Below, in pieces: positions 1 through 64,000 of a stretch of DNA of 64,000 nt. The position numbers and the translations under genes were made by a program. Under the pieces are notes generated by a model. It saw only the letters and a program-made list of their open reading frames with translations. It was not told where the DNA came from and did no database searches. This stretch comes from Diplonema papillatum. Lineage: Eukaryota > Euglenozoa > Diplonemea > Diplonemida > Diplonemidae. Each line of letters opens with the position of its first letter. Position 1 is the stretch's first letter. The stretch is from contig JAPJBO010001032.1 in assembly GCA_030068145.1 (NCBI GenBank), positions 1 to 64,000 of the forward strand, read 5' to 3'.

Positions 1-3000
1 CGACGTCTTGGCACCCTTTCTTCACGCAAGCGCCGTCTGCAGTCTCGTTTCCACCCGTTGACCACATGCAACTGGTGTTGTAGTGTCCGCACTCTGCTTC
101 GCTGTCGTGAGTTCCGCAGGTGGTCACTCGGCACATTCCAGGCGGAGCAGACACATCCCATGAACACCGAGGGTGGCTGCTGCACTCGAAGTCGTCTGCG
201 TACATCGTGCACAGCTTGAACGCGCAACCCTCAGCTCCCCAGCTGCAGAGGTCGTCTGCGGTGCAGGCTTCTTTGCCGATGTACCCACACTGCTCGACTA
301 AACACTGCCCCGTTACGCTGCTCCACACGCAGTTGTGCTCGGCGCTGTCCGCCTCGCAGCTCACTTGATTGTCTATTGTGACGCAAGCACGCACCACGCA
401 CGTCGCATTCAGCGTCCACTCGCACCCTGCAGCGGCATCAGAAGAACAGCCGTCTTCTGTAGAGTGTGCACAGGGTCGTTCTGCGCATTGGCCATCGCTC
501 CATTGGCAATCGAAGTCATCACTGCACCGGGGTTCTTCTGTGTAGTGACAGTTCACAACTCGGTGGCAAGTGTGCGTCGTCGAGTTCCAACCACCGGCGC
601 AGTTGTTGGTTGTGTCAGCTTCGCAAGCGAGTTCATCGCAGTGTGCAATGCAAGGCGAAGACTCGCACGTGAGCAACTGGTCAGACCAGGTGCAGCCTCC
701 GTTCTTTAGACAGGTCTTCCGCAGGGTGGCTTGAGCACACGACGTAGATTCATCGACGAGGTACTGGCCCCAAGCATCCATCGGGTCGCACAGCGAAGAC
801 AGAACTTCACCAAGCGTGTCCAAGGTGACAGAGCGAGCACGGCCTTCCTTCGGCTCTGAGACCACGTAGTTGTTCAAGTCGCTGACGGCACCTGCATCGG
901 TGCCAGCTCTGCTCAGGGCGGCGCCGAACACTTCCGCTTGCAACGCGTTGAGCACTGTTTTGTAGCCCCTGTATTCACTCGCATCGTCCAACTCGCCGTT
1001 CACCAACACAATCACGACCTTCTTCCTTCCGTCGACAGGAGACGTTCCCAGCATCTTCCCGGCCTTGTCTAATGCGGCCGACAAGTACTTTTTCGCCTTC
1101 CCAGACCCCTGCGCCAGGGGATTGTCGCTGTGGAAGGTTAGATCCGTGTTGATTTCGGACAAACTGCCCGTCAGCCTGCCGCCGCTGGTTCCCGGATCCG
1201 TGATGCCCGGGGTCAGGATCTGGCGGGAGTCGCCAGCGTCCCATTCCGACGAGCCAGCAAACTGCACGAAGCTTAAACGAGTGGTCTGCGTGTCTGCCAA
1301 TGGCGCGGTCACATCTGCGGTGTCTTTTGACAATGGCAGATGCTTGGCCCATTGCCGGATGATTTCGATGAGACCGTAGAACCCGACTGGGTGGCGGCCG
1401 AAAACGGTTGACATGGAAGCTCCGCCGTCCAGCAGCATGACGATGTCCATCGTCGGGCAGCTGCCGTATTGCTGCAGCGTGCAGTGCGCGCCGGTAGCTG
1501 CCGACACAAAGTAGCAGTCGGTGTCCGCGTTGCACGCGCACTTGTCGTCCGTGCCGAGGAGGTCGCAGCTTTTTTCGACACACTTTTCAGGCGCTCCAAA
1601 CCACATACACCCAGACTCAGCATCGCACGCATCTTTGCCGGCTGCGGTCACGCACGGTCTAACCGCACACACCGCCGGTGATGTACGAACGTCCCATTGG
1701 CAGTCGTCGAACTGGTCGCAGCACTTCTCATTGGCGTATCCTGCACACGGAAGAACCGCGCACTCGCCATTCAACCATTCGCACTGCGGGTCGCCTGCGC
1801 ACGTAGACTCTCCGGCGTGTGCGCACGGCTTCACAATGCAACCTGCGCCGCATGTTTCTTCCCATTCACACATCGACTCGGCGACACAACTCTCCCGATC
1901 ACCTGCCGCGCACTGTTTCGCACTGCACGTCTGATTCACCGTCGACCAGCCACACCCCGTGGCGTCTGCAATGCAGCCCTCTTCATCCTCGTGGTAACAG
2001 GCACGAGTCGCGCAAATACCGGAAGCCACGTCATACAAGCAGTCGCTGTCAGACAAACATACCTCTTCGACAGCCGACACGCATTTGAGTCGGGTTTCCG
2101 GAACGTAGGCAAGACATCTAGCAAGAGTGTCGTCCCATTCACACTCGTCCGTGCACGTCGTCTTTTCGCAGTTGGACGTGCAACGGGAAGGGAGGCACAC
2201 GCTGTACCCTGTGGACCAAGCGCAAGCTGTGTCCGTAGTGCACGTGGATTGTTCGGAGTAGAAAGCGCAGGGTTTGTGGTTGCCATCTGTTGAGATGGCG
2301 GTGGCGTTGAGGAGAAGAGATCCCCACGTTGAAGTTGGGTCGCACAGCGAATTCAAGACTGTGCCCGACAGTTCGTTCAGCGGAACCGATGCGAAATGGT
2401 TGTCACTGGACGCGAGCTGCGCAAGAGCTTTCGTAGCTTGTGTGTCTTCCGGCGTTTCGGAGGAGAAACGATGAACCAACACGACGAAGGTTTGAACGCC
2501 TAGTGCATCTAAACTCGCCCGTGCGTCTGCTACTGACTCGTCATCGAGGGCCCCATCCGCGATTACAATGACGACCTTCTTCCTGCCATCCTTCGGAGAA
2601 TCCATGTTGAAAGTCATCGCGGCTGTGGTCAAGGCGCGGGAGACGAATCGGTCTTGACCCTTGTAGTTTGCCTCGTGCCAGTTCAAATCACCTGCGACCT
2701 CGCCCAAGTCGCCGGACAACTGACCACCGGCCCCTGAAGACCCGGGAGCGGTCGCTACGCTACCTACGACTAAGTTCGCGGTCCTCTTCCCCGCGAACTG
2801 GATCAATGCCACACGCACTCCCGACGTCTCCACCGACTGCGCGCCGATGGATGCCTTCTCCGTCGTCAACGGGGCCTGGCCCACCCAGTCTCGGAGCATT
2901 TCAACGACAGCGTAGAAGCCATGCGGATGCTTGCCGTACGGTACGCCGAAGGCACTTGCCCCGCTGAAGGCGAACACGACATCCATCAGAGGACACAGCG

Positions 3001-6000
3001 CGAAGTCAACAGCGACGCAGGCGCCCTCGCTGGCCCTCCAGAAGCAGTCGGAGTCTTGCTGGCACCTGCACGATTCCATCACTTTGCAGTCCGTTTCGAT
3101 ACACTTCACCGTTTTCGTGTCGTCCCACATGCAGCCGCTGTTCGACTTGCACATGTCCATCGAGTCTTTGAACTTGGCGCAGGCACGTTGCATGCACATC
3201 CCCTCACTAGAGTCAACCGACCAGTGGCACTCCTCTTGGCGCCCGCATGTCAATTCGGAGTTGATGTGTGTGCACAGCTTCTGGGAACACGTCGTCACGT
3301 TCCATTGACAGTACGGATCCGAGTTGCAGAGAGGTTGCGCATCGTATTGGCAGCGCTTGACCTGGCACGACGCAGCTACGACCTCCGCACTGCCTTTACC
3401 CGTGGCGCATTTGTCGCCGACGAAACTCCACGCAAAGTCTCGGACGGTGTCGTCATCTGACACGGTCGAAAACGACACGTTTGCTAACGCTTGCGAGTAA
3501 GACAAAACGGCGAGTCCATTGACAGTGGACAGGGAAAGCGTGCTGCTCGGGGCATCCCAGCTCGCTTGGATACCCAAGGACAGGCAGAGGCGGCAGAAGA
3601 GGGTGTCTTTGCCTTGCTGGTAGCCTTCGGTGATCTTGACGACGAGCGACTCCGTTGACGGGAGCACTGTACTGCACGAGGCGTCCGCGCACAACGAAGC
3701 GGTGCACTGGTGGTCTGGGAAAAGACCGACTTCTGTGAACTTTGCGAACGTTGCCGCGCCTTCCCCAGCAACACCGGCCACGACCCAGCTGCAGGTTGCG
3801 TTGGCCGAGCAAGCCTCCTCCGTCTTGTGTGAGCACTTCCTCTTCTCGCACCCCAACGGGCCTCCTACCCAGACGCAATCGTTCACGTCCGACCGGCAAC
3901 TCTGCTCCGACCCGTGGTAGCACGTCTTCTCACCGCAGGTCAACCCATCGTCGCTTACTGCGCAGCCATCCGTCTCCAAGCACTCGGCAGCTGTCCTTTC
4001 CAGACAAGGCTTGACAACGCGTCTTTCGCATTCTGCCATCGTCTGGTTGTACTTGCATGCGTTCGTGTCGTCTGCGTTACAAGTCAGTTCGTCGGTGTGG
4101 TGGACACACGGCGTTGTCACACACGTCGATTCGTCCAACCAGCTGCAGAATGAGTCTTCCAGACACGTAGATCTTTCAAGGTACACGGTGCACGGGTTGT
4201 GTGTTGGTGATACATCCGCGATGTCTTGTCCGAAACCGGTGTTTGCGTCGCAGAAAGTGTGCAAAGCACCAGAGTAGAGCGAAGAGATGTCTACAGAGGT
4301 CACGTGGACGTCTTTAGGCACGGACACCGTGTTGGTTAGGGATTTGAGAGCCGTCTTGTCAGCGTCGGTTTCAGTCTCGAACCGGCGAACGAAGACACCG
4401 AAGATGCTGGCGCCGATCTTTTCCAAAGCAGAGCGCTGCGATGCTACCTCGCTGGCGTCCGAAATCTCCCCCCCGGCAACGATCAGAACGACCTTCTTCG
4501 ATGCCGTTCTCGTCTGCGAGCCACTGAGAGCCGCCAGAGCTTCTTCCAGGGCTTTTTCCACCTTCGAAGGGCCGGCAGACCCGTAGAACTCGTTCTCGTG
4601 CCAGGTCAAATCGGTGTTCAGCTCAGACAAAACTCCCGAGGGCTGCCCCTGCGCACCTGATGACTCGGTGTTGACCTTTGCCTGCGCACTCGCGCCACCA
4701 GCGAACTGCACGAAGAGGACTTGAGCCCCGCCTGTTGCGCTTGACCCGGCAGCCAAGGGGAACTCGCGCAGCCAGTCTCGGAAGATTTCGAGAATTCCGA
4801 CGAAGGCTTGCGGGTGCTTCCCAAAGGACTGCGAAAGAGCAGACGAGCCGTCGAAAAGGACGACGATGTCGAGGGTTGGGCAAGAGCCGTACTGAACTTC
4901 CGTGCACGAACCTTCGTTGGTGTTCCAGAAGCAGTTCGAGTCTGTACGGCAAGCGTGCGACTTGCCGTGGTACTTGCATCTGAACTCCTCACAGGAACGC
5001 ATGGTCGCATCATACGTGCACCCAGCGTCACCATTGCACACCGTCGCACCTTCAGCCGTGAGCGAAGAGCAATGCTCCGTCCCGCAAACAGCGGTGCTAG
5101 CACTCGTGTCCCACTTACAACCTGTGTGTTGGTTGCAGCACATCTCGCTTCCCCCAAAGCGGCCACACGTCGATAACTGGCACACGTCGGAGACCCATTC
5201 GCATTGGAAGTTCGACGTGCACACGCCGCGCGACGCTTGCATAGCTCCCGCCTCGCACAGGTTTTCCTCACATGTCTCACTGCAGCCGTCCCACATGCAC
5301 GCACCATCTGCGGTGCAGTCCTCACTCGCTGTGTAACTGCACGGCTTGATGATACACTTTTTGTCAAGTCTGAGCCATTTGCACCCTGCACCGTCCGCGT
5401 CACACTCGGGCTCAGTGGTGTGGTAACACTTCCGAACGCCGCATTCATTCATGGAAGCACTCCACGAGCACATCTCATCGTCTTTGCAGATTGACTCGTC
5501 CGTGTGTCTGCAGGGTATGGTCTTCCAGCAGCCTTCCAAGTTGTTCACTGCAACCCACTGGCACTCGTTTGCTTGGTCCTTAGTGCACTCTGTAGCATCG
5601 CAGTAGGAGAGACACGGCGACTCGATGCAGGTGAGACTCGTTGTGTATATGCACCCGATGTCGGCTGTGCAATCATCTTTGTCGACCCGTCTCGCGCACG
5701 GAATGTGATTGACCGTCTGGTTCGTGGGCGCAAGCACGGCGCCCCACGTGGAACTAGGGTTGCAGATGGCACCCAAGACGTCTGAATACAATGCGTCGAG
5801 TTGAACGCTGACAAAGTGGTCGCTAGCAGGTTCACTTGTGATGGAAGAAAGAGACATGGCGAGAGAATCACTGTCAGAGTACGTAGAAGTTCTCCTGAGG
5901 AGACACCCAAAAACTTCGACGTTGAGACTGCGGAGTGCCGCAATCGCGTCCGCCGAGCCTTCGACGCCTTCGATTTTTGTGTCTGACAGCACAATCAGCA

Positions 6001-7626
6001 CACGCTTCCTCCCCGCAGCCGAGTCTGCGCTGAACAAATCCGCAGCCCGGCCCAGCCCTGTGGTCACGATGTTCCCACCTTGCAGGAAGTTGTCCTCGTG
6101 CCATATCAAATCACCGGTCAACTCCGAGCGCTTGCCGGAAAAGCTGCCTGACGCGCCGACTCCTGCCGGGGTCTGAATCGCGTTTTTAGCGGGAGTTCCA
6201 CTAAACTGGATAAAAGCCAGCCGCATGCCGCCATTGGCTGCCGTCGACTGCTTTCCGACGGCACTGCCCTCGCTGGTCAATGGAAGCGCGGTGACCCAGT
6301 CACGCAGGGTTTCGATGATGGCATAAAACCCTTTGGGGTGGCGCGCGAAAGCTCCGGACAGCGAAACGCTCCCGCTGAGGAGGACGGTGATGTCCATGGC
6401 AGGGCACGTGCCGAACTCTTCTCCAACGCAGCGGCCTTGTGATCCGAGGGCAACCCAGGCGCACGTTTTTTCTTGCTCGCAGGCGCACCGTTCGTCGACA
6501 ATCGAGCAGTCTTTGTCAACACAAGCCCCGGCATTCCACATGCACACGTCCTCGACCAAGCACTCTCTCTCGGTCTCGAGCAACGGGCATCGGCGCAGCA
6601 CGCACCCGGCGTCTGCGGAATCGACGCTGTACTCGCACGCCTCGTCACGGTTGCAGGATTTTTCACTTGGATACTCCACGCACGGAGCGACTGTGCACGG
6701 GTCCATATTACCGCCAACCCAAAGGCAAGCGGCATCGTCCGTACATTTAGAAGCATCGGTGTACTCACAGCGCAACAACGCGCAGTGTCCCATGACCAAG
6801 TCGACGGTATGAGGACCAGTCGTGCACGTGGTTGCGTCAGAGCCGTCTGCCGTTGTTCCGAAGCGCCAGGAGAGCGTTCGCTTGCTGGCATCGTCTGTTT
6901 GCGTGATGAAAGACAGACCGGCCAGCGCGGTCAAGAGGGAGCGCGAGGTGGCGGGCCCCATTTGCAGGACGCCCGTCTCCTTGTTGAAATTCAACGAAAC
7001 GTTGGCCGCTGAACACGTCGCGCACGCCAACGAGTCCTTTTCCGGAAGGTACCCCTTCACAAACTCAACACGTATCCCGGGTTGCGGGGCATCGCATGTG
7101 AAACAGCCAATGGTGAAGCATGTCACGTTCTCGAACGGGAAGATAGCAGTGGACATCTCGTATACTAAGGCGGCGGTGGCAGCTGACGGAGAGTACGATG
7201 ACCACACGCACGCCGCGTCTTCTTCGCAGACTGTCTTCTTGGCGGTGACGCAAGGTGTCTTGTAGCACATCGGGTCGCTTTCTTTGTCCCAGGTGCAGCC
7301 CGCCAGATCCTCAAGACACGGCTTCTCAGTGTCATGCAAACACGGCGCGACTGTACACACGGCTGCGCCTGCCACAGCATAGTCCGTCGAAGGAGCCGGG
7401 CACACACACACCCAATCGTCTCGGACGGATGCTGTTGTGTTGGGGTCGTAGCAGGTCTGCTGGCAATCAAGTGTGCCTGTTCTGCAGTTCTCGATGCATG
7501 TTTCAGCATTGGTGGTGCATTCGTCATACGTGGAGCAGTCCGCCGGTGCAAGCCGGCCTTTTCCTGTTAGCGGAGGGTAGCAGTGGCATTCCCAGTCGTT
7601 CAGGCTAAGCATGTCCTTGTTCGTTC
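1..7626 (-). CDS. Giant VWA/EGF-repeat protein, continuation after frameshift, open at left edge
   Basis: Minus-strand translation after the frameshift resumes in the middle of an EGF-like repeat (KDMLSLNDWECHC), and the spans I translated carry the same protein to position 1. The last EGF-like units are followed by CxW Cys-rich repeats and four further VWA-like domains at about 6,405-5,740, 4,885-4,230, 2,985-2,330 and 1,455-780. Two segments, near 7,150-6,850 and 3,750-3,450, have a cadherin-like pattern (GY..GKD.L, then L.ALA.L.F....DD.S.R...W.F). The metal-site motif is SGSVS, DGSSA, SGASA and DGGAS in the four VWA domains, so none keeps a perfect DxSxS. The frame opens just after a TGA at ~7,626, and a single missing or extra base would join it to the upstream part. 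It is either a broken gene or an assembly error. Together the two parts exceed 6,200 codons. Confidence 0.8.
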
Positions 7627-10600
7627 AACGCACGCTTGGCCCATGTTGCTGCACGTATCCTCAGCACACGTCGGGCAGCTTGCAGTGCACTCATCAAGCA
7701 GACACGTAGTAGCTCCTTGCTGGCCTGGCTCGCCCGTCGTACCATTCGGACACATGCAAATCCAATTGGCGTCAGCAGTTCGGTTCTCATCCAGGCAAAT
7801 CTGTTGCATCGACTCGCAGGCGAGAACCGTTGTGCACTCGTCTATTAGGCACTCAGCGGCTTCTCCAACGGCACTACCGTAGGCCGGTGAATCACACGAG
7901 CACACGAAATCAGGAACTTCTCCACACGTCGTGTTGACGTCCTCGCACGACTGGTTTGCTGCCAGGCAGGTATCGTCGGTCTCACACTCGTTGCACACAC
8001 ACTCAGCAGCATTGGCCATGGCCTCCCCTTTCGCGGGTGCTACGCATGTGCACGTCCAGTCATTGGTATAGTCTACTTCCATGTTTGGGTCGTTGCAGGT
8101 CTGCCCGACACTGTCGCACGTTCCATTTGCGCAGTGCGTACACGATGTGTTACACTCGTTCAGAAAGCACGTCGCAGGGCCCATCACCTCAGTGCCGACA
8201 GCTGGCTCCGGGCAGTGGCATTCCCAGTCATCTGCCACTGTTTGGTTCGGGTCGAAACAAGTCTGCCCCTTCGTTAAACACGTGCCGTTATACTGCTTGC
8301 ACTCGTTCGTCAAGCACACAGCCGCACTCGCAGTCCCGGTGCCCACAGCGGGCAATGCGCAGGTGCACGTAAAGTCGTCAAGCTTGTCACACGACTTGTC
8401 CGCATCGAAGCAGCTCTGCCCTTCAGATTGGCACACGTCAAACATCAGACACTCGTCGCAAACACAGACAGCCGCGTTTGTGACGGCAGACCCAACTCCA
8501 GGAAATTTGCAACTGCACGTCCAGTCTGAGGTCATCAAACTGCTCGTGTTCCCTTCTGAGCATATCTGGTCTGCGTCGGTGCACGTGTTGTTCGAACACG
8601 TTTCGCACTCCTTCGCGCACTCATCCAGCACACAATACGCGGCTTCCATTCTGCCTTCCCCCTCGCTGGGACTCTTGCACTGACAAATCCAATTGTTCAA
8701 CACCAGATGGTCGCTGTCAATGCAGTCCTGACCGACCGCAGAACAAATCGACGCGTACTGTTTGCACTCGTCAAGTGTGCACGTGGCGTTCGTACCGACC
8801 GCGCTTCCGGTGTAAGGGGACGGGCATATGCACTGGAAATCTGGAGCGGTGTTGCAGGTCTGCACATTGTCCCTGCAGTCTTGTCCAAAGGGCTGGCAAG
8901 CATTGATCCCGATGGAACATTCGTCGCAGACACACGTGGCTGCTTTAGCAGTCGCGGAGCCTACCCCAATTGAGCAGGTGCATGTCCAGTCCGATGTGGA
9001 AGTAGCATTGGTGTCTGGGTCGTGGCATGTTTGTTTATCCGTTTGCTGTGTGCACGTTCCGTTCGCGCAGTGTGAACATGTTTCATTGCACTCGTTCAGA
9101 ATGCACGTCGCGGGTTCTCCGACGGCTGATCCATGCGAAGGGGGAGGGCATTTGCAGAACCAGTCCCCATTCTTCAAAAAGTCAGGATCCTCGCACTTCT
9201 GCCCACCGCACAGTTGGTTATCTTGGCATTCGTCGAGCTGGCAGTCGGCAGCAACGTTGTTCGCCGAGCCGAAACTGGGGGCACGACAGGTGCAGACGTA
9301 GTTCGGTTTTTGCAGTTTGCTGCATGACGTCTCGAGGTCGTTGCAGTCCTGACCCGCGTTGGTGCACGTGCTGTAAAGTAGGCACTCGTTGCACACGCAC
9401 TCAGCCGGTTTCGCAGTGGCGTTGCCGACCCCTGGCTCCTGACAAAGGCACATCCAATCACGACGAGACTGCGAGCTGTTATCCATGTCGATACAAAGCT
9501 GTGCTTCTTCTTCGCACGCTCCATTTTCGCAGTGCGGGCACGATTCTTCACACTCATCTAGGACGCACGCCGCTGCGCTCATGTTGCTCGTTCCGTGTGA
9601 CGGGAGAGGGCAAGTGCAAGACCAGGTGTTTTCGGTTGTCAATTCATAGTCGGTGCAAGTCTGGTTCATCGCTTGACAGACGTATCCATTTTGTTTGCAC
9701 TCGTCCATCTCACACACCGCAGCCCCCGCAGTTCCCACACCCTGCCAAGGTAACTTGCACGAGCACGTGAAGTCGCCACCACCGCAAGTGTGGTTCGAGT
9801 CAGTACAGATCTGATCGGCCAGATCGCACTCCAGAGTGTCCAAACACTCGTCGCATTTGCAGTCAGCCGGAGCTTGTGTTGCTTTACCGGTACCGACGTT
9901 GCACTCACACGTCCAGTCTCCGAGAGACGTAATTGCGATGTCCGGGTCATTGCACTTCTGTCCTGCGTTTTCGCACGCCGAATTCTCGCACGAGTCACAG
10001 ATGGCGGCACACTCGTCCAACGAACATTCTGCGGCTTGCATCAACGCAGAACCTGTCGCATTCGGCAAACACACGCATTGCCAAGTGTCAAGGTTGACAA
10101 GATCCGGATCGTAGCAGTTCTGCTTCTTGTTCGTGCATGCCAACTCGTGCTCGGCACACTCGTCCCATTTGCAAACGGCGACAGCGGCTTCTGCAACGCC
10201 CGTAAACGGGTCTTGACAGGTGCAGGTGTAGTCCTTGGCGCCCCCGTCGGCGCATGTCAAATTCCCGTCGTTGCACGTTTGGTTCGCGGAACTGCAGATG
10301 ACGTCTGTCACGCACTCATCGCAGTCACACGACGCAGCCCGGGCCGTCGCTTTCCCAACTCCAGGGAACCTGCACTCACAGAACCAGTCATGAGACGATT
10401 CCAAACGAGTGTCGGGGTCGGTGCAGTCTTGCTTGGCACTTGCACACGTATCGTTTTCGCAGTGCTTGCAGTCCTTCAAACACTCGTCAAGTGTGCAGCT
10501 CGACACAGCCATCAGCGCGGAGCCGTTGGCTGGCATAGGGCAGTGGCATACCCACGTTCCGTTGGTCATCTTGTCGTCGTCAACGCACGTTTGACCGCTT

Positions 10601-13600
10601 AGCGCGCACGTGTCCCCAAACTCGACACACTCGTCAATGGTGCACATCGCAACTGCCTCTCCGATAGCAGTCCCATTAGACCCGGGCGGGCACGTGCAAA
10701 CAAAGTCAGGCTGCACGTTGTTGCACGTGGTGTCTGCATCGTAGCAGCTTTGCCACGCGTCCGGACAGTCGCTGTACAGCAGACACTCATCGCAAACGCA
10801 CAACGCTGCTTTGGCGGTCGCGTCTCCAACCCCGGGCGAGGGACAGGTGCACGTCCAGTCCGAAAGGGAGTTGACATCCGTATCCGGATCTACGCAGGTC
10901 TGGTTCACTGAGGTGCACGCACCCTTCGAGCATGATGGGCAGACTGCAAGGCACTCGTCAACTACACAAGCCGGAGCTGGTGTCGCCGTGGACGCAAGCG
11001 TAGTGGACGGGAAAGGGCACTGGCACTGCCAGTCGTGCAGCGTGGTCAAATTTAAGTCTGTACACGTCTGACCCTCTATTTCGCACAAGTTTGGCTGGTT
11101 CGGGTATTCGTTCGTGATCGCGCATGTCGAGCAATTTGTCTCGCACTCGTTCACCTCGCAGAGAATGTCCGAACTGTTGACAGCCGTTTCTCCCTTGAAC
11201 GGAGTCACGCACGAGCACTCCCAATCACCCAATGAATGGATATCGGTATCCGGGTCCCAGCACAGGTGCCCCTTCGCGAGACACAGAAGCGCCTCGGGGT
11301 CTGTTTCACACTCACCTTGGTAAGAACAAAGCGTTGGTCCCGTTACTGTAGAGTTGTTCTCGAGGGCGGGTGGCGATATGCAGTTGCACTCCCAGTCGTC
11401 CAAGCTGAATACCTCGGTGTCGACGTCGACACATTCCTGGGTGTGGTTCAGGCATACGTTCTCGTTTTCAGGTACCGAGCACTCGTCGTACAAACAAAAG
11501 TCAACTGCGCTCGTTTTGTTCAAACCGAGCGAAGGAGAGGGGCAGCGGCACCACCAGTCATTAGTCGAAGAGGCAGTCGTATTCGGGTCATCGCACAGCT
11601 GCGATGCACCGGAGCATATGGTGTTGGCGCAGTGAGGGCAGGTCGTATTGCACTCGTTCAAAGTACAGTGGGACACACTGGTGAACGCATGTCCGACACT
11701 GGGCTCAGGACAGCGGCACAACCAGTCGGACAGCGACTTCCAGCTGGAATCCGGGTCCTCGCAGCTCTGCCCTGCGGTCGCACACAGGTCCTCTTCGCAG
11801 GATGCGCAGGTTTTCTCACACTCATTGATCTCACAGTGACTGATACCGGCTGTTGCGTTTCCTTCAAACGGAAGCGGGCACCAGCATACCCAGTCACTGT
11901 ACGTCTCCCAGTTCGGATCTTCGCACGTTTGGTTCGCACTGGCGCACGTGGCGTTGAAGCTCAGGCACTCGTCGTATGCGCATATGTCCGCGGCGCTCGC
12001 GACGGCTTTCTGCATCGCTGGAGGCACGCACGAGCAGATCCAGTCCGACAGAGATTCGGATCTGGGTTCCGGGTCGTAGCACGTTTGTCCTGCGTCTGTG
12101 CACGTTTGGTTCGAGCACGTGGCGCAAGTCACACTGCACTCGTCAAGTGGACAGTCTGCGAGGTTGTAAATCGCAGAAATAGTTGAAGGCGCTGGGCACG
12201 AACAAGCCCAGTCTTGTCTCGAGAGGGCGCTGATGTTGAGGTCGGTACACGTCTCCTCAACGGCACCGGTTTCACACATGCTGTTCTCGCACGTGCCGCA
12301 CGTGACCTCACACTCGTCAATGGTGCATTCTGCCAACTCCATGGTGCCTCTTCCGGACAACGGGTCGTTGCAGACGCATTCCCAGTTGTAATGTGCAGCT
12401 TGATCTAAGTCTTCACACGTCTGGTTACCCCTTGTGCACGTCGAGTTGTGGATCGTGCACTCATCAATTGAGCACGAAACAACCGCAGCAGCGGTTTGCG
12501 TGTAGTTCGCAGGAGCAGCGCACCTGCAGAACCAATCGGACAACGAGCTAGAGGATGGACCAGGGTCTGTGCACGTTTGATCGCCGTCGCCACGAACACA
12601 GGTACCGTTGGCGCATGTTGCGCACATGGTGTCTTCACATTCGTTGAGGGGACACGAGGCGAGGTTGGTGTAGCCCGTGTTGTTCGAAGGTGCTTGGCAT
12701 GCACAGATCCAGTCGGATTGAGAGTCCGAGCTGTGGTCCGGATCATGGCAGATCTGAACGGGGTACGCTGATGAGCACATGTCGCGCTCGCACGTCTGAC
12801 AGTTCTCCTCGCATTCGTCGATGGTACAATTCACAGCACTGCCAGTCGCGTGTCCTGACAACGGCCAAACGCACCTGCACATCCAGTCATCAGTCACGGA
12901 CTCATCCGGATCCACGCACTCCTGCCCTGCCACCATGCAGATCATGTTGTAACGGGAAATGTCACACTCGTTTGTATCGCACGTTGCCGCTGCCGCTGCA
13001 GTAGCAGTCGCGTTCGATGGGAACGGGCAACTGCAGACCCAGTCAGACAGAGAGCTGGTCATCGCGACAGGGTCACTGCAGTTCTGCCCGCTCTGGGCAC
13101 ACGTTCCATTCGCACAGGTTGAACATCCGTCGACGATGCACTCGTCTCTTGGGCAATCCGCTTTGTTGACTGTGGCAAATCGTGTCGAAGGGAATGGACA
13201 CGTACACGTCCAATCCGACAGTGACAGCGAGCTGTTGTTTGGGTCATCGCACGTTTCGATCGGGTCCCCCGTCGAGCACAGGCCTTCCTCGCACGATTCG
13301 CAGCTCGATACGCACTCGTCAACAAAGCAAGCTGCCACCTTCGACGTTTCTTCTCCGCTCAAAGGAGAACGGCACGCACACATCCAATCGTGCGGAATAG
13401 ATGCGTTGACGTCATAACAAGTTTGGTTTGCAGCCTCGCACGTAGGAGCGTGGATTTCACACTCGTCTCTGTCGCACGAGGCAACAGCAGCAGCTTGCTC
13501 AGTCGCATTCGACGGGTACTGGCAAGTGCAATTCCAGTCTGAAAGAGAGCTCGTCATCGGGAAAGGGTCATAGCAGGTCTGCGATGCATTCGCGCAAGCG

Positions 13601-15440
13601 TCTTGCTCGCAAGAAGGGCAAATCGCATCGCACTCGTCCAATGGGCAGTCTGCCAAGTTCTGTGTCGCTGCATTGAACGAGGGTGACGGGCAGGTACACG
13701 TCCAGTCAGATGTCGAGAACTCGCTGTGGTCGGGATCACTGCACGTCTGCGGCAGCACGCCGGTGTCGCACTTGCCGTTCTCACACGTGCTGCATGTTGT
13801 GTTACACTCGTCGATTGCACAGTCCGCGATACCGTTGAGCTCGCTCCCGCTCAGCGGGCTTCTGCACACGCACAGCCAGTCAAACCCTATTGAATGGTTG
13901 GGGTCATGGCAATCCTGATTGGCGTCGTTGCACGTTTCATTGTGCAGTGTGCACTCATCGATGTCGCAACTCTGCACTGGTGCGGTCAGCTGCGTGTAGT
14001 TCGCGGGAGCATCGCAAGCACAGACCCAGTTGGACAAGGACTTGGACATGGGTATCGGGTCTGAGCACGACTGATTATTCGCTGAGCAGGTGGCACCTGC
14101 GCATGTTGGGCAGGCTTCCTTGCACTCGTCCAGTGGGCAGTTAGCTACGCTTTTCGTTGCATACAGAGTGGATGGAGCCGGGCAAGTACACGTCCAGTCG
14201 CCTGTCGAAAGCTCGCTGTGGTCCGGGTCGTTGCAGGTCTGAGAAACAGGACCAGAGTCGCAGGCACCTTTCTCGCATGAGTCGCATGTTTTGTCGCACT
14301 CGTCAATCGTACAATTGGCCGCTTCTGTCATAGCCGAACCGTTTAATGGAGCAACACAAGTGCACTGCCAATCGTCTGGCTTGTTTTCGTCCAGGTCTGT
14401 ACACGTTTGCTGCCTGTTCTGACACGTGTTGTGCAGCTCGCATTCGTCCTGCGAGCACGAAGCAACGTCACCTCCCGTTCGGGTTTTCGAGGAGGGATAC
14501 GGGCACACGCACATCCAGTCCCATCTTGAATTGAGCGTCGGGTTCGGGTCGCTGCATGTCTGTCCCAAGTGTCCCTTGGCACACCGGCCCTGTTCACAGG
14601 TCGTGGTGCAGTCCTCCGTGCATTCGTCGAAGGGACAGTTGACTACGCCCCCGCGCGCGGAAGCCGATGGATCGTTGGGACAGACGCAGCGCCAGTCTCC
14701 AGTGGATGACGCGTTTTGGTCAGGGTCAAAGCAGGTCTGCGGCGGCCAAGTACTTTGACACACGCCGTTTTCACACCCGGTGCAAGTTGCCTCGCACTCG
14801 TTCAGAATACACACCGCGGCCGCCATTGCGGCTTGCCCGTCCCCTGGGGGTTTACACTCGCAGTACCAGTCGTTGTACACGCTGTCGTCGGGTTCCACGC
14901 AGACCTGATCCACGTCAGTGCAGGTTCCGTTGTACTCGAGGCACTCGTCAAATAGGCATTGGTCGACGACAGCGCCTATCTCATACATCACTGAGGGCTC
15001 CGGGCAAAGGCAAGCCCAGTCACTCGAATTGGTGTCGTCCGGGTCGTTGCAACCCTGACCGGCCGTTGCGCAAAGCCCGTTTTCGCAGTGGTCGCACGTT
15101 ACGTTGCATTCGTTGATAGCGCACGTTGCGACTTTGCCGATGGCCGCACCTTCAAACGGAGACCGGCACCTGCAGCCCCAATCTTCCGTGGACGTCGGTG
15201 CCGAGTTGTGGTCGAAACAGTCTTGGTCCTTCTTCGCACACGCGCCATTCTCGCACGTGCTGCAACTCGCGAGGCACTCGTTCAATACGCAGACGGCTTT
15301 AGCTTGAGTCGGGGAAGTGTACGGGTCTCGCGTCAGCGGCGCGACGCACTCACAGTACCAGTCGTCAGTACACGGTGAGGGGTCGGGGTCCACGCATTGT
15401 TGCCCGTTGCTTTTACAAATAATATCCCCCGTGGATCCTG
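7375..15440 (-). repeat. Coding array of about 48 EGF-like repeats
   Basis: I counted about 48 units by their DEC/NEC signature. Most are 45-56 residues. Two kinds recur: one with a paired C-x-x-C after DEC (for example TC..CENG.C), and one with a longer spacing (DEC.LHN.TC). Each carries a QxCxDP motif and a DWxCxC motif. The DEC opening is reminiscent of calcium-binding EGF domains, but the internal DP..DW signature is distinctive. Repeats differ enough at DNA level that this is an old expansion. Confidence 0.8.
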
Positions 15441-18400
15441 TGGCGCACTGGTCGATCACGCACAGAGTTCCTTTCCAAGAACACTTGTCCGGCTCTGTTT
15501 CACAATGTCTCTTGTTCGCCGCCAGGTCGGCCTCGTCGTACTTGCAATCGCAAACCGTATCCGGGATGTTTTCACAGTGAACGTTGGTCCAAGAGCATTC
15601 CATGTTGTTCTCGGCATGGCAGTCAGCTGCTGTGCAATGTTCAAGGCAAGGAGAGGTAGTGCAGGTCTTGGTAGACGTAGACCAGAAGCAACCGCGGTCT
15701 TTTTTGCACGTGGCTTCCTGAAGGTAGAACATGCACGGAAGGTGTTTGTTGATCGTCGTTCCAGGAACGATGTGCTCGATATTCGAACCCCACTCGTGAA
15801 CAGGATCGCAGAACTTATGCAGAAGGTCCGGCAGCTCATCAAGATTCAAGTCTGTAAAGTGCTTGCTTTGGTCAGCCGAAGTCAGCTTCTTCAACGATGC
15901 GCTCGCGTCGACGTCCACTTTGGTTGCGGTGGCCTGTCTGCGTACAACAATTCCGTACCTGTTCACTCTCAAAAAGTCCATGTTGTCGATCACATCCTTG
16001 GTATCGTCAGTGTCGAGAATCTGCTGGTCCGTGACAATGATCAGGATGCGCTCGACTCCGTCGTCAGGAGGTGAGTCCTTCCAGTCACGCTCGTTGAAAT
16101 TCTTGTAAGCGAGCTTGAGGGCAGGGAGGATCTTGTGGTCCCCGCCGACAGGGTTGTCCTCGTGCCATGTTAGGTCACTATCCAACTGAGCGAATGTGCC
16201 TGAAAGTTGGCCTTTGGCAGCAGGTGCGGTCGCGATCTTTGCCGCACTTCCGTCCGTTCCGTATTGAATGAGAGAAACACGGGCTGCTTCAGTGTTCCCA
16301 GATTGGGTTGTCACGCCTGCTGGGGCCTTAGTCAAGGGTATCTCCCGGACCCAGTTTCGGATGTGTTCGGTGAAAGCCAAGTAGCCATTCGGGTGATGTT
16401 CGAACTTGTAGCTCATCGACGTGGAGCCGGGGAAGATGAGGACGATGTCCATCGCAGGGCACAGTCCGTATTTAGCCGCAACGCACTGTTCCTCGCTGCC
16501 GCTCTTCCAGTAACAGTTGTCGTTCCGCATGCACGCGCATTGAGTCAAGTGGAACTGGCAGTGGAGGTCGACGCACCCCTTTGGTGACTCGTTCCACATG
16601 CAGTCTTTGTTCGCTTCGCACTTGGCGTTGGTCGTCAACGTGTAGCACTCCTTGATCTGACAGGTCGCAGGTGTGGTTTTCAAGTCCCAGTGGCACTCCG
16701 CTCGCGCGTCGCAACACTCGTCGTTGTCGTTCTCGGAGCAGGTTTTGAACGCACATTTCGAATTAACCCACTGACACCGAGCATCAGCCTTGCACACCGT
16801 TGAAGAGGTCCACGCTTTACAGCCAGCGTGCATGCATTGAAGCTCTGGTCCCCCGCATGGGTCCTTCTGCCAGGCACATTCTTTGCCATTTCCGTCCTTT
16901 ACACAGTCTGGTTTCGTGTCTGGTCTCGTGCACGGGCGAACAACGCACTTCTTCGACACCCACGAGCAGTCCTCATGGTCCGACTTGCAATCCAGCTCAT
17001 TGTCGTTCATCGTGCAAGGAGCCGGTTCGCACAGCTGGGCCGTCCCGTCCCAGACACAGTTTTGGGATGAAGCTATGCAGAGGGCATACGTGTCGTGTGC
17101 GCAGCGCGTTTCTTTCAAGCAGCCCTGCGTCGTGTCCCACACGCAATAATTGTCGGTATTAAGCATACACGCAGTTTTCTCGCACTCCGTGATGCAGACG
17201 GAGTCCAAACAGGCCTGGCTAGACGAGCTCCAGTGGCATCCCCGGTCCACCGCACATTTGTACGCATTGGTGTACTGTTTGCACGGTAGATGGTATCCAA
17301 CCTGGTCATTATCTTGAACGCCAGAACCAACAATGTATTTGCCGAATGTAGAGGACGGTTCGCAGATTTTCTTGAAGAGGTTGGCAGCAACTGCGTCGTG
17401 TGTCATTGAGATGGACAATGATGCGCTTGATGTCAGCTTCCTCAATTGAACGGCGGCGTTGTTCTCAGCCGAACTTTGAGACGAACTCCTTCTGAGCACG
17501 ATTCCAAAGCGAGTAACACCTTGGCTGTTTAACGTGTTCACCTCGCTCGTAGTAGACGCGTAGTCTGCCATGCCAGAGTCCACGAAGATGAACATGACCT
17601 TCTTCCGGTTTTTGGCGGCCTTGTTGAAGACGTTACCGGCTTCTCGCATTCCCTTCTCAATCCTGTTCCCTTTGTTCAGCGGGTTTGCTCTGTGATAGGA
17701 TATGTCTCCTGATAATTCACTGTAGACTCCCGACAGAGCTCTGACCCTCGCTTCGGTTGTTCCTGGTATGGTGTCATACCGTGCGCAATATTTCTTACCA
17801 TACCACTTCCTCTTCCACTGGCCACACTGCGTGTACGGCTCCTGACCGGAGAACTGGATGGTACCCAAACGGATGCCGCCGCGGGTCAGTCCGCTGTCGG
17901 TGACACCTCTTTTCTCACCGGTGAGCGGGATTTGGTTGGCCCAGTCTTTCAAGAGGTCCCAGAAGGCGTACCAGCCGTTTGAATGTCTATAGAACGCTCC
18001 TCTAACAGACGAGGAGGCGTCCACGGCCACAACAACTTCTAAAGCAGGGCATTGTCCGTACTCTTCGTCCACGCAACGCTTTTCTCTGATATGCCAGTAA
18101 CAGCCTTGTGCATTTCTACACGAGCATTCCCCGAGACCGTTGCAGTTCATCTCCGTACAGTATCCCTTGCCGGCGTCCCACATGCACCCAGACTTTTTGT
18201 TGCAGAGCGACTCTGTCTTGTAGTTCCTCGTGCAAGGTTTTTCGACGCACACTGGTGGCGAGACACCTGTGTTCCACTGGCAATCCTCGCTCCGGCAACA
18301 GCTTTCGGTCGGGTACTTTCCGCATATAGAACGTTGACACTTCAAGCCGGAAGACCACTGGCACTGTGAGTTCTTTTCGCACTCCTTCTGCGTTGTGGCG

Positions 18401-18681
18401 AAGCAAGCATGGCGGACACACTTGTGATCGTCGTTCTTTGGGCAGAGACTTTCCCATTCACAGCTTTTGTCCGCATTACAGTTCAGCTCGTCCGTGAACT
18501 TGCACGGCTCTACACCGCAGCTTCCTGGAACACCAAGGGTCGGCTGCGTCCACACGCACCCGTTCGTATCCCCAATGCACGCCGACTCATCGTCGTTCAA
18601 CAGGCAAGGCGCTGCAACAGCTTCGGTGTCCCTCAGGTGTCCCAACAACACCAACAGCCCCATTCGGCTGATGAGCTTCAT
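7600..18681 (-). CDS. Giant secreted VWA/EGF-repeat protein, N-terminal part
   Basis: The frame is 3,693 codons with no intron. It starts at an ATG in an AAAATG context, followed by a signal-peptide-like start (MKLISRMGLLVLLGHL, then a small-residue cleavage region). Residues ~26-210 are Cys-rich repeats of about 40 residues with a C-x-W core. VWA-like domain 1 (~210-445) has a DASSS metal-site motif, and VWA-like domain 2 (~740-965) has PGSTS instead. Further CxW repeats follow. From ~1080 to the end there are about 48 EGF-like repeats with the pattern C..xGQxCxDP...DWxCxCPxP...C..DEC. This is a modular extracellular protein, probably an adhesin or matrix component; that role is inferred from architecture, not shown. 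The frame ends at a stop only because of a frameshift near 7,625, and the same protein continues in another frame to the left edge. No membrane segment is seen; the C terminus lies outside the window. Confidence 0.85.
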   Translation of the reverse strand: MKLISRMGLLVLLGHLRDTEAVAAPCLLNDDESACIGDTNGCVWTQPTLGVPGSCGVEPCKFTDELNCNADKSCEWESLCPKNDDHKCVRHACFATTQKECEKNSQCQWSSGLKCQRSICGKYPTESCCRSEDCQWNTGVSPPVCVEKPCTRNYKTESLCNKKSGCMWDAGKGYCTEMNCNGLGECSCRNAQGCYWHIREKRCVDEEYGQCPALEVVVAVDASSSVRGAFYRHSNGWYAFWDLLKDWANQIPLTGEKRGVTDSGLTRGGIRLGTIQFSGQEPYTQCGQWKRKWYGKKYCARYDTIPGTTEARVRALSGVYSELSGDISYHRANPLNKGNRIEKGMREAGNVFNKAAKNRKKVMFIFVDSGMADYASTTSEVNTLNSQGVTRFGIVLRRSSSQSSAENNAAVQLRKLTSSASLSISMTHDAVAANLFKKICEPSSTFGKYIVGSGVQDNDQVGYHLPCKQYTNAYKCAVDRGCHWSSSSQACLDSVCITECEKTACMLNTDNYCVWDTTQGCLKETRCAHDTYALCIASSQNCVWDGTAQLCEPAPCTMNDNELDCKSDHEDCSWVSKKCVVRPCTRPDTKPDCVKDGNGKECAWQKDPCGGPELQCMHAGCKAWTSSTVCKADARCQWVNSKCAFKTCSENDNDECCDARAECHWDLKTTPATCQIKECYTLTTNAKCEANKDCMWNESPKGCVDLHCQFHLTQCACMRNDNCYWKSGSEEQCVAAKYGLCPAMDIVLIFPGSTSMSYKFEHHPNGYLAFTEHIRNWVREIPLTKAPAGVTTQSGNTEAARVSLIQYGTDGSAAKIATAPAAKGQLSGTFAQLDSDLTWHEDNPVGGDHKILPALKLAYKNFNERDWKDSPPDDGVERILIIVTDQQILDTDDTKDVIDNMDFLRVNRYGIVVRRQATATKVDVDASASLKKLTSADQSKHFTDLNLDELPDLLHKFCDPVHEWGSNIEHIVPGTTINKHLPCMFYLQEATCKKDRGCFWSTSTKTCTTSPCLEHCTAADCHAENNMECSWTNVHCENIPDTVCDCKYDEADLAANKRHCETEPDKCSWKGTLCVIDQCATGSTGDIICKSNGQQCVDPDPSPCTDDWYCECVAPLTRDPYTSPTQAKAVCVLNECLASCSTCENGACAKKDQDCFDHNSAPTSTEDWGCRCRSPFEGAAIGKVATCAINECNVTCDHCENGLCATAGQGCNDPDDTNSSDWACLCPEPSVMYEIGAVVDQCLFDECLEYNGTCTDVDQVCVEPDDSVYNDWYCECKPPGDGQAAMAAAVCILNECEATCTGCENGVCQSTWPPQTCFDPDQNASSTGDWRCVCPNDPSASARGGVVNCPFDECTEDCTTTCEQGRCAKGHLGQTCSDPNPTLNSRWDWMCVCPYPSSKTRTGGDVASCSQDECELHNTCQNRQQTCTDLDENKPDDWQCTCVAPLNGSAMTEAANCTIDECDKTCDSCEKGACDSGPVSQTCNDPDHSELSTGDWTCTCPAPSTLYATKSVANCPLDECKEACPTCAGATCSANNQSCSDPIPMSKSLSNWVCACDAPANYTQLTAPVQSCDIDECTLHNETCNDANQDCHDPNHSIGFDWLCVCRSPLSGSELNGIADCAIDECNTTCSTCENGKCDTGVLPQTCSDPDHSEFSTSDWTCTCPSPSFNAATQNLADCPLDECDAICPSCEQDACANASQTCYDPFPMTSSLSDWNCTCQYPSNATEQAAAVASCDRDECEIHAPTCEAANQTCYDVNASIPHDWMCACRSPLSGEETSKVAACFVDECVSSCESCEEGLCSTGDPIETCDDPNNSSLSLSDWTCTCPFPSTRFATVNKADCPRDECIVDGCSTCANGTCAQSGQNCSDPVAMTSSLSDWVCSCPFPSNATATAAAAATCDTNECDISRYNMICMVAGQECVDPDESVTDDWMCRCVWPLSGHATGSAVNCTIDECEENCQTCERDMCSSAYPVQICHDPDHSSDSQSDWICACQAPSNNTGYTNLASCPLNECEDTMCATCANGTCVRGDGDQTCTDPGPSSSSLSDWFCRCAAPANYTQTAAAVVSCSIDECTIHNSTCTRGNQTCEDLDQAAHYNWECVCNDPLSGRGTMELAECTIDECEVTCGTCENSMCETGAVEETCTDLNISALSRQDWACSCPAPSTISAIYNLADCPLDECSVTCATCSNQTCTDAGQTCYDPEPRSESLSDWICSCVPPAMQKAVASAADICAYDECLSFNATCASANQTCEDPNWETYSDWVCWCPLPFEGNATAGISHCEINECEKTCASCEEDLCATAGQSCEDPDSSWKSLSDWLCRCPEPSVGHAFTSVSHCTLNECNTTCPHCANTICSGASQLCDDPNTTASSTNDWWCRCPSPSLGLNKTSAVDFCLYDECSVPENENVCLNHTQECVDVDTEVFSLDDWECNCISPPALENNSTVTGPTLCSYQGECETDPEALLCLAKGHLCWDPDTDIHSLGDWECSCVTPFKGETAVNSSDILCEVNECETNCSTCAITNEYPNQPNLCEIEGQTCTDLNLTTLHDWQCQCPFPSTTLASTATPAPACVVDECLAVCPSCSKGACTSVNQTCVDPDTDVNSLSDWTCTCPSPGVGDATAKAALCVCDECLLYSDCPDAWQSCYDADTTCNNVQPDFVCTCPPGSNGTAIGEAVAMCTIDECVEFGDTCALSGQTCVDDDKMTNGTWVCHCPMPANGSALMAVSSCTLDECLKDCKHCENDTCASAKQDCTDPDTRLESSHDWFCECRFPGVGKATARAASCDCDECVTDVICSSANQTCNDGNLTCADGGAKDYTCTCQDPFTGVAEAAVAVCKWDECAEHELACTNKKQNCYDPDLVNLDTWQCVCLPNATGSALMQAAECSLDECAAICDSCENSACENAGQKCNDPDIAITSLGDWTCECNVGTGKATQAPADCKCDECLDTLECDLADQICTDSNHTCGGGDFTCSCKLPWQGVGTAGAAVCEMDECKQNGYVCQAMNQTCTDYELTTENTWSCTCPLPSHGTSNMSAAACVLDECEESCPHCENGACEEEAQLCIDMDNSSQSRRDWMCLCQEPGVGNATAKPAECVCNECLLYSTCTNAGQDCNDLETSCSKLQKPNYVCTCRAPSFGSANNVAADCQLDECQDNQLCGGQKCEDPDFLKNGDWFCKCPPPSHGSAVGEPATCILNECNETCSHCANGTCTQQTDKQTCHDPDTNATSTSDWTCTCSIGVGSATAKAATCVCDECSIGINACQPFGQDCRDNVQTCNTAPDFQCICPSPYTGSAVGTNATCTLDECKQYASICSAVGQDCIDSDHLVLNNWICQCKSPSEGEGRMEAAYCVLDECAKECETCSNNTCTDADQICSEGNTSSLMTSDWTCSCKFPGVGSAVTNAAVCVCDECLMFDVCQSEGQSCFDADKSCDKLDDFTCTCALPAVGTGTASAAVCLTNECKQYNGTCLTKGQTCFDPNQTVADDWECHCPEPAVGTEVMGPATCFLNECNTSCTHCANGTCDSVGQTCNDPNMEVDYTNDWTCTCVAPAKGEAMANAAECVCNECETDDTCLAANQSCEDVNTTCGEVPDFVCSCDSPAYGSAVGEAAECLIDECTTVLACESMQQICLDENRTADANWICMCPNGTTGEPGQQGATTCLLDECTASCPTCAEDTCSNMGQACVERTRTCLA

Positions 18682-18699
18682 TTTGTTGAAGCGCTTTTA

Positions 18700-19249
18700 A
18701 CTTCCTTTAGTGTTACCGTCGATCCCGAGGGACGCAGTTTGGTGTTTTGCGACCTTTGTTTAATAGTTTGATTGTCGAGGGAGCGTTAGTGTGGTACTCA
18801 TTTGCATGCAAATGACTCCTCACTAACGCAACAAGAAACCGATTGTCGAGGAATTTTGGTGGAACACTTCAGTCCGTATGCGGGTTTAATATGGAACGTG
18901 TAAACTGAGAAACGCCCGGCTCCGAAGTAACCGTGTTCGCAAAACTATTGGACCGGAGAAAATTTGGACCGGTAAAAATCTCTTTGAGAGGCTCATGTTT
19001 TATGACGGACTCCCATTCTCCTAAACAGGGGTCCTGCCATGGTTGGCAGAGCATCGCCGTCCGGCGAGGCGGCAGCGTACGCGGCGTTCTGCGCGCTGCT
19101 ACGTTTCGCAAACTGCTTAGTGACCAGGCACGTGCAGTTTGGCAGGCGGCTGGTTCGCCGCGGGTAGCATTTCGAGCGTAGTGTTACCTCGGACGTTTTC
19201 GGGAATTTGGGATTCGTTCCCATTGACTTTGTTACCGATGGTTCTCGTG
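18700..19249. other. Gene-free 5' flank of the giant gene
   Basis: This is the upstream side of the giant gene and should hold its promoter. I see no clear TATA box. It contains a 47-bp imperfect palindrome (18,783-18,829) and, at ~18,718-18,768, a degenerate copy of a dispersed sequence (GATCCCGAGGGACG, then TTTGCGACCTTT) also present near 29,130 and 58,460. Confidence 0.5.
18783..18829. repeat. 47-bp imperfect palindrome with ATTTGCATGCAAAT core
   Basis: The sequence reads GCGTTAGTG...CACTAACGC around a perfect ATTTGCATGCAAAT core. Two more copies, in opposite orientation, are at 58,629-58,674 and 58,883-58,928. It is a dispersed element and not unique to this promoter. Confidence 0.75.
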
Positions 19250-20524
19250 TGTGGGCCTTTGAAGCGTGGATGATGCCTCTCGCGCTGCTCCCCTTGAGGT
19301 TCCTGGCTCATGCCAAAGCGCCGCCGCCCGGGTTAAGGGGTTGCGGCATCAGGCGTGGGCAAGGGCCAGGGAGGCTGTTCGGAGGGGTCACCACCCACCG
19401 TTCGCGGGCTTCGTTACTTCACTGCCCCCGGCTCTCCCCGGCCTTCGTCATCCCGGGGGAGGGTTCCACGGCCATCCCCCCCCGCGTGGGGAATGGACTG
19501 GTGCTGTGCCGCGGGTCCTTCCGTGCGTTCTCGCGACGTCGCCGCTGTCGATGTCGCTGCCGCTGTTGCTGCCGCTGCAGCCGCTGTCGGGCGGTTGGTT
19601 GACGATCCCGGTCTGCACCCCGCCCGTTGCGCGTCGGCTTTCTTCTTCTCGGCGTTCGCTAGGACGTCCCAAAGGTGGCGGCTGCCGCCGCCGCGTGCGC
19701 GGCGGTGCGTCGCCCGGTCGTGTCTTGCCCGTGCCTTCCACTTCTCGCCGCTGTGTTGCCACCCCCGTGGGTAGTGGGCCTGGGGTCGGAAGCTGCCGGT
19801 CAGGACACCCGCCTTCTCCCAGTGGCCGCTCTGGTCGCCCCGTCCTTTGTTCGCCATCTTTTTGGGCACGTGCCGTACGGCGGCGACTTCGAACGCCCGC
19901 ATCACCGCTTCGAAGGCCTCCCGGTTGTTGATCTGCGGCCGTTTGTTGAGGCCCTGGAGGATGGGTCCCCCGAGGCTGGTGAGGTGGTTGACGCGCATCT
20001 CGAGGGCCGGGTGGACGGCTTTCACGCGCGCAATCTTGCCCAACCTGCTCAGCGCGGTCCTCATCGCCCACCCTTTCGCGGTCGCCGAGTCGCTGTAGGC
20101 CTGTGCCGCCTGTCGCTGTGCGGTGTCCATGGCGCGGTTGGACAGTTCGTCCGCATCCTTGTTGAGCTCGCGAGGAATGTGCACCGGCTCGATCGTCGTC
20201 CGTCGGTCGTGCAGCTTCGCCAACAGGTTCTGCGCCTGGTCGTAGTATCGCCGGAGTGTTTCGTTGCACCTCTTCGTGCCCTTTATCTGACCAATGACCA
20301 GTTCGCTGTCGCTCTTGACGACGATGGTGCGGGGTGTCGGCGGCACGGGGTCCCGCATCAACCTCGCCAACACGCTGACGAACCCGACGTATTCCGCCAC
20401 GTTGTTCGTCGCTCTCCCGGCGATGGGCTTCTCAACTTCCCACTGCTTGACGCCTTTGTCGTAGAAGACCGCCCCGGCTCCCGCGACCGCGCCGTTGGTC
20501 CCAAGGAACGGGCCGACGGCGCGA
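19250..20524 (-). pseudogene. LINE fragment: RNase H domain and tail
   Basis: The minus strand encodes an RNase HI fold: AGAGAVFYDKG, then NNVAEYVGFVSV (catalytic Glu), SDSELVIGQIKGT (Asp), and HIPRELNKDADELSNRAMD (last Asp). It continues into a basic Ala/Arg-rich tail. The first catalytic Asp strand (FFDGG) is missing here; it lies on the plus strand near 21,430, as expected if an internal segment was inverted. RNase H in a non-LTR retrotransposon degrades the RNA strand during copying. The frame decays towards its 3' end. A 33.8-34.9 kb copy shows the same 3' boundary (TGTGGGCCTTTGAAGCG). No poly(A) tail is present. Confidence 0.75.
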
Positions 20525-21465
20525 ATGGACGGTGGTGCAGAACGTCGAGCCGCTGACGAAAGAGGAGAGGCAGCGGGCGCAGACCACCCGGCACAACTTC
20601 CAGCACGAGCTACGGGAGGCCGGGCGGACGATGCGCTACAAGGAGGTGGTCAAGACGAGGGCATCCCTCCTCGGCATCGAGGACGGCATCGACGGGGGCG
20701 CCACGCGAGACTTGCCGGAGAAGGGCGCCATCACCGGCTACCAGCAGGGCCTGGTCAGAGCTGTCATTGCCAACGCGGTACACACCGGCAAGCGATGGGA
20801 GCAAGCAACATGCAGATTCTGCGACGCTGGTGTCCCGGAGGACGAACAACACATGTGGTGGGACTGCGTCAAGTGGAGCGACGTGCGCGGCGCGTATCCG
20901 AATGTGCTCGCTCGGCGGCCCGAGATGAAGCCGTGCATGGCTCTATGCGGCGTCATGCCCAAGGACACGATGGGTCTCGACTTCGACGAATGCAGGGAGC
21001 TGGCGGCCGGGATGCAGCTGATGTGCGTCGAGATCCTGCTCGGGAGGCAGCGGGCCGACGGGATCCTCGAGCAGGACTGCCGGCGCAAGGAGCTCAAGGT
21101 GTCGACATATCCGTGGGGGTGGGAGCCGCAACGGCCGACGGCCAGCCAGACCATCAACGTCGACGGTGCGCGGCCGGACCGCAACGCATGGAAGGACACC
21201 CACGAGATGCTCCTGGCGCTGGCAGAATGGTGCTCGACGAAGCGGTGGTCCGAAACCAGCAAGGAGGCCTCCATCTCGTATTTCGAGCTCGCTGTCGATT
21301 TTGAGCTGCACAGCGGCCTGACCCTCACGCCGGCCGGCACACAGCGGAGGCAGGAGAACATCGCGCAGCGGCAGCCGAAAGAGCGGTGGACCGTGGCGGA
21401 CACGCTGCCGGGAGAGGAGACGGCGGCGTTCTTCGACGGCGGCAGTGGGGGAACGAATCTGGGCC
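20525..21465 (+). pseudogene. LINE C-terminal segment (CCHC zinc finger), inverted relative to the rest of the element
   Basis: The plus strand encodes TVVQNVEPLTKEERQRAQ, then a zinc finger CRFC-x8-H-x4-C (CRFCDAGVPEDEQHMWWDC), then a segment ending SYFELAVDFELHSGL, and then AAFFDGGSGGTN. C-terminal CCHC fingers are typical of LINE polyproteins. The closing FFDGG motif is the first strand of RNase H, whose remainder is on the minus strand to the left. The segment therefore appears to have been flipped in place inside one LINE. At the junctions, short similar stretches (ATGGACG at ~20,525 and ~21,480) sit on opposite strands. Confidence 0.7.
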
Positions 21466-22949
21466 ACGTCCATCCGATGTCCGTGATCGCTTGCTCGAGC
21501 AGGAACACTGGCCCCTCCTTGCTTCGCCCCGGTGCCTCTGGAGCGCCGGGGGGGCGGTCCCGCCTTGCTTGCCGCGCTGCTCGGATGGCAACAACCAGCG
21601 GTGCCAAGTGCGACTGCTTCACCATCTGCTGCGAAAACGTGTTTACCCGCCGATGAATCGCGGCGACACGCGGGTCCAATCTGTGCCCCCGACACAGCGT
21701 GTTCAGCACGACGGCATCGCACCTCCTGTTGCCGGGGGTCCACAGCCCCGCCAGGGTCGCAACTCGCAGGCCTTCCATGTACGTTCCCGCCGGTTGCCAC
21801 ACCGAGACGCCCTACAACGCCTTCGCTGTGGCCGACGCAGCCACGTACCCCTCCCTCTGATCCATCGGGATGGGCAGGCTTCTCGCCCTTCTCGCGATGT
21901 TCTTCGCGGCCTCGAACCGGGTTTGGATTCGCCTGCTGGGGGGCGGTGCACCCTTCCCGACCGTAAACATCGCCCCCAGAACGTCGAAGCTTGTCTCCCG
22001 CAGTACCTTGTTGCCATGTACTGTGAGCCCTCCGCGCCCGGCGCGGTGTTCTTGTTCATCGTTGAAAGCGTCTTCCGCAGGTCAGTTGCGTTCAGCTCCA
22101 CCGCGTCCGCCCGCGGGATGTGAGCCCGAAAGTCCTCTTCAAACGCCTCCCACTTGGGCGCCGGTGTCTCCTTCCTGCCGTGCCGCTCGTACACTCCGCC
22201 CCAGGCGGATGGCCCTCTCAGGAGCTCGTCCATCTCCTTCGCGTACCAGGTCACGGAACCGTCTGCTCTCGCGAGGTACTCCACCTGTCTCCGGTCCGCC
22301 TCCTTTACCCACGCGAAGATTCTCCCGGGTGCAACCTTGGCGGCCAGCTGCATGCTCCGGCGCCACTCGTTTATCCGCGTCTCTTTCACGTCGTGCGCCA
22401 ACTTCTTCTGCGACCCCCGCAGATCTGCGAGCATCTTCATCATCGTCTCGCCGACTGGCGGGCTCGGTCGACCCCAGACCTCTGCCCAGGCGTCGTCAGC
22501 CATCAGCTTCTTCCCGCCCGCCCTCGCCTTGTCCCATCGCTGCTTCCGAACCAGCTGCGCCTTTAAACCCGTCACGTCCGCAGAGTCGCGCTCAATCGCC
22601 TCGATCTGCCGGATCAGCTTCGACGTCGCTTGCTGGTGCGCGTTCGCCGCTCCCCCGTCGAGCGGGTTCGCCGGTGCCGTCACCCGCCTGAGCCGCGGCT
22701 TCGTGGTCAGCGCCCTCCCCACGAACTTCCCGGAAGGACCCGGTAGCTCTGGCGCCGCCTCCAACAGGTACGCTTCCGCTGGTTGCGCGGACAGTCGCCA
22801 CATCGCTTCGACGTCTTCCCTCGCTGCTGCTTCCATGTGGCGTGCTCGGGTGGGCTCCATCATCTTCGCGTACAGGACACCTCGCTCTTCAACCGAAAGC
22901 ATCGATGAGCCAGCGGGGATGGGCAGGGACAACGGCGGCGATTGCACGG
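21466..22949 (-). pseudogene. LINE fragment: pre-RT region, RT start and post-RT segment
   Basis: From right to left the minus strand reads a helical pre-RT region, then the start of a reverse transcriptase (LRKTLSTMNKNTAPGAEGSQ, the usual K-APG-DG motif, with the Asp replaced by Glu). It then jumps within ~200 bases to a post-RT motif (WTPGNRRCDAVVLNTL, CRGHRLDPR). The RT catalytic core, including its catalytic Asp box, is therefore deleted. The right end is cut at 22,950 by an inverted-repeat element. No endonuclease domain is seen. The fragment belongs with the two neighbouring pieces as one dead LINE. Confidence 0.7.
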
Positions 22950-25137
22950 TGAACTCCAGCCTCTGAGCTGGAGTTAAATCGGGAGGTCCTAAAAGGGCAT
23001 GTGCCACACCCGCAAAGGGCATGTGCCACACCCGCAAAGGGCATGTGACACCCGCAAAGCGGGTGTGGAAACAGGGGATTTCGGTGGAAATACATGTGTT
23101 CTCATCGGTATTCTGGACCGGCCTTGTTTCTTTTGGAATGCAACGTATCCCTTTTGAACCTCAAACCCCTCTGGATCATGTTTGTTTGATTGAATTCCCT
23201 CGGAACACGTCCTTCTCTCATGGGGTTGGGCCAGTTTCGCTTGTTGCTGGGGCCCTGGTTTTGTATCGGGTTTCTTTGCTGTGTCTTCCTTTTCTGATTA
23301 TTGGACTCTATTTAGTGCAACAGGCCGGCGCGTAGAAGCAGTTCGACGAGTGTATGGCAGTAGAGTCCGCGCATGGGGACCGGTTGGGATAGCGGCCGAG
23401 CATGCAAAGAAGCTCGGTATACTGGACGGAACACTTCGACGGCGCCGAGGACGAGGCACAAAATTTGCTGGAGCTGGTGCGACAAAGCAGGGGGGCGAGG
23501 GCGCACGCTGAGAGAGGTGATTCGTGGCTGGCGGCTAGGGGGAGTTTGAGAGCGGGTAGACTTCGAAGGCGTACGGGCAGGTGTCGATTACAACGCGACG
23601 AACGCCTGTGGGCGTCGACAACGCTGACGGATGCACGGGGGACGTTGTCGAGGTCGTAGCAGGGTCGGTGATGACGGAGTCACACGCTGCCAAGCTGTGG
23701 GGATGGAACGGGGTGTGCAAGCGAGCTAGCTGAGGAGACCCTGGGCCACATTCGGTGGCGATGCCCGGCGTACGAGCGAACCCGGAGAGAACGCCAGTAC
23801 GCTGAGGTCATCGATGCGGATCACTCGACATGGCCCCCGTGCCTGCAAGAGCACGGAACCCAAAGTCGGGTGAATCGAGGTGCTGCACACACTGATGGCA
23901 GAGATCATGCACGAGAGATGCCGATAGAAGGAGGGGACCGCCAGGGGGGCACCCCTGGTGACAATTGCACCCTGGCGACTGCCCCCCGCGCAGACCGGGT
24001 TTCGAAGCAATCGCAGGACCGGAGATCTTCGTAGCTTTCGGAGGAGAGAGGTGGTTCCGGGCGCTGCAGCATTGGTTGGATGGGATGTGCTGGTCGGTAG
24101 CGGGTGACGTCTCGACGGCGGAGCTCGCTATCAATTTTGAAGTATACATCGGGCTGAATTTGCCAGGCAGTTTAGTGGCGACGACGGACGGGACACCGTT
24201 GTTGTGCATGCGTGCGAGGGTGCTCGCAAGACTTTTGAAAACTGTCGGAGGAATGGCGTGAATCCGCAAGATTGTCTTCCGTACCGCTTGTTGGCGTACT
24301 GTATACCGACGGGTACACAGCAAGAAACTCGCGCACACGTCTGTCGATGTCCCTGGTATACCCAGAAACCGGCGGTTTTGTCCCGTCCGTAACTGTCGTC
24401 GACCGGAAGAAAGCGCAATTTAAGCATTTCGAGAACCGGTTTCTCAACCACGCAATCTTGCACCTTCACAATGCAAAGATCGTTCGCGGCCACGGTGTGA
24501 CGAGGGTTCGGATTAAAAAGATCACCGGAGATCACTTTGACCGATGGCAGAGGCTTGACGGGTGTGGTGGAAGAGGCCACCGCTGCGCAGTATGTACTGT
24601 TCCAACAAGCGAATGGAGCATGTACATGCATCGCTTTCCTCACCTCAGCATTGCCCAAATGGCTGCAGCTGGCTACACATCGCAGTGGCACTACGTTTCT
24701 CACGACATAAAGGGTATGGGGTTGGCCTTGTTCAAGGAGCTGGATGCTGAGAGTATGTCGGCACTTCGAGACCTGTGCAGCACTTTGAACATCGATGTCA
24801 GCCAGAATGCTACCGGAGCGCACGTGAGGAAGGTAGTCGCGCAACGAGAGCTAGCGCCAACATTTCGCTGGCTATTCATCAGCCCAAGCGACCTTGCCGA
24901 GGTAATTCAATCAAACAAACATGATCCAGAGGGGTTTGAGGTTCAAAAGGAACACGTTGCATTCCGAAAGAAACAAGGCCGATCCAGAATACCAACGGGA
25001 ACCAAGGTATTTCCACCGAAATCCCCTGTTTCCACACCCGCTTTGCGGGTGTCGTCACATGCCCTTTGCGGGTGTGACCACACCCTCTCCTAGGACCTCC
25101 CGATCCACTCCAGCTCAGAGGCTGGAGTTCACCGTGT
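22950..25137. mobile_element. 2.2 kb element with ~250-bp terminal inverted repeats
   Basis: Sequence 22,950-23,206 recurs inverted at ~24,900-25,137. The ends read CACGGTGAACTCCAGCC and each contains an inner hairpin (AACTCCAGC...GCTGGAGTT), followed by short repeats of a GGGCATGTG/CACCCGCAAAG unit. The element interrupts the pre-RT region of the LINE on its left. No target duplication is clear. Its interior holds the ORF at 24,239-25,093 and a decayed LINE-like C-terminal stretch near 23,960-24,260 (STAELAINFEVYIGLNLPG, resembling FELAVDFELHSGL in the LINE). Confidence 0.7.
24239..25093 (+). CDS. Unrecognised ORF inside the inverted-repeat element
   Basis: The frame is open from just after a TGA at 24,236. 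It has no ATG until codon ~37 (24,347), so it may be 5'-truncated. It encodes a basic N-terminal part (VTVVDRKKAQFKHFENRFLN), a Cys/His cluster (RGHRCAVC, then HRFPH), the motif YVSHDIKGMGLALFKEL, and a segment (LRDLCSTLNIDVSQNATGAHV) resembling a SAP DNA-binding helix pair. The last ~50 residues are read from the terminal inverted repeat. Its position inside an inverted-repeat element and its H-D-IKG motif make a transposase or a DNA-binding element protein possible, but I do not recognise the family. Confidence 0.4.
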   Translation, partial: KLSEEWRESARLSSVPLVGVLYTDGYTARNSRTRLSMSLVYPETGGFVPSVTVVDRKKAQFKHFENRFLNHAILHLHNAKIVRGHGVTRVRIKKITGDHFDRWQRLDGCGGRGHRCAVCTVPTSEWSMYMHRFPHLSIAQMAAAGYTSQWHYVSHDIKGMGLALFKELDAESMSALRDLCSTLNIDVSQNATGAHVRKVVAQRELAPTFRWLFISPSDLAEVIQSNKHDPEGFEVQKEHVAFRKKQGRSRIPTGTKVFPPKSPVSTPALRVSSHALCGCDHTLS

Positions 25138-25500
25138 GGTGGTTCAGGGAGGCGACCCGAAGCGGATTCCGGACGGTGTCCCTGTTTTCGAGGGAAACCA
25201 GCGCGTGTCCGATGCACGGCAAGCCGAGGTGTGTGGGCTGCACCCGCCGAGAATTGAAGCTGGAAGGGTACTGCATCAACCACCACGACGAAGGGGACGG
25301 GCTGGCCGAAGCACCGCATGACGGCGTGCTCCACTTGCAAGTCTGTGACGGCATGTTGCAGGAATTCTCATCAGAAGTGCCTGACTCACGAGCTGCCGAC
25401 GTGCGAAACGTGCATGCGGTACGAGGACGTGCGGAGCCACAGGCCCAGGCAGTAGTGCACCACGGAGCACGGCCAGCTGTGTGCAAAGAGGTAGTCTGAA
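25138..25500 (+). pseudogene. Cys/His-rich zinc-binding gene remnant
   Basis: Just outside the inverted-repeat element the plus strand reads CPMHGKPRCVGC, LEGYCINHHDEG, and after one frameshift near 25,300 CSTCKSVTACC, HELPTCETCMRYEDV, then a stop near 25,455. The regular Cys/His pairs suggest a zinc-binding domain. The frameshift and lack of a start indicate a fragment. I cannot assign a family. Confidence 0.35.
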
Positions 25501-28189
25501 GCGGCTTGTGCAGTCTATTGTTGATAACAAGTTCAAACTATTACTACTACTAACGCCAGACCTTTACCTGAACAACTGACCGGCGGGATGATTCGGGGCA
25601 ACTGGGAATCGAATACATACTAAATGAGATGAAAAGAACCCTCCACCAACCCTACTTGGTGCGTTTGAACCCCTGTTTTTGATAGTAACTGCCAGGTAAT
25701 TGCAGTAACTGGTATGTAACCTTTGGGGAGGCAGGAATTTTTGGCACTTTTGTACTTAGCAAAGTTCACGTCCTGGGGACCAGTGGGGTCGCCAAAAAGA
25801 TTTCACCCATTTGACACCCTCGCGGTACCTGGATACCCAATTGTGGGCTGCACTAGCTGTCAGGTCTGCGGGATATGGAAGCATGAATGCGAGAAGCGTG
25901 AGTAGAGAACGACCCAGATGGGAACACGAATAGACAGGGGGTTGCAGTAGGCCATGACATGCACGTGAGATGGAAGCATGGTGCAGGATTCGTGTTTTCC
26001 TACATCCATGAAAGCTACACCCTCCGTTTGTCTTCGCTTTTGCTTCTGGGAAGCCTCAACGAGAGATCTTCCGCTACGGCTGCAAGGCCAGCCTTGGACG
26101 ACGCCACTGGCGACGGACTCACTGAAGGCGAGGGCGGTGTTGTTGTCTGCGGTCGTCACCTTGAACTTCCAGCACACGAACTCCAATATGATTCTCCTTC
26201 ACTTGATAATATTGGGTGACACCGGAAAAAGGTCACGTTTCATGTGCCGACAGTGAAACCCGCTAGGCATAGGTGGCGGCGACCTTCCCCAGACTCGCCC
26301 CTAAGGCCCTTGAGCCCCTTTTTGACGCCCAGACTCGTCCACCTCACCCTTCGACTCGCCTCACTCGCCCCAGACTCGCCCTCCACGGTGGCGAAGAGTA
26401 CACTCCGCCTCGATTCCGACGTGTTTGTCGCTGCCATGGTGCTCAAGAAGCCTGAGGGCTGCCAATCTTGTTACGGCGCATGAACACAAGTGCAGGAGAA
26501 GAGGTAGCCATAACCGACGGGGGGTTCCGGGCTCAGCCCCCGACGGGGGAAACGGGGGGTCACGGGGGACACGGGGGACACGGGGGACACGGGGGAAAGC
26601 GGGGGACACGGGGGACACGGGGGTTCGAGGTTCGCTTTAGATGCCTGATGTGTTCATTTTTGCGCGGCAACGTTGTCAGGCGGCTGTGGAAGAGAGCCGT
26701 GCAAGCATGTATAGGCAAAATAATTGCGTGTCCACGGTGATGTTGGCCCGTTCTAAGGTACTCGGCTGTTCCCTGATGGCCGAAGGTGCGCCTCCCATCT
26801 CGGTATCGTCGACAGAGTCCTCCCCACGTGCCCCAAGCCCCAAGTTCGGTTGAAGGGAGGGCCGTCACATGCGAAGAGGTAACCGCGAACCGGCATGCAG
26901 ATGCTTGCCACAGATTCTTTGCATTCTAACTTAAACAATAACTGTCGAACACAGTCGATCGCATCGGTGGGTGGACCGGTTTCCGACTTCTGTGCCTGTC
27001 TGTCCTTCGGACTCCTTGCTCAATCTGATGCCACCTCCCGTCTAATTTGCACGTTTCTGTTCTCTGCCCAGGTTCGTTTGCTGAGTAGAGGGTACCACTT
27101 TGATTGGGGAGTTGGGGGTTCCACTTCGTCCGCTGAGTTGGGGATTCCACTTCGGTGCTCAGCAGAAGGTTCTGGCTATCTTCCACCCAAAGGGTACCCA
27201 GAAAACCCCCGTCGGGGACGGTCCTTGCAGCACCCCACTGAGGGAATTTGTGTACAGAGGAGGTGCGGAAGTGCACGTACGAACAACACAGGTAGTGGGT
27301 TGTTTCTCCTAGCTATCCGTTGGATTTTTCCCTACATGTATGGGTAGGCCCTACATGTATGGGTGGGGTGAGAAAATCGTAGTTTGATGTTTTGGGCAGA
27401 ATACTGCCTGACGAAGGTCTGCCCTCATACAATGCACATACAGGTAGTCATCGTCGGCGTCGTTGTCGCCGTCGTCGGCGGCAAAAGTGTCACCACCATG
27501 CATCCGCAGAAACAGTCGGCTGCCGAATGTCTGCTCCATAGTGGCGCAGCGTATTTTCTCGATGGCGTTCGTCATCGAGAAGACGCTGTCGACCCCCGTC
27601 ACGCTTAGCGGTGCGGCTCTCAGCTGTCTTCCCCCCCCCCAACACGTGTTTCTCCACCAAAATGGGGTTTTCATTGGCGGCAGGGTATTTGCCCTGATTT
27701 TGTGGTTAAACCCCGCACCTGAGTGGGTCGGAAAAGGTACAAATCTTTGACCCTGCATGGTACAGTGAAGACGAGTCAGGGCGACTCGCCCGCCACCTCT
27801 GGCCAGGATGGCAGTAGACGAAACACGCTGGTATTCTCTGTTTGGCGCACCGCATTTTTTCCTCCGTTTCATGATCACTCGGTTCTTCCACTCTTTGAGC
27901 GACTTCCAAGGGGTGCACGACTTCAGTACATGAAAGCAGGCCAATCATTCCGTACACCACGTGAAAGCAGGCCAATGCCACCCAAAAAAAAGTTGACCAG
28001 GAGACCGACAGCAAAACTCCCTAAGTACAAAAGTGTCACAAAAATTAATAATTTTGACACCCCCCCCCCTGTTTTTGACAGTAACTGCCAGGTAATTACA
28101 GTAACAGGCATGTAACCCTCTGGGAAAACCAAATGCACCACTACTGAAAACATTTTGGCAAGTCCGTGGACAAGGTGGAGTTGCCTCTG
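25501..28189. other. Gene-free repeat-rich stretch
   Basis: No credible coding frame is seen. The segment 25,552-25,720 (CCAGACCTTTACCTGAACAA, then TTTTTGATAGTAACTGCCAG) recurs in two parts at 28,355-28,460 and 28,068-28,120. A Pro/Arg-coding C/T-rich stretch lies at 26,270-26,400, a G-rich minisatellite at 26,542-26,630, and a doubled CCTACATGTATGGGT at 27,331-27,365. A sequence at 27,369-27,415 (AAAATCGTAGTTTGATGTTT) has relatives near 32,617 and 59,525. Confidence 0.5.
26542..26630 (+). repeat. G-rich minisatellite (CGGGGGACA)n
   Basis: About eight units of roughly 9-10 bases, each with a run of five to six G, sit between a CAGCCCCCGACGGGG hairpin and ordinary sequence. The plus strand could form G-quadruplexes. 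Confidence 0.8.
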
Positions 28190-28319
28190 TCACCACCTTC
28201 TCTGCCCTTCGTGGACACATCGAGCCGTCGGGTAGCTCCTCCACCAGCTCGACCACGACCGACGGGTTGCCATCGAACGGCTTCGCAGCGAACACGTCAA
28301 CGTGCCAGTACCGGAGCAT
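28190..28319 (-). pseudogene. PhzF-family N-terminal fragment
   Basis: The minus strand starts MLRYWHVDVFAAKPFDGNPS and continues VVVELVEELPDGSMCPRRAE. This matches the N-terminal signature of PhzF-like proteins (xxVDVFxxxPFxGNPxxVV....LPD), which are isomerase/epimerase-type enzymes including phenazine biosynthesis PhzF. Only about 40 residues remain. Beyond them the frame runs into dispersed repeat sequence. It could be a first exon, since AAG|GTGGTG could be a splice donor, but no second exon is visible within 2 kb downstream, so a captured or broken fragment is more likely. Confidence 0.55.
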
Positions 28320-29247
28320 GATTTTGTACCGCTTTACTTTTTAGAGTTTCTGTTCGCCAGACCTTTACCTGAACAACTGACCGGCGGGATGATTCGGGTC
28401 AATTGGGAATCGAATACATTGAATAAATGAGATGAAAGAACCCACACCAGCCCTATTCAATGCATTTTGGCAAGCCCGTTACACCACTGCGTTCATCCCC
28501 CGCTGCTTGCAGAGAAAAGAAACAGTCTAGAAAACAGCATTCATTCACTCATCGTTTGCTCGCTAACCCTTGCCCCTGGTTTCAAGTCGAGTGTCCGGAG
28601 ACGTCACGACGTTCGCGGCAGGCGCGCAAGGGCTTTCGCTCGGGGTTGCGGCATTGGTTTGAAACGCCAGATTTGCATCACGAAGCGTCGAGTCAAAGCA
28701 GCGAACGGGTGCGAGGAGAAGAACTGTGAAAACGGGTTGGGAACCTTTTTTACTGCAAGTTTTTTGTGATTAGAACTGGTCTGGCGACGAGATTACACAA
28801 GCCCCCAAGTACAGCGGGGATGTATTCAGCCGTTAGGAAGCTTCACAAGAGGTGCAGATTTGAGGACAGGACGATGCGACATTTTTGAGAGTGAAAGTTC
28901 GCTTGAAACTCTGGGGTTTTAAAGTCTCCGGGTGACCTTCGTCGCTATTGGAAGATATCCTTTGTGCTCTGATTGTCGTAAGTGTGGTGAGTACACGAGG
29001 TAAGAGGATCGGTGGGTACCTTAGCTGTTGGTCTTTAGGTTGGGTTTTAGGCTGTTTTTTGTGCGGTCGACGGTATGTCTGACGACTTTGTTTCTTCTTC
29101 TTTTTAGAGTGAAAGTTCGCTTTTTGTGTTTCCGACGATCCCGAATGGACGTACAGATTGGTGTCTTTCGACCTTTTGTGTGCGTGTGAAGTTCAGCTTA
29201 GTGCGTGCTTGTGGTGATCGGTGGGTTCCCAAAAGAAATGTTTTGTG
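28320..29247. other. Gene-free stretch with recurrent short motifs
   Basis: No gene is seen. The phrase AGAGTGAAAGTTCGCTT occurs at ~28,888 and ~29,106, and TTTTAAAGTCTCCGGGTGAC at ~28,917. Relatives of both lie near 29,767, 31,634, 45,648, 55,057 and 63,030-63,100. The second AGTGAAAGTTCG is preceded by GTATGT...TTCTTCTTTTTAG, which has the form of a short intron. Confidence 0.4.
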
Positions 29248-29553
29248 TTATCGTATCTTCGAGCTAGACTTGATCTCGTGCATTTGCCAAGTGACCCGTT
29301 CTGTTGCTTTTCCGCTGGGCTCCTGATAGCGGACTCGCGCGCAAACGGACAGTATGACTATTGTGTTGCGGGCTGAAAATTCATCCAATATTTGTCGGTA
29401 GGTCACCTCACTCTGTCCAAAGATGCGCGTGAGGTTGGCTTCGGGTCCGTAGCATAGAATATGTCGTTCATCGCCAGCCGTCAGGACATGATCTGCACTT
29501 CCTCGGTGGTAGCAGCCTTCTACGGCGCACTCGTTGCGGGGTTTGAACGGCAT
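29248..29553 (-). CDS. Small hypothetical ORF, possible first exon
   Basis: The minus strand encodes about 100 residues starting MPFKPRNECAVEGCYHRG and continuing through ILCYGPEANLTRIFGQSEV. The composition looks protein-like, with C-x4-C and H positions near the start, but no family is recognised. The first 23 codons lie in the 0.52 kb direct repeat and are copied at 31,420-31,352, where the downstream part is replaced by recombinase sequence. It may be the genuine 5' end of a gene or a chance frame. Confidence 0.25.
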   Translation of the reverse strand: MPFKPRNECAVEGCYHRGSADHVLTAGDERHILCYGPEANLTRIFGQSEVTYRQILDEFSARNTIVILSVCARVRYQEPSGKATERVTWQMHEIKSSSKIR

Positions 29554-30012
29554 GATGGCTCTACGGGTGAGTGCTTGGAGGAGGTCCGTAGCTCCATGCA
29601 GGTTCCGGAGCGTCCGCAGGGCTTGTGCGCTGAGGCAGCGAGGTGGTACAGACCGCGGTGTCGCGACTGTCGGTACGGTTTCTCCTCACGAAGAGTCCGT
29701 TTTCTTCGAGTTGCACCAGGTCACAGTTTTTTAGACTGTTTCTTGTAGTAAGCGGTCGGTTTTTTGAAGTCTCCGTTTGACTTGTGAGGCGAGGGGGAAG
29801 GGGGGGTTTTCCTTTTGTGCTGTTAGAGCAGGGTCTGGGCAGTGTGTTTTCACTCTTTTACGTACTTTGTGTCGCTTTTACTTTACTGTTTACTGTCACA
29901 TGTGGTTGCGCATCCGTGTAACTTCGTTTTTGGCGTATGTGACCGACACCAGGTCCACTGCGTTGTGCTAGTGGTCCTGGGCCCCCCACGTTTTTTTTTT
30001 TTTCTTTTTTTT
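29485..30012 (+). repeat. Direct repeat R, left copy
   Basis: About 525 bases from GACATGATCTGCACTTCCTC to a T-rich tract ending TTTTAG. It recurs almost unchanged at 31,352-31,882. The first mismatch I noticed is C/T at ~29,851. A partial third copy (TTAGACTGTTTCTTGTAGT onward) lies at 55,020-55,090. Confidence 0.85.
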
Positions 30013-30136
30013 TTAGCCACATGCAATGTGTGAGGAAACTGAACCGCCCAAGTAGGACCTTCTGATCATGATCATTTGCCAAATTTGCCACCTGAATCCA
30101 CGTCCAGGATTTGGGCTAGTGCGGTCAACGAAAAAT

Positions 30137-31351
30137 ATGTCGTTCGAACGAACTGATGCGGTCGCCCTCGTAAAGAAGGTGACGGGGGTGGACGTTCCGT
30201 CCGCTTTCTTCTTCGAGAGGAAGAACCCGAGGTCGTCGTTTGGGCGAAACGCGCCACGGGCCTGAAGGAGCAAGCGCTCAGGGCCCTCCTCGAAGCCGGG
30301 GGGTTCACCGGCGACAACGCCGTCCCGGAGGGAACGGCCCTGTGGCGTCTCGCCTGGGTCCACAGGGCCAGCTCGCCGAACACCTCGGAGCAGGTGGTCG
30401 GCGCCTTCCTGGCCGGGCGTTTCCCGGAGGAGACCGCCCGGCAGGCCGCGGCCCACCGTGCGAGGGGGGTGCAAGGCGCCGAAGCGGTGGGACGAAGAGG
30501 CCGCGACACCCCACTCGGCACGCCGCGGGGCTCCGAGATGGGCGCAGCAGCGGAAGACGAAGCTCCCGAGCCGGCCCGACAGCCAGACGGGGTGGACGAC
30601 GGCGCCGCCAAGAGAGGCCAGTCGCAAGACGCCGAGGTCGGCGGCGAGGCCGCAGTCAGAATTCATCTGCTGGAGAAGCAGATGGAGGCCCTGCAAGCAG
30701 GGTGGAGTCCACGCACCGCCGCATGTTGGAGTTCAGAGGCGAGTGGGAGGCAGCTACCGGGGAAAAGCTGTCGAAAGCGGAAGCAACGATCCTCTGGGTA
30801 AGCCGGAAGCTACGCGGCTCGAAAGAAATACCCGGGATCTCGATGTCGACAGCGCTGCAGTACGTGCAGAACGTGAAGTCGGCGGAAAAGCGGGTAGGGG
30901 TCCCGTTGGACTCGCAGGCCCTGCGCGATTTCGAGCGCTCGCTCAAGAGGCAGGGTGCACTGCGCCCGCAGAAGCAGGCTCTTCCGGCGACAGAGGAGGA
31001 CGTGGCGAAGGCCATCGCGCGGGAGCGGCACACCGATACGATGCTGGCTCTGGCGTTGGCTTGGAGGGGAGCGGCCAGGGTGGCCGACGTGACGGGGCTG
31101 AAGGCCGGCGACGTCACTCGGCAGGAGGGCTACCTGGCCATCAACTGGTCGGACACGAAGTCCGACCCGTTCAAACTCGGGGTGACGACGGGGATAGTTC
31201 TTTCGGAACACCTCGACAGCATCCTCGAGAAGAAACTGAGGCGCAAGGCGCCCCAGGATCGGCTGCTGGTGACGTCGTACAGGCGCATGTCGGCTGCGCT
31301 GAAGCGTGTCCGAAAGGGTCTGACGGGCCACTCTCTTCGGCGGGGGGCGGC
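30137..31351 (+). pseudogene. Tyrosine-recombinase element ORF, frameshifted and truncated
   Basis: An ATG at 30,137 begins MSFERTDAVALVKKV. A frameshift near 30,235 leads to an Ala-rich linker (GAFLAGRFPEETARQ), and a second near 30,705 leads to the recombinase (LEFRGEWEAATGEKLSKAE). The catalytic region shows the first Arg (LAWRGAARVADVTGL) and the HxxR box (GHSLRRGAAT). The frame then hits the right direct repeat, so the catalytic Tyr is missing. Tyrosine recombinases of this type integrate circular DNA copies of DIRS-like elements or Cryptons. The N-terminal block recurs on the minus strand at 52,857-52,666, marking a family. It is related to, but clearly different from, the recombinases at 38 kb and 43 kb. 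Confidence 0.7.
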
Positions 31352-31882
31352 GACATGATCTGCACTTCCTCGGTGGTAGCAGCCTTCTACGGCGCACTCG
31401 TTGCGGGGTTTGAACGGCATGATGGCTCTACGGGTGAGTGCTTGGAGGAGGTCCGTAGCTCCATGCAGGTTCCGGAGCGTCCGCAGGGCTTGTGCGCTGA
31501 GGCAGCGAGGTGGTACAGACCGCGGTGTCGCGACTGTCGGTACGGTTTCTCCTCACGAAGAGTCCGTTTTCTTCGAGTTGCACCAGGTCACAGTTTTTTA
31601 GACTGTTTCTTGTAGTAAGCGGTCGGTTTTTTGAAGTCTCCGTTTGACTTGTGAGGCGAGGGGGAAGGGGGGGTTTTCCTTTTGTGCTGTTAGAGCAGGG
31701 TCTGGGCAGTGTGTTTTCATTCTTTTACGTACTTTGTGTCGCTTTTACTTTACTGTTTACTGTCACATGTGGTTGCGCATCCGTGTAACTTCGTTTTTGG
31801 CGTATGTGACCGACACCAGGTCCACTGCGTTGTGCTAGTGGTCCTGGGCCCCCCACGTTTTCTTTCGTTTTTTTTTTCAATT
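31352..31882 (+). repeat. Direct repeat R, right copy
   Basis: Near-identical to 29,485-30,012. It begins exactly where the recombinase frame loses its C-terminal part. Its T-rich end reads TTTTTTTTTTCAATTTTAG. Confidence 0.85.
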
Positions 31883-33078
31883 TTAGAACACACGCAGTTA
31901 CACAAACCCGCTGGGCTTTCGATGGGAGGCAGGACATGGTGCAACCTCCAAACAGGAGAATCTTTATTTATCGGGACCGATGGGCCCTCGTTTGAATCCC
32001 TGAGGAAAGAGAACCTCTCATTCCCGGACAAAAATCACTCTTACTAGAAAACTGGCTGATTTGCTTTGATTCGCTTTTATTTGCTTTTATTCGCCTCTGT
32101 TTGCTTGCGAAAAAGGCGAATAATGAGCAAATCAAAAAGCAAATAAAAGCAAAACATTGATTTGCTTGCATACTGTGTGTTATACCACGATACTTGTTAG
32201 TAGGAAGAAAAAGGGAGTAGAAGAATGGCAAAAATGGGTGGGAGGAGGCGCGACTGAAGAATGGCAAAAAGCAAAGGAGGGTCAGTTCGGTATGTTTTCC
32301 CTGTCGGACATTTGTTGGCCGGTTTATTTTTTTTTCGAATGCTTGATTGTTTGCGCCTTTCTTTTGGCCGTGCAGGGTGCTGGAGAAAAGCGGGGAGAGA
32401 GCGGAAATTTAAGGTGACATCACGGGCGGTTAGGGTCAACAAGGATGACAATGCCTGAGACTTCGGTTGGCCGAATTCGGTGCTAGCAGTCGCCTACAGG
32501 ACCACACCACCCGCTTGTAACCACTTTCCCGGTCTTCCTCCTCCGCTTGTTCCCCGATATTTTCTGGGACTTTGGAACATGGGGAAAGAAGACGGGGACC
32601 CGCTTAAGTACTCGGGAAAATCATAGCTTAATTTAATGTTTAGGCAGGACACTGCCTCTCATGCATGTTTCATGCTAGCATCAAGCAGGTAGGGTATGAA
32701 ACCTTGAGGGACTAGTCCTCTCTATCATTTTTCGCCGCGGTGTTGTGTGCACCTCGTTCTTCGTCCCGGGTTTCGCTCGTGAACGCAGACGAATCCAGAG
32801 TTAGAGCTCAGTGGGTCCTTTGGACGGGGACTTCGGTCCTGTTCCGGTGCTATCACAACTTTCTGGTTTCATGGTTTCATTTCATTGTTCGTCGCATCCT
32901 TCTTCGTAAGAAAAAGGGGGGTCGGGTTTTGGTTGTGGCTCGTAGTCAACCGCCACGGGGCACTGCTTTCACTAAGTGAAAGTGTTTACACCTTCTCAAG
33001 GGAGACGATGTAGCCGTTCGAGACGAACTTGCTGATACATGTCTCCCATGAAAGAAGAGGGCATCTTGGGCTGTGATG

Positions 33079-33164
33079 CGCGCGCACGGCATGCCGTGCG
33101 CGTGCACGCCGTGCGGCCGTGCGCGGGTTTTTAAGGTGCACAGCCGCACGGCGCGCGCACGGCT
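33079..33164. repeat. GC-rich palindromic cluster
   Basis: Repeated GCACGGC/GCCGTGC words in both orientations (for example GCGCACGGCATGCCGTGCGC) surround a short GGGTTTTTAAGG spacer. It can fold into a strong cruciform. Confidence 0.7.
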
Positions 33165-33387
33165 ACCGTCACAGTTGGACGACCCACATTATCGACGGTC
33201 AGAATGTTGAAGCTTGCTTGGGTGAGGGCGGCATTATGATTTTGGCAGCATCGACATCAATTGTATCACGGTGAACACTTCTGCAGCTGCATTTACTTCC
33301 TCGTCGCGTTGCATCTTTTATGGACCTAGAATATGTCCCAAAAATGACCTTGTGGCCAAAATACCCCCACCTACAAAAAAAAAACTC

Positions 33388-33470
33388 GTCTAAACTCGTA
33401 TGACGAGTTTGGACGACAGAACCTGATACGAGAATACGACTCGTACGCACTGTATGCCTAGGGGAAGGCA
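33388..33470 (+). repeat. Hairpin plus conserved tail, copy 1
   Basis: An inverted repeat around CTCGTATGACGAG is followed ~45 bases later by GCACTGTATGCCTAGGGG. The same two-part arrangement recurs at 35,232-35,310 with GCACTGGATGCCTAGGGG. It may be a small dispersed element or non-coding RNA. Confidence 0.5.
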
Positions 33471-33824
33471 TCAAATGTCTTTTAAATGAGGCTTGAACGA
33501 TTGGGGCTTTTCAAGCATCCAAAAAAATGGACACATGGTTCCAGAGGGTGGGTGTTTGCTCGCAGTAGCGGCACGACTTCGGGTCACCATCGTAACTGTG
33601 TCTCCGGTCGTAGTAAAGGGTTGGACACATGGTTCAAGAGGGCGGTTGGGGTTTATTTGTTGGGTATGGCTGGTACCAGCGCAGTTCGACGGTTGAGTGG
33701 AGTATGACGGTCGATGTTGGCCGCTGAGGCTTATTGCCGCCGAAGATGCTGTATGCACGACCCCCGTGTACGTGTGGGAGAGTGTGATGTGACTCTTCGG
33801 GGCTAGCCATCAACAGTTGTGTAA

Positions 33825-33842
33825 ATTTGTTGCATTAGTGTG
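33825..33842 (+). repeat. Target-site duplication, left
   Basis: ATTTGTTGCATTAGTGTG borders the truncated LINE on its 3' (left) side and matches the right copy in all 18 bases. Confidence 0.85.
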
Positions 33843-34887
33843 TGGGCCTTTGAAGCGTGGATGATGCCTCTCGCGCTGCTCCCCTTGAGGTTCCTGGGGA
33901 ATGGACTGGTGCTGTGCCGCGGGTCCTTCCGTGCGTTCTCGCGACGTCGCCGCTGTCGATGTCGCTGCCGCTGTTGCTGCCGCTGCAGCCGCTGCCGGGC
34001 GGTTGGTTGACGATCCCGGCTGCACCCCGCCCGTTGCGCGTCGGCTTTCTTCTTCTCGGCGTTCGCTAGGACGTCCCAAAGGTGGCGTGCGCGGCGGTAC
34101 GTCGCCCGGTCATGTCTTGCCCGTGCCTTCCACTTCTCGCCGCTGTGTTGCCACCCCCGTGGGTAGTGGGCCTGGGGTCTGAAGCTGCCGGTCAGGACAC
34201 CCGCCTTCTCCCAGTGGCCGCTCTGGTCGCCCCGTCCTTTGTTCGCCATCTTTTTGGGCACGTGCCGTACGGCGGCGACTTCGAACGCCCGCATCACCGC
34301 TTCGAAGGCCTCCCCGGTTGTAGATCTGCGGCCGTTTGTTGAGGCCCTGGAGGATGGGTCCCCCGAGGCTGGTGAGGTGGTTGACGCGCATCTCGAGAGC
34401 CGGGTGGACGGCCTTCACGCGCGCAATCTTGCCCAACCTGCTCAGCGCGGTCCTCATCGCCCACCCTTTCACGGTCGCCGAGTCGCTGAAGGCCTGTGCC
34501 GCCTGTCGCTGTGCGGTGTCCATGGCGCGGTTGGACAGTTCGTCCGCATCCTTGTTGAGCTCGTGAGGAATGTGCACCGGCTCGATCGTTGTCCATCGGT
34601 CGTGCAGCTTCGCCAACAGGTTCTGTGCCTGGTCGTAGTATCGCCGGAGTGTTTCGTTGCACCTCTTCGTGCCCTTTCTCTGACCAATGACCAGTTCGCT
34701 GTCGCCCTTGACGACGATGGTGCGGGGTGTCGGCGGCACGGGGTCCCGCATCAACCTCGCCAACACGCTGACGAACCCGACGTATTCCGCCACGTTGTTC
34801 GTCGCTCTCCCGGCGATGGGCTTCTCAACTTCCCATTGCTTGACGCCTTTGTCGTAGAAGACCGCCCCGGCTCCCGCGACCGCGCCG
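33843..34887 (-). pseudogene. 5'-truncated LINE copy with RNase H domain and target duplication
   Basis: A close copy of the LINE segment 19,250-20,490, lacking ~170 bases near its 3' end. The minus strand keeps a largely readable RNase H: FYDKG, NNVAEYVG, GDSELVIGQRKG and NKDADELSN. It starts inside the RNase H domain, so it is 5'-truncated, as is usual for LINE insertions. It is flanked by the 18-base direct repeat ATTTGTTGCATTAGTGTG (33,825-33,842 and 34,888-34,905). There is no poly(A). It is dead by truncation and frameshift near 34,300. Confidence 0.85.
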
Positions 34888-34905
34888 ATTTGTTGCATTA
34901 GTGTG
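34888..34905 (+). repeat. Target-site duplication, right
   Basis: Second copy of ATTTGTTGCATTAGTGTG, directly after the truncated 5' end of the LINE. Confidence 0.85.
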
Positions 34906-35458
34906 ATTGTCAGGCCTTCGACTACCCTGAGCAACGCACTATGCACTCTCCGTGTCTACGTCACAGCTAGTTTGTTGCGCCGCCGCGGAGGCGGCCCATG
35001 AGTGGGTGTCGCTGTGGCCTCCCCATCGTTGGATGACCCTTCGCTCGTTTCTTCGCGTTTGCGTCAACAGTTTGTTTCACTTTGGCTTGCTTACTGCCTT
35101 GAAGGTTCCCCAGGGATCTACTTGGATTGTCAGCGAATATCGTTCATTGTTCCGTCTGTCTAAGTTGTGCAAACTCCAACAAAGTTTTCTTTGCTTGCCA
35201 ACTATGACAAAGTCACCTGAAAATGATTCTCGTCTAAACTCGTATGACGAGTATAGACGTGAATCGGAGACGGGTTTCCGACCTGTATGCACTGGATGCC
35301 TAGGGGTGGTACCCAAAGGACCCCCTGTGATCTAGAAACAGGAAGACAAAAGTGGATTAGGCGACAAAGTGGATTGCAATCCACTTTGTTTAATCCAGTT
35401 TTTTATGGTTACAAGCTTGCTTGTTTATAGACTGTTTATATCAAAAACTATCGGATGG
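34906..35458. other. Gene-free stretch
   Basis: No gene is seen. It holds the second hairpin-plus-tail repeat and, near 35,356-35,400, a short inverted repeat around AAAGTGGATTGCAATCCACTTT. Confidence 0.5.
35232..35310 (+). repeat. Hairpin plus conserved tail, copy 2
   Basis: Second copy of the hairpin seen at 33,388. Stem bases CGTCTA...TAGACG are kept, and the tail GCACTGGATGCCTAGGGGT follows. Confidence 0.5.
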
Positions 35459-35660
35459 GAATTCTGCCTACTGGTCTGTCTGCGCCTTTTGTGTTCGCTG
35501 ACGTAAAGTCTGCGGGATACTTCTTGATGACATGACTGCAAGAAAGAACGAAGAGGAATCAAACCATCCAGGGTAAACCTATCACTTACATTGCGTAGGG
35601 GCAAGATGAAAATACCCGTCCAGGGGACTTACGGAAATAAGCTTGTCTGGACAAGGTCAC
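35459..35660 (-). repeat. Split direct repeat B2
   Basis: 202 bases, almost identical to 35,770-35,971. It begins GAATTCTGCCTACTGG at the outer end of the element. Confidence 0.9.
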
Positions 35661-35687
35661 AGGGGGAAGGGAGGGCGGGTTTCTTCC

Positions 35688-35769
35688 CGTCCAACGACAC
35701 TCCCCCCAACCACCTGGTTCTTGGGTGGCTTGACGACTGCGCAGCAGCATTCCCGCAGTGAGACTGTAA
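35688..35769 (-). repeat. Split direct repeat A2
   Basis: 82 bases identical in outline to 39,153-39,234 (CGTCCAACGACACTCCCC to GAGACTGTAA). Confidence 0.9.
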
Positions 35770-35971
35770 GAATTCTGCTTACTGGTCTGTCTGCGCCTTT
35801 TGTGTTCGCTGACGTAAAGTCTGCGGGATACTTCTTGATGACATGACTGCAAGAAAGAACGAAGAGGAATCAAACCATCCAGGGTAAACCTATCACTTAC
35901 ATTGCGTAGGGGCAAGATGAAAATACCCGTCCAGGGGACTTACGGAAATAAGCTTGTCTGGACAAGGTCAC
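35770..35971 (-). repeat. Split direct repeat B1
   Basis: Copy of B2. It abuts A2 directly and contains the stop codon of the RT/RNase H frame. Confidence 0.9.
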
Positions 35972-37629
35972 TTTCCACCTGCCACATCGCGAGTGAGGAA
36001 CCGCCGTACCGCCAGTTCCATGGCCGCCACTTTCCCTCTCGTCAAAGATGTCAGAGGAACGCGCGAGGGAAGATCGGCCGGATTGTCCGCGCTCTTCACC
36101 CATCGCACCGATAGGGCGCACCCGAGGAAACGCATACGCTCCAGGCCCTGCACGACGGCCCTGTTCAACACGGGATCTCGCACACACGACCCCTTCCGTG
36201 CCACACCCTTCACAGTAGTGTTGTCCACCACAACATCTACCCGCCCACCGGCCACCGACTCCGGTATGGCCAGTACGACCTTTTCAAACGCCATCGCCTC
36301 AAGCACATTAATGTGCAACCGACGCTCTTGCTCGGTCCATGGAGCACCGAGAATGGTTACCTCGGATGTGCGGACGTCGACAAGTACACCGCCCCACCCA
36401 AGCAAACTCGCGTCTACAAAAGCCGTGAAAGAAGGCCTGCCAGCATCACTTGGCATCCGCCGGGGGCGGAGAACAGCGCTGATCCAATCAACCAACGTTG
36501 CACGAACACACGGTGAAAGCACCACCGTATCCGAGGCAGCCCGTGTCCCCCTGTTGAGCGAGTTGGTAACACGCCGCAAGAACTTCAGAGCAAACCAGTA
36601 CGCCCCGGGGAAAACGCCAGCGACCGCGGACGCATGCAACAACCTCCCACCGAGAGATTCCAACTCGTGGGCTTCAAGCGGCCGAGATAGCTCAGCTCGC
36701 GTTTTCTCTAACCTCTTCACTAGCTTTTCCGACAGCGCCACCTCCCCACAGCCGTGGTTCCAGGACACTCCCAGAAACTCGTACGTCTGCACGGCCGTGC
36801 GCGTATCCTGCTCCTTCCAAGTCAGCACACAATCCGACGCTGTCCTCTCCAGTCGCGCCGTCGCCGCCGTCACCTCCGATCGCGACCCGGCGTAGCGGAT
36901 GTTGTCGATCCAGATGTCGACAACTACCGCCCGCTCCGCGAACTCCGGACGAACAAACGATGGGTGGCCTGCAGCTGTGGCTGCGAGCGTGTGCATCAGC
37001 TCGGGTGCACACGTATGGCCCATCGGCAACCGCGTCAGCTCCCACCAGTCGCCACCGTCGTCCACAAAACGAAACAAGTGCCGAGACTCCTTTGGAATCT
37101 CGACCGCGTAAAAACCCGTGCGAAAGTCACGGGTTGACGCGCACTCCTCACGCACCACTCCGAGATACTTCGAGATGTGCTGCAGCGGGACATCCGCCTG
37201 ATATCCCGCCTCCTCCGCCAATCGGTTCCCCTCCTTCGTCCACAGGATAAACCGCTGGCGAAAACCGCCGTCCTTCTCCTCCAAGACCGTGAAAGGAACG
37301 CAATGCAGAGGTCCTGGCCCTGCCGCCGCGACTGCGATTCCGTGCTCAAGGAGCGACCGGGCGTGTTTCCGCTCAAAACCTGAAGCCTTCACTGCGGCCG
37401 ACTCCGCGGCCCCGACGGACGGTGAGAAAGCCATCTGCCACGTCTCGTCAAATCGCCGACGCACCGCCAAGGACATGCGCGCCCGAAGCCTCGCCACATC
37501 CATCGGCGACACCGACGAGACGTGCAACGGCGACGCACGCTCCTCGTCCGTCCGAGGCAGACGCGTCGACTTCCCCCGACGAGTGATGCTGTGATTCGTC
37601 GAGCGGAGAAACTCTGCAACGGGTGTCAT
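35968..37629 (-). CDS. Reverse transcriptase/RNase H of the 35.5-39.2 kb retroelement
   Basis: 553 residues from the ATG at 37,629, which shares one base with the recombinase stop (TAATG). RT motifs are FRQRFILWTKEGN, motif A RDFRTGFYAVEIP (~37,130-37,095), motif B LPMGHTCAPE (~37,030-36,990) and motif C VDIWIDNIRYAG (~36,921-36,886). In motif C the usual D-D pair is D-N. RNase H motifs are FTAFVDASLLGWGG, HINVLEAMAFE, VVVDNTTVKG and SADNPADLPSR, giving D, E, D and the last D. The same reading frame is open to 38,796, but that part overlaps the recombinase and is unlikely to be coding. The stop codon lies at the start of the B1 repeat. Confidence 0.9.
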   Translation of the reverse strand: MTPVAEFLRSTNHSITRRGKSTRLPRTDEERASPLHVSSVSPMDVARLRARMSLAVRRRFDETWQMAFSPSVGAAESAAVKASGFERKHARSLLEHGIAVAAAGPGPLHCVPFTVLEEKDGGFRQRFILWTKEGNRLAEEAGYQADVPLQHISKYLGVVREECASTRDFRTGFYAVEIPKESRHLFRFVDDGGDWWELTRLPMGHTCAPELMHTLAATAAGHPSFVRPEFAERAVVVDIWIDNIRYAGSRSEVTAATARLERTASDCVLTWKEQDTRTAVQTYEFLGVSWNHGCGEVALSEKLVKRLEKTRAELSRPLEAHELESLGGRLLHASAVAGVFPGAYWFALKFLRRVTNSLNRGTRAASDTVVLSPCVRATLVDWISAVLRPRRMPSDAGRPSFTAFVDASLLGWGGVLVDVRTSEVTILGAPWTEQERRLHINVLEAMAFEKVVLAIPESVAGGRVDVVVDNTTVKGVARKGSCVRDPVLNRAVVQGLERMRFLGCALSVRWVKSADNPADLPSRVPLTSLTRGKVAAMELAVRRFLTRDVAGGK

Positions 37630-38714
37630 TACAGATGGCGCGTGACCTCCCCGGTCCGCAAAGCCCTCGCCAGGGCTACCAGATCTCCGCCGTACCGCAA
37701 CGTCGTGTCGGAGAACTTGTCTGCGCCGCCGCCTTCTTTCTCCTCGTGCTTTGTGAGGCGGTCCACCAGCGCCGCCGGGACCACCGCTTCTCCGCTGGCC
37801 AGCTTCTGAAAGATGAACGTGGCCGCACCACGTTTTATCGAATGGGCGCTGAACGCGCTCATCGCTGGCGCTCTCTTCCAAGTTACGTCGAGAGCTTCGG
37901 TCGTCATCTCCGTAAGTTTCTCGAACGGGGAGCACTCCTGAAACAGCGTTGCGATCTCGGACGTCAGGTCCCCCTGCACTACTGCAAACCGGGACGGTCT
38001 GAACGGGTCCCTCTTCCGAGCCTTCGGGGTCCGGAACCAGTCTATGATGACCTCCTGTGGGGTCACCAGCAGGAACTGCGGGGAGGAGAGGGCGCACACC
38101 TCCCCCCAACGGGACGCAGTCTTCCAAGCCACAAGCGCCGCCAGACAAACCGAGCTCTCCTGAGCTCGCGCCCACCGCAAAAGCAGCTCCCGAGGTATCG
38201 GCTCCGCCTGCGCACACGGGATTGCCGCACCAGCAGCCCGCAAAGCCGACGCCAGCGCCCGCAGCGGGTGGTTGTCCCTGCCCATGTGGCCAAACACCGC
38301 CGACAAAGCCTTGGCGTAGGACAGAAGGCCCTGAGGGCGCACCTGGGTGGCTAGAACAAAAAGGCTCGCCGAATCCGCATTGGTCGGCAAGCCACGGGCC
38401 ACCGTCCATGCATCGAACCGGCGCCACAAATTTTGCCGATCCCGGAGGGTGGTCTCCGCCCACATCTTCGACACCAAGACCCGCAGAAGCTCTTCCGCAT
38501 CCGCTACCGTCACCGATGCCTCCCCCGCCGTGGCCGTACGGGTCGTGGCTCCAACCCTCGACGCGACGAGACGGCGAACTGTACGACCGAACACGGTCTC
38601 TCCCTCGTGCACCAACGATCCGCGAGAGGCCCCAGAACGCGTTCCTGAGGCCGTCAACTGACTTTTCCACCCTCCTGACCTCGGTATGTACCGGCGAGGG
38701 TGGCTCTTTTTCAC
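37629..38714 (-). CDS. Tyrosine recombinase of the 35.5-39.2 kb retroelement
   Basis: About 361 residues. The conserved part starts near VTVADAEELLRVLVSKMWAE. Catalytic residues are visible in order: Arg in WKTASRWGEVCAL, the HxxR box in SAHSIKRGAAT, a His in TKHEEKEG and the nucleophilic Tyr in TLRYGGDLVALARAL. The enzyme would recombine the circular DNA copy of the element into the genome. There is no ATG near the start. The frame is open back to the TGA that ends ORF1, in the same frame, and the listed start is a GTG. The stop TAA overlaps the ATG of RT/RNase H (TAATG), suggesting coupled translation. Confidence 0.85.
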   Translation of the reverse strand: MKKSHPRRYIPRSGGWKSQLTASGTRSGASRGSLVHEGETVFGRTVRRLVASRVGATTRTATAGEASVTVADAEELLRVLVSKMWAETTLRDRQNLWRRFDAWTVARGLPTNADSASLFVLATQVRPQGLLSYAKALSAVFGHMGRDNHPLRALASALRAAGAAIPCAQAEPIPRELLLRWARAQESSVCLAALVAWKTASRWGEVCALSSPQFLLVTPQEVIIDWFRTPKARKRDPFRPSRFAVVQGDLTSEIATLFQECSPFEKLTEMTTEALDVTWKRAPAMSAFSAHSIKRGAATFIFQKLASGEAVVPAALVDRLTKHEEKEGGGADKFSDTTLRYGGDLVALARALRTGEVTRHL

Positions 38715-38747
38715 TGGCTTTTCGAGAACGGGCTGTGGAGGAGCCAG

Positions 38748-39215
38748 TCAATATCCTCCGCCCCTTCCGTTTCCCTGCTTCGGCCGCGGTCTCCACGCCT
38801 GGCGCGGCTGCCTCTCTTTCTGCGTCAGCAGTTTGGCCGCTGCCTTCTCGAGCGGGTCGTCCGACTGGTGCTGCACCTCCCGTAATAAGGCCTTCCGGGA
38901 GAGGCCTCTTTCAACGTACATGCGCTGCAAGCGCACGTTGAGGAGGAGCTCGTTCCCCAACCGAAGCAACTCGGCCGAGCGGTCCCAGTTGTCTGTCTGC
39001 GCGTTCGCGAGTACAAAACAACGCAGCATCGAAAACGCGCTCACCAACTGGTCCCCACCGGGCATGTGCTGCCGCCCAGCTACATAGGCGGTCTCCAGGT
39101 CCCTCACCAGACCCTCCGCGTCGTCCCTCATCGCGTCCCGCCACGCGAACCACGTCCAACGACACTCCCCCCAACCACCTGGTTCTTGGGTGGCTTGACG
39201 ACTGCGCAGCAGCAT
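38748..39215 (-). CDS. Retroelement ORF1 (Gag-like position)
   Basis: 155 residues starting at an ATG within the A1 repeat (MLLRSRQATQEPGGWGECRW). The middle part is helical (LVSAFSMLRCFVLANAQTD), and the C terminus is basic and Gly/Arg/Pro-rich (RPRPKQGNGRGGGY), fitting an RNA-binding tail. No zinc knuckle is present. In VIPER-type elements the first ORF holds this place and is thought to be Gag-like. Its single TGA stop (38,750-38,748) is followed by C, and the same frame continues without another stop into the recombinase. ORF1 and recombinase may therefore be made as one readthrough product. The related element at 40.3-43.8 kb lacks this ORF. Confidence 0.6.
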   Translation of the reverse strand: MLLRSRQATQEPGGWGECRWTWFAWRDAMRDDAEGLVRDLETAYVAGRQHMPGGDQLVSAFSMLRCFVLANAQTDNWDRSAELLRLGNELLLNVRLQRMYVERGLSRKALLREVQHQSDDPLEKAAAKLLTQKERQPRQAWRPRPKQGNGRGGGY

Positions 39216-39234
39216 TCCCGCAGTGAGACTGTAA
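39153..39234 (-). repeat. Split direct repeat A1
   Basis: Outer 5' repeat of the element in coding direction. It contains the ORF1 start codon. Confidence 0.9.
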
Positions 39235-39287
39235 CGGTGTGCTGTGCTAAATCACTCAAAACAGGGTGTACACTCGTACGCACAAAC

Positions 39288-40305
<1,018 letters not shown>

Positions 40306-40523
40306 GAATTGGCAGCTAGCTTCTGGCCTCATCGCACTCGGTCTCGGCTTAGGTCTTCGGTCATTGTACTCAGGGTGGGCTTGGCTACCTACGCCATCCG
40401 GAGTATTCATCATCGGAAAGGGGAGGAAAGAGAAGTCAGACAGAACCTTGATAACTTGCAACTAGCGAATGGGATAGAGTGTGCCTGTTGACCATGTCAA
40501 TGGGCCAACCAGGCGAGATCACA
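40306..40523 (-). repeat. Split direct repeat B2 of second retroelement
   Basis: 218 bases, same as 40,665-40,882. It touches the (TAG)n tract at its left end. Confidence 0.9.
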
Positions 40524-40543
40524 TTGGGGGCAAGGGAGGGCGG

Positions 40544-40664
40544 GAAGAAGAAGAATTCAGTCTCAGAAGACCCACCTCAGCCCACCCGAAGTCTCCTGTT
40601 GTAGGCTCGGGTGGTGTGCTCATCCTGCCATGCGCTTTGCTCCAGTTCCTACCGTGTACTAAAG
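40544..40664 (-). repeat. Split direct repeat A2 of second retroelement
   Basis: 121 bases, same as 43,657-43,777, from GAAGAAGAAGAATTCAG to GTACTAAAG. Confidence 0.9.
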
Positions 40665-40882
40665 GAATTGGCAGCTAGCTTCTGGCCTCATCGCACTCGG
40701 TCTCGGCTTAGGTCTTCGGTCATTGTACTCAGGGTGGGCTTGGCTACCTACGCCATCCGGAGTATTCATCATCGGAAAGGGGAGGAAAGAGAAGTCAGAC
40801 AGAACCTTGATAACTTGCAACTAGCGAATGGGATAGAGTGTGCCTGTTGACCATGTCAATGGGCCAACCAGGCGAGATCACA
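40665..40882 (-). repeat. Split direct repeat B1 of second retroelement
   Basis: Copy of B2. It abuts A2 and contains the TGA stop of the RT/RNase H frame. Confidence 0.9.
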
Positions 40883-42552
40883 ATCCATCCACCACTCCGC
40901 CAGTGAAAAACGTCCTCACCGCTTGTGTCACCGCCGCCACGGACTGAGGAGTGAAGGCCGTCAAGGGAACCCGGGATGGGAGATCAGCGGGATTTCCTGC
41001 ACTCCTCACCCATCGAACCGATATAGCGCAGTTCAAGGACTGCACCCGCTTCAAACCTGCAACCACCGCGTTGTTCAACACGGAACTCCGCAGACACGCA
41101 CCTTTCCGCGCGACTCCTTTGACGGTTGTGTTGTCGACGACAACGTCAACCCGACCCCCAGACACAGTATCGGGCAAGCACAAAAGAACACGCTCGAAAG
41201 CCAGCGCCTCGAGCTCGTTTATATGAAAGAGGGACTCCTCGCGGGACCACGCCGCACCAAGGATAGTCACCTCTGATGTGCGAGAGTCGACGAGGACGCC
41301 CCCCCAACCTTTTTTACTGGCATCTACAAAGGCCGTTATAGACGGCCTCGCCGCTCCGGTTGGAAGACTGCGAGGTTTCAAAACCGAATCAATCCAGGTT
41401 TGCAGAGACGCCCGCACGCACGGGGAAATCGACACGTAATCGGACGGCAGCTTGGCTCCTCGATTCAACGCGTTGGTGACACGTCGGAGAAACTTCAGCG
41501 AAAACCAGAAGGACCCGGGGAAAATCCCCGCGATGGCCGATGCGTGCAGCAGGCGCCCTCCCAAGGTTTCCAACTCATGCGCCGGAACGGTCGCAGCACC
41601 CAGCACGTAGCGCGTTTCCAACAGCTTCCGCTTGAGCTTGCGGCACAGCGCCACCTGGTGTGACACATGATCCCACCGGACTCCGATGAACTCGTACTGC
41701 CGTGAGGCAGTTTGCGAATCCGTCTCTTTCCAAGTTAGGCCGCAGTCGGAGGCGGTCCGATCCAAACGTCGAGTGGCTTCGACGACGGACTTCTTTGTTC
41801 CGGCGTATCTGATGTTGTCGACCCACACATCGACAACCACAGAGCGCTCCGCAAACTCGGGCATCACGTAGTCCGGATGCCCGGCCGAAACGGCGGCAAG
41901 AGTGTGCATTATCTCCGGGGCACACGAATGCCCCATGGGGAGACGTGTCAACTCCCACCATGCGCCCTCCGCGTCGCAGAACCGGAAGAGCCGAGTTGCG
42001 CCTGGAGGAATGGCCACTGCGTAGAACCCCGTTCTGAAGTCCCGCGTCGTGCCACACTCCTCATGTACCGCGGTAAGGTACTTGGACACATGCCCCAATG
42101 GCACGTGCGCTTCGTAACCCTGGGCGTCGGCCACACGATTCCCATCGAACGACCACAAAATGAATCGCTGGCGCAACGCCCCGTCCTTCTCCTCGATGAC
42201 GGTGAAGGGCACGTTTACCAGAGGGCCCGGACCAGGCGCTCGTCTGGCGATACCGTGTTTGGACAGCTCGCGCGCATGTCTAGGATCGAGTCGGGAAGGC
42301 GATCCCATTGACGGTAGAAGGTCGCCGGTTTCCGGTGAAAACGTCAGGCGCCACGTATCGTCAAAACGCTTGCGCGCCGCCGGTGTCATCCGATTCTTCA
42401 ACTTCTCCACGTCCATACAGTCGATGGATGCTGCGTGAAGGGGAGCCTCCTTCTCTTCCTTCGTCCGAGGGAGCCGTGTCGAGCCGCCTCGTCTGGTGAT
42501 CGAATGCCCGCCCGACTTCTCGAAGACATCCGACCGCAAGAAGCTGGTCACA
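40878..42552 (-). CDS. Reverse transcriptase/RNase H of the 40.3-43.8 kb retroelement
   Basis: About 555 residues if counted from the position that matches the start in the sister element (…VTSFLRSD). Here that codon is GTG. The frame itself is open back to an ATG at 43,736 inside A1, giving a 952-codon frame that overlaps the recombinase. RT motifs: RQRFILWSFDGN, RDFRTGFYAVAIP, LPMGHSCAPE and VDVWVDNIRYAG (D-N in motif C, as in the sister). RNase H motifs: ITAFVDASKKGWGG, HINELEALAFE, VVVDNTTVKG and SAGNPADLPSR. No internal stop or frameshift is seen. Loss of ORF1 and of the ATG suggests it may depend on other copies. Confidence 0.85.
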
Positions 42553-43606
42553 GAAAGATCGTGACCTTCCCCGTCTCCAGGGCGCGTGCCATGTCGACGA
42601 GGCCACCGCCGTACCGAATCGTCATGTCGGATAGCGTCCCCGGGCCGCCCTTCTCCTCGTGCTTGCCCAGGCGATCGACGAGGTGCGGCGGGATCGGTTC
42701 CCCGCGTGCCATCAGCGCGAACAGCTGCGTCATCGCCCCTCTCTTGATCGAGTGAGCGGAGAACCCGCTCATCGTCGGAGTTCGGGCCCAGGTAGCATCC
42801 AGGGTCGTTGCCGTCATCGCCGAGAGCTGCCGGAACGGCGCACAGACCTGATAGAGGGCCGCAATCTCGGCGGTCAGGTGCCCCTTCACGACAGTGAATC
42901 TCGACGCCCGGAAGGGGTTGCGGCGGCGGCCCTTCGGCGTCTGCATCCAGTCGACGATGACTTCCTCCGTCGTAACCAGCAGAAATTGGTGCGACGAAAG
43001 CGACGCTACCTCCCCCCAACGGGCTGCCGTCTTCCAACACAGAAACACCCCGAGCCTGATCGTGGCCGGCTGGCCCCCCGCCCACGAAAGGAGGGTCTGC
43101 TTCTTTACCGGGGTAGCTTGACATAGAGGAACTGCCGCACCTGTATTGCGCAGTGCCGAAGAGAGCACACGCAGGGGACTGCTGTCGAGGCCCATCGCCC
43201 CAAACACCGCCGACAGGGACTTCGCATACGTAAGTAGCCCCTGAGGCCTCACGCCTGTTGCCGCCAGAAAGACACACGCAACATTCGCATCGATCAGGAG
43301 GCCGCGCTCCGATGTCCAGGCCTGGAGCCGACGCCACAAGCCACGGCGCTCCTGGAGGGTGGTCTCGGCCCAGATCGTCTGCGCGAGTGCCGTCAAGCGC
43401 GCTTCCGCCTGCGGCACCGTCACTCGCGCCTCCCCCGTACGGATCGTGCGCCCAGGTGTCCAACCCGTCAGCAGACTGTGGATGGCGCGGCCTAAAGCTG
43501 TTTGCGGACGGCTCGCCAACCCTGGCGCCTGAGAGGACACGCTGGAGGGTCTCAGCAACGTCGGACAGCCGCTCAGCAACGTCGAAGAAGGCGCCAATGC
43601 AGGCAC
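42548..43606 (-). CDS. Tyrosine recombinase of the 40.3-43.8 kb retroelement
   Basis: About 352 residues. The conserved part starts VTVPQAEARLTALAQTIWAE. Catalytic residues are Arg in WKTAARWGEVASL, HxxR in SAHSIKRGAMT, His in GKHEEKGG and Tyr in TIRYGGGLVDMARAL. All are present, so the enzyme may be active. No ATG is found at the start; the frame is open from a TGA inside the A1 repeat (~43,671), and the listed start is GTG. The TGA stop overlaps a GTG that aligns with the ATG of RT in the sister element (GTGA instead of TAATG). It is clearly related to the 37.6-38.7 kb recombinase but diverged. Confidence 0.85.
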   Translation of the reverse strand: MPALAPSSTLLSGCPTLLRPSSVSSQAPGLASRPQTALGRAIHSLLTGWTPGRTIRTGEARVTVPQAEARLTALAQTIWAETTLQERRGLWRRLQAWTSERGLLIDANVACVFLAATGVRPQGLLTYAKSLSAVFGAMGLDSSPLRVLSSALRNTGAAVPLCQATPVKKQTLLSWAGGQPATIRLGVFLCWKTAARWGEVASLSSHQFLLVTTEEVIVDWMQTPKGRRRNPFRASRFTVVKGHLTAEIAALYQVCAPFRQLSAMTATTLDATWARTPTMSGFSAHSIKRGAMTQLFALMARGEPIPPHLVDRLGKHEEKGGPGTLSDMTIRYGGGLVDMARALETGKVTIFL

Positions 43607-43656
43607 AGCTCTTGCACGACCAGGCGGTTTCGGAAGAGGGAGGTCTCTCCTTGCGT

Positions 43657-44253
<597 letters not shown>

Positions 44254-45161
44254 TGTGTCGTCTGCCGAAATAGCCAGAGACAGCAGGCGCAGGGGGCGGG
44301 TCTTGCTCTACTTTTCTCTTCTTTTCTGCATGGAGACCCGCCCCCGGCAATCCCGACTGTGCAATCACTGTCGAGAAAGGTTTGCGGCTATTGTGATGAG
44401 GTAGTTGACCAGGCCCCCACGAAGCCTTATACACAACACGGCTGCAACACGAGGATGCAGCCCTGCTTAGGTGTGCACTCAGCCATCAGGCCATTGGCTG
44501 CTAAGCACCCCCGACCGGTCGATTTGCCACTTTTGTGGCCATCTATTCGCCGGGCCGGCACTTGTTCCGCATCGCATCAAGTACATGATGCCGGCGGTTG
44601 GGGGATCGGCGACCGCGACTCAATTAAGGTGCGGTCAACAGTGTCACCACGTGAAGGCCCCCCATGACACCTTACGTACGCACAAACAAAAAAAAACGTT
44701 GTCGTTTTCCCTGCAATGTAGTCGCTACCAAAAGAGTTTCAAACGTTGGCAACTGCCGCAATAATTAATTTCGCCCTTGAGTTGGTCGCGATCGCGGGAT
44801 CGTGACACTCGCACGCTCTGCGTGCTGGTCGTGCTTGCCGAGCGCGCCGATGATGCGTTGCTCCTTTTAAACAACTCTCCCAGCGAATTCGCGGGTGTTG
44901 CTGGGTAACGTGTGCATTATTATTTTGCTTGTTCGTTGTCGATAACATGTTGGGGTGTCATTGAGATGTAGTTTCTTCGACAGGTTTACAGGCAGAATGA
45001 CACTTTGTAAAAGTTGCTGATTCACCTCAGTTCAGTGAGTTTCCACCGGTCAATCACATTGGAACCCCAGGATCCGGTCATAACTCATGAACATGCAAAC
45101 TCAAAGTTCCATGAAGGCCCCCTTGGCAACAATACGAATTGAGCCAGTAAACCCTCAGTCA

Positions 45162-45293
45162 GAGTACATCTCTTTCAATTGTCCCGTAAGCTGTGAGCCA
45201 CGGGTGAGTACGTCTTTCGAATGTCCTGTTAGCTCTGAGGCCACGGGTGAGTACATCGTTCGAATTGTCCCGATAGCTGTGAGACCACGGGTG
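45162..45293 (+). repeat. Tandem repeat, 3 units of ~44 bases
   Basis: Each unit runs GAGTAC(A/G)TC...TGTCC(C/T)GT...GTGAG.CCACGGGTG. The units have diverged at several positions. Confidence 0.75.
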
Positions 45294-45464
45294 GGCCGGC
45301 AAGCGACCCTCATGCGCATATGGGTTTTCCTTGGTATTGTTTGATTGGGTTGAGGGGTGGTGGTTCCTTTCGTGGCTTGCTCCTTTTTTTGGTTTTTGGG
45401 CCGTTTCCCCCCTTCCGACAGCAAGTGTAAGTTGGATTAGTGTGTAGAAGGGTCTTCTAGGGGA

Positions 45465-45570
45465 CATTGCCCATTATACTAGTAAAGTTCGCTGAGTTCC
45501 CCATTATGCCATTAAAGCGGTGCTAATTTCCCCATTATGCCATTAAAGTTTGCTAATTTCCCCATTCTGC
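45465..45570 (-). repeat. 33-bp repeat block, copy 1
   Basis: Three units of CCCCATTATGCCATTAAAG plus TTTGCTAATTT. Blocks in the opposite orientation lie at 47,485-47,550 and 49,915-49,990. Confidence 0.75.
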
Positions 45571-46009
45571 GACTGCGTAGTACAGCACAGGTAGTCTGGT
45601 CAAGACTTTTTAGCGTTTATTGTGGTTTAGAGGTTCGGTGTTTTAGGTTCTCCGGTTGACCATTGAGGCTGTGAGGCGGGTGATATGAGGGTAGTAGGTA
45701 TGCTTATACACTTTAACTACGGCTAGCCATGTTTGTAAGTGTTGCGACCGACACCAAGAAGAAATTCGCTTTGAATTTAGCCTTGGGCCCCCCACGCGCA
45801 TGCATGTTGAGCAGGGGTTGCCATGCAGCTCGTATCGGTCTGTAATATGCGTTCTTACTTCCTTTTAGGTTGAGGAGGACATGCGGTGGGGAGGGTCGGG
45901 TAGTAGAAAGAGAAGGTTTGGCAACAGCAGGTGTAGTAGTAGTGGTGAAAACTCAGCAACTGGTTGTAGACCTAGCTGTAGTTTATGTGTGAACTGTTTG
46001 CTGTTTGTT

Positions 46010-46140
46010 TGTACGTGCCGGGGGAGGATTAGCCTGTTAGTGAGTGATAGTGAGTGCATATGATCGGTAGGCTAAACTTCTCCCAAACACGCTGCCAGCG
46101 TTCTCTTTCGTGTTTACAATTAATTGTTATTACGAAAAAA
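46010..46140 (+). repeat. Inverted repeat arm, left
   Basis: The sequence from GTACGTGCCGGGGGAGGATT to ACAATTAATTGTTATTACG recurs inverted at 52,168-52,295 with few changes and one ~15-base difference. The arms are ~6.0 kb apart and bracket several elements. Confidence 0.75.
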
Positions 46141-46220
46141 ATTCTTTCTTGCGTAAGTGGCGACTGCTTGTTGTCCTCCGCAGTTAAGGTACTCTGAGTG
46201 CACTCTGGCATCGTGGCTGG

Positions 46221-46787
46221 TTATCTGGTCGTAGCTCCTGGTTTGCGGTGTTTAGTTTTGCACCACGGTTTGTGGTGTCGTAGGCTTGTGAATTGTGGTT
46301 TGTTCGGTGTCTGTCCGTCGCTGTGACAGTACGGGCAAATCTCCCTTTTGCCTGCTGAGCTTGCAGGCGTGGTGCTGTGGCGTGGTGGTGTGCGTCGTAG
46401 TTTCTTCTTGCAAAAACGCAGGTGGATGCTCAGGCCGTGGATGCCTTTTATTGCAGTGCCAGTTTTCGTCGTTCGTGTGTGGCAGTTCGGACATTGGAGT
46501 GCCTCCGTGTCGGGCGTGTGGCCCGGAGTAGGCTCTAGGCCACGCATTTCTTCGAGAATTTGTTGGGTTGGCGTGGCAGTGCCGCTGCTCTTGTCGGATG
46601 ATGGGACGTCGGTGGTGGATTGAGAGCTGCGTTGTGCGGTTTCGTTCCCCGTGCGCGTTGGGGTCTGAAGTGCGGTGTGCGGTGTTGAGTTTGTCATTGC
46701 GTCGTCGTCGAGGTGGCAGGGAACCGGTTCGTGTACAGTTTTTGTGAGTAGTTTTCTCCATTTTCGAGGAAGATAATGACAATGCAC
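46221..46787 (-). CDS. Zinc-finger protein fragment, LINE ORF-like
   Basis: 188 residues with a Thr/Ser-rich N-terminal half and two similar zinc fingers: CPNC ... IHGLSIHLRFC and CPYC ... SLRHHKPWC, each C-x2-C-x~18-H-x4-C. Paired fingers of this form precede the nucleic-acid-binding part in some non-LTR retrotransposons, such as R2-like proteins and related ORF1 products. No reverse transcriptase follows. The frame starts with an ATG and ends in a basic tail (KTKHRKPGATTR). It may be an isolated ORF1, a fragment, or a small host protein. Confidence 0.45.
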   Translation of the reverse strand: MHCHYLPRKWRKLLTKTVHEPVPCHLDDDAMTNSTPHTALQTPTRTGNETAQRSSQSTTDVPSSDKSSGTATPTQQILEEMRGLEPTPGHTPDTEALQCPNCHTRTTKTGTAIKGIHGLSIHLRFCKKKLRRTPPRHSTTPASSAGKREICPYCHSDGQTPNKPQFTSLRHHKPWCKTKHRKPGATTR

Positions 46788-47555
46788 TTAGCAGTCGTTT
46801 GATGAAATCGATTCGACGGCGCTACTTAGCCTACTGTCAGTAGATTGTTTCGAGAAAACGGCTTATTTCCGAACAGTTAACTTTGCAAGTCACAGCGTCT
46901 TGGCACTGTGCTGGTCCGCGGAAACACTCAGCATGTTCACCAAAAGGGGTCAGCAGGTTCGCACTGACAGCTCAGCTGGTGATCTGACACCAGACTAAGC
47001 TAGAGCAGACTAAAGACAGCTGCATCGAAGCTAAGCTCTCACTGTAGCAAAGCAACAGCTTCTGGCGGAAAAACTCGGGAACCATACTGTAGGGTGCACT
47101 GCAGCGTGGACCTCTGTGGTACTCATTTGGAAATTTGATACATGAGATGAGGCTGTTTGTGTTGTGGATTCAGATACGGTGGAATGCCGCTGCGATGGCC
47201 ATGATGGGCGCCGGGTCAAACCCGAAGTGCCAGGACGGGCACTTCGGGTTTGAACGGGTTCCCGTCGGCCATGCTGCCATGTCTTGGACTAACCAAGGAC
47301 TCCTGAAGGAGTGTACTGAAGATTCCATGACCAGCAAGCTATTAGCCGTATCCTCACACACGTACACAAATCCAACGGTTTGCGGGAAACCATTCCCGAA
47401 ACGGTAGGACATGATCGTGGTAGAGGCCGCGGGAAACAGTGGAAAACGGGTGGAAACCCGCCGAAACCCAAAAAAAAAAGTCTTAATGGCATAATGGGGA
47501 AATTAGCAAACTTTAATAGCATAATGGGGAAATTAGCAGCTTTAATAGCATACCT
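46788..47555. other. Gene-free stretch with long hairpin
   Basis: No gene is seen. It contains a degenerate relative of the 47-bp palindrome near 47,115, the hairpin at 47,214-47,256, and a block of 33-bp repeats at 47,485-47,550. Confidence 0.5.
47214..47256. ncRNA. Strong stem-loop of unknown role
   Basis: GTCAAACCCGAAGTGC pairs with GCACTTCGGGTTTGAAC across a short loop. Partial pairing extends outward on both sides (GATGGCCATGATGGG with CGTCGGCCATGCTGCC). This could be a precursor-type hairpin RNA or a collapsed palindrome. No function is shown. Confidence 0.3.
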
Positions 47556-47605
47556 ACACGACGCACTTGTTAGCTGTTTTTTTTGGGACATAACTAGTTA
47601 TATTT

Positions 47606-47762
47606 CTAACAAGTGATGTAACAAGTGGTCACTTGCTATATAACAAGTGCCACTTGTTATATAACAAGTGATCACTTGTAATATAACAAGTAATTGCTTG
47701 TTATATAACAAGTGGTTGCTTGTTATATAACAAGTGATTGCTTGTTATAACAAGTGTTTGGT
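47606..47762. repeat. Palindrome array, left arm
   Basis: About seven units of the ACTTGTTATATAACAAGT type separated by 2-4 bases. Variants are GCTTGTTATATAACAAGT and ACTTGCTATATAACAAGT. Confidence 0.85.
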
Positions 47763-48561
47763 TGCAACTTCATGAGGAACCTGGTACCTACGAGAGAAAG
47801 TCACGTGATCTGCAAGACACTAGGCTTTTGGCAAACAAACGGTTGCTGTAAGCACGCTTGGCATTTGCACACCCGAACCGCTCATTCGGGGTTCTTCCGT
47901 GGGTCGAAGTTTCTTGTCGTGTGAAAAACCCAGCCAAACGAGCGTGATTCGTGTTTTTTGACATTTTCGCCCAAGGCGGTGACCGTACTCCAGGTATTAC
48001 ACATCACCTCCACTGTGGCATGACACCGAATTTACGGCCAAAAGCTGCGGAACTGCGTATTTGATGCACCAAAGCCAAAAAAGGAGGGTTTTCGGCCTGT
48101 TAACGAACGTTAACAAAATCAGGGGGCTTTGCCTATTTCGGGGAGCGAGATTGACTGTTACCGTTACGCCTTCCTGAAGCCCGAGACTGCCAGAAAATTA
48201 CCCCTACTGGCAGCACACAACATCTGGCGGGCAGAAAAGCACTCAGGGGACCATAATATCCCACCCAGATGCTCCAGAAAAGTCCAAGGTCCGTACACTC
48301 AGGGTGGTGCACCCAAGAAAGCTGCCATGTTCTAGCAAGAATATTTCCCTTGTCGACTTGTTGGAGCACACAGAGAACGACATCCAGGGTGGTTACGACC
48401 CCAGAACACACCCTCGGATCACAAGACTGGGACACTGGACTCAGAATAGTGTTGAAAACCATCCTATGCCTTCTCAATCAAGCTGGTCCCGGGTGCGTAA
48501 CGGTAGCGTAACGGTAGTGTAACGGTAGCATGCACACCAGGGGTAACCAAAATCCGCAAGA

Positions 48562-49404
48562 TTACACCAGAACTGCACCTAAAATTGACTGCGTGCAGTG
48601 AGAGTACTGCAAGAGTCCGAATGTCAGCCAGCAAAGCGGCACAGAGAAAAGCCGAAGAATGGTGGCCATCGTGAGCAGCTGCAGCAGGCCAGCACCACCG
48701 CACGAATTCGAGGGATGGGCTGAAAAACTGCGTAGCCGAGAGCGGGCGGAACTGAGCAACGCAGTGCGGGAGTTCCATCCAGAAACCCTGTTTGCGACTG
48801 GGAGCAGTCTATCGTGAAAGCGGAGGGGTCTTCTTCTTGGGGAGAGCCGGAAGAGCAATTCGCCGAGGCAATTCGAGCCGTTTTCACTGGACACCGTGCC
48901 CGGCCTCTCTGACGATCGCCGTGCTCGGTTCAAGCAGATCCAAGGGGTAAAGACGAGCTTCCCCTTCGGTGTCCAGAAGTACAACGCTGGGTCTCCGCCA
49001 CCCACTAAATTTACCCTCTTCTGCCCTTTCTTGCCGGAGGTCTTCGAAGGCGTCCCACCAGCACGTCCGATCCTTTCCTCCCCATACGTGGAAAATACGT
49101 CCATCCCCCAGACCTCAACATTGAAGGCGTGCCTGTTCGTCCCCAACTGCGACTCGAGCACGAGCATCGTCTCTGTACCCGCACGACCTCTGGTGGAACG
49201 GTTCCTGCTCTCCTTACCGCAGCGGATCCTGTAGCTACCTGTGTCAAAACGTGTCAGCCTGTACCTCCCAGTCTGTCCTTCCTTCTCAGCCTCTATCTTC
49301 GTCTTCGGGGCATAACCGAACACGGGACCGCTCTGCGCAAGGTAGTGCCATAATAGCGTAGCCCCCTCCCCGCCATGGCCGGCTGCAGGGAAAGTGGTCG
49401 TCAC
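48562..49404 (-). CDS. Unrecognised ORF inside the palindrome-array element
   Basis: 280 codons in the interior of the element. The first ~160 residues look protein-like (GRYRLTRFDTGSYRIRCGKE, FNVEVWGMDVFSTYGEERI, ALYFWTPKGKLVFTPW). The rest is Arg/Ser-rich and may be out of frame. I see no DDE, HUH or zinc motif and no known family. Being the only long frame inside the arms, it is the candidate element protein. Confidence 0.35.
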   Translation of the reverse strand: MTTTFPAAGHGGEGATLLWHYLAQSGPVFGYAPKTKIEAEKEGQTGRYRLTRFDTGSYRIRCGKESRNRSTRGRAGTETMLVLESQLGTNRHAFNVEVWGMDVFSTYGEERIGRAGGTPSKTSGKKGQKRVNLVGGGDPALYFWTPKGKLVFTPWICLNRARRSSERPGTVSSENGSNCLGELLFRLSPRRRPLRFHDRLLPVANRVSGWNSRTALLSSARSRLRSFSAHPSNSCGGAGLLQLLTMATILRLFSVPLCWLTFGLLQYSHCTQSILGAVLV

Positions 49405-49531
49405 AAAGGAAATACCCCGAAACTCCCCGATATTTTTGTCTGGACCAGGTGGAGCCTTGTGTCTTGCAGATCACTGATTTTCTCTCGTAGGTAGGTGCAA
49501 ACCCCAGGTTCCTTATGAAATTGCAACCAAA

Positions 49532-49702
49532 CACTTGTTATAACAAGCAATCACTTGTTATATAACAAGCAATCACTTGTTATATAACAAGCAATCACTT
49601 GTTATATAACAAGTGGCACTTGTTATATAACAAGTGACACTTGTTATACATTTTCACTTGTTAGGTCACTTGTTATATAACAAGTGATTGTGCATGACAA
49701 GT
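49532..49702. repeat. Palindrome array, right arm
   Basis: The same palindrome in about eight units. It is the inverted counterpart of the left array. Confidence 0.85.
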
Positions 49703-49711
49703 GCGTCGTGT

Positions 49712-50660
49712 CCCCCCCCCGTGCATAAGATGGATGAATAATTCGGTTTTTGGCGGTATCCATCTTAATCAAGGGGGGTATCCATCTTAAACACGGGGCA
49801 CTGTAGACTACAGTGTAGTCGCCTTGCTCACCCCCGTGGGATTGGCATTCTCGCCCGTTATCCTCTTAATCAAGGGGGGTTGGCTATCCATCTTATGCAC
49901 AGGGGGGGTGTAGGTAATGGGGAAATTAGCACCACTTTAATAGCATAATGGGGAAATTAGCAAACTTTAATAGCATAATGGGGAATTACCCGTCTTCTAG
50001 TCAGAGAACCGACCATGTCTCGAAATGCCGGGGGAAGCCTAAAACAGGAAAAGCCCTTTGTTTTTGATGCCGTGCCAGTCATCACAGCACACCGTAAAAC
50101 TTGGATACGTTTTTTTTTCCCCCCCCCGACGACACTGTCACGACAGTTAGTGTCAGACTAGCTCACCCGAAGGCAGTTGGTTTCTTTAGGCAGGTTTCCT
50201 CTACCGGCGGAAGTTGTTTGGGTTAGCAATTTTTTTTTTCTTTTTGGAACAGCCAAAAGCAGGAGCCAAGCTTCACGTGTTCGGCGGTACTGCAGAGCCA
50301 CGGGCCTACGGGTCAAGTGGCTACCGATTTCTCAAACTAAAGCATCAAGGCGTGGCGCACCTTGGGGCTTGGCGCTCGCGCTGAACACAAGCTCGTCGAG
50401 ACGGTCAGCCACACAGAGAGAGCAGAGCGGACGGGGTTGTAGCACTGTGCTGCCTCCGACTCAAGCTTTGCAAGCTGTGGTTGACCGTCACGTTCCTGGA
50501 CCAGGAGCGGCCTTTTTCTTTTTCTTTTTTCTTTCTTCTTCTCTTTGGAACAGCATACCACGCTGGACATGTCAGTACAAAAAAGAAAGTTGGCAGCGTT
50601 GGAAGTAAGATACAAAACAGGTCCTTCGCACACACAATAAAACACGTCTGCTAAAAATAT
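49712..50660. other. Gene-free stretch
   Basis: No gene is seen. Short repeats of ATCCATCTTA and TCAAGGGGGGT lie at 49,755-49,900, and the 33-bp repeat block lies at 49,915-49,990. Near 50,540-50,640 a sequence (GGCAGCGTTGGAA, then ACAGGTCCTTCGCACAC) has a relative at 54,484-54,540. Confidence 0.5.
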
Positions 50661-51115
50661 GGTACGATGCCAAACCCCCCCCCCCCCTTTGCACTAATAA
50701 ATTTTTTGATGTCACCCCATACTGGCCCCGAAACCCCTTGTGTGGCCCAAAACGGTTCCCAAACGGTTTTTGGCGGGCTGAGTCGAGGTAAAGGGGTCTC
50801 TGAAGGTCCACGAATAGGCCCAGGTGGGCCCAGGTGGGCCCCGGAGCGGGCACTCAGTGCGAGGGGGTGCCCCCAAAATGGGGTCATTTTCAAAGCCTCG
50901 CCACTTCTCAAGCTAGTCAAACACCTTCTGGCCTCCAGCGGGAAACCCAGACTACACAACGACAAGATCGGCTGTGTTCAGCCGTAGATAGCCACCAGCG
51001 GGTCCTCTTGAAGCCGAAGAATGTTCTCAGGGGTCTCAGATAGCCCTACTTGGGCAGGCACACCTTGTAAATTGAGTGGGTGCAGCAGGTGCACCCTGCC
51101 TAGAATCCGGCTTTA
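50661..51115 (+). repeat. Terminal inverted repeat, left arm of copy 1
   Basis: It pairs with 51,645-52,135. It lacks a ~35-base GC-rich part (near GGGCAGGCAC) that is present in the corresponding arm of copy 2. Confidence 0.85.
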
Positions 51116-51175
51116 CCAGCAATACGAATTAAGAATACAGGTTGACCCAGGAAAACGGAAACTAAGAGAGGGAAA

Positions 51176-51520
51176 ATGCCAAAGATCACGGGTCTGGAGT
51201 TCGTGGAGTCATCGGTGAGAGCAATGCAGAAGTTGTCGCCGTTTCATGAGGAAACGAGACGTGGTCAGTCCATGCAGAGACGACTCGTAGCCAGCAGGAC
51301 CTTTTGCGAAAAGGTCTCTGGTGAGGACCTGATCGGTTTCTTTCTCGCCCTAATGACAGAGGAGGAGAACGTTGACATCTGGAAGCGCCTTTCTGGTAGG
51401 CTTTCAGAAGCCTTCAACAGACTTGACGACGAGGCGAGCCGGCGACGCATCGTGAGCGGTTTGGACTGGGCACGTGCCCGGTACAGGGCTGTTGGAATGG
51501 TCGTGGGTGACAATCTCTGA
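51176..51520 (+). CDS. Small unrecognised protein of the inverted-repeat element, copy 1
   Basis: 114 residues from an ATG in a GAAAATGCC context to TGA. The protein (MPKITGLEFVESSVRAMQKL ... ARARYRAVGMVVGDNL) looks mostly helical, charged, with one Cys and no signal peptide or membrane segment. It differs from the 57.3 kb copy at a single residue that I can find (Arg versus Ser in EAFNRLDDE). It is the only gene in the element. No family is recognised. Possible roles are a tiny DNA-binding or regulatory protein needed for mobilisation, or a passenger. Confidence 0.7.
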   Translation: MPKITGLEFVESSVRAMQKLSPFHEETRRGQSMQRRLVASRTFCEKVSGEDLIGFFLALMTEEENVDIWKRLSGRLSEAFNRLDDEASRRRIVSGLDWARARYRAVGMVVGDNL

Positions 51521-51644
51521 AAGAACCGGGGAAAGGCTGCCGAGATTGGCGTTGGCGGGGGAGTCCTCATCTTGGTTCTTTTGCATTTTTCCACCTTATA
51601 TTCTGCGTTTTCCTTGTAAGCACTGTGTTCTCAAAAGCGGGTGA

Positions 51645-52088
51645 AGCCGGATTCTAGGCAGGGTGCACTTGCATACCACACATTCTAAGCGTGTGCCTGC
51701 CCACTGCTGGCGCTGCACACATGGGGCTAACTGTGACCCCCGAGAGCACTCTTCGGCTTCAAGAGGACCCGCTGGTGGCTATCTACGGCTGAACACAGCC
51801 GATCTTGTCGTTTTGAAGTCTGGGTTTCCCGCTGGAGGCCAGAAAGTGTTTGACTAGCTTGAGTAGTGGCGAAGCCCGAAAATGACCCCATTTTGGGGGG
51901 CTCTCCCCCTCGCGCTGAGTGCCCGCTCCGGGGCCCACCTGGGCCCACCTGGGCCTATTCGTGGGCCTTCAGAGACCCCTTTACCTCGACTCAGCCCGCC
52001 AAAAACCGTTTGGGAACCGTTTTGGGCCACACAAGTGGGGTTTCGGGGCCAGTATGGGGTGACATCAAAATTTTTTTATTAGTGCAAA

Positions 52089-52123
<35 letters not shown>

Positions 52124-52135
52124 TGGCATCGTCTC
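51645..52135 (-). repeat. Terminal inverted repeat, right arm of copy 1
   Basis: Inverted counterpart of the left arm, ending in a run of 33 G followed by TTTGGCATCGTCTC. Confidence 0.85.
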
Positions 52136-52167
52136 ATATGTCCGTTCTAATGCCTTTGCGCTTGCAC

Positions 52168-52295
52168 AACAATTAATTGTAAACACGAAAGAGAACGCTG
52201 GCAGCGTGTTTGGGAGAAGATTAGCCTACCGATCATATTCACTCACTATCACTCACTAACAGGCTAATCCTCCCCCGGCACGTACAAACAAAACC
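52168..52295 (-). repeat. Inverted repeat arm, right
   Basis: Inverted copy of 46,010-46,140. The shared part includes AACGCTGGCAGCGTG and GGCTAATCCTCCCCCGGCAC. Confidence 0.75.
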
Positions 52296-52351
52296 ATGGC
52301 ACTAACTCGGACGGGTTAAGCAGCGCTGCCGGCTTATCCCTTGTCGCCTTT

Positions 52352-53083
52352 TATATCATGCAGGGTCAAAACCTTGTGTCTTTTTGGCAAATGGCCACCC
52401 ATTTTTTTCCGTAAAATTCTTGGGTTTTTTAGATTTTAAAATTTTGGAACAAACACTGTGGTGGTTTTTTGATGAAGTTTTCGTTGACCGCACTAGCCCA
52501 AATCCTGGACGTGGATTCAGGTGGCAAATTTGGCAAATGATCATGATCAGAAGGTCCTACTTGGGCGGTTCAGTTTCCTCACACATTGCATGTGGCTAAA
52601 AAAATACTCGAGGGACTGCCTTGTGCTCATTTCGAAGGAGGCTAGAGGGGGAGAAAACAATACAACTACAAAGTGGGTCTTTTTTGTTGAACGCTTACGC
52701 GCCCGGCTTCCGCGGTGCCCTCGACCTCGCGGGCGACCTTCAACACCGTCGAGAGACGGCGGTTGTTCGCGGTGAAGGAAAAAAGGGACGGGACATCAGT
52801 CCCGACCACCCTCTTCACCCAACTCACCGCGCCCGACCTGTCGAGTTGCTTCGGCATTTTTGTTGAACGCTTACGCCCGCCACTAAACCCAGGGTTACCT
52901 GTGTTTCGTGTGGGCTACAGCACATTTACCTCCTTTGATCTATCGCAACTGGCAGTCTCCTCAAGCATTTCCTACAAAGCAGGTGCTTATACAAAAAAAA
53001 TTCCAATTTTTTTTTTTGGGGGGCTATCGGCCCCGCGGCAGCGTTTAAAAAAAACGCAAGGTTTTGACCCTGCATGATATGTA
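52352..53083. mobile_element. Inverted-repeat-bounded segment with recombinase-element fragment
   Basis: ATATCATGCAGGGTCAAAAC at the left and its inverse at the right (53,060-53,083) bound the segment. Inside, 52,470-52,600 is an inverted copy of 30,013-30,130, the leader of the tyrosine-recombinase element. The minus strand at 52,857-52,666 encodes LDRSGAVSWVKRVVGTDVPS, homologous to the N terminus of the 30.1 kb ORF. TTTTGTTGAACGCTTACGC occurs twice (52,684 and 52,858). Confidence 0.5.
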
Positions 53084-53210
53084 GTTGGCTATCTGAATAG
53101 ACTAAAGACACAAGGTTTTGACCCTGCATGATATGTAGTTGGCTATCTGAATAGACTAAAGACACAAGGTTTTGACCCTGCATGATATGTAGTTGGCTAT
53201 CTGAATAGAC
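53058..53210 (+). repeat. 54-bp tandem repeat, ~3 units
   Basis: The unit starts CAAGGTTTTGACCCTGCATG and ends GAATAGACTAAAGACA. Units 1-3 are almost identical. The first 25 bases also form the inverted end of the segment to the left. Confidence 0.85.
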
Positions 53211-53244
53211 TACGTTATAGGGAATTGGAGAGTTTGACATACGA

Positions 53245-53643
53245 ATGGCAAACTCGTGGGTACCGAAGGTTGCAACTGCTCACCAGAAGAGTCAGATGAT
53301 GGCTGAAGTGCGCTACCGATACGGGCCCATTGTAGAAGACTTCAAGGCCAGTGTACCTGCCACGAGACCCGTGTCCTGTTTCTGTCTTGGACAGACTCCT
53401 CCCTGTGCCGAAGGACTCGAGACAGGTCCTACAGGTTGCCCATCAACTGCTGGTTCGCCTCGAGGCCCTAAGAATCCGCGTGTAACGAGTGTCGACGCAC
53501 CCGGCTTCGTGAAGTTCATTGCGGATGCCAGGAAACTGGAAGGAAACAATGCGAATAAGCAGTTCCACAGCCAGAAGGTGCCCACAGTGTGGCAGATGCG
53601 TCCAAAAGGATGGGCAAGCTCATCGAGCCAGTGCCAGCAGTAG
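53245..53643 (+). CDS. Hypothetical small ORF
   Basis: 132 codons starting MANSWVPKVATAHQKSQMMA, with a Pro/Gly-rich middle and ending in a Ser/Gln-rich tail. No domain is recognised and no copy is seen in the window. It begins ~35 bases after the 54-bp tandem repeat. It may be coding, but a chance frame cannot be excluded. Confidence 0.25.
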   Translation: MANSWVPKVATAHQKSQMMAEVRYRYGPIVEDFKASVPATRPVSCFCLGQTPPCAEGLETGPTGCPSTAGSPRGPKNPRVTSVDAPGFVKFIADARKLEGNNANKQFHSQKVPTVWQMRPKGWASSSSQCQQ

Positions 53644-55189
53644 CAGGGCCCATCGTCCCATGACCCCAGATTCCGGGCCAGGTACGGTCTCATAACACAA
53701 GGGGTTCTTCTTCGCCCCTCAGCCTCAGTCAATCGCAGTTAGATGGCTTTCCACACATACAGAGCACAGGCTCATCCGACTCGCTTGCAAGCAGCTCTCG
53801 TTTCCCTACCTTCCTTCCTATTGCGCCTGTGCAGCCGTAGTGCTGCACAGGTGCTCCAATGGGCATCGTCCGCACCACAGAATTGAAAGTCTTGTGACTT
53901 TTGTTGAAGGGTTCACATTTTCTTGCACGACCGTGCATCGTTCAAGGCATAGTTTCTTGCCACGCCAAAAAACAGCCAGCCCTCGGGCTGCCCCAACTAT
54001 GGTTGGCTGGGCACCTGGTATTGGCCGCCATTGGAGTCGTGTCTGCAGTTTGCAGGTAGTCCCAGGCGGGGACTTTTGCGTCCGAAATGACTCAAAAATT
54101 TCCGGGTGCCCGAAGTGGTCCAGGTGACCCAGCTCAGTCAGTTGCCTGTGACGGCGTTCATTGAGTTGTTTGAATTAGTTCACTTACAGTAGCTGCTGAT
54201 CTGCTGCGATGGTCTGCGGTTTCCAAAGCGGAGCGATGGAAACAAAATGGCGGAGCTGCGGACGAGTGCGGGGGAGGCTGATTTGATCCATGGTTTGCGC
54301 GAACTTCTGTTGAATAAGGATGATGCAGGTTGGGAGGTGTGCTGATTCCTGAGGGAGTTGAGGGAATGGTGATTGGGTCGGAGCGTATGGGGCTTTTTTT
54401 GTGTTTCGTGTTTTTTTTTTTTTCGAGGTTTCGCAAAAATTCGGGCGCGCGCGAGCGCGAGCCATAAAAAATAGTCAGCCCTTGGCAGCGTTGGAACCTG
54501 CCTTGTAAAGATACAACACAGGTCCTTTGCACACGTGCATCAACGCGCCTTTTCTTTTTTAAGACAGCTCAGCGGACTTCTGCTTCTCGAACGCCTCGCG
54601 GAGGAAATGATGACCCTCACAGTAGAGGGTGGAAATGGCACGGAACAGAAGAAGTGAAAATGTTGCACGACTCAGTTCAGAAACACAAGCGCGCAGGTTG
54701 ATACTGCCGGTTGAGGATGGCAGCAACGCATCGACCGCAGCCTGATCCCGTCTTCTTGGGGTATTCAAGAAAAAAGTGCCCCATTTTCCCCGGAAGCACA
54801 CGATTTCCCTATTTCCTTGATGTTGCTGACTACCGGGGATTCCTTGGTAGTCTGCCAGCTTTCGTTGCGCAGAACTGATCAAAAACACGCTCTATTTTAC
54901 GCACAGCCGTAAACACAATGCGTCCATGGCACGGCACAGCCGACACGCCTACTTTCTTCTTTTCCCCTAAGGTGGCCGGTTGGCCTTGTTTGTTTGCTTT
55001 TTTGTGTTGACGACGATTTTTAGACTGTTTCTTGTAGTAAGCGGTCGATTTTTTGAAGTCTCCGTTTGACTAGTGAGGCGAGGGGGAAGATTTTTGTGTG
55101 ACTCCAGATTCATGTATTTCTTGTTGCTTTTTGGGGTTGACGACGATTTTGTGTGACTCCAGATTCATGTATTTTCTTTTGTCGAAATG
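53644..55189. other. Gene-free stretch
   Basis: No convincing gene is seen. A direct repeat of GTGTGACTCCAGATTCATGT lies at 55,096 and 55,149. A partial third copy of direct repeat R lies at 55,020-55,090. A relative of the 50,560-50,640 sequence lies at 54,484-54,540. Confidence 0.5.
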
Positions 55190-56130
55190 CTCGGAAACAG
55201 GTGTGGCCCTAAAGCGTGAATGTAAATAGAGACTTCCCGCGAAATGAATTCTTTCTCGAGACTCGCCCAGCCCGAGGGCGAGTCGAGAGAAAAAAAGTGA
55301 TTCCAAGAGAACAAGTGGCTTTTAATTATGGTAAAGAATCGCATCCGGGAATAAATACATTTTTTGCACTTTTTTTTTGCACTTTTTTTGCACCAGCCTA
55401 CAGCGAAGGTAACAGGAAGTTTCTGGGCTTTCAGTCCACGGATGACATCCGCGCTATGACGGCAGGAACGCAAACAGACGCAACATGCTGTGTGGCTCGG
55501 TTCGATGGCTTCGTTCGATGAAGAAGTGGTCAGAGATGTTTCGTTACCAAGCTTGGAAGCCTCTGAAGGTCTTATCTTCATATTGGCAAGCGTTGACTCA
55601 ACGCCATCCGAGTTCTTGCTGGAACTTTCATTGACTCTCTCCCCTACTACTGTTGCACAGTGCGTTGCTCAGGGTAGTCGAAGGCCTGACAAACTTCCGG
55701 TTGGGGTGATGGTGATGATCTTAGCGGCAGCGCTGGTACAACCTCCTCAGCACAACCGACAGAAAGAAAGCGAAAGCGCGAAGTCCGATATTCCTCTGTC
55801 CAGAAATCTTTCACCCCAACACGGTACACCGCAACTCCATGGCACGGCATGAAGCAAGGGTTTGGATATTCTTCGGCACAAGTAGTGCAATCACGTGGTC
55901 GAGTTTGGTTCGCCTTTTTCATTACGTTTGCTCGTGAGCACACGGAAGTCTTGAGCAGAACGTAGTCAGTCAAACAAGCCAAAGGACGAAGTTCTGGGTG
56001 TAGCCTACGAACCAAAACGGGTGCAAAAGACAGGCTGAAAAAGTGCAAAAAAAAAACGTAAATAGGATCTTGGATTCTGCCCAAAAAGTGCGTAAATAGG
56101 GCCACACGTGCTCGGAAACAGCATTTTCAT
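55190..56130. mobile_element. Possible foldback element
   Basis: GTGTGGCCCTAAAGCG / TAAATAGGGCCACACGTG near the ends and TTTTTGCACTTTTTTTTGCA / GTGCAAAAAAAAAACG further in form imperfect inverted pairs. The interior has a 120-codon plus-strand frame (55,490-55,852, starting MWLGSMASFDEEVVRD) with no recognised domain. Confidence 0.3.
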
Positions 56131-56690
56131 CCGTCTGAGACTGGGAGGCCATTTTCGTTGCGGTTGATGTTCCTGCAGGTGGGACCGTCCTGCTTCTTTT
56201 TAGACCGGTATTTCCAAGTCACGGTGGACTTGCGAGCGACAATGGGACGGCTTTGATTGTTGAGCGAAGTCAGCATTTTGATGCATGTGTCTGCGTCATA
56301 CAAGGAAGGGTTTCGGTGTTAAACTTCGGATGTCCGGTCATGCACTGAATAGTTCGCATAGGCTGAGACGATCCAGTGGGACGGGGCATCCATAAATGTC
56401 TTTCGCCCTCTAAAGAATCTTTGGCAAGAGGGGATGGGATAGACGTGGTTGAAGTTTGAAAGTTCACTCCCTGGTATCAAGGATCCAGGTGACCTTTGAC
56501 AAATGGGTTTCAAGAAAAGTGTGAGTGTTGGTCGTTCTCCTTTCGTGAAAATCGTGAAAAGACAGAAAGCTTGATCGCCGTCTTGGCTGCGCTGTTCAAA
56601 CAGCTTCAACCTCTGTCCAGGAGCGGATTTCGGTGCTTCTTTGTGTCGTTTCAACGGTCCAAACAAAAGTTAAAACCCCTGCGCTCCTCG
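56110..56690 (+). repeat. Dispersed 0.57 kb repeat, copy 1
   Basis: GGAAACAGCATTTTCATCC through GGTCCAAACAAAAGTTA. A second copy, with several small insertions and deletions, lies at 62,213-62,775 in the same orientation. It encodes nothing recognisable. Confidence 0.8.
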
Positions 56691-56714
56691 AGGAGGCTTC
56701 TCTAAGAGATATAT

Positions 56715-58209
56715 GAGACGATGCCAAACCCCCCCCCCCCCCCTTTGCACTAATAAAAAAAATTTTGATGTCACCCCATACTGGCCCCGAAACCCCACTT
56801 GTGTGGCCCAAAACGGTTCCCAAACGGTTTTTGGCGGGCTGAGTCGAGGTAAAGGGGTCTCTGAAGGCCCACGAATAGGCCCAGGTGGGCCCAGGTGGGC
56901 CCCGGAGCGGGCACTCAGCGCGAGGGGGAGAGCCCCCCAAAATGGGGTCATTTTCGGGCCTCGCCACTACTCAAGCTAGTCAAACACTTTCTGGCCTCCA
57001 GCGGGAAACCCAGACTTCAAAACGACAAGATCGGCTGTGTTCAGCCGTAGATAGCCACCAGCGGGTCCTCTTGAAGCCGAAGAGTGCTCTCGGGGGTCAC
57101 AGTTAGCCCCATGTGTGCAGCGCCAGCAGTGGGCAGGCACACGCTTAGAATGTGTGGTATGCAAGTGCACCCTGCCTAGAATCCGGCTTCACCCGCTTTT
57201 GAGAACACAGTGCTTACAAGGAAAACGCAGAATATAAGGTGGAAAAATGCAAAAGAACCAAGATGAGGACTCCCCCGCCAACGCCAATCTCGGCAGCCTT
57301 TCCCCGGTTCTTTCAGAGATTGTCACCCACGACCATTCCAACAGCCCTGTACCGGGCACGTGCCCAGTCCAAACCGCTCACGATGCGTCGCCGGCTCGCC
57401 TCGTCGTCAAGGCTGTTGAAGGCTTCTGAAAGCCTACCAGAAAGGCGCTTCCAGATGTCAACGTTCTCCTCCTCTGTCATTAGGGCGAGAAAGAAACCGA
57501 TCAGGTCCTCACCAGAGACCTTTTCGCAAAAGGTCCTGCTGGCTACGAGTCGTCTCTGCATGGACTGACCACGTCTCGTTTCCTCATGAAACGGCGACAA
57601 CTTCTGCATTGCTCTCACCGATGACTCCACGAACTCCAGACCCGTGATCTTTGGCATTTTCCCTCTCTTAGTTTCCGTTTTCCTGGGTCAACCTGTATTC
57701 TTAATTAGTATTGCTGGTAAAGCCGGATTCTAGGCAGGGTGCACCTGCTGCACCCACTCTATTTACAAGGTGTGCCTGCCCACCGCAGGCGCTGCAGGCG
57801 GGGTGGCCAAGTAGGGCTATCTGAGACCCCTGAGAACATTCTTCGGCTTCAAGAGGACCCGCTGGTGGCTATCTACAGCGGAACACAGCCGATCTTGTCG
57901 TTGTGTAGTCTGGGTTTCCCGCTGGAGGCCAGAAGGTGTTTGACTAGCTTGAGAAGTGGCGAGGCTTTGAAAATGACCCCATTTTGGGGGCACCCCCCCT
58001 CGCACTGAGTGCCCGCTCCGGGGCCCACCTGGGCCCACCTGGGCCTATTCGTGGGCCTTCAGAGACCCCTTTACCTCGACTCAGCCCGCCAAAAACCGTT
58101 TGGGAACCGTTTTGGGCCACACAAGTGGGGTTTCGGGGCCAGTATGGGGTGGCATCAAATTTTTTTTATTAGTGCAAAGGGGGGGGGGGGGGGGGGTTGG
58201 CATCGTACC
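56715..58209 (-). mobile_element. 1.49 kb element with long inverted repeats and a 114-residue ORF, copy 2
   Basis: Reverse-oriented copy of 50,661-52,135. The ends are GAGACGATGCC (left) and inverted GGTACGATGCC (right), again with ATAT outside both ends. Homopolymers are 15 C (left) and 18 G (right). Each arm matches the same arm of copy 1 better than it matches the other arm of its own copy, so the whole unit was duplicated rather than arms being homogenised. The central ORF is intact. Confidence 0.85.
57313..57657 (-). CDS. Small unrecognised protein of the inverted-repeat element, copy 2
   Basis: 114 codons, near-identical to the ORF at 51,176-51,520. The one difference I find is Ser in place of Arg (EAFNSLDDE). 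The start context and stop are the same. Such close identity of DNA and protein implies recent movement or conversion, and an intact frame in both copies implies either youth or selection. No family is recognised. Confidence 0.7.
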   Translation of the reverse strand: MPKITGLEFVESSVRAMQKLSPFHEETRRGQSMQRRLVASRTFCEKVSGEDLIGFFLALMTEEENVDIWKRLSGRLSEAFNSLDDEASRRRIVSGLDWARARYRAVGMVVGDNL

Positions 58210-58628
58210 ATATAGAATCGTATTAGATGGTGGTAAAGTCACTGTGCTCTTTTTCTCGTATGCCTGATATGCCTTTCAACACTCAAGAATTAACGCCCAT
58301 CGAAGCCCACACCAAAGCATGTCCAAGGCTATTGGTAGCTCCATCTGGATTGGCCCTCTACAAAAAGAAACTGGAGATCAATGTTCTTTGTCGTCAGGTT
58401 GGCATCGCTTCTTCCACTCTGGCTTTGATTGCTGGTTCTACTTCCGTTCTCTTGTTTCCGACGATCCCGCGAGGGCGTACGGATTGGTGTATTTTCCTTT
58501 GTCAAAAAAATGCTCGGAAATGGGGTGGCCATGGTCATCGGGTCGACGGGGGGAATCACAAATTGTCATGGGTCAACTTTTAGAATCCCAAAAAATCAAT
58601 CCAAATCACAAGAAATCGTCGTCTCGTT

Positions 58629-58674
58629 GCGTTAGTGGGGAGTCATTTGCAAGCAAATGAGTACCACACTATGC
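58629..58674. repeat. 47-bp palindrome family, copy 2
   Basis: GCGTTAGTGGGGAGTCATTT is joined through GCAAGC to AAATGAGTACCACACTAT. One centre base differs from the perfect core. Confidence 0.8.
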
Positions 58675-58882
58675 CAGCTTTTCGCTACGTGACGCCAGAA
58701 GGGTCACTTTTTCCGCGCTTTCGGCGCGGCGCAACTCTAGTCGGCTGCAACTGTTGTTGGCAGTTGCTCACGATCTCATAATCCGAAAAGGAATCGGAGT
58801 CTTCGCTTTCTCGCTTGCGCCGATAGGCACGCCGCGATGCGGAGGACGCGAGCAAAAAATCAAGAAAAATCGTCGTCTTGTT

Positions 58883-58928
58883 GCGTTAGTGGGGAGTCAT
58901 TTGCATGCAAATGAGTACCACACTATAG
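58883..58928. repeat. 47-bp palindrome family, copy 3
   Basis: Same as copy 2 with the perfect ATTTGCATGCAAAT core. The two copies are 254 bases apart, and the upstream AAATCGTCGTC is shared. Confidence 0.8.
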
Positions 58929-59738
58929 AATAAGGTCAATCCAAATCAGAAAATAACGCAAAGGATCACAAAACAACGCAAAATGCAGGATTCTTTCAAA
59001 CCTGGCTACCCTGCTGTATCTATCACCTGTCAGTTGTGGCTTACCACGTTGTGACGTTGCAAGAAGTGTAGACTGCTCACGCAGCAGGCATAGTGGGCGT
59101 GCAAAAACGCAACTTTCTGGGCACGAGACGACATGACTGGGGCGTCTACGTAAGGCTGTACTCTTCGCATTTCTTCGGGCACATCGGCCTTGGCGAAGTA
59201 GTAGCGCAAGTCAGACAAAGAGGAAGGGGAAAGATAAGCGGCACGAAACTCTCGAATTCTTGACTAGCCGGACAGATCGCGGATTTTCTTCTTTCGGTGG
59301 ATGAGGGAAGACGCAGTATAATGTGAAGACACAGGAGGGGACGACAGAGTAAACACGAAGAAAGCGCGACTACGGCGGGCGGAAGTCGCTACGTCGGAGG
59401 CGCGGCGCGAACCGCGGCCCTGTCACAGAGGATGACTGCGCCGATAGTGACGCAATCGGAGGCGTTCTGGCTGGCAGGCTGACGGCTGGTTCAATCAAAC
59501 CCGAAATTAGTACTCGGAGGAAAAGTCGTAGTTTAGTGTTCGGGGCAGATTTTGCCAGGTTTACTCTCCCTTTAGCCCCTTTCACCCAAAAAGACTTGAT
59601 GCTAGCATCGGACCGGACAAAAGTTGGACCGCACGACGACAAACCAATTGGACCATTTTGTCCGGCCCACCTTATTTCCGCCCGGGCACGTTTCCACTTA
59701 GTCGGGGTTGGGCCGAGGGGCATCAGGTGAAATAAGAA

Positions 59739-60394
59739 ATGTCCCTTGCCAAATGGGTAGTCGAACGCGAGAGATGCGAAGCACTCGAACAAGCCGTGGC
59801 AGGAAACGGCGCGGTGACAAAGAAGCAGGCGTTGGTGATCCAAGCAGAAGTGCGCGACAAGAACAAGGCAAAGGATGCAGCACTTCGCCACGGCAAGAAT
59901 GGGGTGGAGTGGCGAAACCGACAAGGAAAAGATCGTGAACGACGTAAGGGCGTACGGCTTGAACGGTGCAATCAGGCAATGGTCAGCGGACGGGAACGAG
60001 AGACCGCTGTCCAAAGGAGGCGCGAAGCGGTTTTATGACGATTCTGTCAAACTCGATGACGGGAAGACAGTGGCGGGGAAAAAGAGGCCGTCCGACCCTG
60101 TTGTCAGAAAAGCAGCTGTTCAGGCTGCTTACTGTTGCCCGGGTGACTGGCGCTGTGACTACGTCCTTCGTCAGCAACTCAGCACGAGGAATAGTGAAGG
60201 CGTCTGCTGAACCGGAGCGCTTAGAAAGTGCAAACACTCTGTCGGTAGACTGGGCTCATACTTTTTCCTTCACTGTCAGCCAACCTCGATCCACCTCGTT
60301 TACACTCTGCATTTTTGCGTTTGCTCTACCAAAGCAATGGACCCTCGGCACGACAACCACAACCGATCGCGATCAAGCATCCTTTCGCTTGTGA
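59739..60394 (+). pseudogene. Pogo/Tc5-like transposase N-terminal remnant
   Basis: Frames shift at least twice. The pieces read LAKWVVERERCEALEQAVAG, NDVRAYGLNGAIRQWSADGN, then GKRGRPTLLSEKQLFRLLTV, ARGIVKASAEPERLESANTL and SVDWAHTFSF. GRPTLLSE followed by helices and a W...F segment resembles the CENP-B/Tc5 helix-turn-helix of pogo-like transposases. No DDE catalytic domain follows. The assignment rests on this pattern only. Confidence 0.4.
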
Positions 60395-60599
60395 TTACCT
60401 ACCACAGGGCCATGGCTACCAATGGTTGGTGCTTGATGGGACACGGCGGGGTACGCAGTGCCGCGCAGTGTTCTAGAACACCGGTGGCGGGCTCATGCGC
60501 GACGATATCAAACTACGGAGGTGAAGCGAGTGCTGTTCAGTGGCCAGCCGCGAGATTTCACTAAGTACACAGGACCCCCCGAAAAAAGAAAATAGGTGA

Positions 60600-61944
60600 G
60601 TTGGCGTTTTGTCCGGTCCAACGTATTTCTGTTTACGGTTTCTGCTACTTGCGGATGCTGGTTCCTTTGCTCGTCTGCTGAGTGGCCGGCGACTTCTGTC
60701 TTTTGGCGCCTGCTTCTTTGGCCTCGTCTCGAAGTCTTTTCTTCGCCTTTGGGGATAACTGCCAGGGACACTTTTTCGTCAACCCAGGTGAGGCTACGCT
60801 CTGTCGCACAATTGTCGTTGTTGTACGCCATAGCATGCAACAAGTTATTCGCCCCTTTCATCACATCGAGATCTCGCGCCGGTTCATCACCGAACATGTC
60901 CCGCACGAGTTGCCGCTCACTGCAGAAGTCCCCTGGCGCGGAAGCAGCTGCAGCAAACTGCGCAGCAACGAAAAGCCAAAAGTTCCTCGATGTCTGAGGA
61001 CAACTCGGCTCAAAAACTGTGACGCGACGGGCCCGTCGCATGAGCCCGTCGGTGAACATGTAGATGAGGCTCAAAACGTGGTTCACGCGGTCTGCAAAAA
61101 ACTTTTACAGCGCAGGCACAGACGTACCTCGTGCGCCACTGACAGCAATCCACGACAAAGCCCATTCACTTTCTCCCAGAACAAGGAACCTTGCAGAACA
61201 ACGGACTTTTTACGCAGCCACTGCGTGAAAGCCGCGTTGTCGTGGATGTAGCCGGACAGCTGCTTTAGCTTTGAAGCGAAGTCGCTGTCGCTGCCCCTGT
61301 CTACCTCCGTACCGCACCCCAGCCCTGTAGAGCGGGTACGACATGTTTTTGCCGGTCTTGGCATCGGTCCAAGTGGCAGTACTGCGGTACCCGCTTTTGC
61401 TCCAGCTCAGAGGAGTGGCAGCTGTTTCCAGTCCAAGAACTGCCGTTCCGACAAGGCGGGAGAAGAGCGCGTCTCGCAGGTACAGCTCTCGCAGGCAGAG
61501 AGCTCGTGCGGTGTGCCGCGTCAGGCTTTGTATTCTTATCGGGATACCTTCGTCTGCGCATTCCTGCGCCAAATAATCTGCTGCGCGTACAGCTTGTCGT
61601 GTGCTGAGGGGACATGCACTGAGGAGACTCCGACCGAGAACGTCTGCAGGAAAGGGGACAACGGGAATCGTAGATGCTGAAGCTGCACGAGGGTGCACAG
61701 GGTCCTGCAATACGACGCGGCTGAAGCAGGAGAAGGGAATACCGGATCCCAACAATACCCACTCGTCACCGTTGTAACCGAATACAGTCCCAGAAGAAAG
61801 CTCCATCCCCAACAATTCGAGCTTGGAGAACAGATCTGCCAAATCCATGCACCCCACACTCATCTGGAACCCGTTGCACGTGACCGCGACGTGCGTAACC
61901 GGTTCGGCAGGGGGCGCGACAGCTGCGACTTTGGCTGGGTCCAT
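60600..61944 (-). pseudogene. Unknown ~430-residue protein gene with two frameshifts
   Basis: Frame 1 starts at an ATG (61,944): MDPAKVAAVAPPAEPVTHVA ... FGYNGDEWVLLGSGIPFSCF ... SRLVGTAVLG ... YPLYRAGVRYGG. A shift near 61,325 leads to DFASKLKQLSGYIHDNAAFT and FWEKVNGLCRGLLSVAHEVR. A second shift in a run of T at ~61,098 leads to DRVNHVLSLIYMFTDGLMRR and AATNLLHAM-like helical sequence, ending in a basic Arg/Lys tail. The three parts join well, so this is either a decayed gene or one with sequencing errors at homopolymers. No family is recognised. Confidence 0.45.
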
Positions 61945-62212
61945 GGTGCTGAAATCATCCTCTTTTTTCCAAAAGTGGTTGTGTTAACACTCTCTAAAAA
62001 AACTGCCCACTAAAACAGGTGCACTACGGCATCTGCCTGCTGACGACCTCACAGAAAATCGTTCTAGATCACAAGAAATCAGTGAAAATCACAAAAAGAA
62101 TCGTTCTAAATCACAAAAAATCAACAAAGATCACACGGAATCACAACAGATCACATGACAGCCCATGATAATTTGTGATCCTCCCCGTCGACCCGATGAC
62201 CATGACCACCCC

Positions 62213-62775
62213 AGGAAACAGCATTTTCATCCATCTGAGACCGGGGGAGGTGTGGGCCTTTTTGGTTGCGGTTGATGTTCCTGCAGGTGGGACCGCCCTG
62301 CTTCTTTTTAGCGTTATTTTTAGACCGGTATTCACAGGGCTTGCGAGCGACAATGGGACGGCTTTGATTGTTGAGCGAGTCAGCATTTTGATGAAATGCG
62401 AGGGGTGTTCTTCTTCTGCGACATACAAGGAAGGGTTTCGGTGTTAAACTTCGGATGTCCGGTCATGCACTGAATAGTTCACATAGGCTGAGACGATCCA
62501 GTGGGACAGGGTATCCCTATATCTTCGCCCTCTATAGAATCTGTGGCAAGAGGGGATGTGGTTTGAAAGTTCACTCCCTGGCATCAGGGTTCCAGATGAC
62601 CTTCGACAAATGGGTTTAAGAAAAGTGTGAGTGTTGGTCGTTCTCCTTTTGTCAAAAGATAGAAAGCTTGATCGCCGTCTTGGCTGCGCTCTTCAAACAG
62701 CTTCAACCTTTGTCCAGGAGCGAATTTCGGTGCCTCTTTGTGTCGTTTGAACGGTCCAAACAAAAGTTATAACCC
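62213..62775 (+). repeat. Dispersed 0.57 kb repeat, copy 2
   Basis: Counterpart of 56,110-56,690. Its left end overlaps the inverted end of the 58.5-62.2 kb segment. Confidence 0.8.
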
Positions 62776-63711
62776 ATGCCGACCCTTAGGGACCCTTGTC
62801 GCTTACACTGAGGACAATGCCCGTTGAGAAATTAGGCATGCGCTACTGCGTTCACTGCTGCAGATGGAGTTCGCCTGGTGCGTTTTTTCTACGTCTTCTA
62901 ACTACTTCGTGTCGAGGCAGTGTTGCGCGGCACCTCGCTCCTCCCGGTTTAGAGTCTCCGGGTGAGCACCTCGAAAGGGTAGTTGCAGTGGATTAGTATG
63001 TGGTTTTATCATGTGGTGCGTGTTTATCAGAGTGAAAGTTCGTTTTTCATTTTACAGTTAAAGTTCCCTTAAAATTACGGGGGTTTAAGGTCTCCGTGTG
63101 GATTGTATGTGGTTTTACTTTGCGGGAGTAGTGGACTGAGCCGGCGGTAGACCAAACCCGAGGGTTAGAATACCATCCTAGAATACCATCCAACCCTCGG
63201 ACTTGCTCGCGACCTTGCAAACAAGAATAAAATGGGGGAGGTAGCTAAATCTCTCTTCGGACCATGCGCCAAAGAGTACAACGCGAGCAGCGCTCCTTTT
63301 CGCAGGAGCAATGACAATAAACTTGAAAGGTTTAGGAGGAGCTTGGCATCACGAACAGATTCAAACAAACGAATCCTCTGACACGTACAAAGAAATGTGG
63401 GTGTTGGTGATGCGGTCCTCTCACTCAGGAATGGGTTATCGTGAACGGAATGCCTGGTTTGTCTGTGAAGTAGCTGTCTTCTCAAATGTCTAAATATCTG
63501 CGTGATACGCGATACGCATCCGAGACCTCCCTTTTAGCCAAAGGACAAGCGCAGCAAGAGGAAGTGCTGAAGGAACTTCACGCCGAAGCCCATTCCATCC
63601 CACGCTGATTTACAAGTCCGCCCCTACCAACCTTAGGTTTTGTAGTCCCGGCACTAACCCCAGACTGTGCCTAAATGTGAGTGGGTGGCACATTCCCTTT
63701 GTGTCTCGAAA
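62776..63711. other. Gene-free stretch
   Basis: No gene is seen. Two more copies of the (A/T)AAGTCTCCGGGTGA-type motif (62,950 and 63,090) and one AGAGTGAAAGTTCG (63,031) occur here. Confidence 0.4.
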
Positions 63712-64000
63712 ATGGCGGCTACCTCAACAAAGCGGACGCCTCTTCAAACAGACTTCTCTGTTCAGGACAACACGGCATCAAGGCCTGCGGGTGGTGGTGA
63801 CAGTGGACATGTCTCAGAGACGGACATCGGGGACAATAGAGGAAGCAACACCGCTCGGAGTACTCCTGAGCATACTGCCGCCGAGGCTCGTGATTTCATT
63901 GGAGATCAAACTGGCTTCGAGCCTGGTGCTCGCCCCGAGGTTGCTCTGTTCTTCCATGTCGAACTCTTCATACGTGTACACGCTTTCATCGCCGGCTTTG
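63712..64000 (+). CDS. Partial ORF running off the right edge
   Basis: An ATG in an AAAATGGCGG context opens a frame with no stop to the window end (96 codons). It starts MAATSTKRTPLQTDFSVQDN and is low-complexity and polar, then becomes more hydrophobic (PEVALFFHVELFIRVHAFIA). No domain is recognised. The minus strand also has an open, acidic frame entering from the right (DESVYTYEEFDMEEQSNLGA) that stops near 63,815, so the coding strand is uncertain. Confidence 0.35.
   Translation, partial: MAATSTKRTPLQTDFSVQDNTASRPAGGGDSGHVSETDIGDNRGSNTARSTPEHTAAEARDFIGDQTGFEPGARPEVALFFHVELFIRVHAFIAGF

Follow-up and report, generated by a model that had tools for sequence, protein, structure and literature searches.

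We find that two near-identical units in a 64,000-nucleotide window of the Diplonema papillatum genome (contig JAPJBO010001032.1) are very probably non-autonomous derivatives of a cut-and-paste DNA transposon of the DDE/D type that have lost part of their interior. They have their ends in common with a longer element that encodes a transposase-like protein, they are flanked by target-site duplications for which related empty sites exist, and their only intact open reading frame (ORF) derives from the gene of the longer element. Both the short and the long type have spread recently.

The window units were described in an earlier note made from the sequence alone. A self-comparison of the window confirms that the same unit occurs twice: the two copies (1475 bp and 1495 bp) are inverted relative to each other, and one stretch of 1027 nt is 100% complementary (a value rounded by the tool). 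Copy 1 and copy 2 lie 4.6 kb apart in opposite orientation. Reading the letters likewise bears out the 11-base ends (GGTACGATGCC / GAGACGATGCC in both copies), the ATAT on both sides of both copies, and the homopolymer C/G tracts, which are 13 and 33 bases long in the first copy and 15 and 18 bases long in the second. Exact GRKACGATGCC occurs in the window at these four tips and nowhere else; when a single mismatch is tolerated the count rises to 12, versus a shuffled mean of 3.5. The note was right that each unit has inverted arms, but its figure of 450-490 bases is a little too short: the arms are imperfect inverted repeats that can be aligned over about 510-560 bp at 85-86% identity. The two copies differ at 2 positions across the central 516 columns, and each has one intact ORF of 114 aa which, as reported, differs between them at a single residue (residue 82, R/S). 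A scan of the window against Rfam gave 0 matches. The features are as follows.

50657..50660, no strand: left ATAT target-site duplication of copy 1; related empty sites have one ATAT.
50661..52135, + strand: copy 1, very probably a non-autonomous deletion derivative, 1475 bp, 5' tip GGT, 3' tip CTC.
50661..51120 (inner border approximate), + strand: 5' terminal inverted arm of copy 1, with a 13-C tract after ACGATGCCAAA.
51176..51520, + strand: 114-aa ORF of copy 1, corresponding to residues 1-114 of a 625-aa transposase-like protein.
51558..51565, + strand: internal deletion site, approximate, at element position 899/904.
51637..52135 (inner border approximate), - strand: 3' terminal inverted arm of copy 1, with a 33-G tract.
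52136..52139, no strand: right ATAT target-site duplication of copy 1.
56711..56714, no strand: left ATAT target-site duplication of copy 2; empty site at L061.
56715..58209, - strand: copy 2, the same derivative as copy 1 in opposite orientation, 1495 bp.
57313..57657, - strand: 114-aa ORF of copy 2 (S82).
58210..58213, no strand: right ATAT target-site duplication of copy 2.

A search of the genome (271 Mb, 2910 contigs) for the ends and the 114-aa protein, which the earlier note had proposed, reveals a family far larger than two copies. Exact matches to ATAT plus tip number 1426 genome-wide, versus 21 for a reversed control pattern. All 150 rows scored for the 114-aa protein (of 495 candidates) match, 19 of them at 100%, and a segment spanning the deletion junction of d1, as we call the lineage of the window units, is 100% identical in 40 of 40 scored rows (of 317 candidates). 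To examine insertion, the joined flanks of copy 1 were used as a query and 40 rows were scored of 2237 candidates. The left flank of copy 1 is part of another repeat. Of the scored rows, 29 continue unbroken through the join and have ATAT there once, 9 match the right flank only and 2 are the window itself; the three empty sites that we read have TAAAAATATGTCCGTTCT, compared with TAAAAATAT + element + ATATGTCCGTTCT at the occupied site. For copy 2, one of five matches (L061, on C1512) spans the join, as GAGATATATAGAATCG. Because the related empty sites of both copies carry one ATAT, we conclude that ATAT is a target-site duplication and, since these empty sites differ, that the two copies result from separate insertion events.

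We also surveyed the duplication across 52 loci and window copies, of which 42 were kept after removing 9 without a recognisable end and L004, which is the window itself. A protein match, and not random sampling, decided which loci entered this set, and some of them have nested or composite ends. Identical 4-bp flanks are found in 40 of the 42 elements, with ATAT on both sides in 39. In one element (L032) both flanks are AGAT (or ATCT, read the other way), and thus the four bases are duplicated and are not part of the tips. The flanks of two others (L037 and L048) do not match, which is a point against our explanation. No element matches at 5 bp; the 7 of 42 that agree over 6 bp do so owing to their position within AT runs. 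A T precedes the duplication in 31 of the 42. Further copies with ATAT duplications and empty sites, both of which the earlier note had suggested looking for, therefore exist, and 22 copies with the same layout, together with the 4-bp duplications and empty sites, uphold its claim that the unit moves whole.

The origin of the 114-aa ORF becomes apparent from a longer relative. Sixteen of the 150 scored rows fall in a 641-codon open frame, and at these loci we find an element of ~2.98 kb (family A) with tips and arms as in the window units; a full-length relative with a transposase, another search that had been proposed, thus exists. The family A gene is a single ORF without introns that encodes a 625-aa transposase-like protein, and at least 16 copies encode exactly the same 625 residues (70 scored of 913 candidates). 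Across eight full-length copies, neither the 1878-nt ORF nor its 232 nt of untranslated flank has a variable site, while 21 of 776 arm positions vary. The 114-aa protein is 97% identical to residues 1-114 of this protein. In d1, codon 115 is TGA where family A has tryptophan TGG, and 1504 bp (family A positions 924-2427) are missing from about 40 bp past codon 115; in L020, a d1-type copy whose ends were not found, codon 115 is still TGG. The window units indeed encode no transposase, the predicted RNase H core residues all lying in the deleted part. The evidence does not support treating such small-protein units as a separate kind, as a longer relative has a transposase-like gene whose N-terminus is the 114-aa protein. 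In family A the GAG tip lies on the 5' side of the gene and the ACC (GGT) tip on its 3' side, and in d1 these places are taken by the GGT and the CTC (GAG) tip. Given that the tips are swapped relative to the gene and that the 5' part of d1 is only 92% identical to family A, the sampled family A is a cousin of d1 and not its direct parent. If the interior had flipped between the arms, the swap would be accounted for. In five further derivatives of family A among the loci read (L043, L044, L045, L049 and L050), four junctions have overlaps of 1-7 bp and the remaining one has a one-base gap, as might be expected of interrupted gap repair.

Sequence searches with the 625-aa protein against Pfam, PHROGs, NCBIfam and PDB sequences return nothing that passes cut-off. 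Weak Pfam matches are YL1 (0.027) for the 625-aa protein, and NEW1_HB (0.011) and HemeBinding_Shp (0.12) for the 114-aa protein, all below cut-off; PHROGs and NCBIfam give weak matches only. Among PDB sequences there is no match for the 625-aa protein or alignment A2, and only P450cin (E 0.36) for the 114-aa protein. Likewise, there are no matches to either protein by tblastn against phages, or in the virus and prokaryote collections searched (IMG/VR with the 625-aa protein and A2; GTDB contigs with A2). In a predicted model of the 625-aa protein (mean pLDDT 51.8), an RNase H-like core superposes on retroviral integrase cores, and the candidate catalytic acids D309, D389 and D423 are invariant in a 5-row alignment; the region of the presumed third acid (D423/D425) has a pLDDT of only about 54. 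The third acid is uncertain, with D425 and E/D436 as alternatives. We infer that the RNase H-like core would catalyze transposition. The N-terminal model is helical and of low confidence (mean pLDDT 48.7). The stretch after residue 115, which we take to be a putative helix-turn-helix from its motifs, is absent from the 114-aa fragment.

We used variation among copies to ask what keeps the short ORF intact. The 22 d1 copies have 1 variable site in the ORF (345 nt) versus 2 in the adjoining single-copy non-coding sequence (200 nt), in a sample that favors intact ORFs as copies were picked by protein match. Within-family variation is thus rejected as evidence of selection on the truncated ORF, given that the non-coding centre is equally invariant; the intact ORF reflects the youth of the copies, and the data speak neither for nor against selection. 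In the sister lineage d2 (L046-L048), nearly the deletion of d1 and the same TGA are accompanied by a stop at codon 12 (3 copies read). Copies that lack the ORF, which the earlier note had named as a finding against its reading, thus occur in part: in d2, and among the 150 scored rows, 10 of which have an internal TGA (three read); most of the rows are intact. Between family A and d1, 342 nt show 4 synonymous differences and 2-3 nonsynonymous ones; were 25% of changes synonymous, an assumed share, 4 of 6 would have a P of about 0.04. However, the four synonymous differences from family A are common to d1 and d2, so they arose before or together with the split and are uninformative on selection for the truncated protein. 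The differences found in d2 only are all nonsynonymous (S12 stop, M33L and, in some copies, K70M and D67A).

The arms of d1 vary far more than the centre (81 of 815 positions versus 3 of 545). Positions that differ between the two arms of the majority sequence have 40 minor alleles, and 33 of these are the base found in the opposite arm (P about 2e-10 if one third is expected), which points to arm-to-arm exchange. Such exchange does not account for another 68 minor alleles, which lie where both arms have the same base.

These data bear on several alternative explanations. The 114-aa fragment may be inert, which we favor, or it may resemble KP, a 207-aa protein of internally deleted P elements that inhibits the transposase in trans, according to the available text of PMC7776569. 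A KP-like fragment would be made, would inhibit the full-length transposase in trans, and would have its ORF kept by selection. This is improbable: the ORF is an in-frame N-terminal piece that is intact in most of the 150 scored rows, KP provides a precedent, and the differences from family A lean towards synonymous changes, but those four synonymous changes are also found in the broken d2, which spread despite a frame interrupted at codon 12, the adjacent non-coding sequence is just as invariant (2/200 vs 1/345 in the ORF), and the putative helix-turn-helix is missing from the fragment. Far less credible is a free-standing transposon of a new kind moved by its own 114-aa protein. The unit is abundant and this ORF is the only one in it with a clear relative, yet the protein is the non-catalytic N-terminus of the 625-aa protein, with the predicted RNase H core residues deleted, and we reject self-mobilization because d2 spread with its frame broken. 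Least likely of all, and refuted by the empty sites, is one segmental duplication in inverted orientation, which two near-identical, oppositely oriented copies 4.6 kb apart might suggest and which the earlier note had itself raised: the flanks and related empty sites differ, each copy has its own ATAT duplications, and many more copies lie elsewhere in the genome.

Based on the deletion-derivative reading, we propose that the 625-aa protein, or an unsampled close relative, would recognize the arms and the ACGATGCC tips and cut the element out, and that the excised element would be inserted at ATAT with a 4-bp stagger. In d1, the gene has lost about 1.5 kb and the TGA at codon 115 leaves only the N-terminal 114 residues open; the element would move in trans, presumably mobilized by family A. 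In the simplest view, the 114-aa ORF would be a passenger remnant that is intact since the copies are very young.

We next compared these elements with known systems. Terminal inverted repeats, a duplication of fixed length with empty sites (40/42) and, in the predicted model, a full-length relative whose protein has an RNase H-like core all agree with a cut-and-paste transposon, and ends and duplications as in a longer coding element with the interior deleted agree with a MITE-like internal-deletion derivative. MULE / Mutator elements, with 8-11 bp duplications, are ruled out by the 4-bp duplication, and piggyBac / Kolobok, with TTAA, by ATAT. The P superfamily has a 7-8 bp duplication (8 bp in the Drosophila P element) and a THAP domain; it is rejected given the 4-bp duplication and no THAP match in Pfam scans. 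As with KP and other P-element derivatives, internally deleted copies keep an N-terminal transposase piece, while the duplications are 4 bp and not the 8 bp that the available text of PMC7776569 gives for zebrafish P-like elements. Sola2 elements, in the accessible part of PMC3627910, have AT-rich 4-bp duplications (AWWT; ATAT, AAAT, ATTT), 12-21 bp terminal repeats, and derivatives with most of the transposase region deleted. Our elements are similar in their deletion derivatives and duplication (39/42 ATAT fits AWWT; AGAT does not) and unlike them in having arms of about 500 bp with C/G tracts; we do not take the agreement in duplication as Sola2 membership. Galileo, a Foldback-like element, also has long inverted arms, deletion derivatives, and comparable exchange and chimeras between arms (PMC3573991, available portion), but 7-bp duplications and a P-type transposase, compared with 4-bp duplications and an unrelated protein here. 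The Repbase rule, as given in the part of PMC4455052 at hand, puts non-autonomous elements together when they agree in duplication length and in their first 11 bases, which joins d1 to family A. Pfam DUF7869 matches families B (E 0.14), C (0.083) and E (0.19) weakly, below the curated cut-off and near a GGHGK.D motif; it does not match the family A protein, and genome-wide one place reaches E 0.87 with none over cut-off. A text search of the literature covered gave no match for 'DUF7869', no description of this transposon family is among the matches listed, those for ACGATGCCAAA with 'transposon' have titles on rice elements and cattle, and the available text of a 2025 Ectocarpus survey (PMC12477816) mentions no such element.

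Family A is not alone. With a 166-aa catalytic query (138 of 138 candidates scored; cores counted by hand from the rows), we find at least 23 cores of family A, 32 of family B (78% to the query) and 29 of family C (99-100%, whole query); further down come one core that is more distant (C770, 54%) and then fragments. Protein identity to family A is 50-51% for families B and C. We examined the ATAT-plus-tip places of families B and C among the first 100 listed of 1426. For family B on the fully listed contigs C9, C10, C25 and C26, a GGT tip lies exactly 566 bp upstream of the ORF match in three of four copies and is absent in one, with no exact 3' tip among the matches listed; a family C copy on C26 has exact tips at both ends. 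ACGATGCCAAA is followed by a G tract at one family B end and at both ends of one family C copy, and by a C tract in family A. A C/G tract behind ACGATGCCAAA is kept between families that are only ~50% identical in protein, in opposite strand sense in family A and in families B and C. It is conceivable, if doubtful, that the parents are an undescribed DDE/D lineage or superfamily with the tract at a fixed place in its terminal signal, perhaps as a G-rich synapsis structure, and that the 114-aa derivatives are a convergent KP-like brake.

As non-autonomous transposons the window units are ordinary. The parent enzyme fits no catalogued family well, and the parent group is the more interesting: it comprises three families in which full-length copies are numerous and identical or nearly so, which indicates very recent activity. 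Its transposase is tied only weakly to an uncharacterized domain, and a length-variable homopolymer tract lies inside its putative terminal signal. If active, the parent elements are candidates for a new tool and a test case for homopolymer tracts at transposon ends and for truncated transposases as brakes.

Among the 22 copies of d1, the lineage to which the window's two deletion-derivative transposon units belong, we find 68 minor alleles in the arms at positions where both arms agree; arm-to-arm exchange does not account for them. The centre of these same young copies carries far fewer minor alleles than the arms.

The ACGATGCCAAA-C-tract tip is also found on other sequences with differing interiors (AGGCATCTTGTTAAGAACC, TTATGGAAGCTGC), at loci L001, L017, L024, L034, L043 and L047. 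Because one tip is common to sequences with different interiors, this comparison suggests that further non-autonomous families with the same ends exist.

The protein of family E (C770, locus L054), a distant relative, has a CCHC zinc-knuckle-like stretch in its C-terminal part (zf-CCHC, E 0.016, below cut-off), whereas zf-CCHC was not reported by any scan of the proteins of family A or its relatives B and C.

The window also contains tandem arrays and long ORFs:
47619-47756 and 49524-49648, tandem palindromic 22-bp units of the AACAAGTGATCACTTGTT type
53050-53212, a third array, with a 54-bp unit
39288-40305, a very long, pure GTA array (about 339 copies, 100% identity)
43776-44253, a very long, pure AGT array (about 159 copies, 100% identity)
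7600-18681, minus strand, an uninterrupted ORF of 3693 aa

Next to the trinucleotide arrays lie two ORFs, 942 and 952 aa long, with weak matches to RT_RNaseH (E 0.08 and 0.004, respectively; both below cut-off). The sole match of the 3693-aa ORF is to VWA_2, and it is likewise weak (E 0.011, below cut-off).
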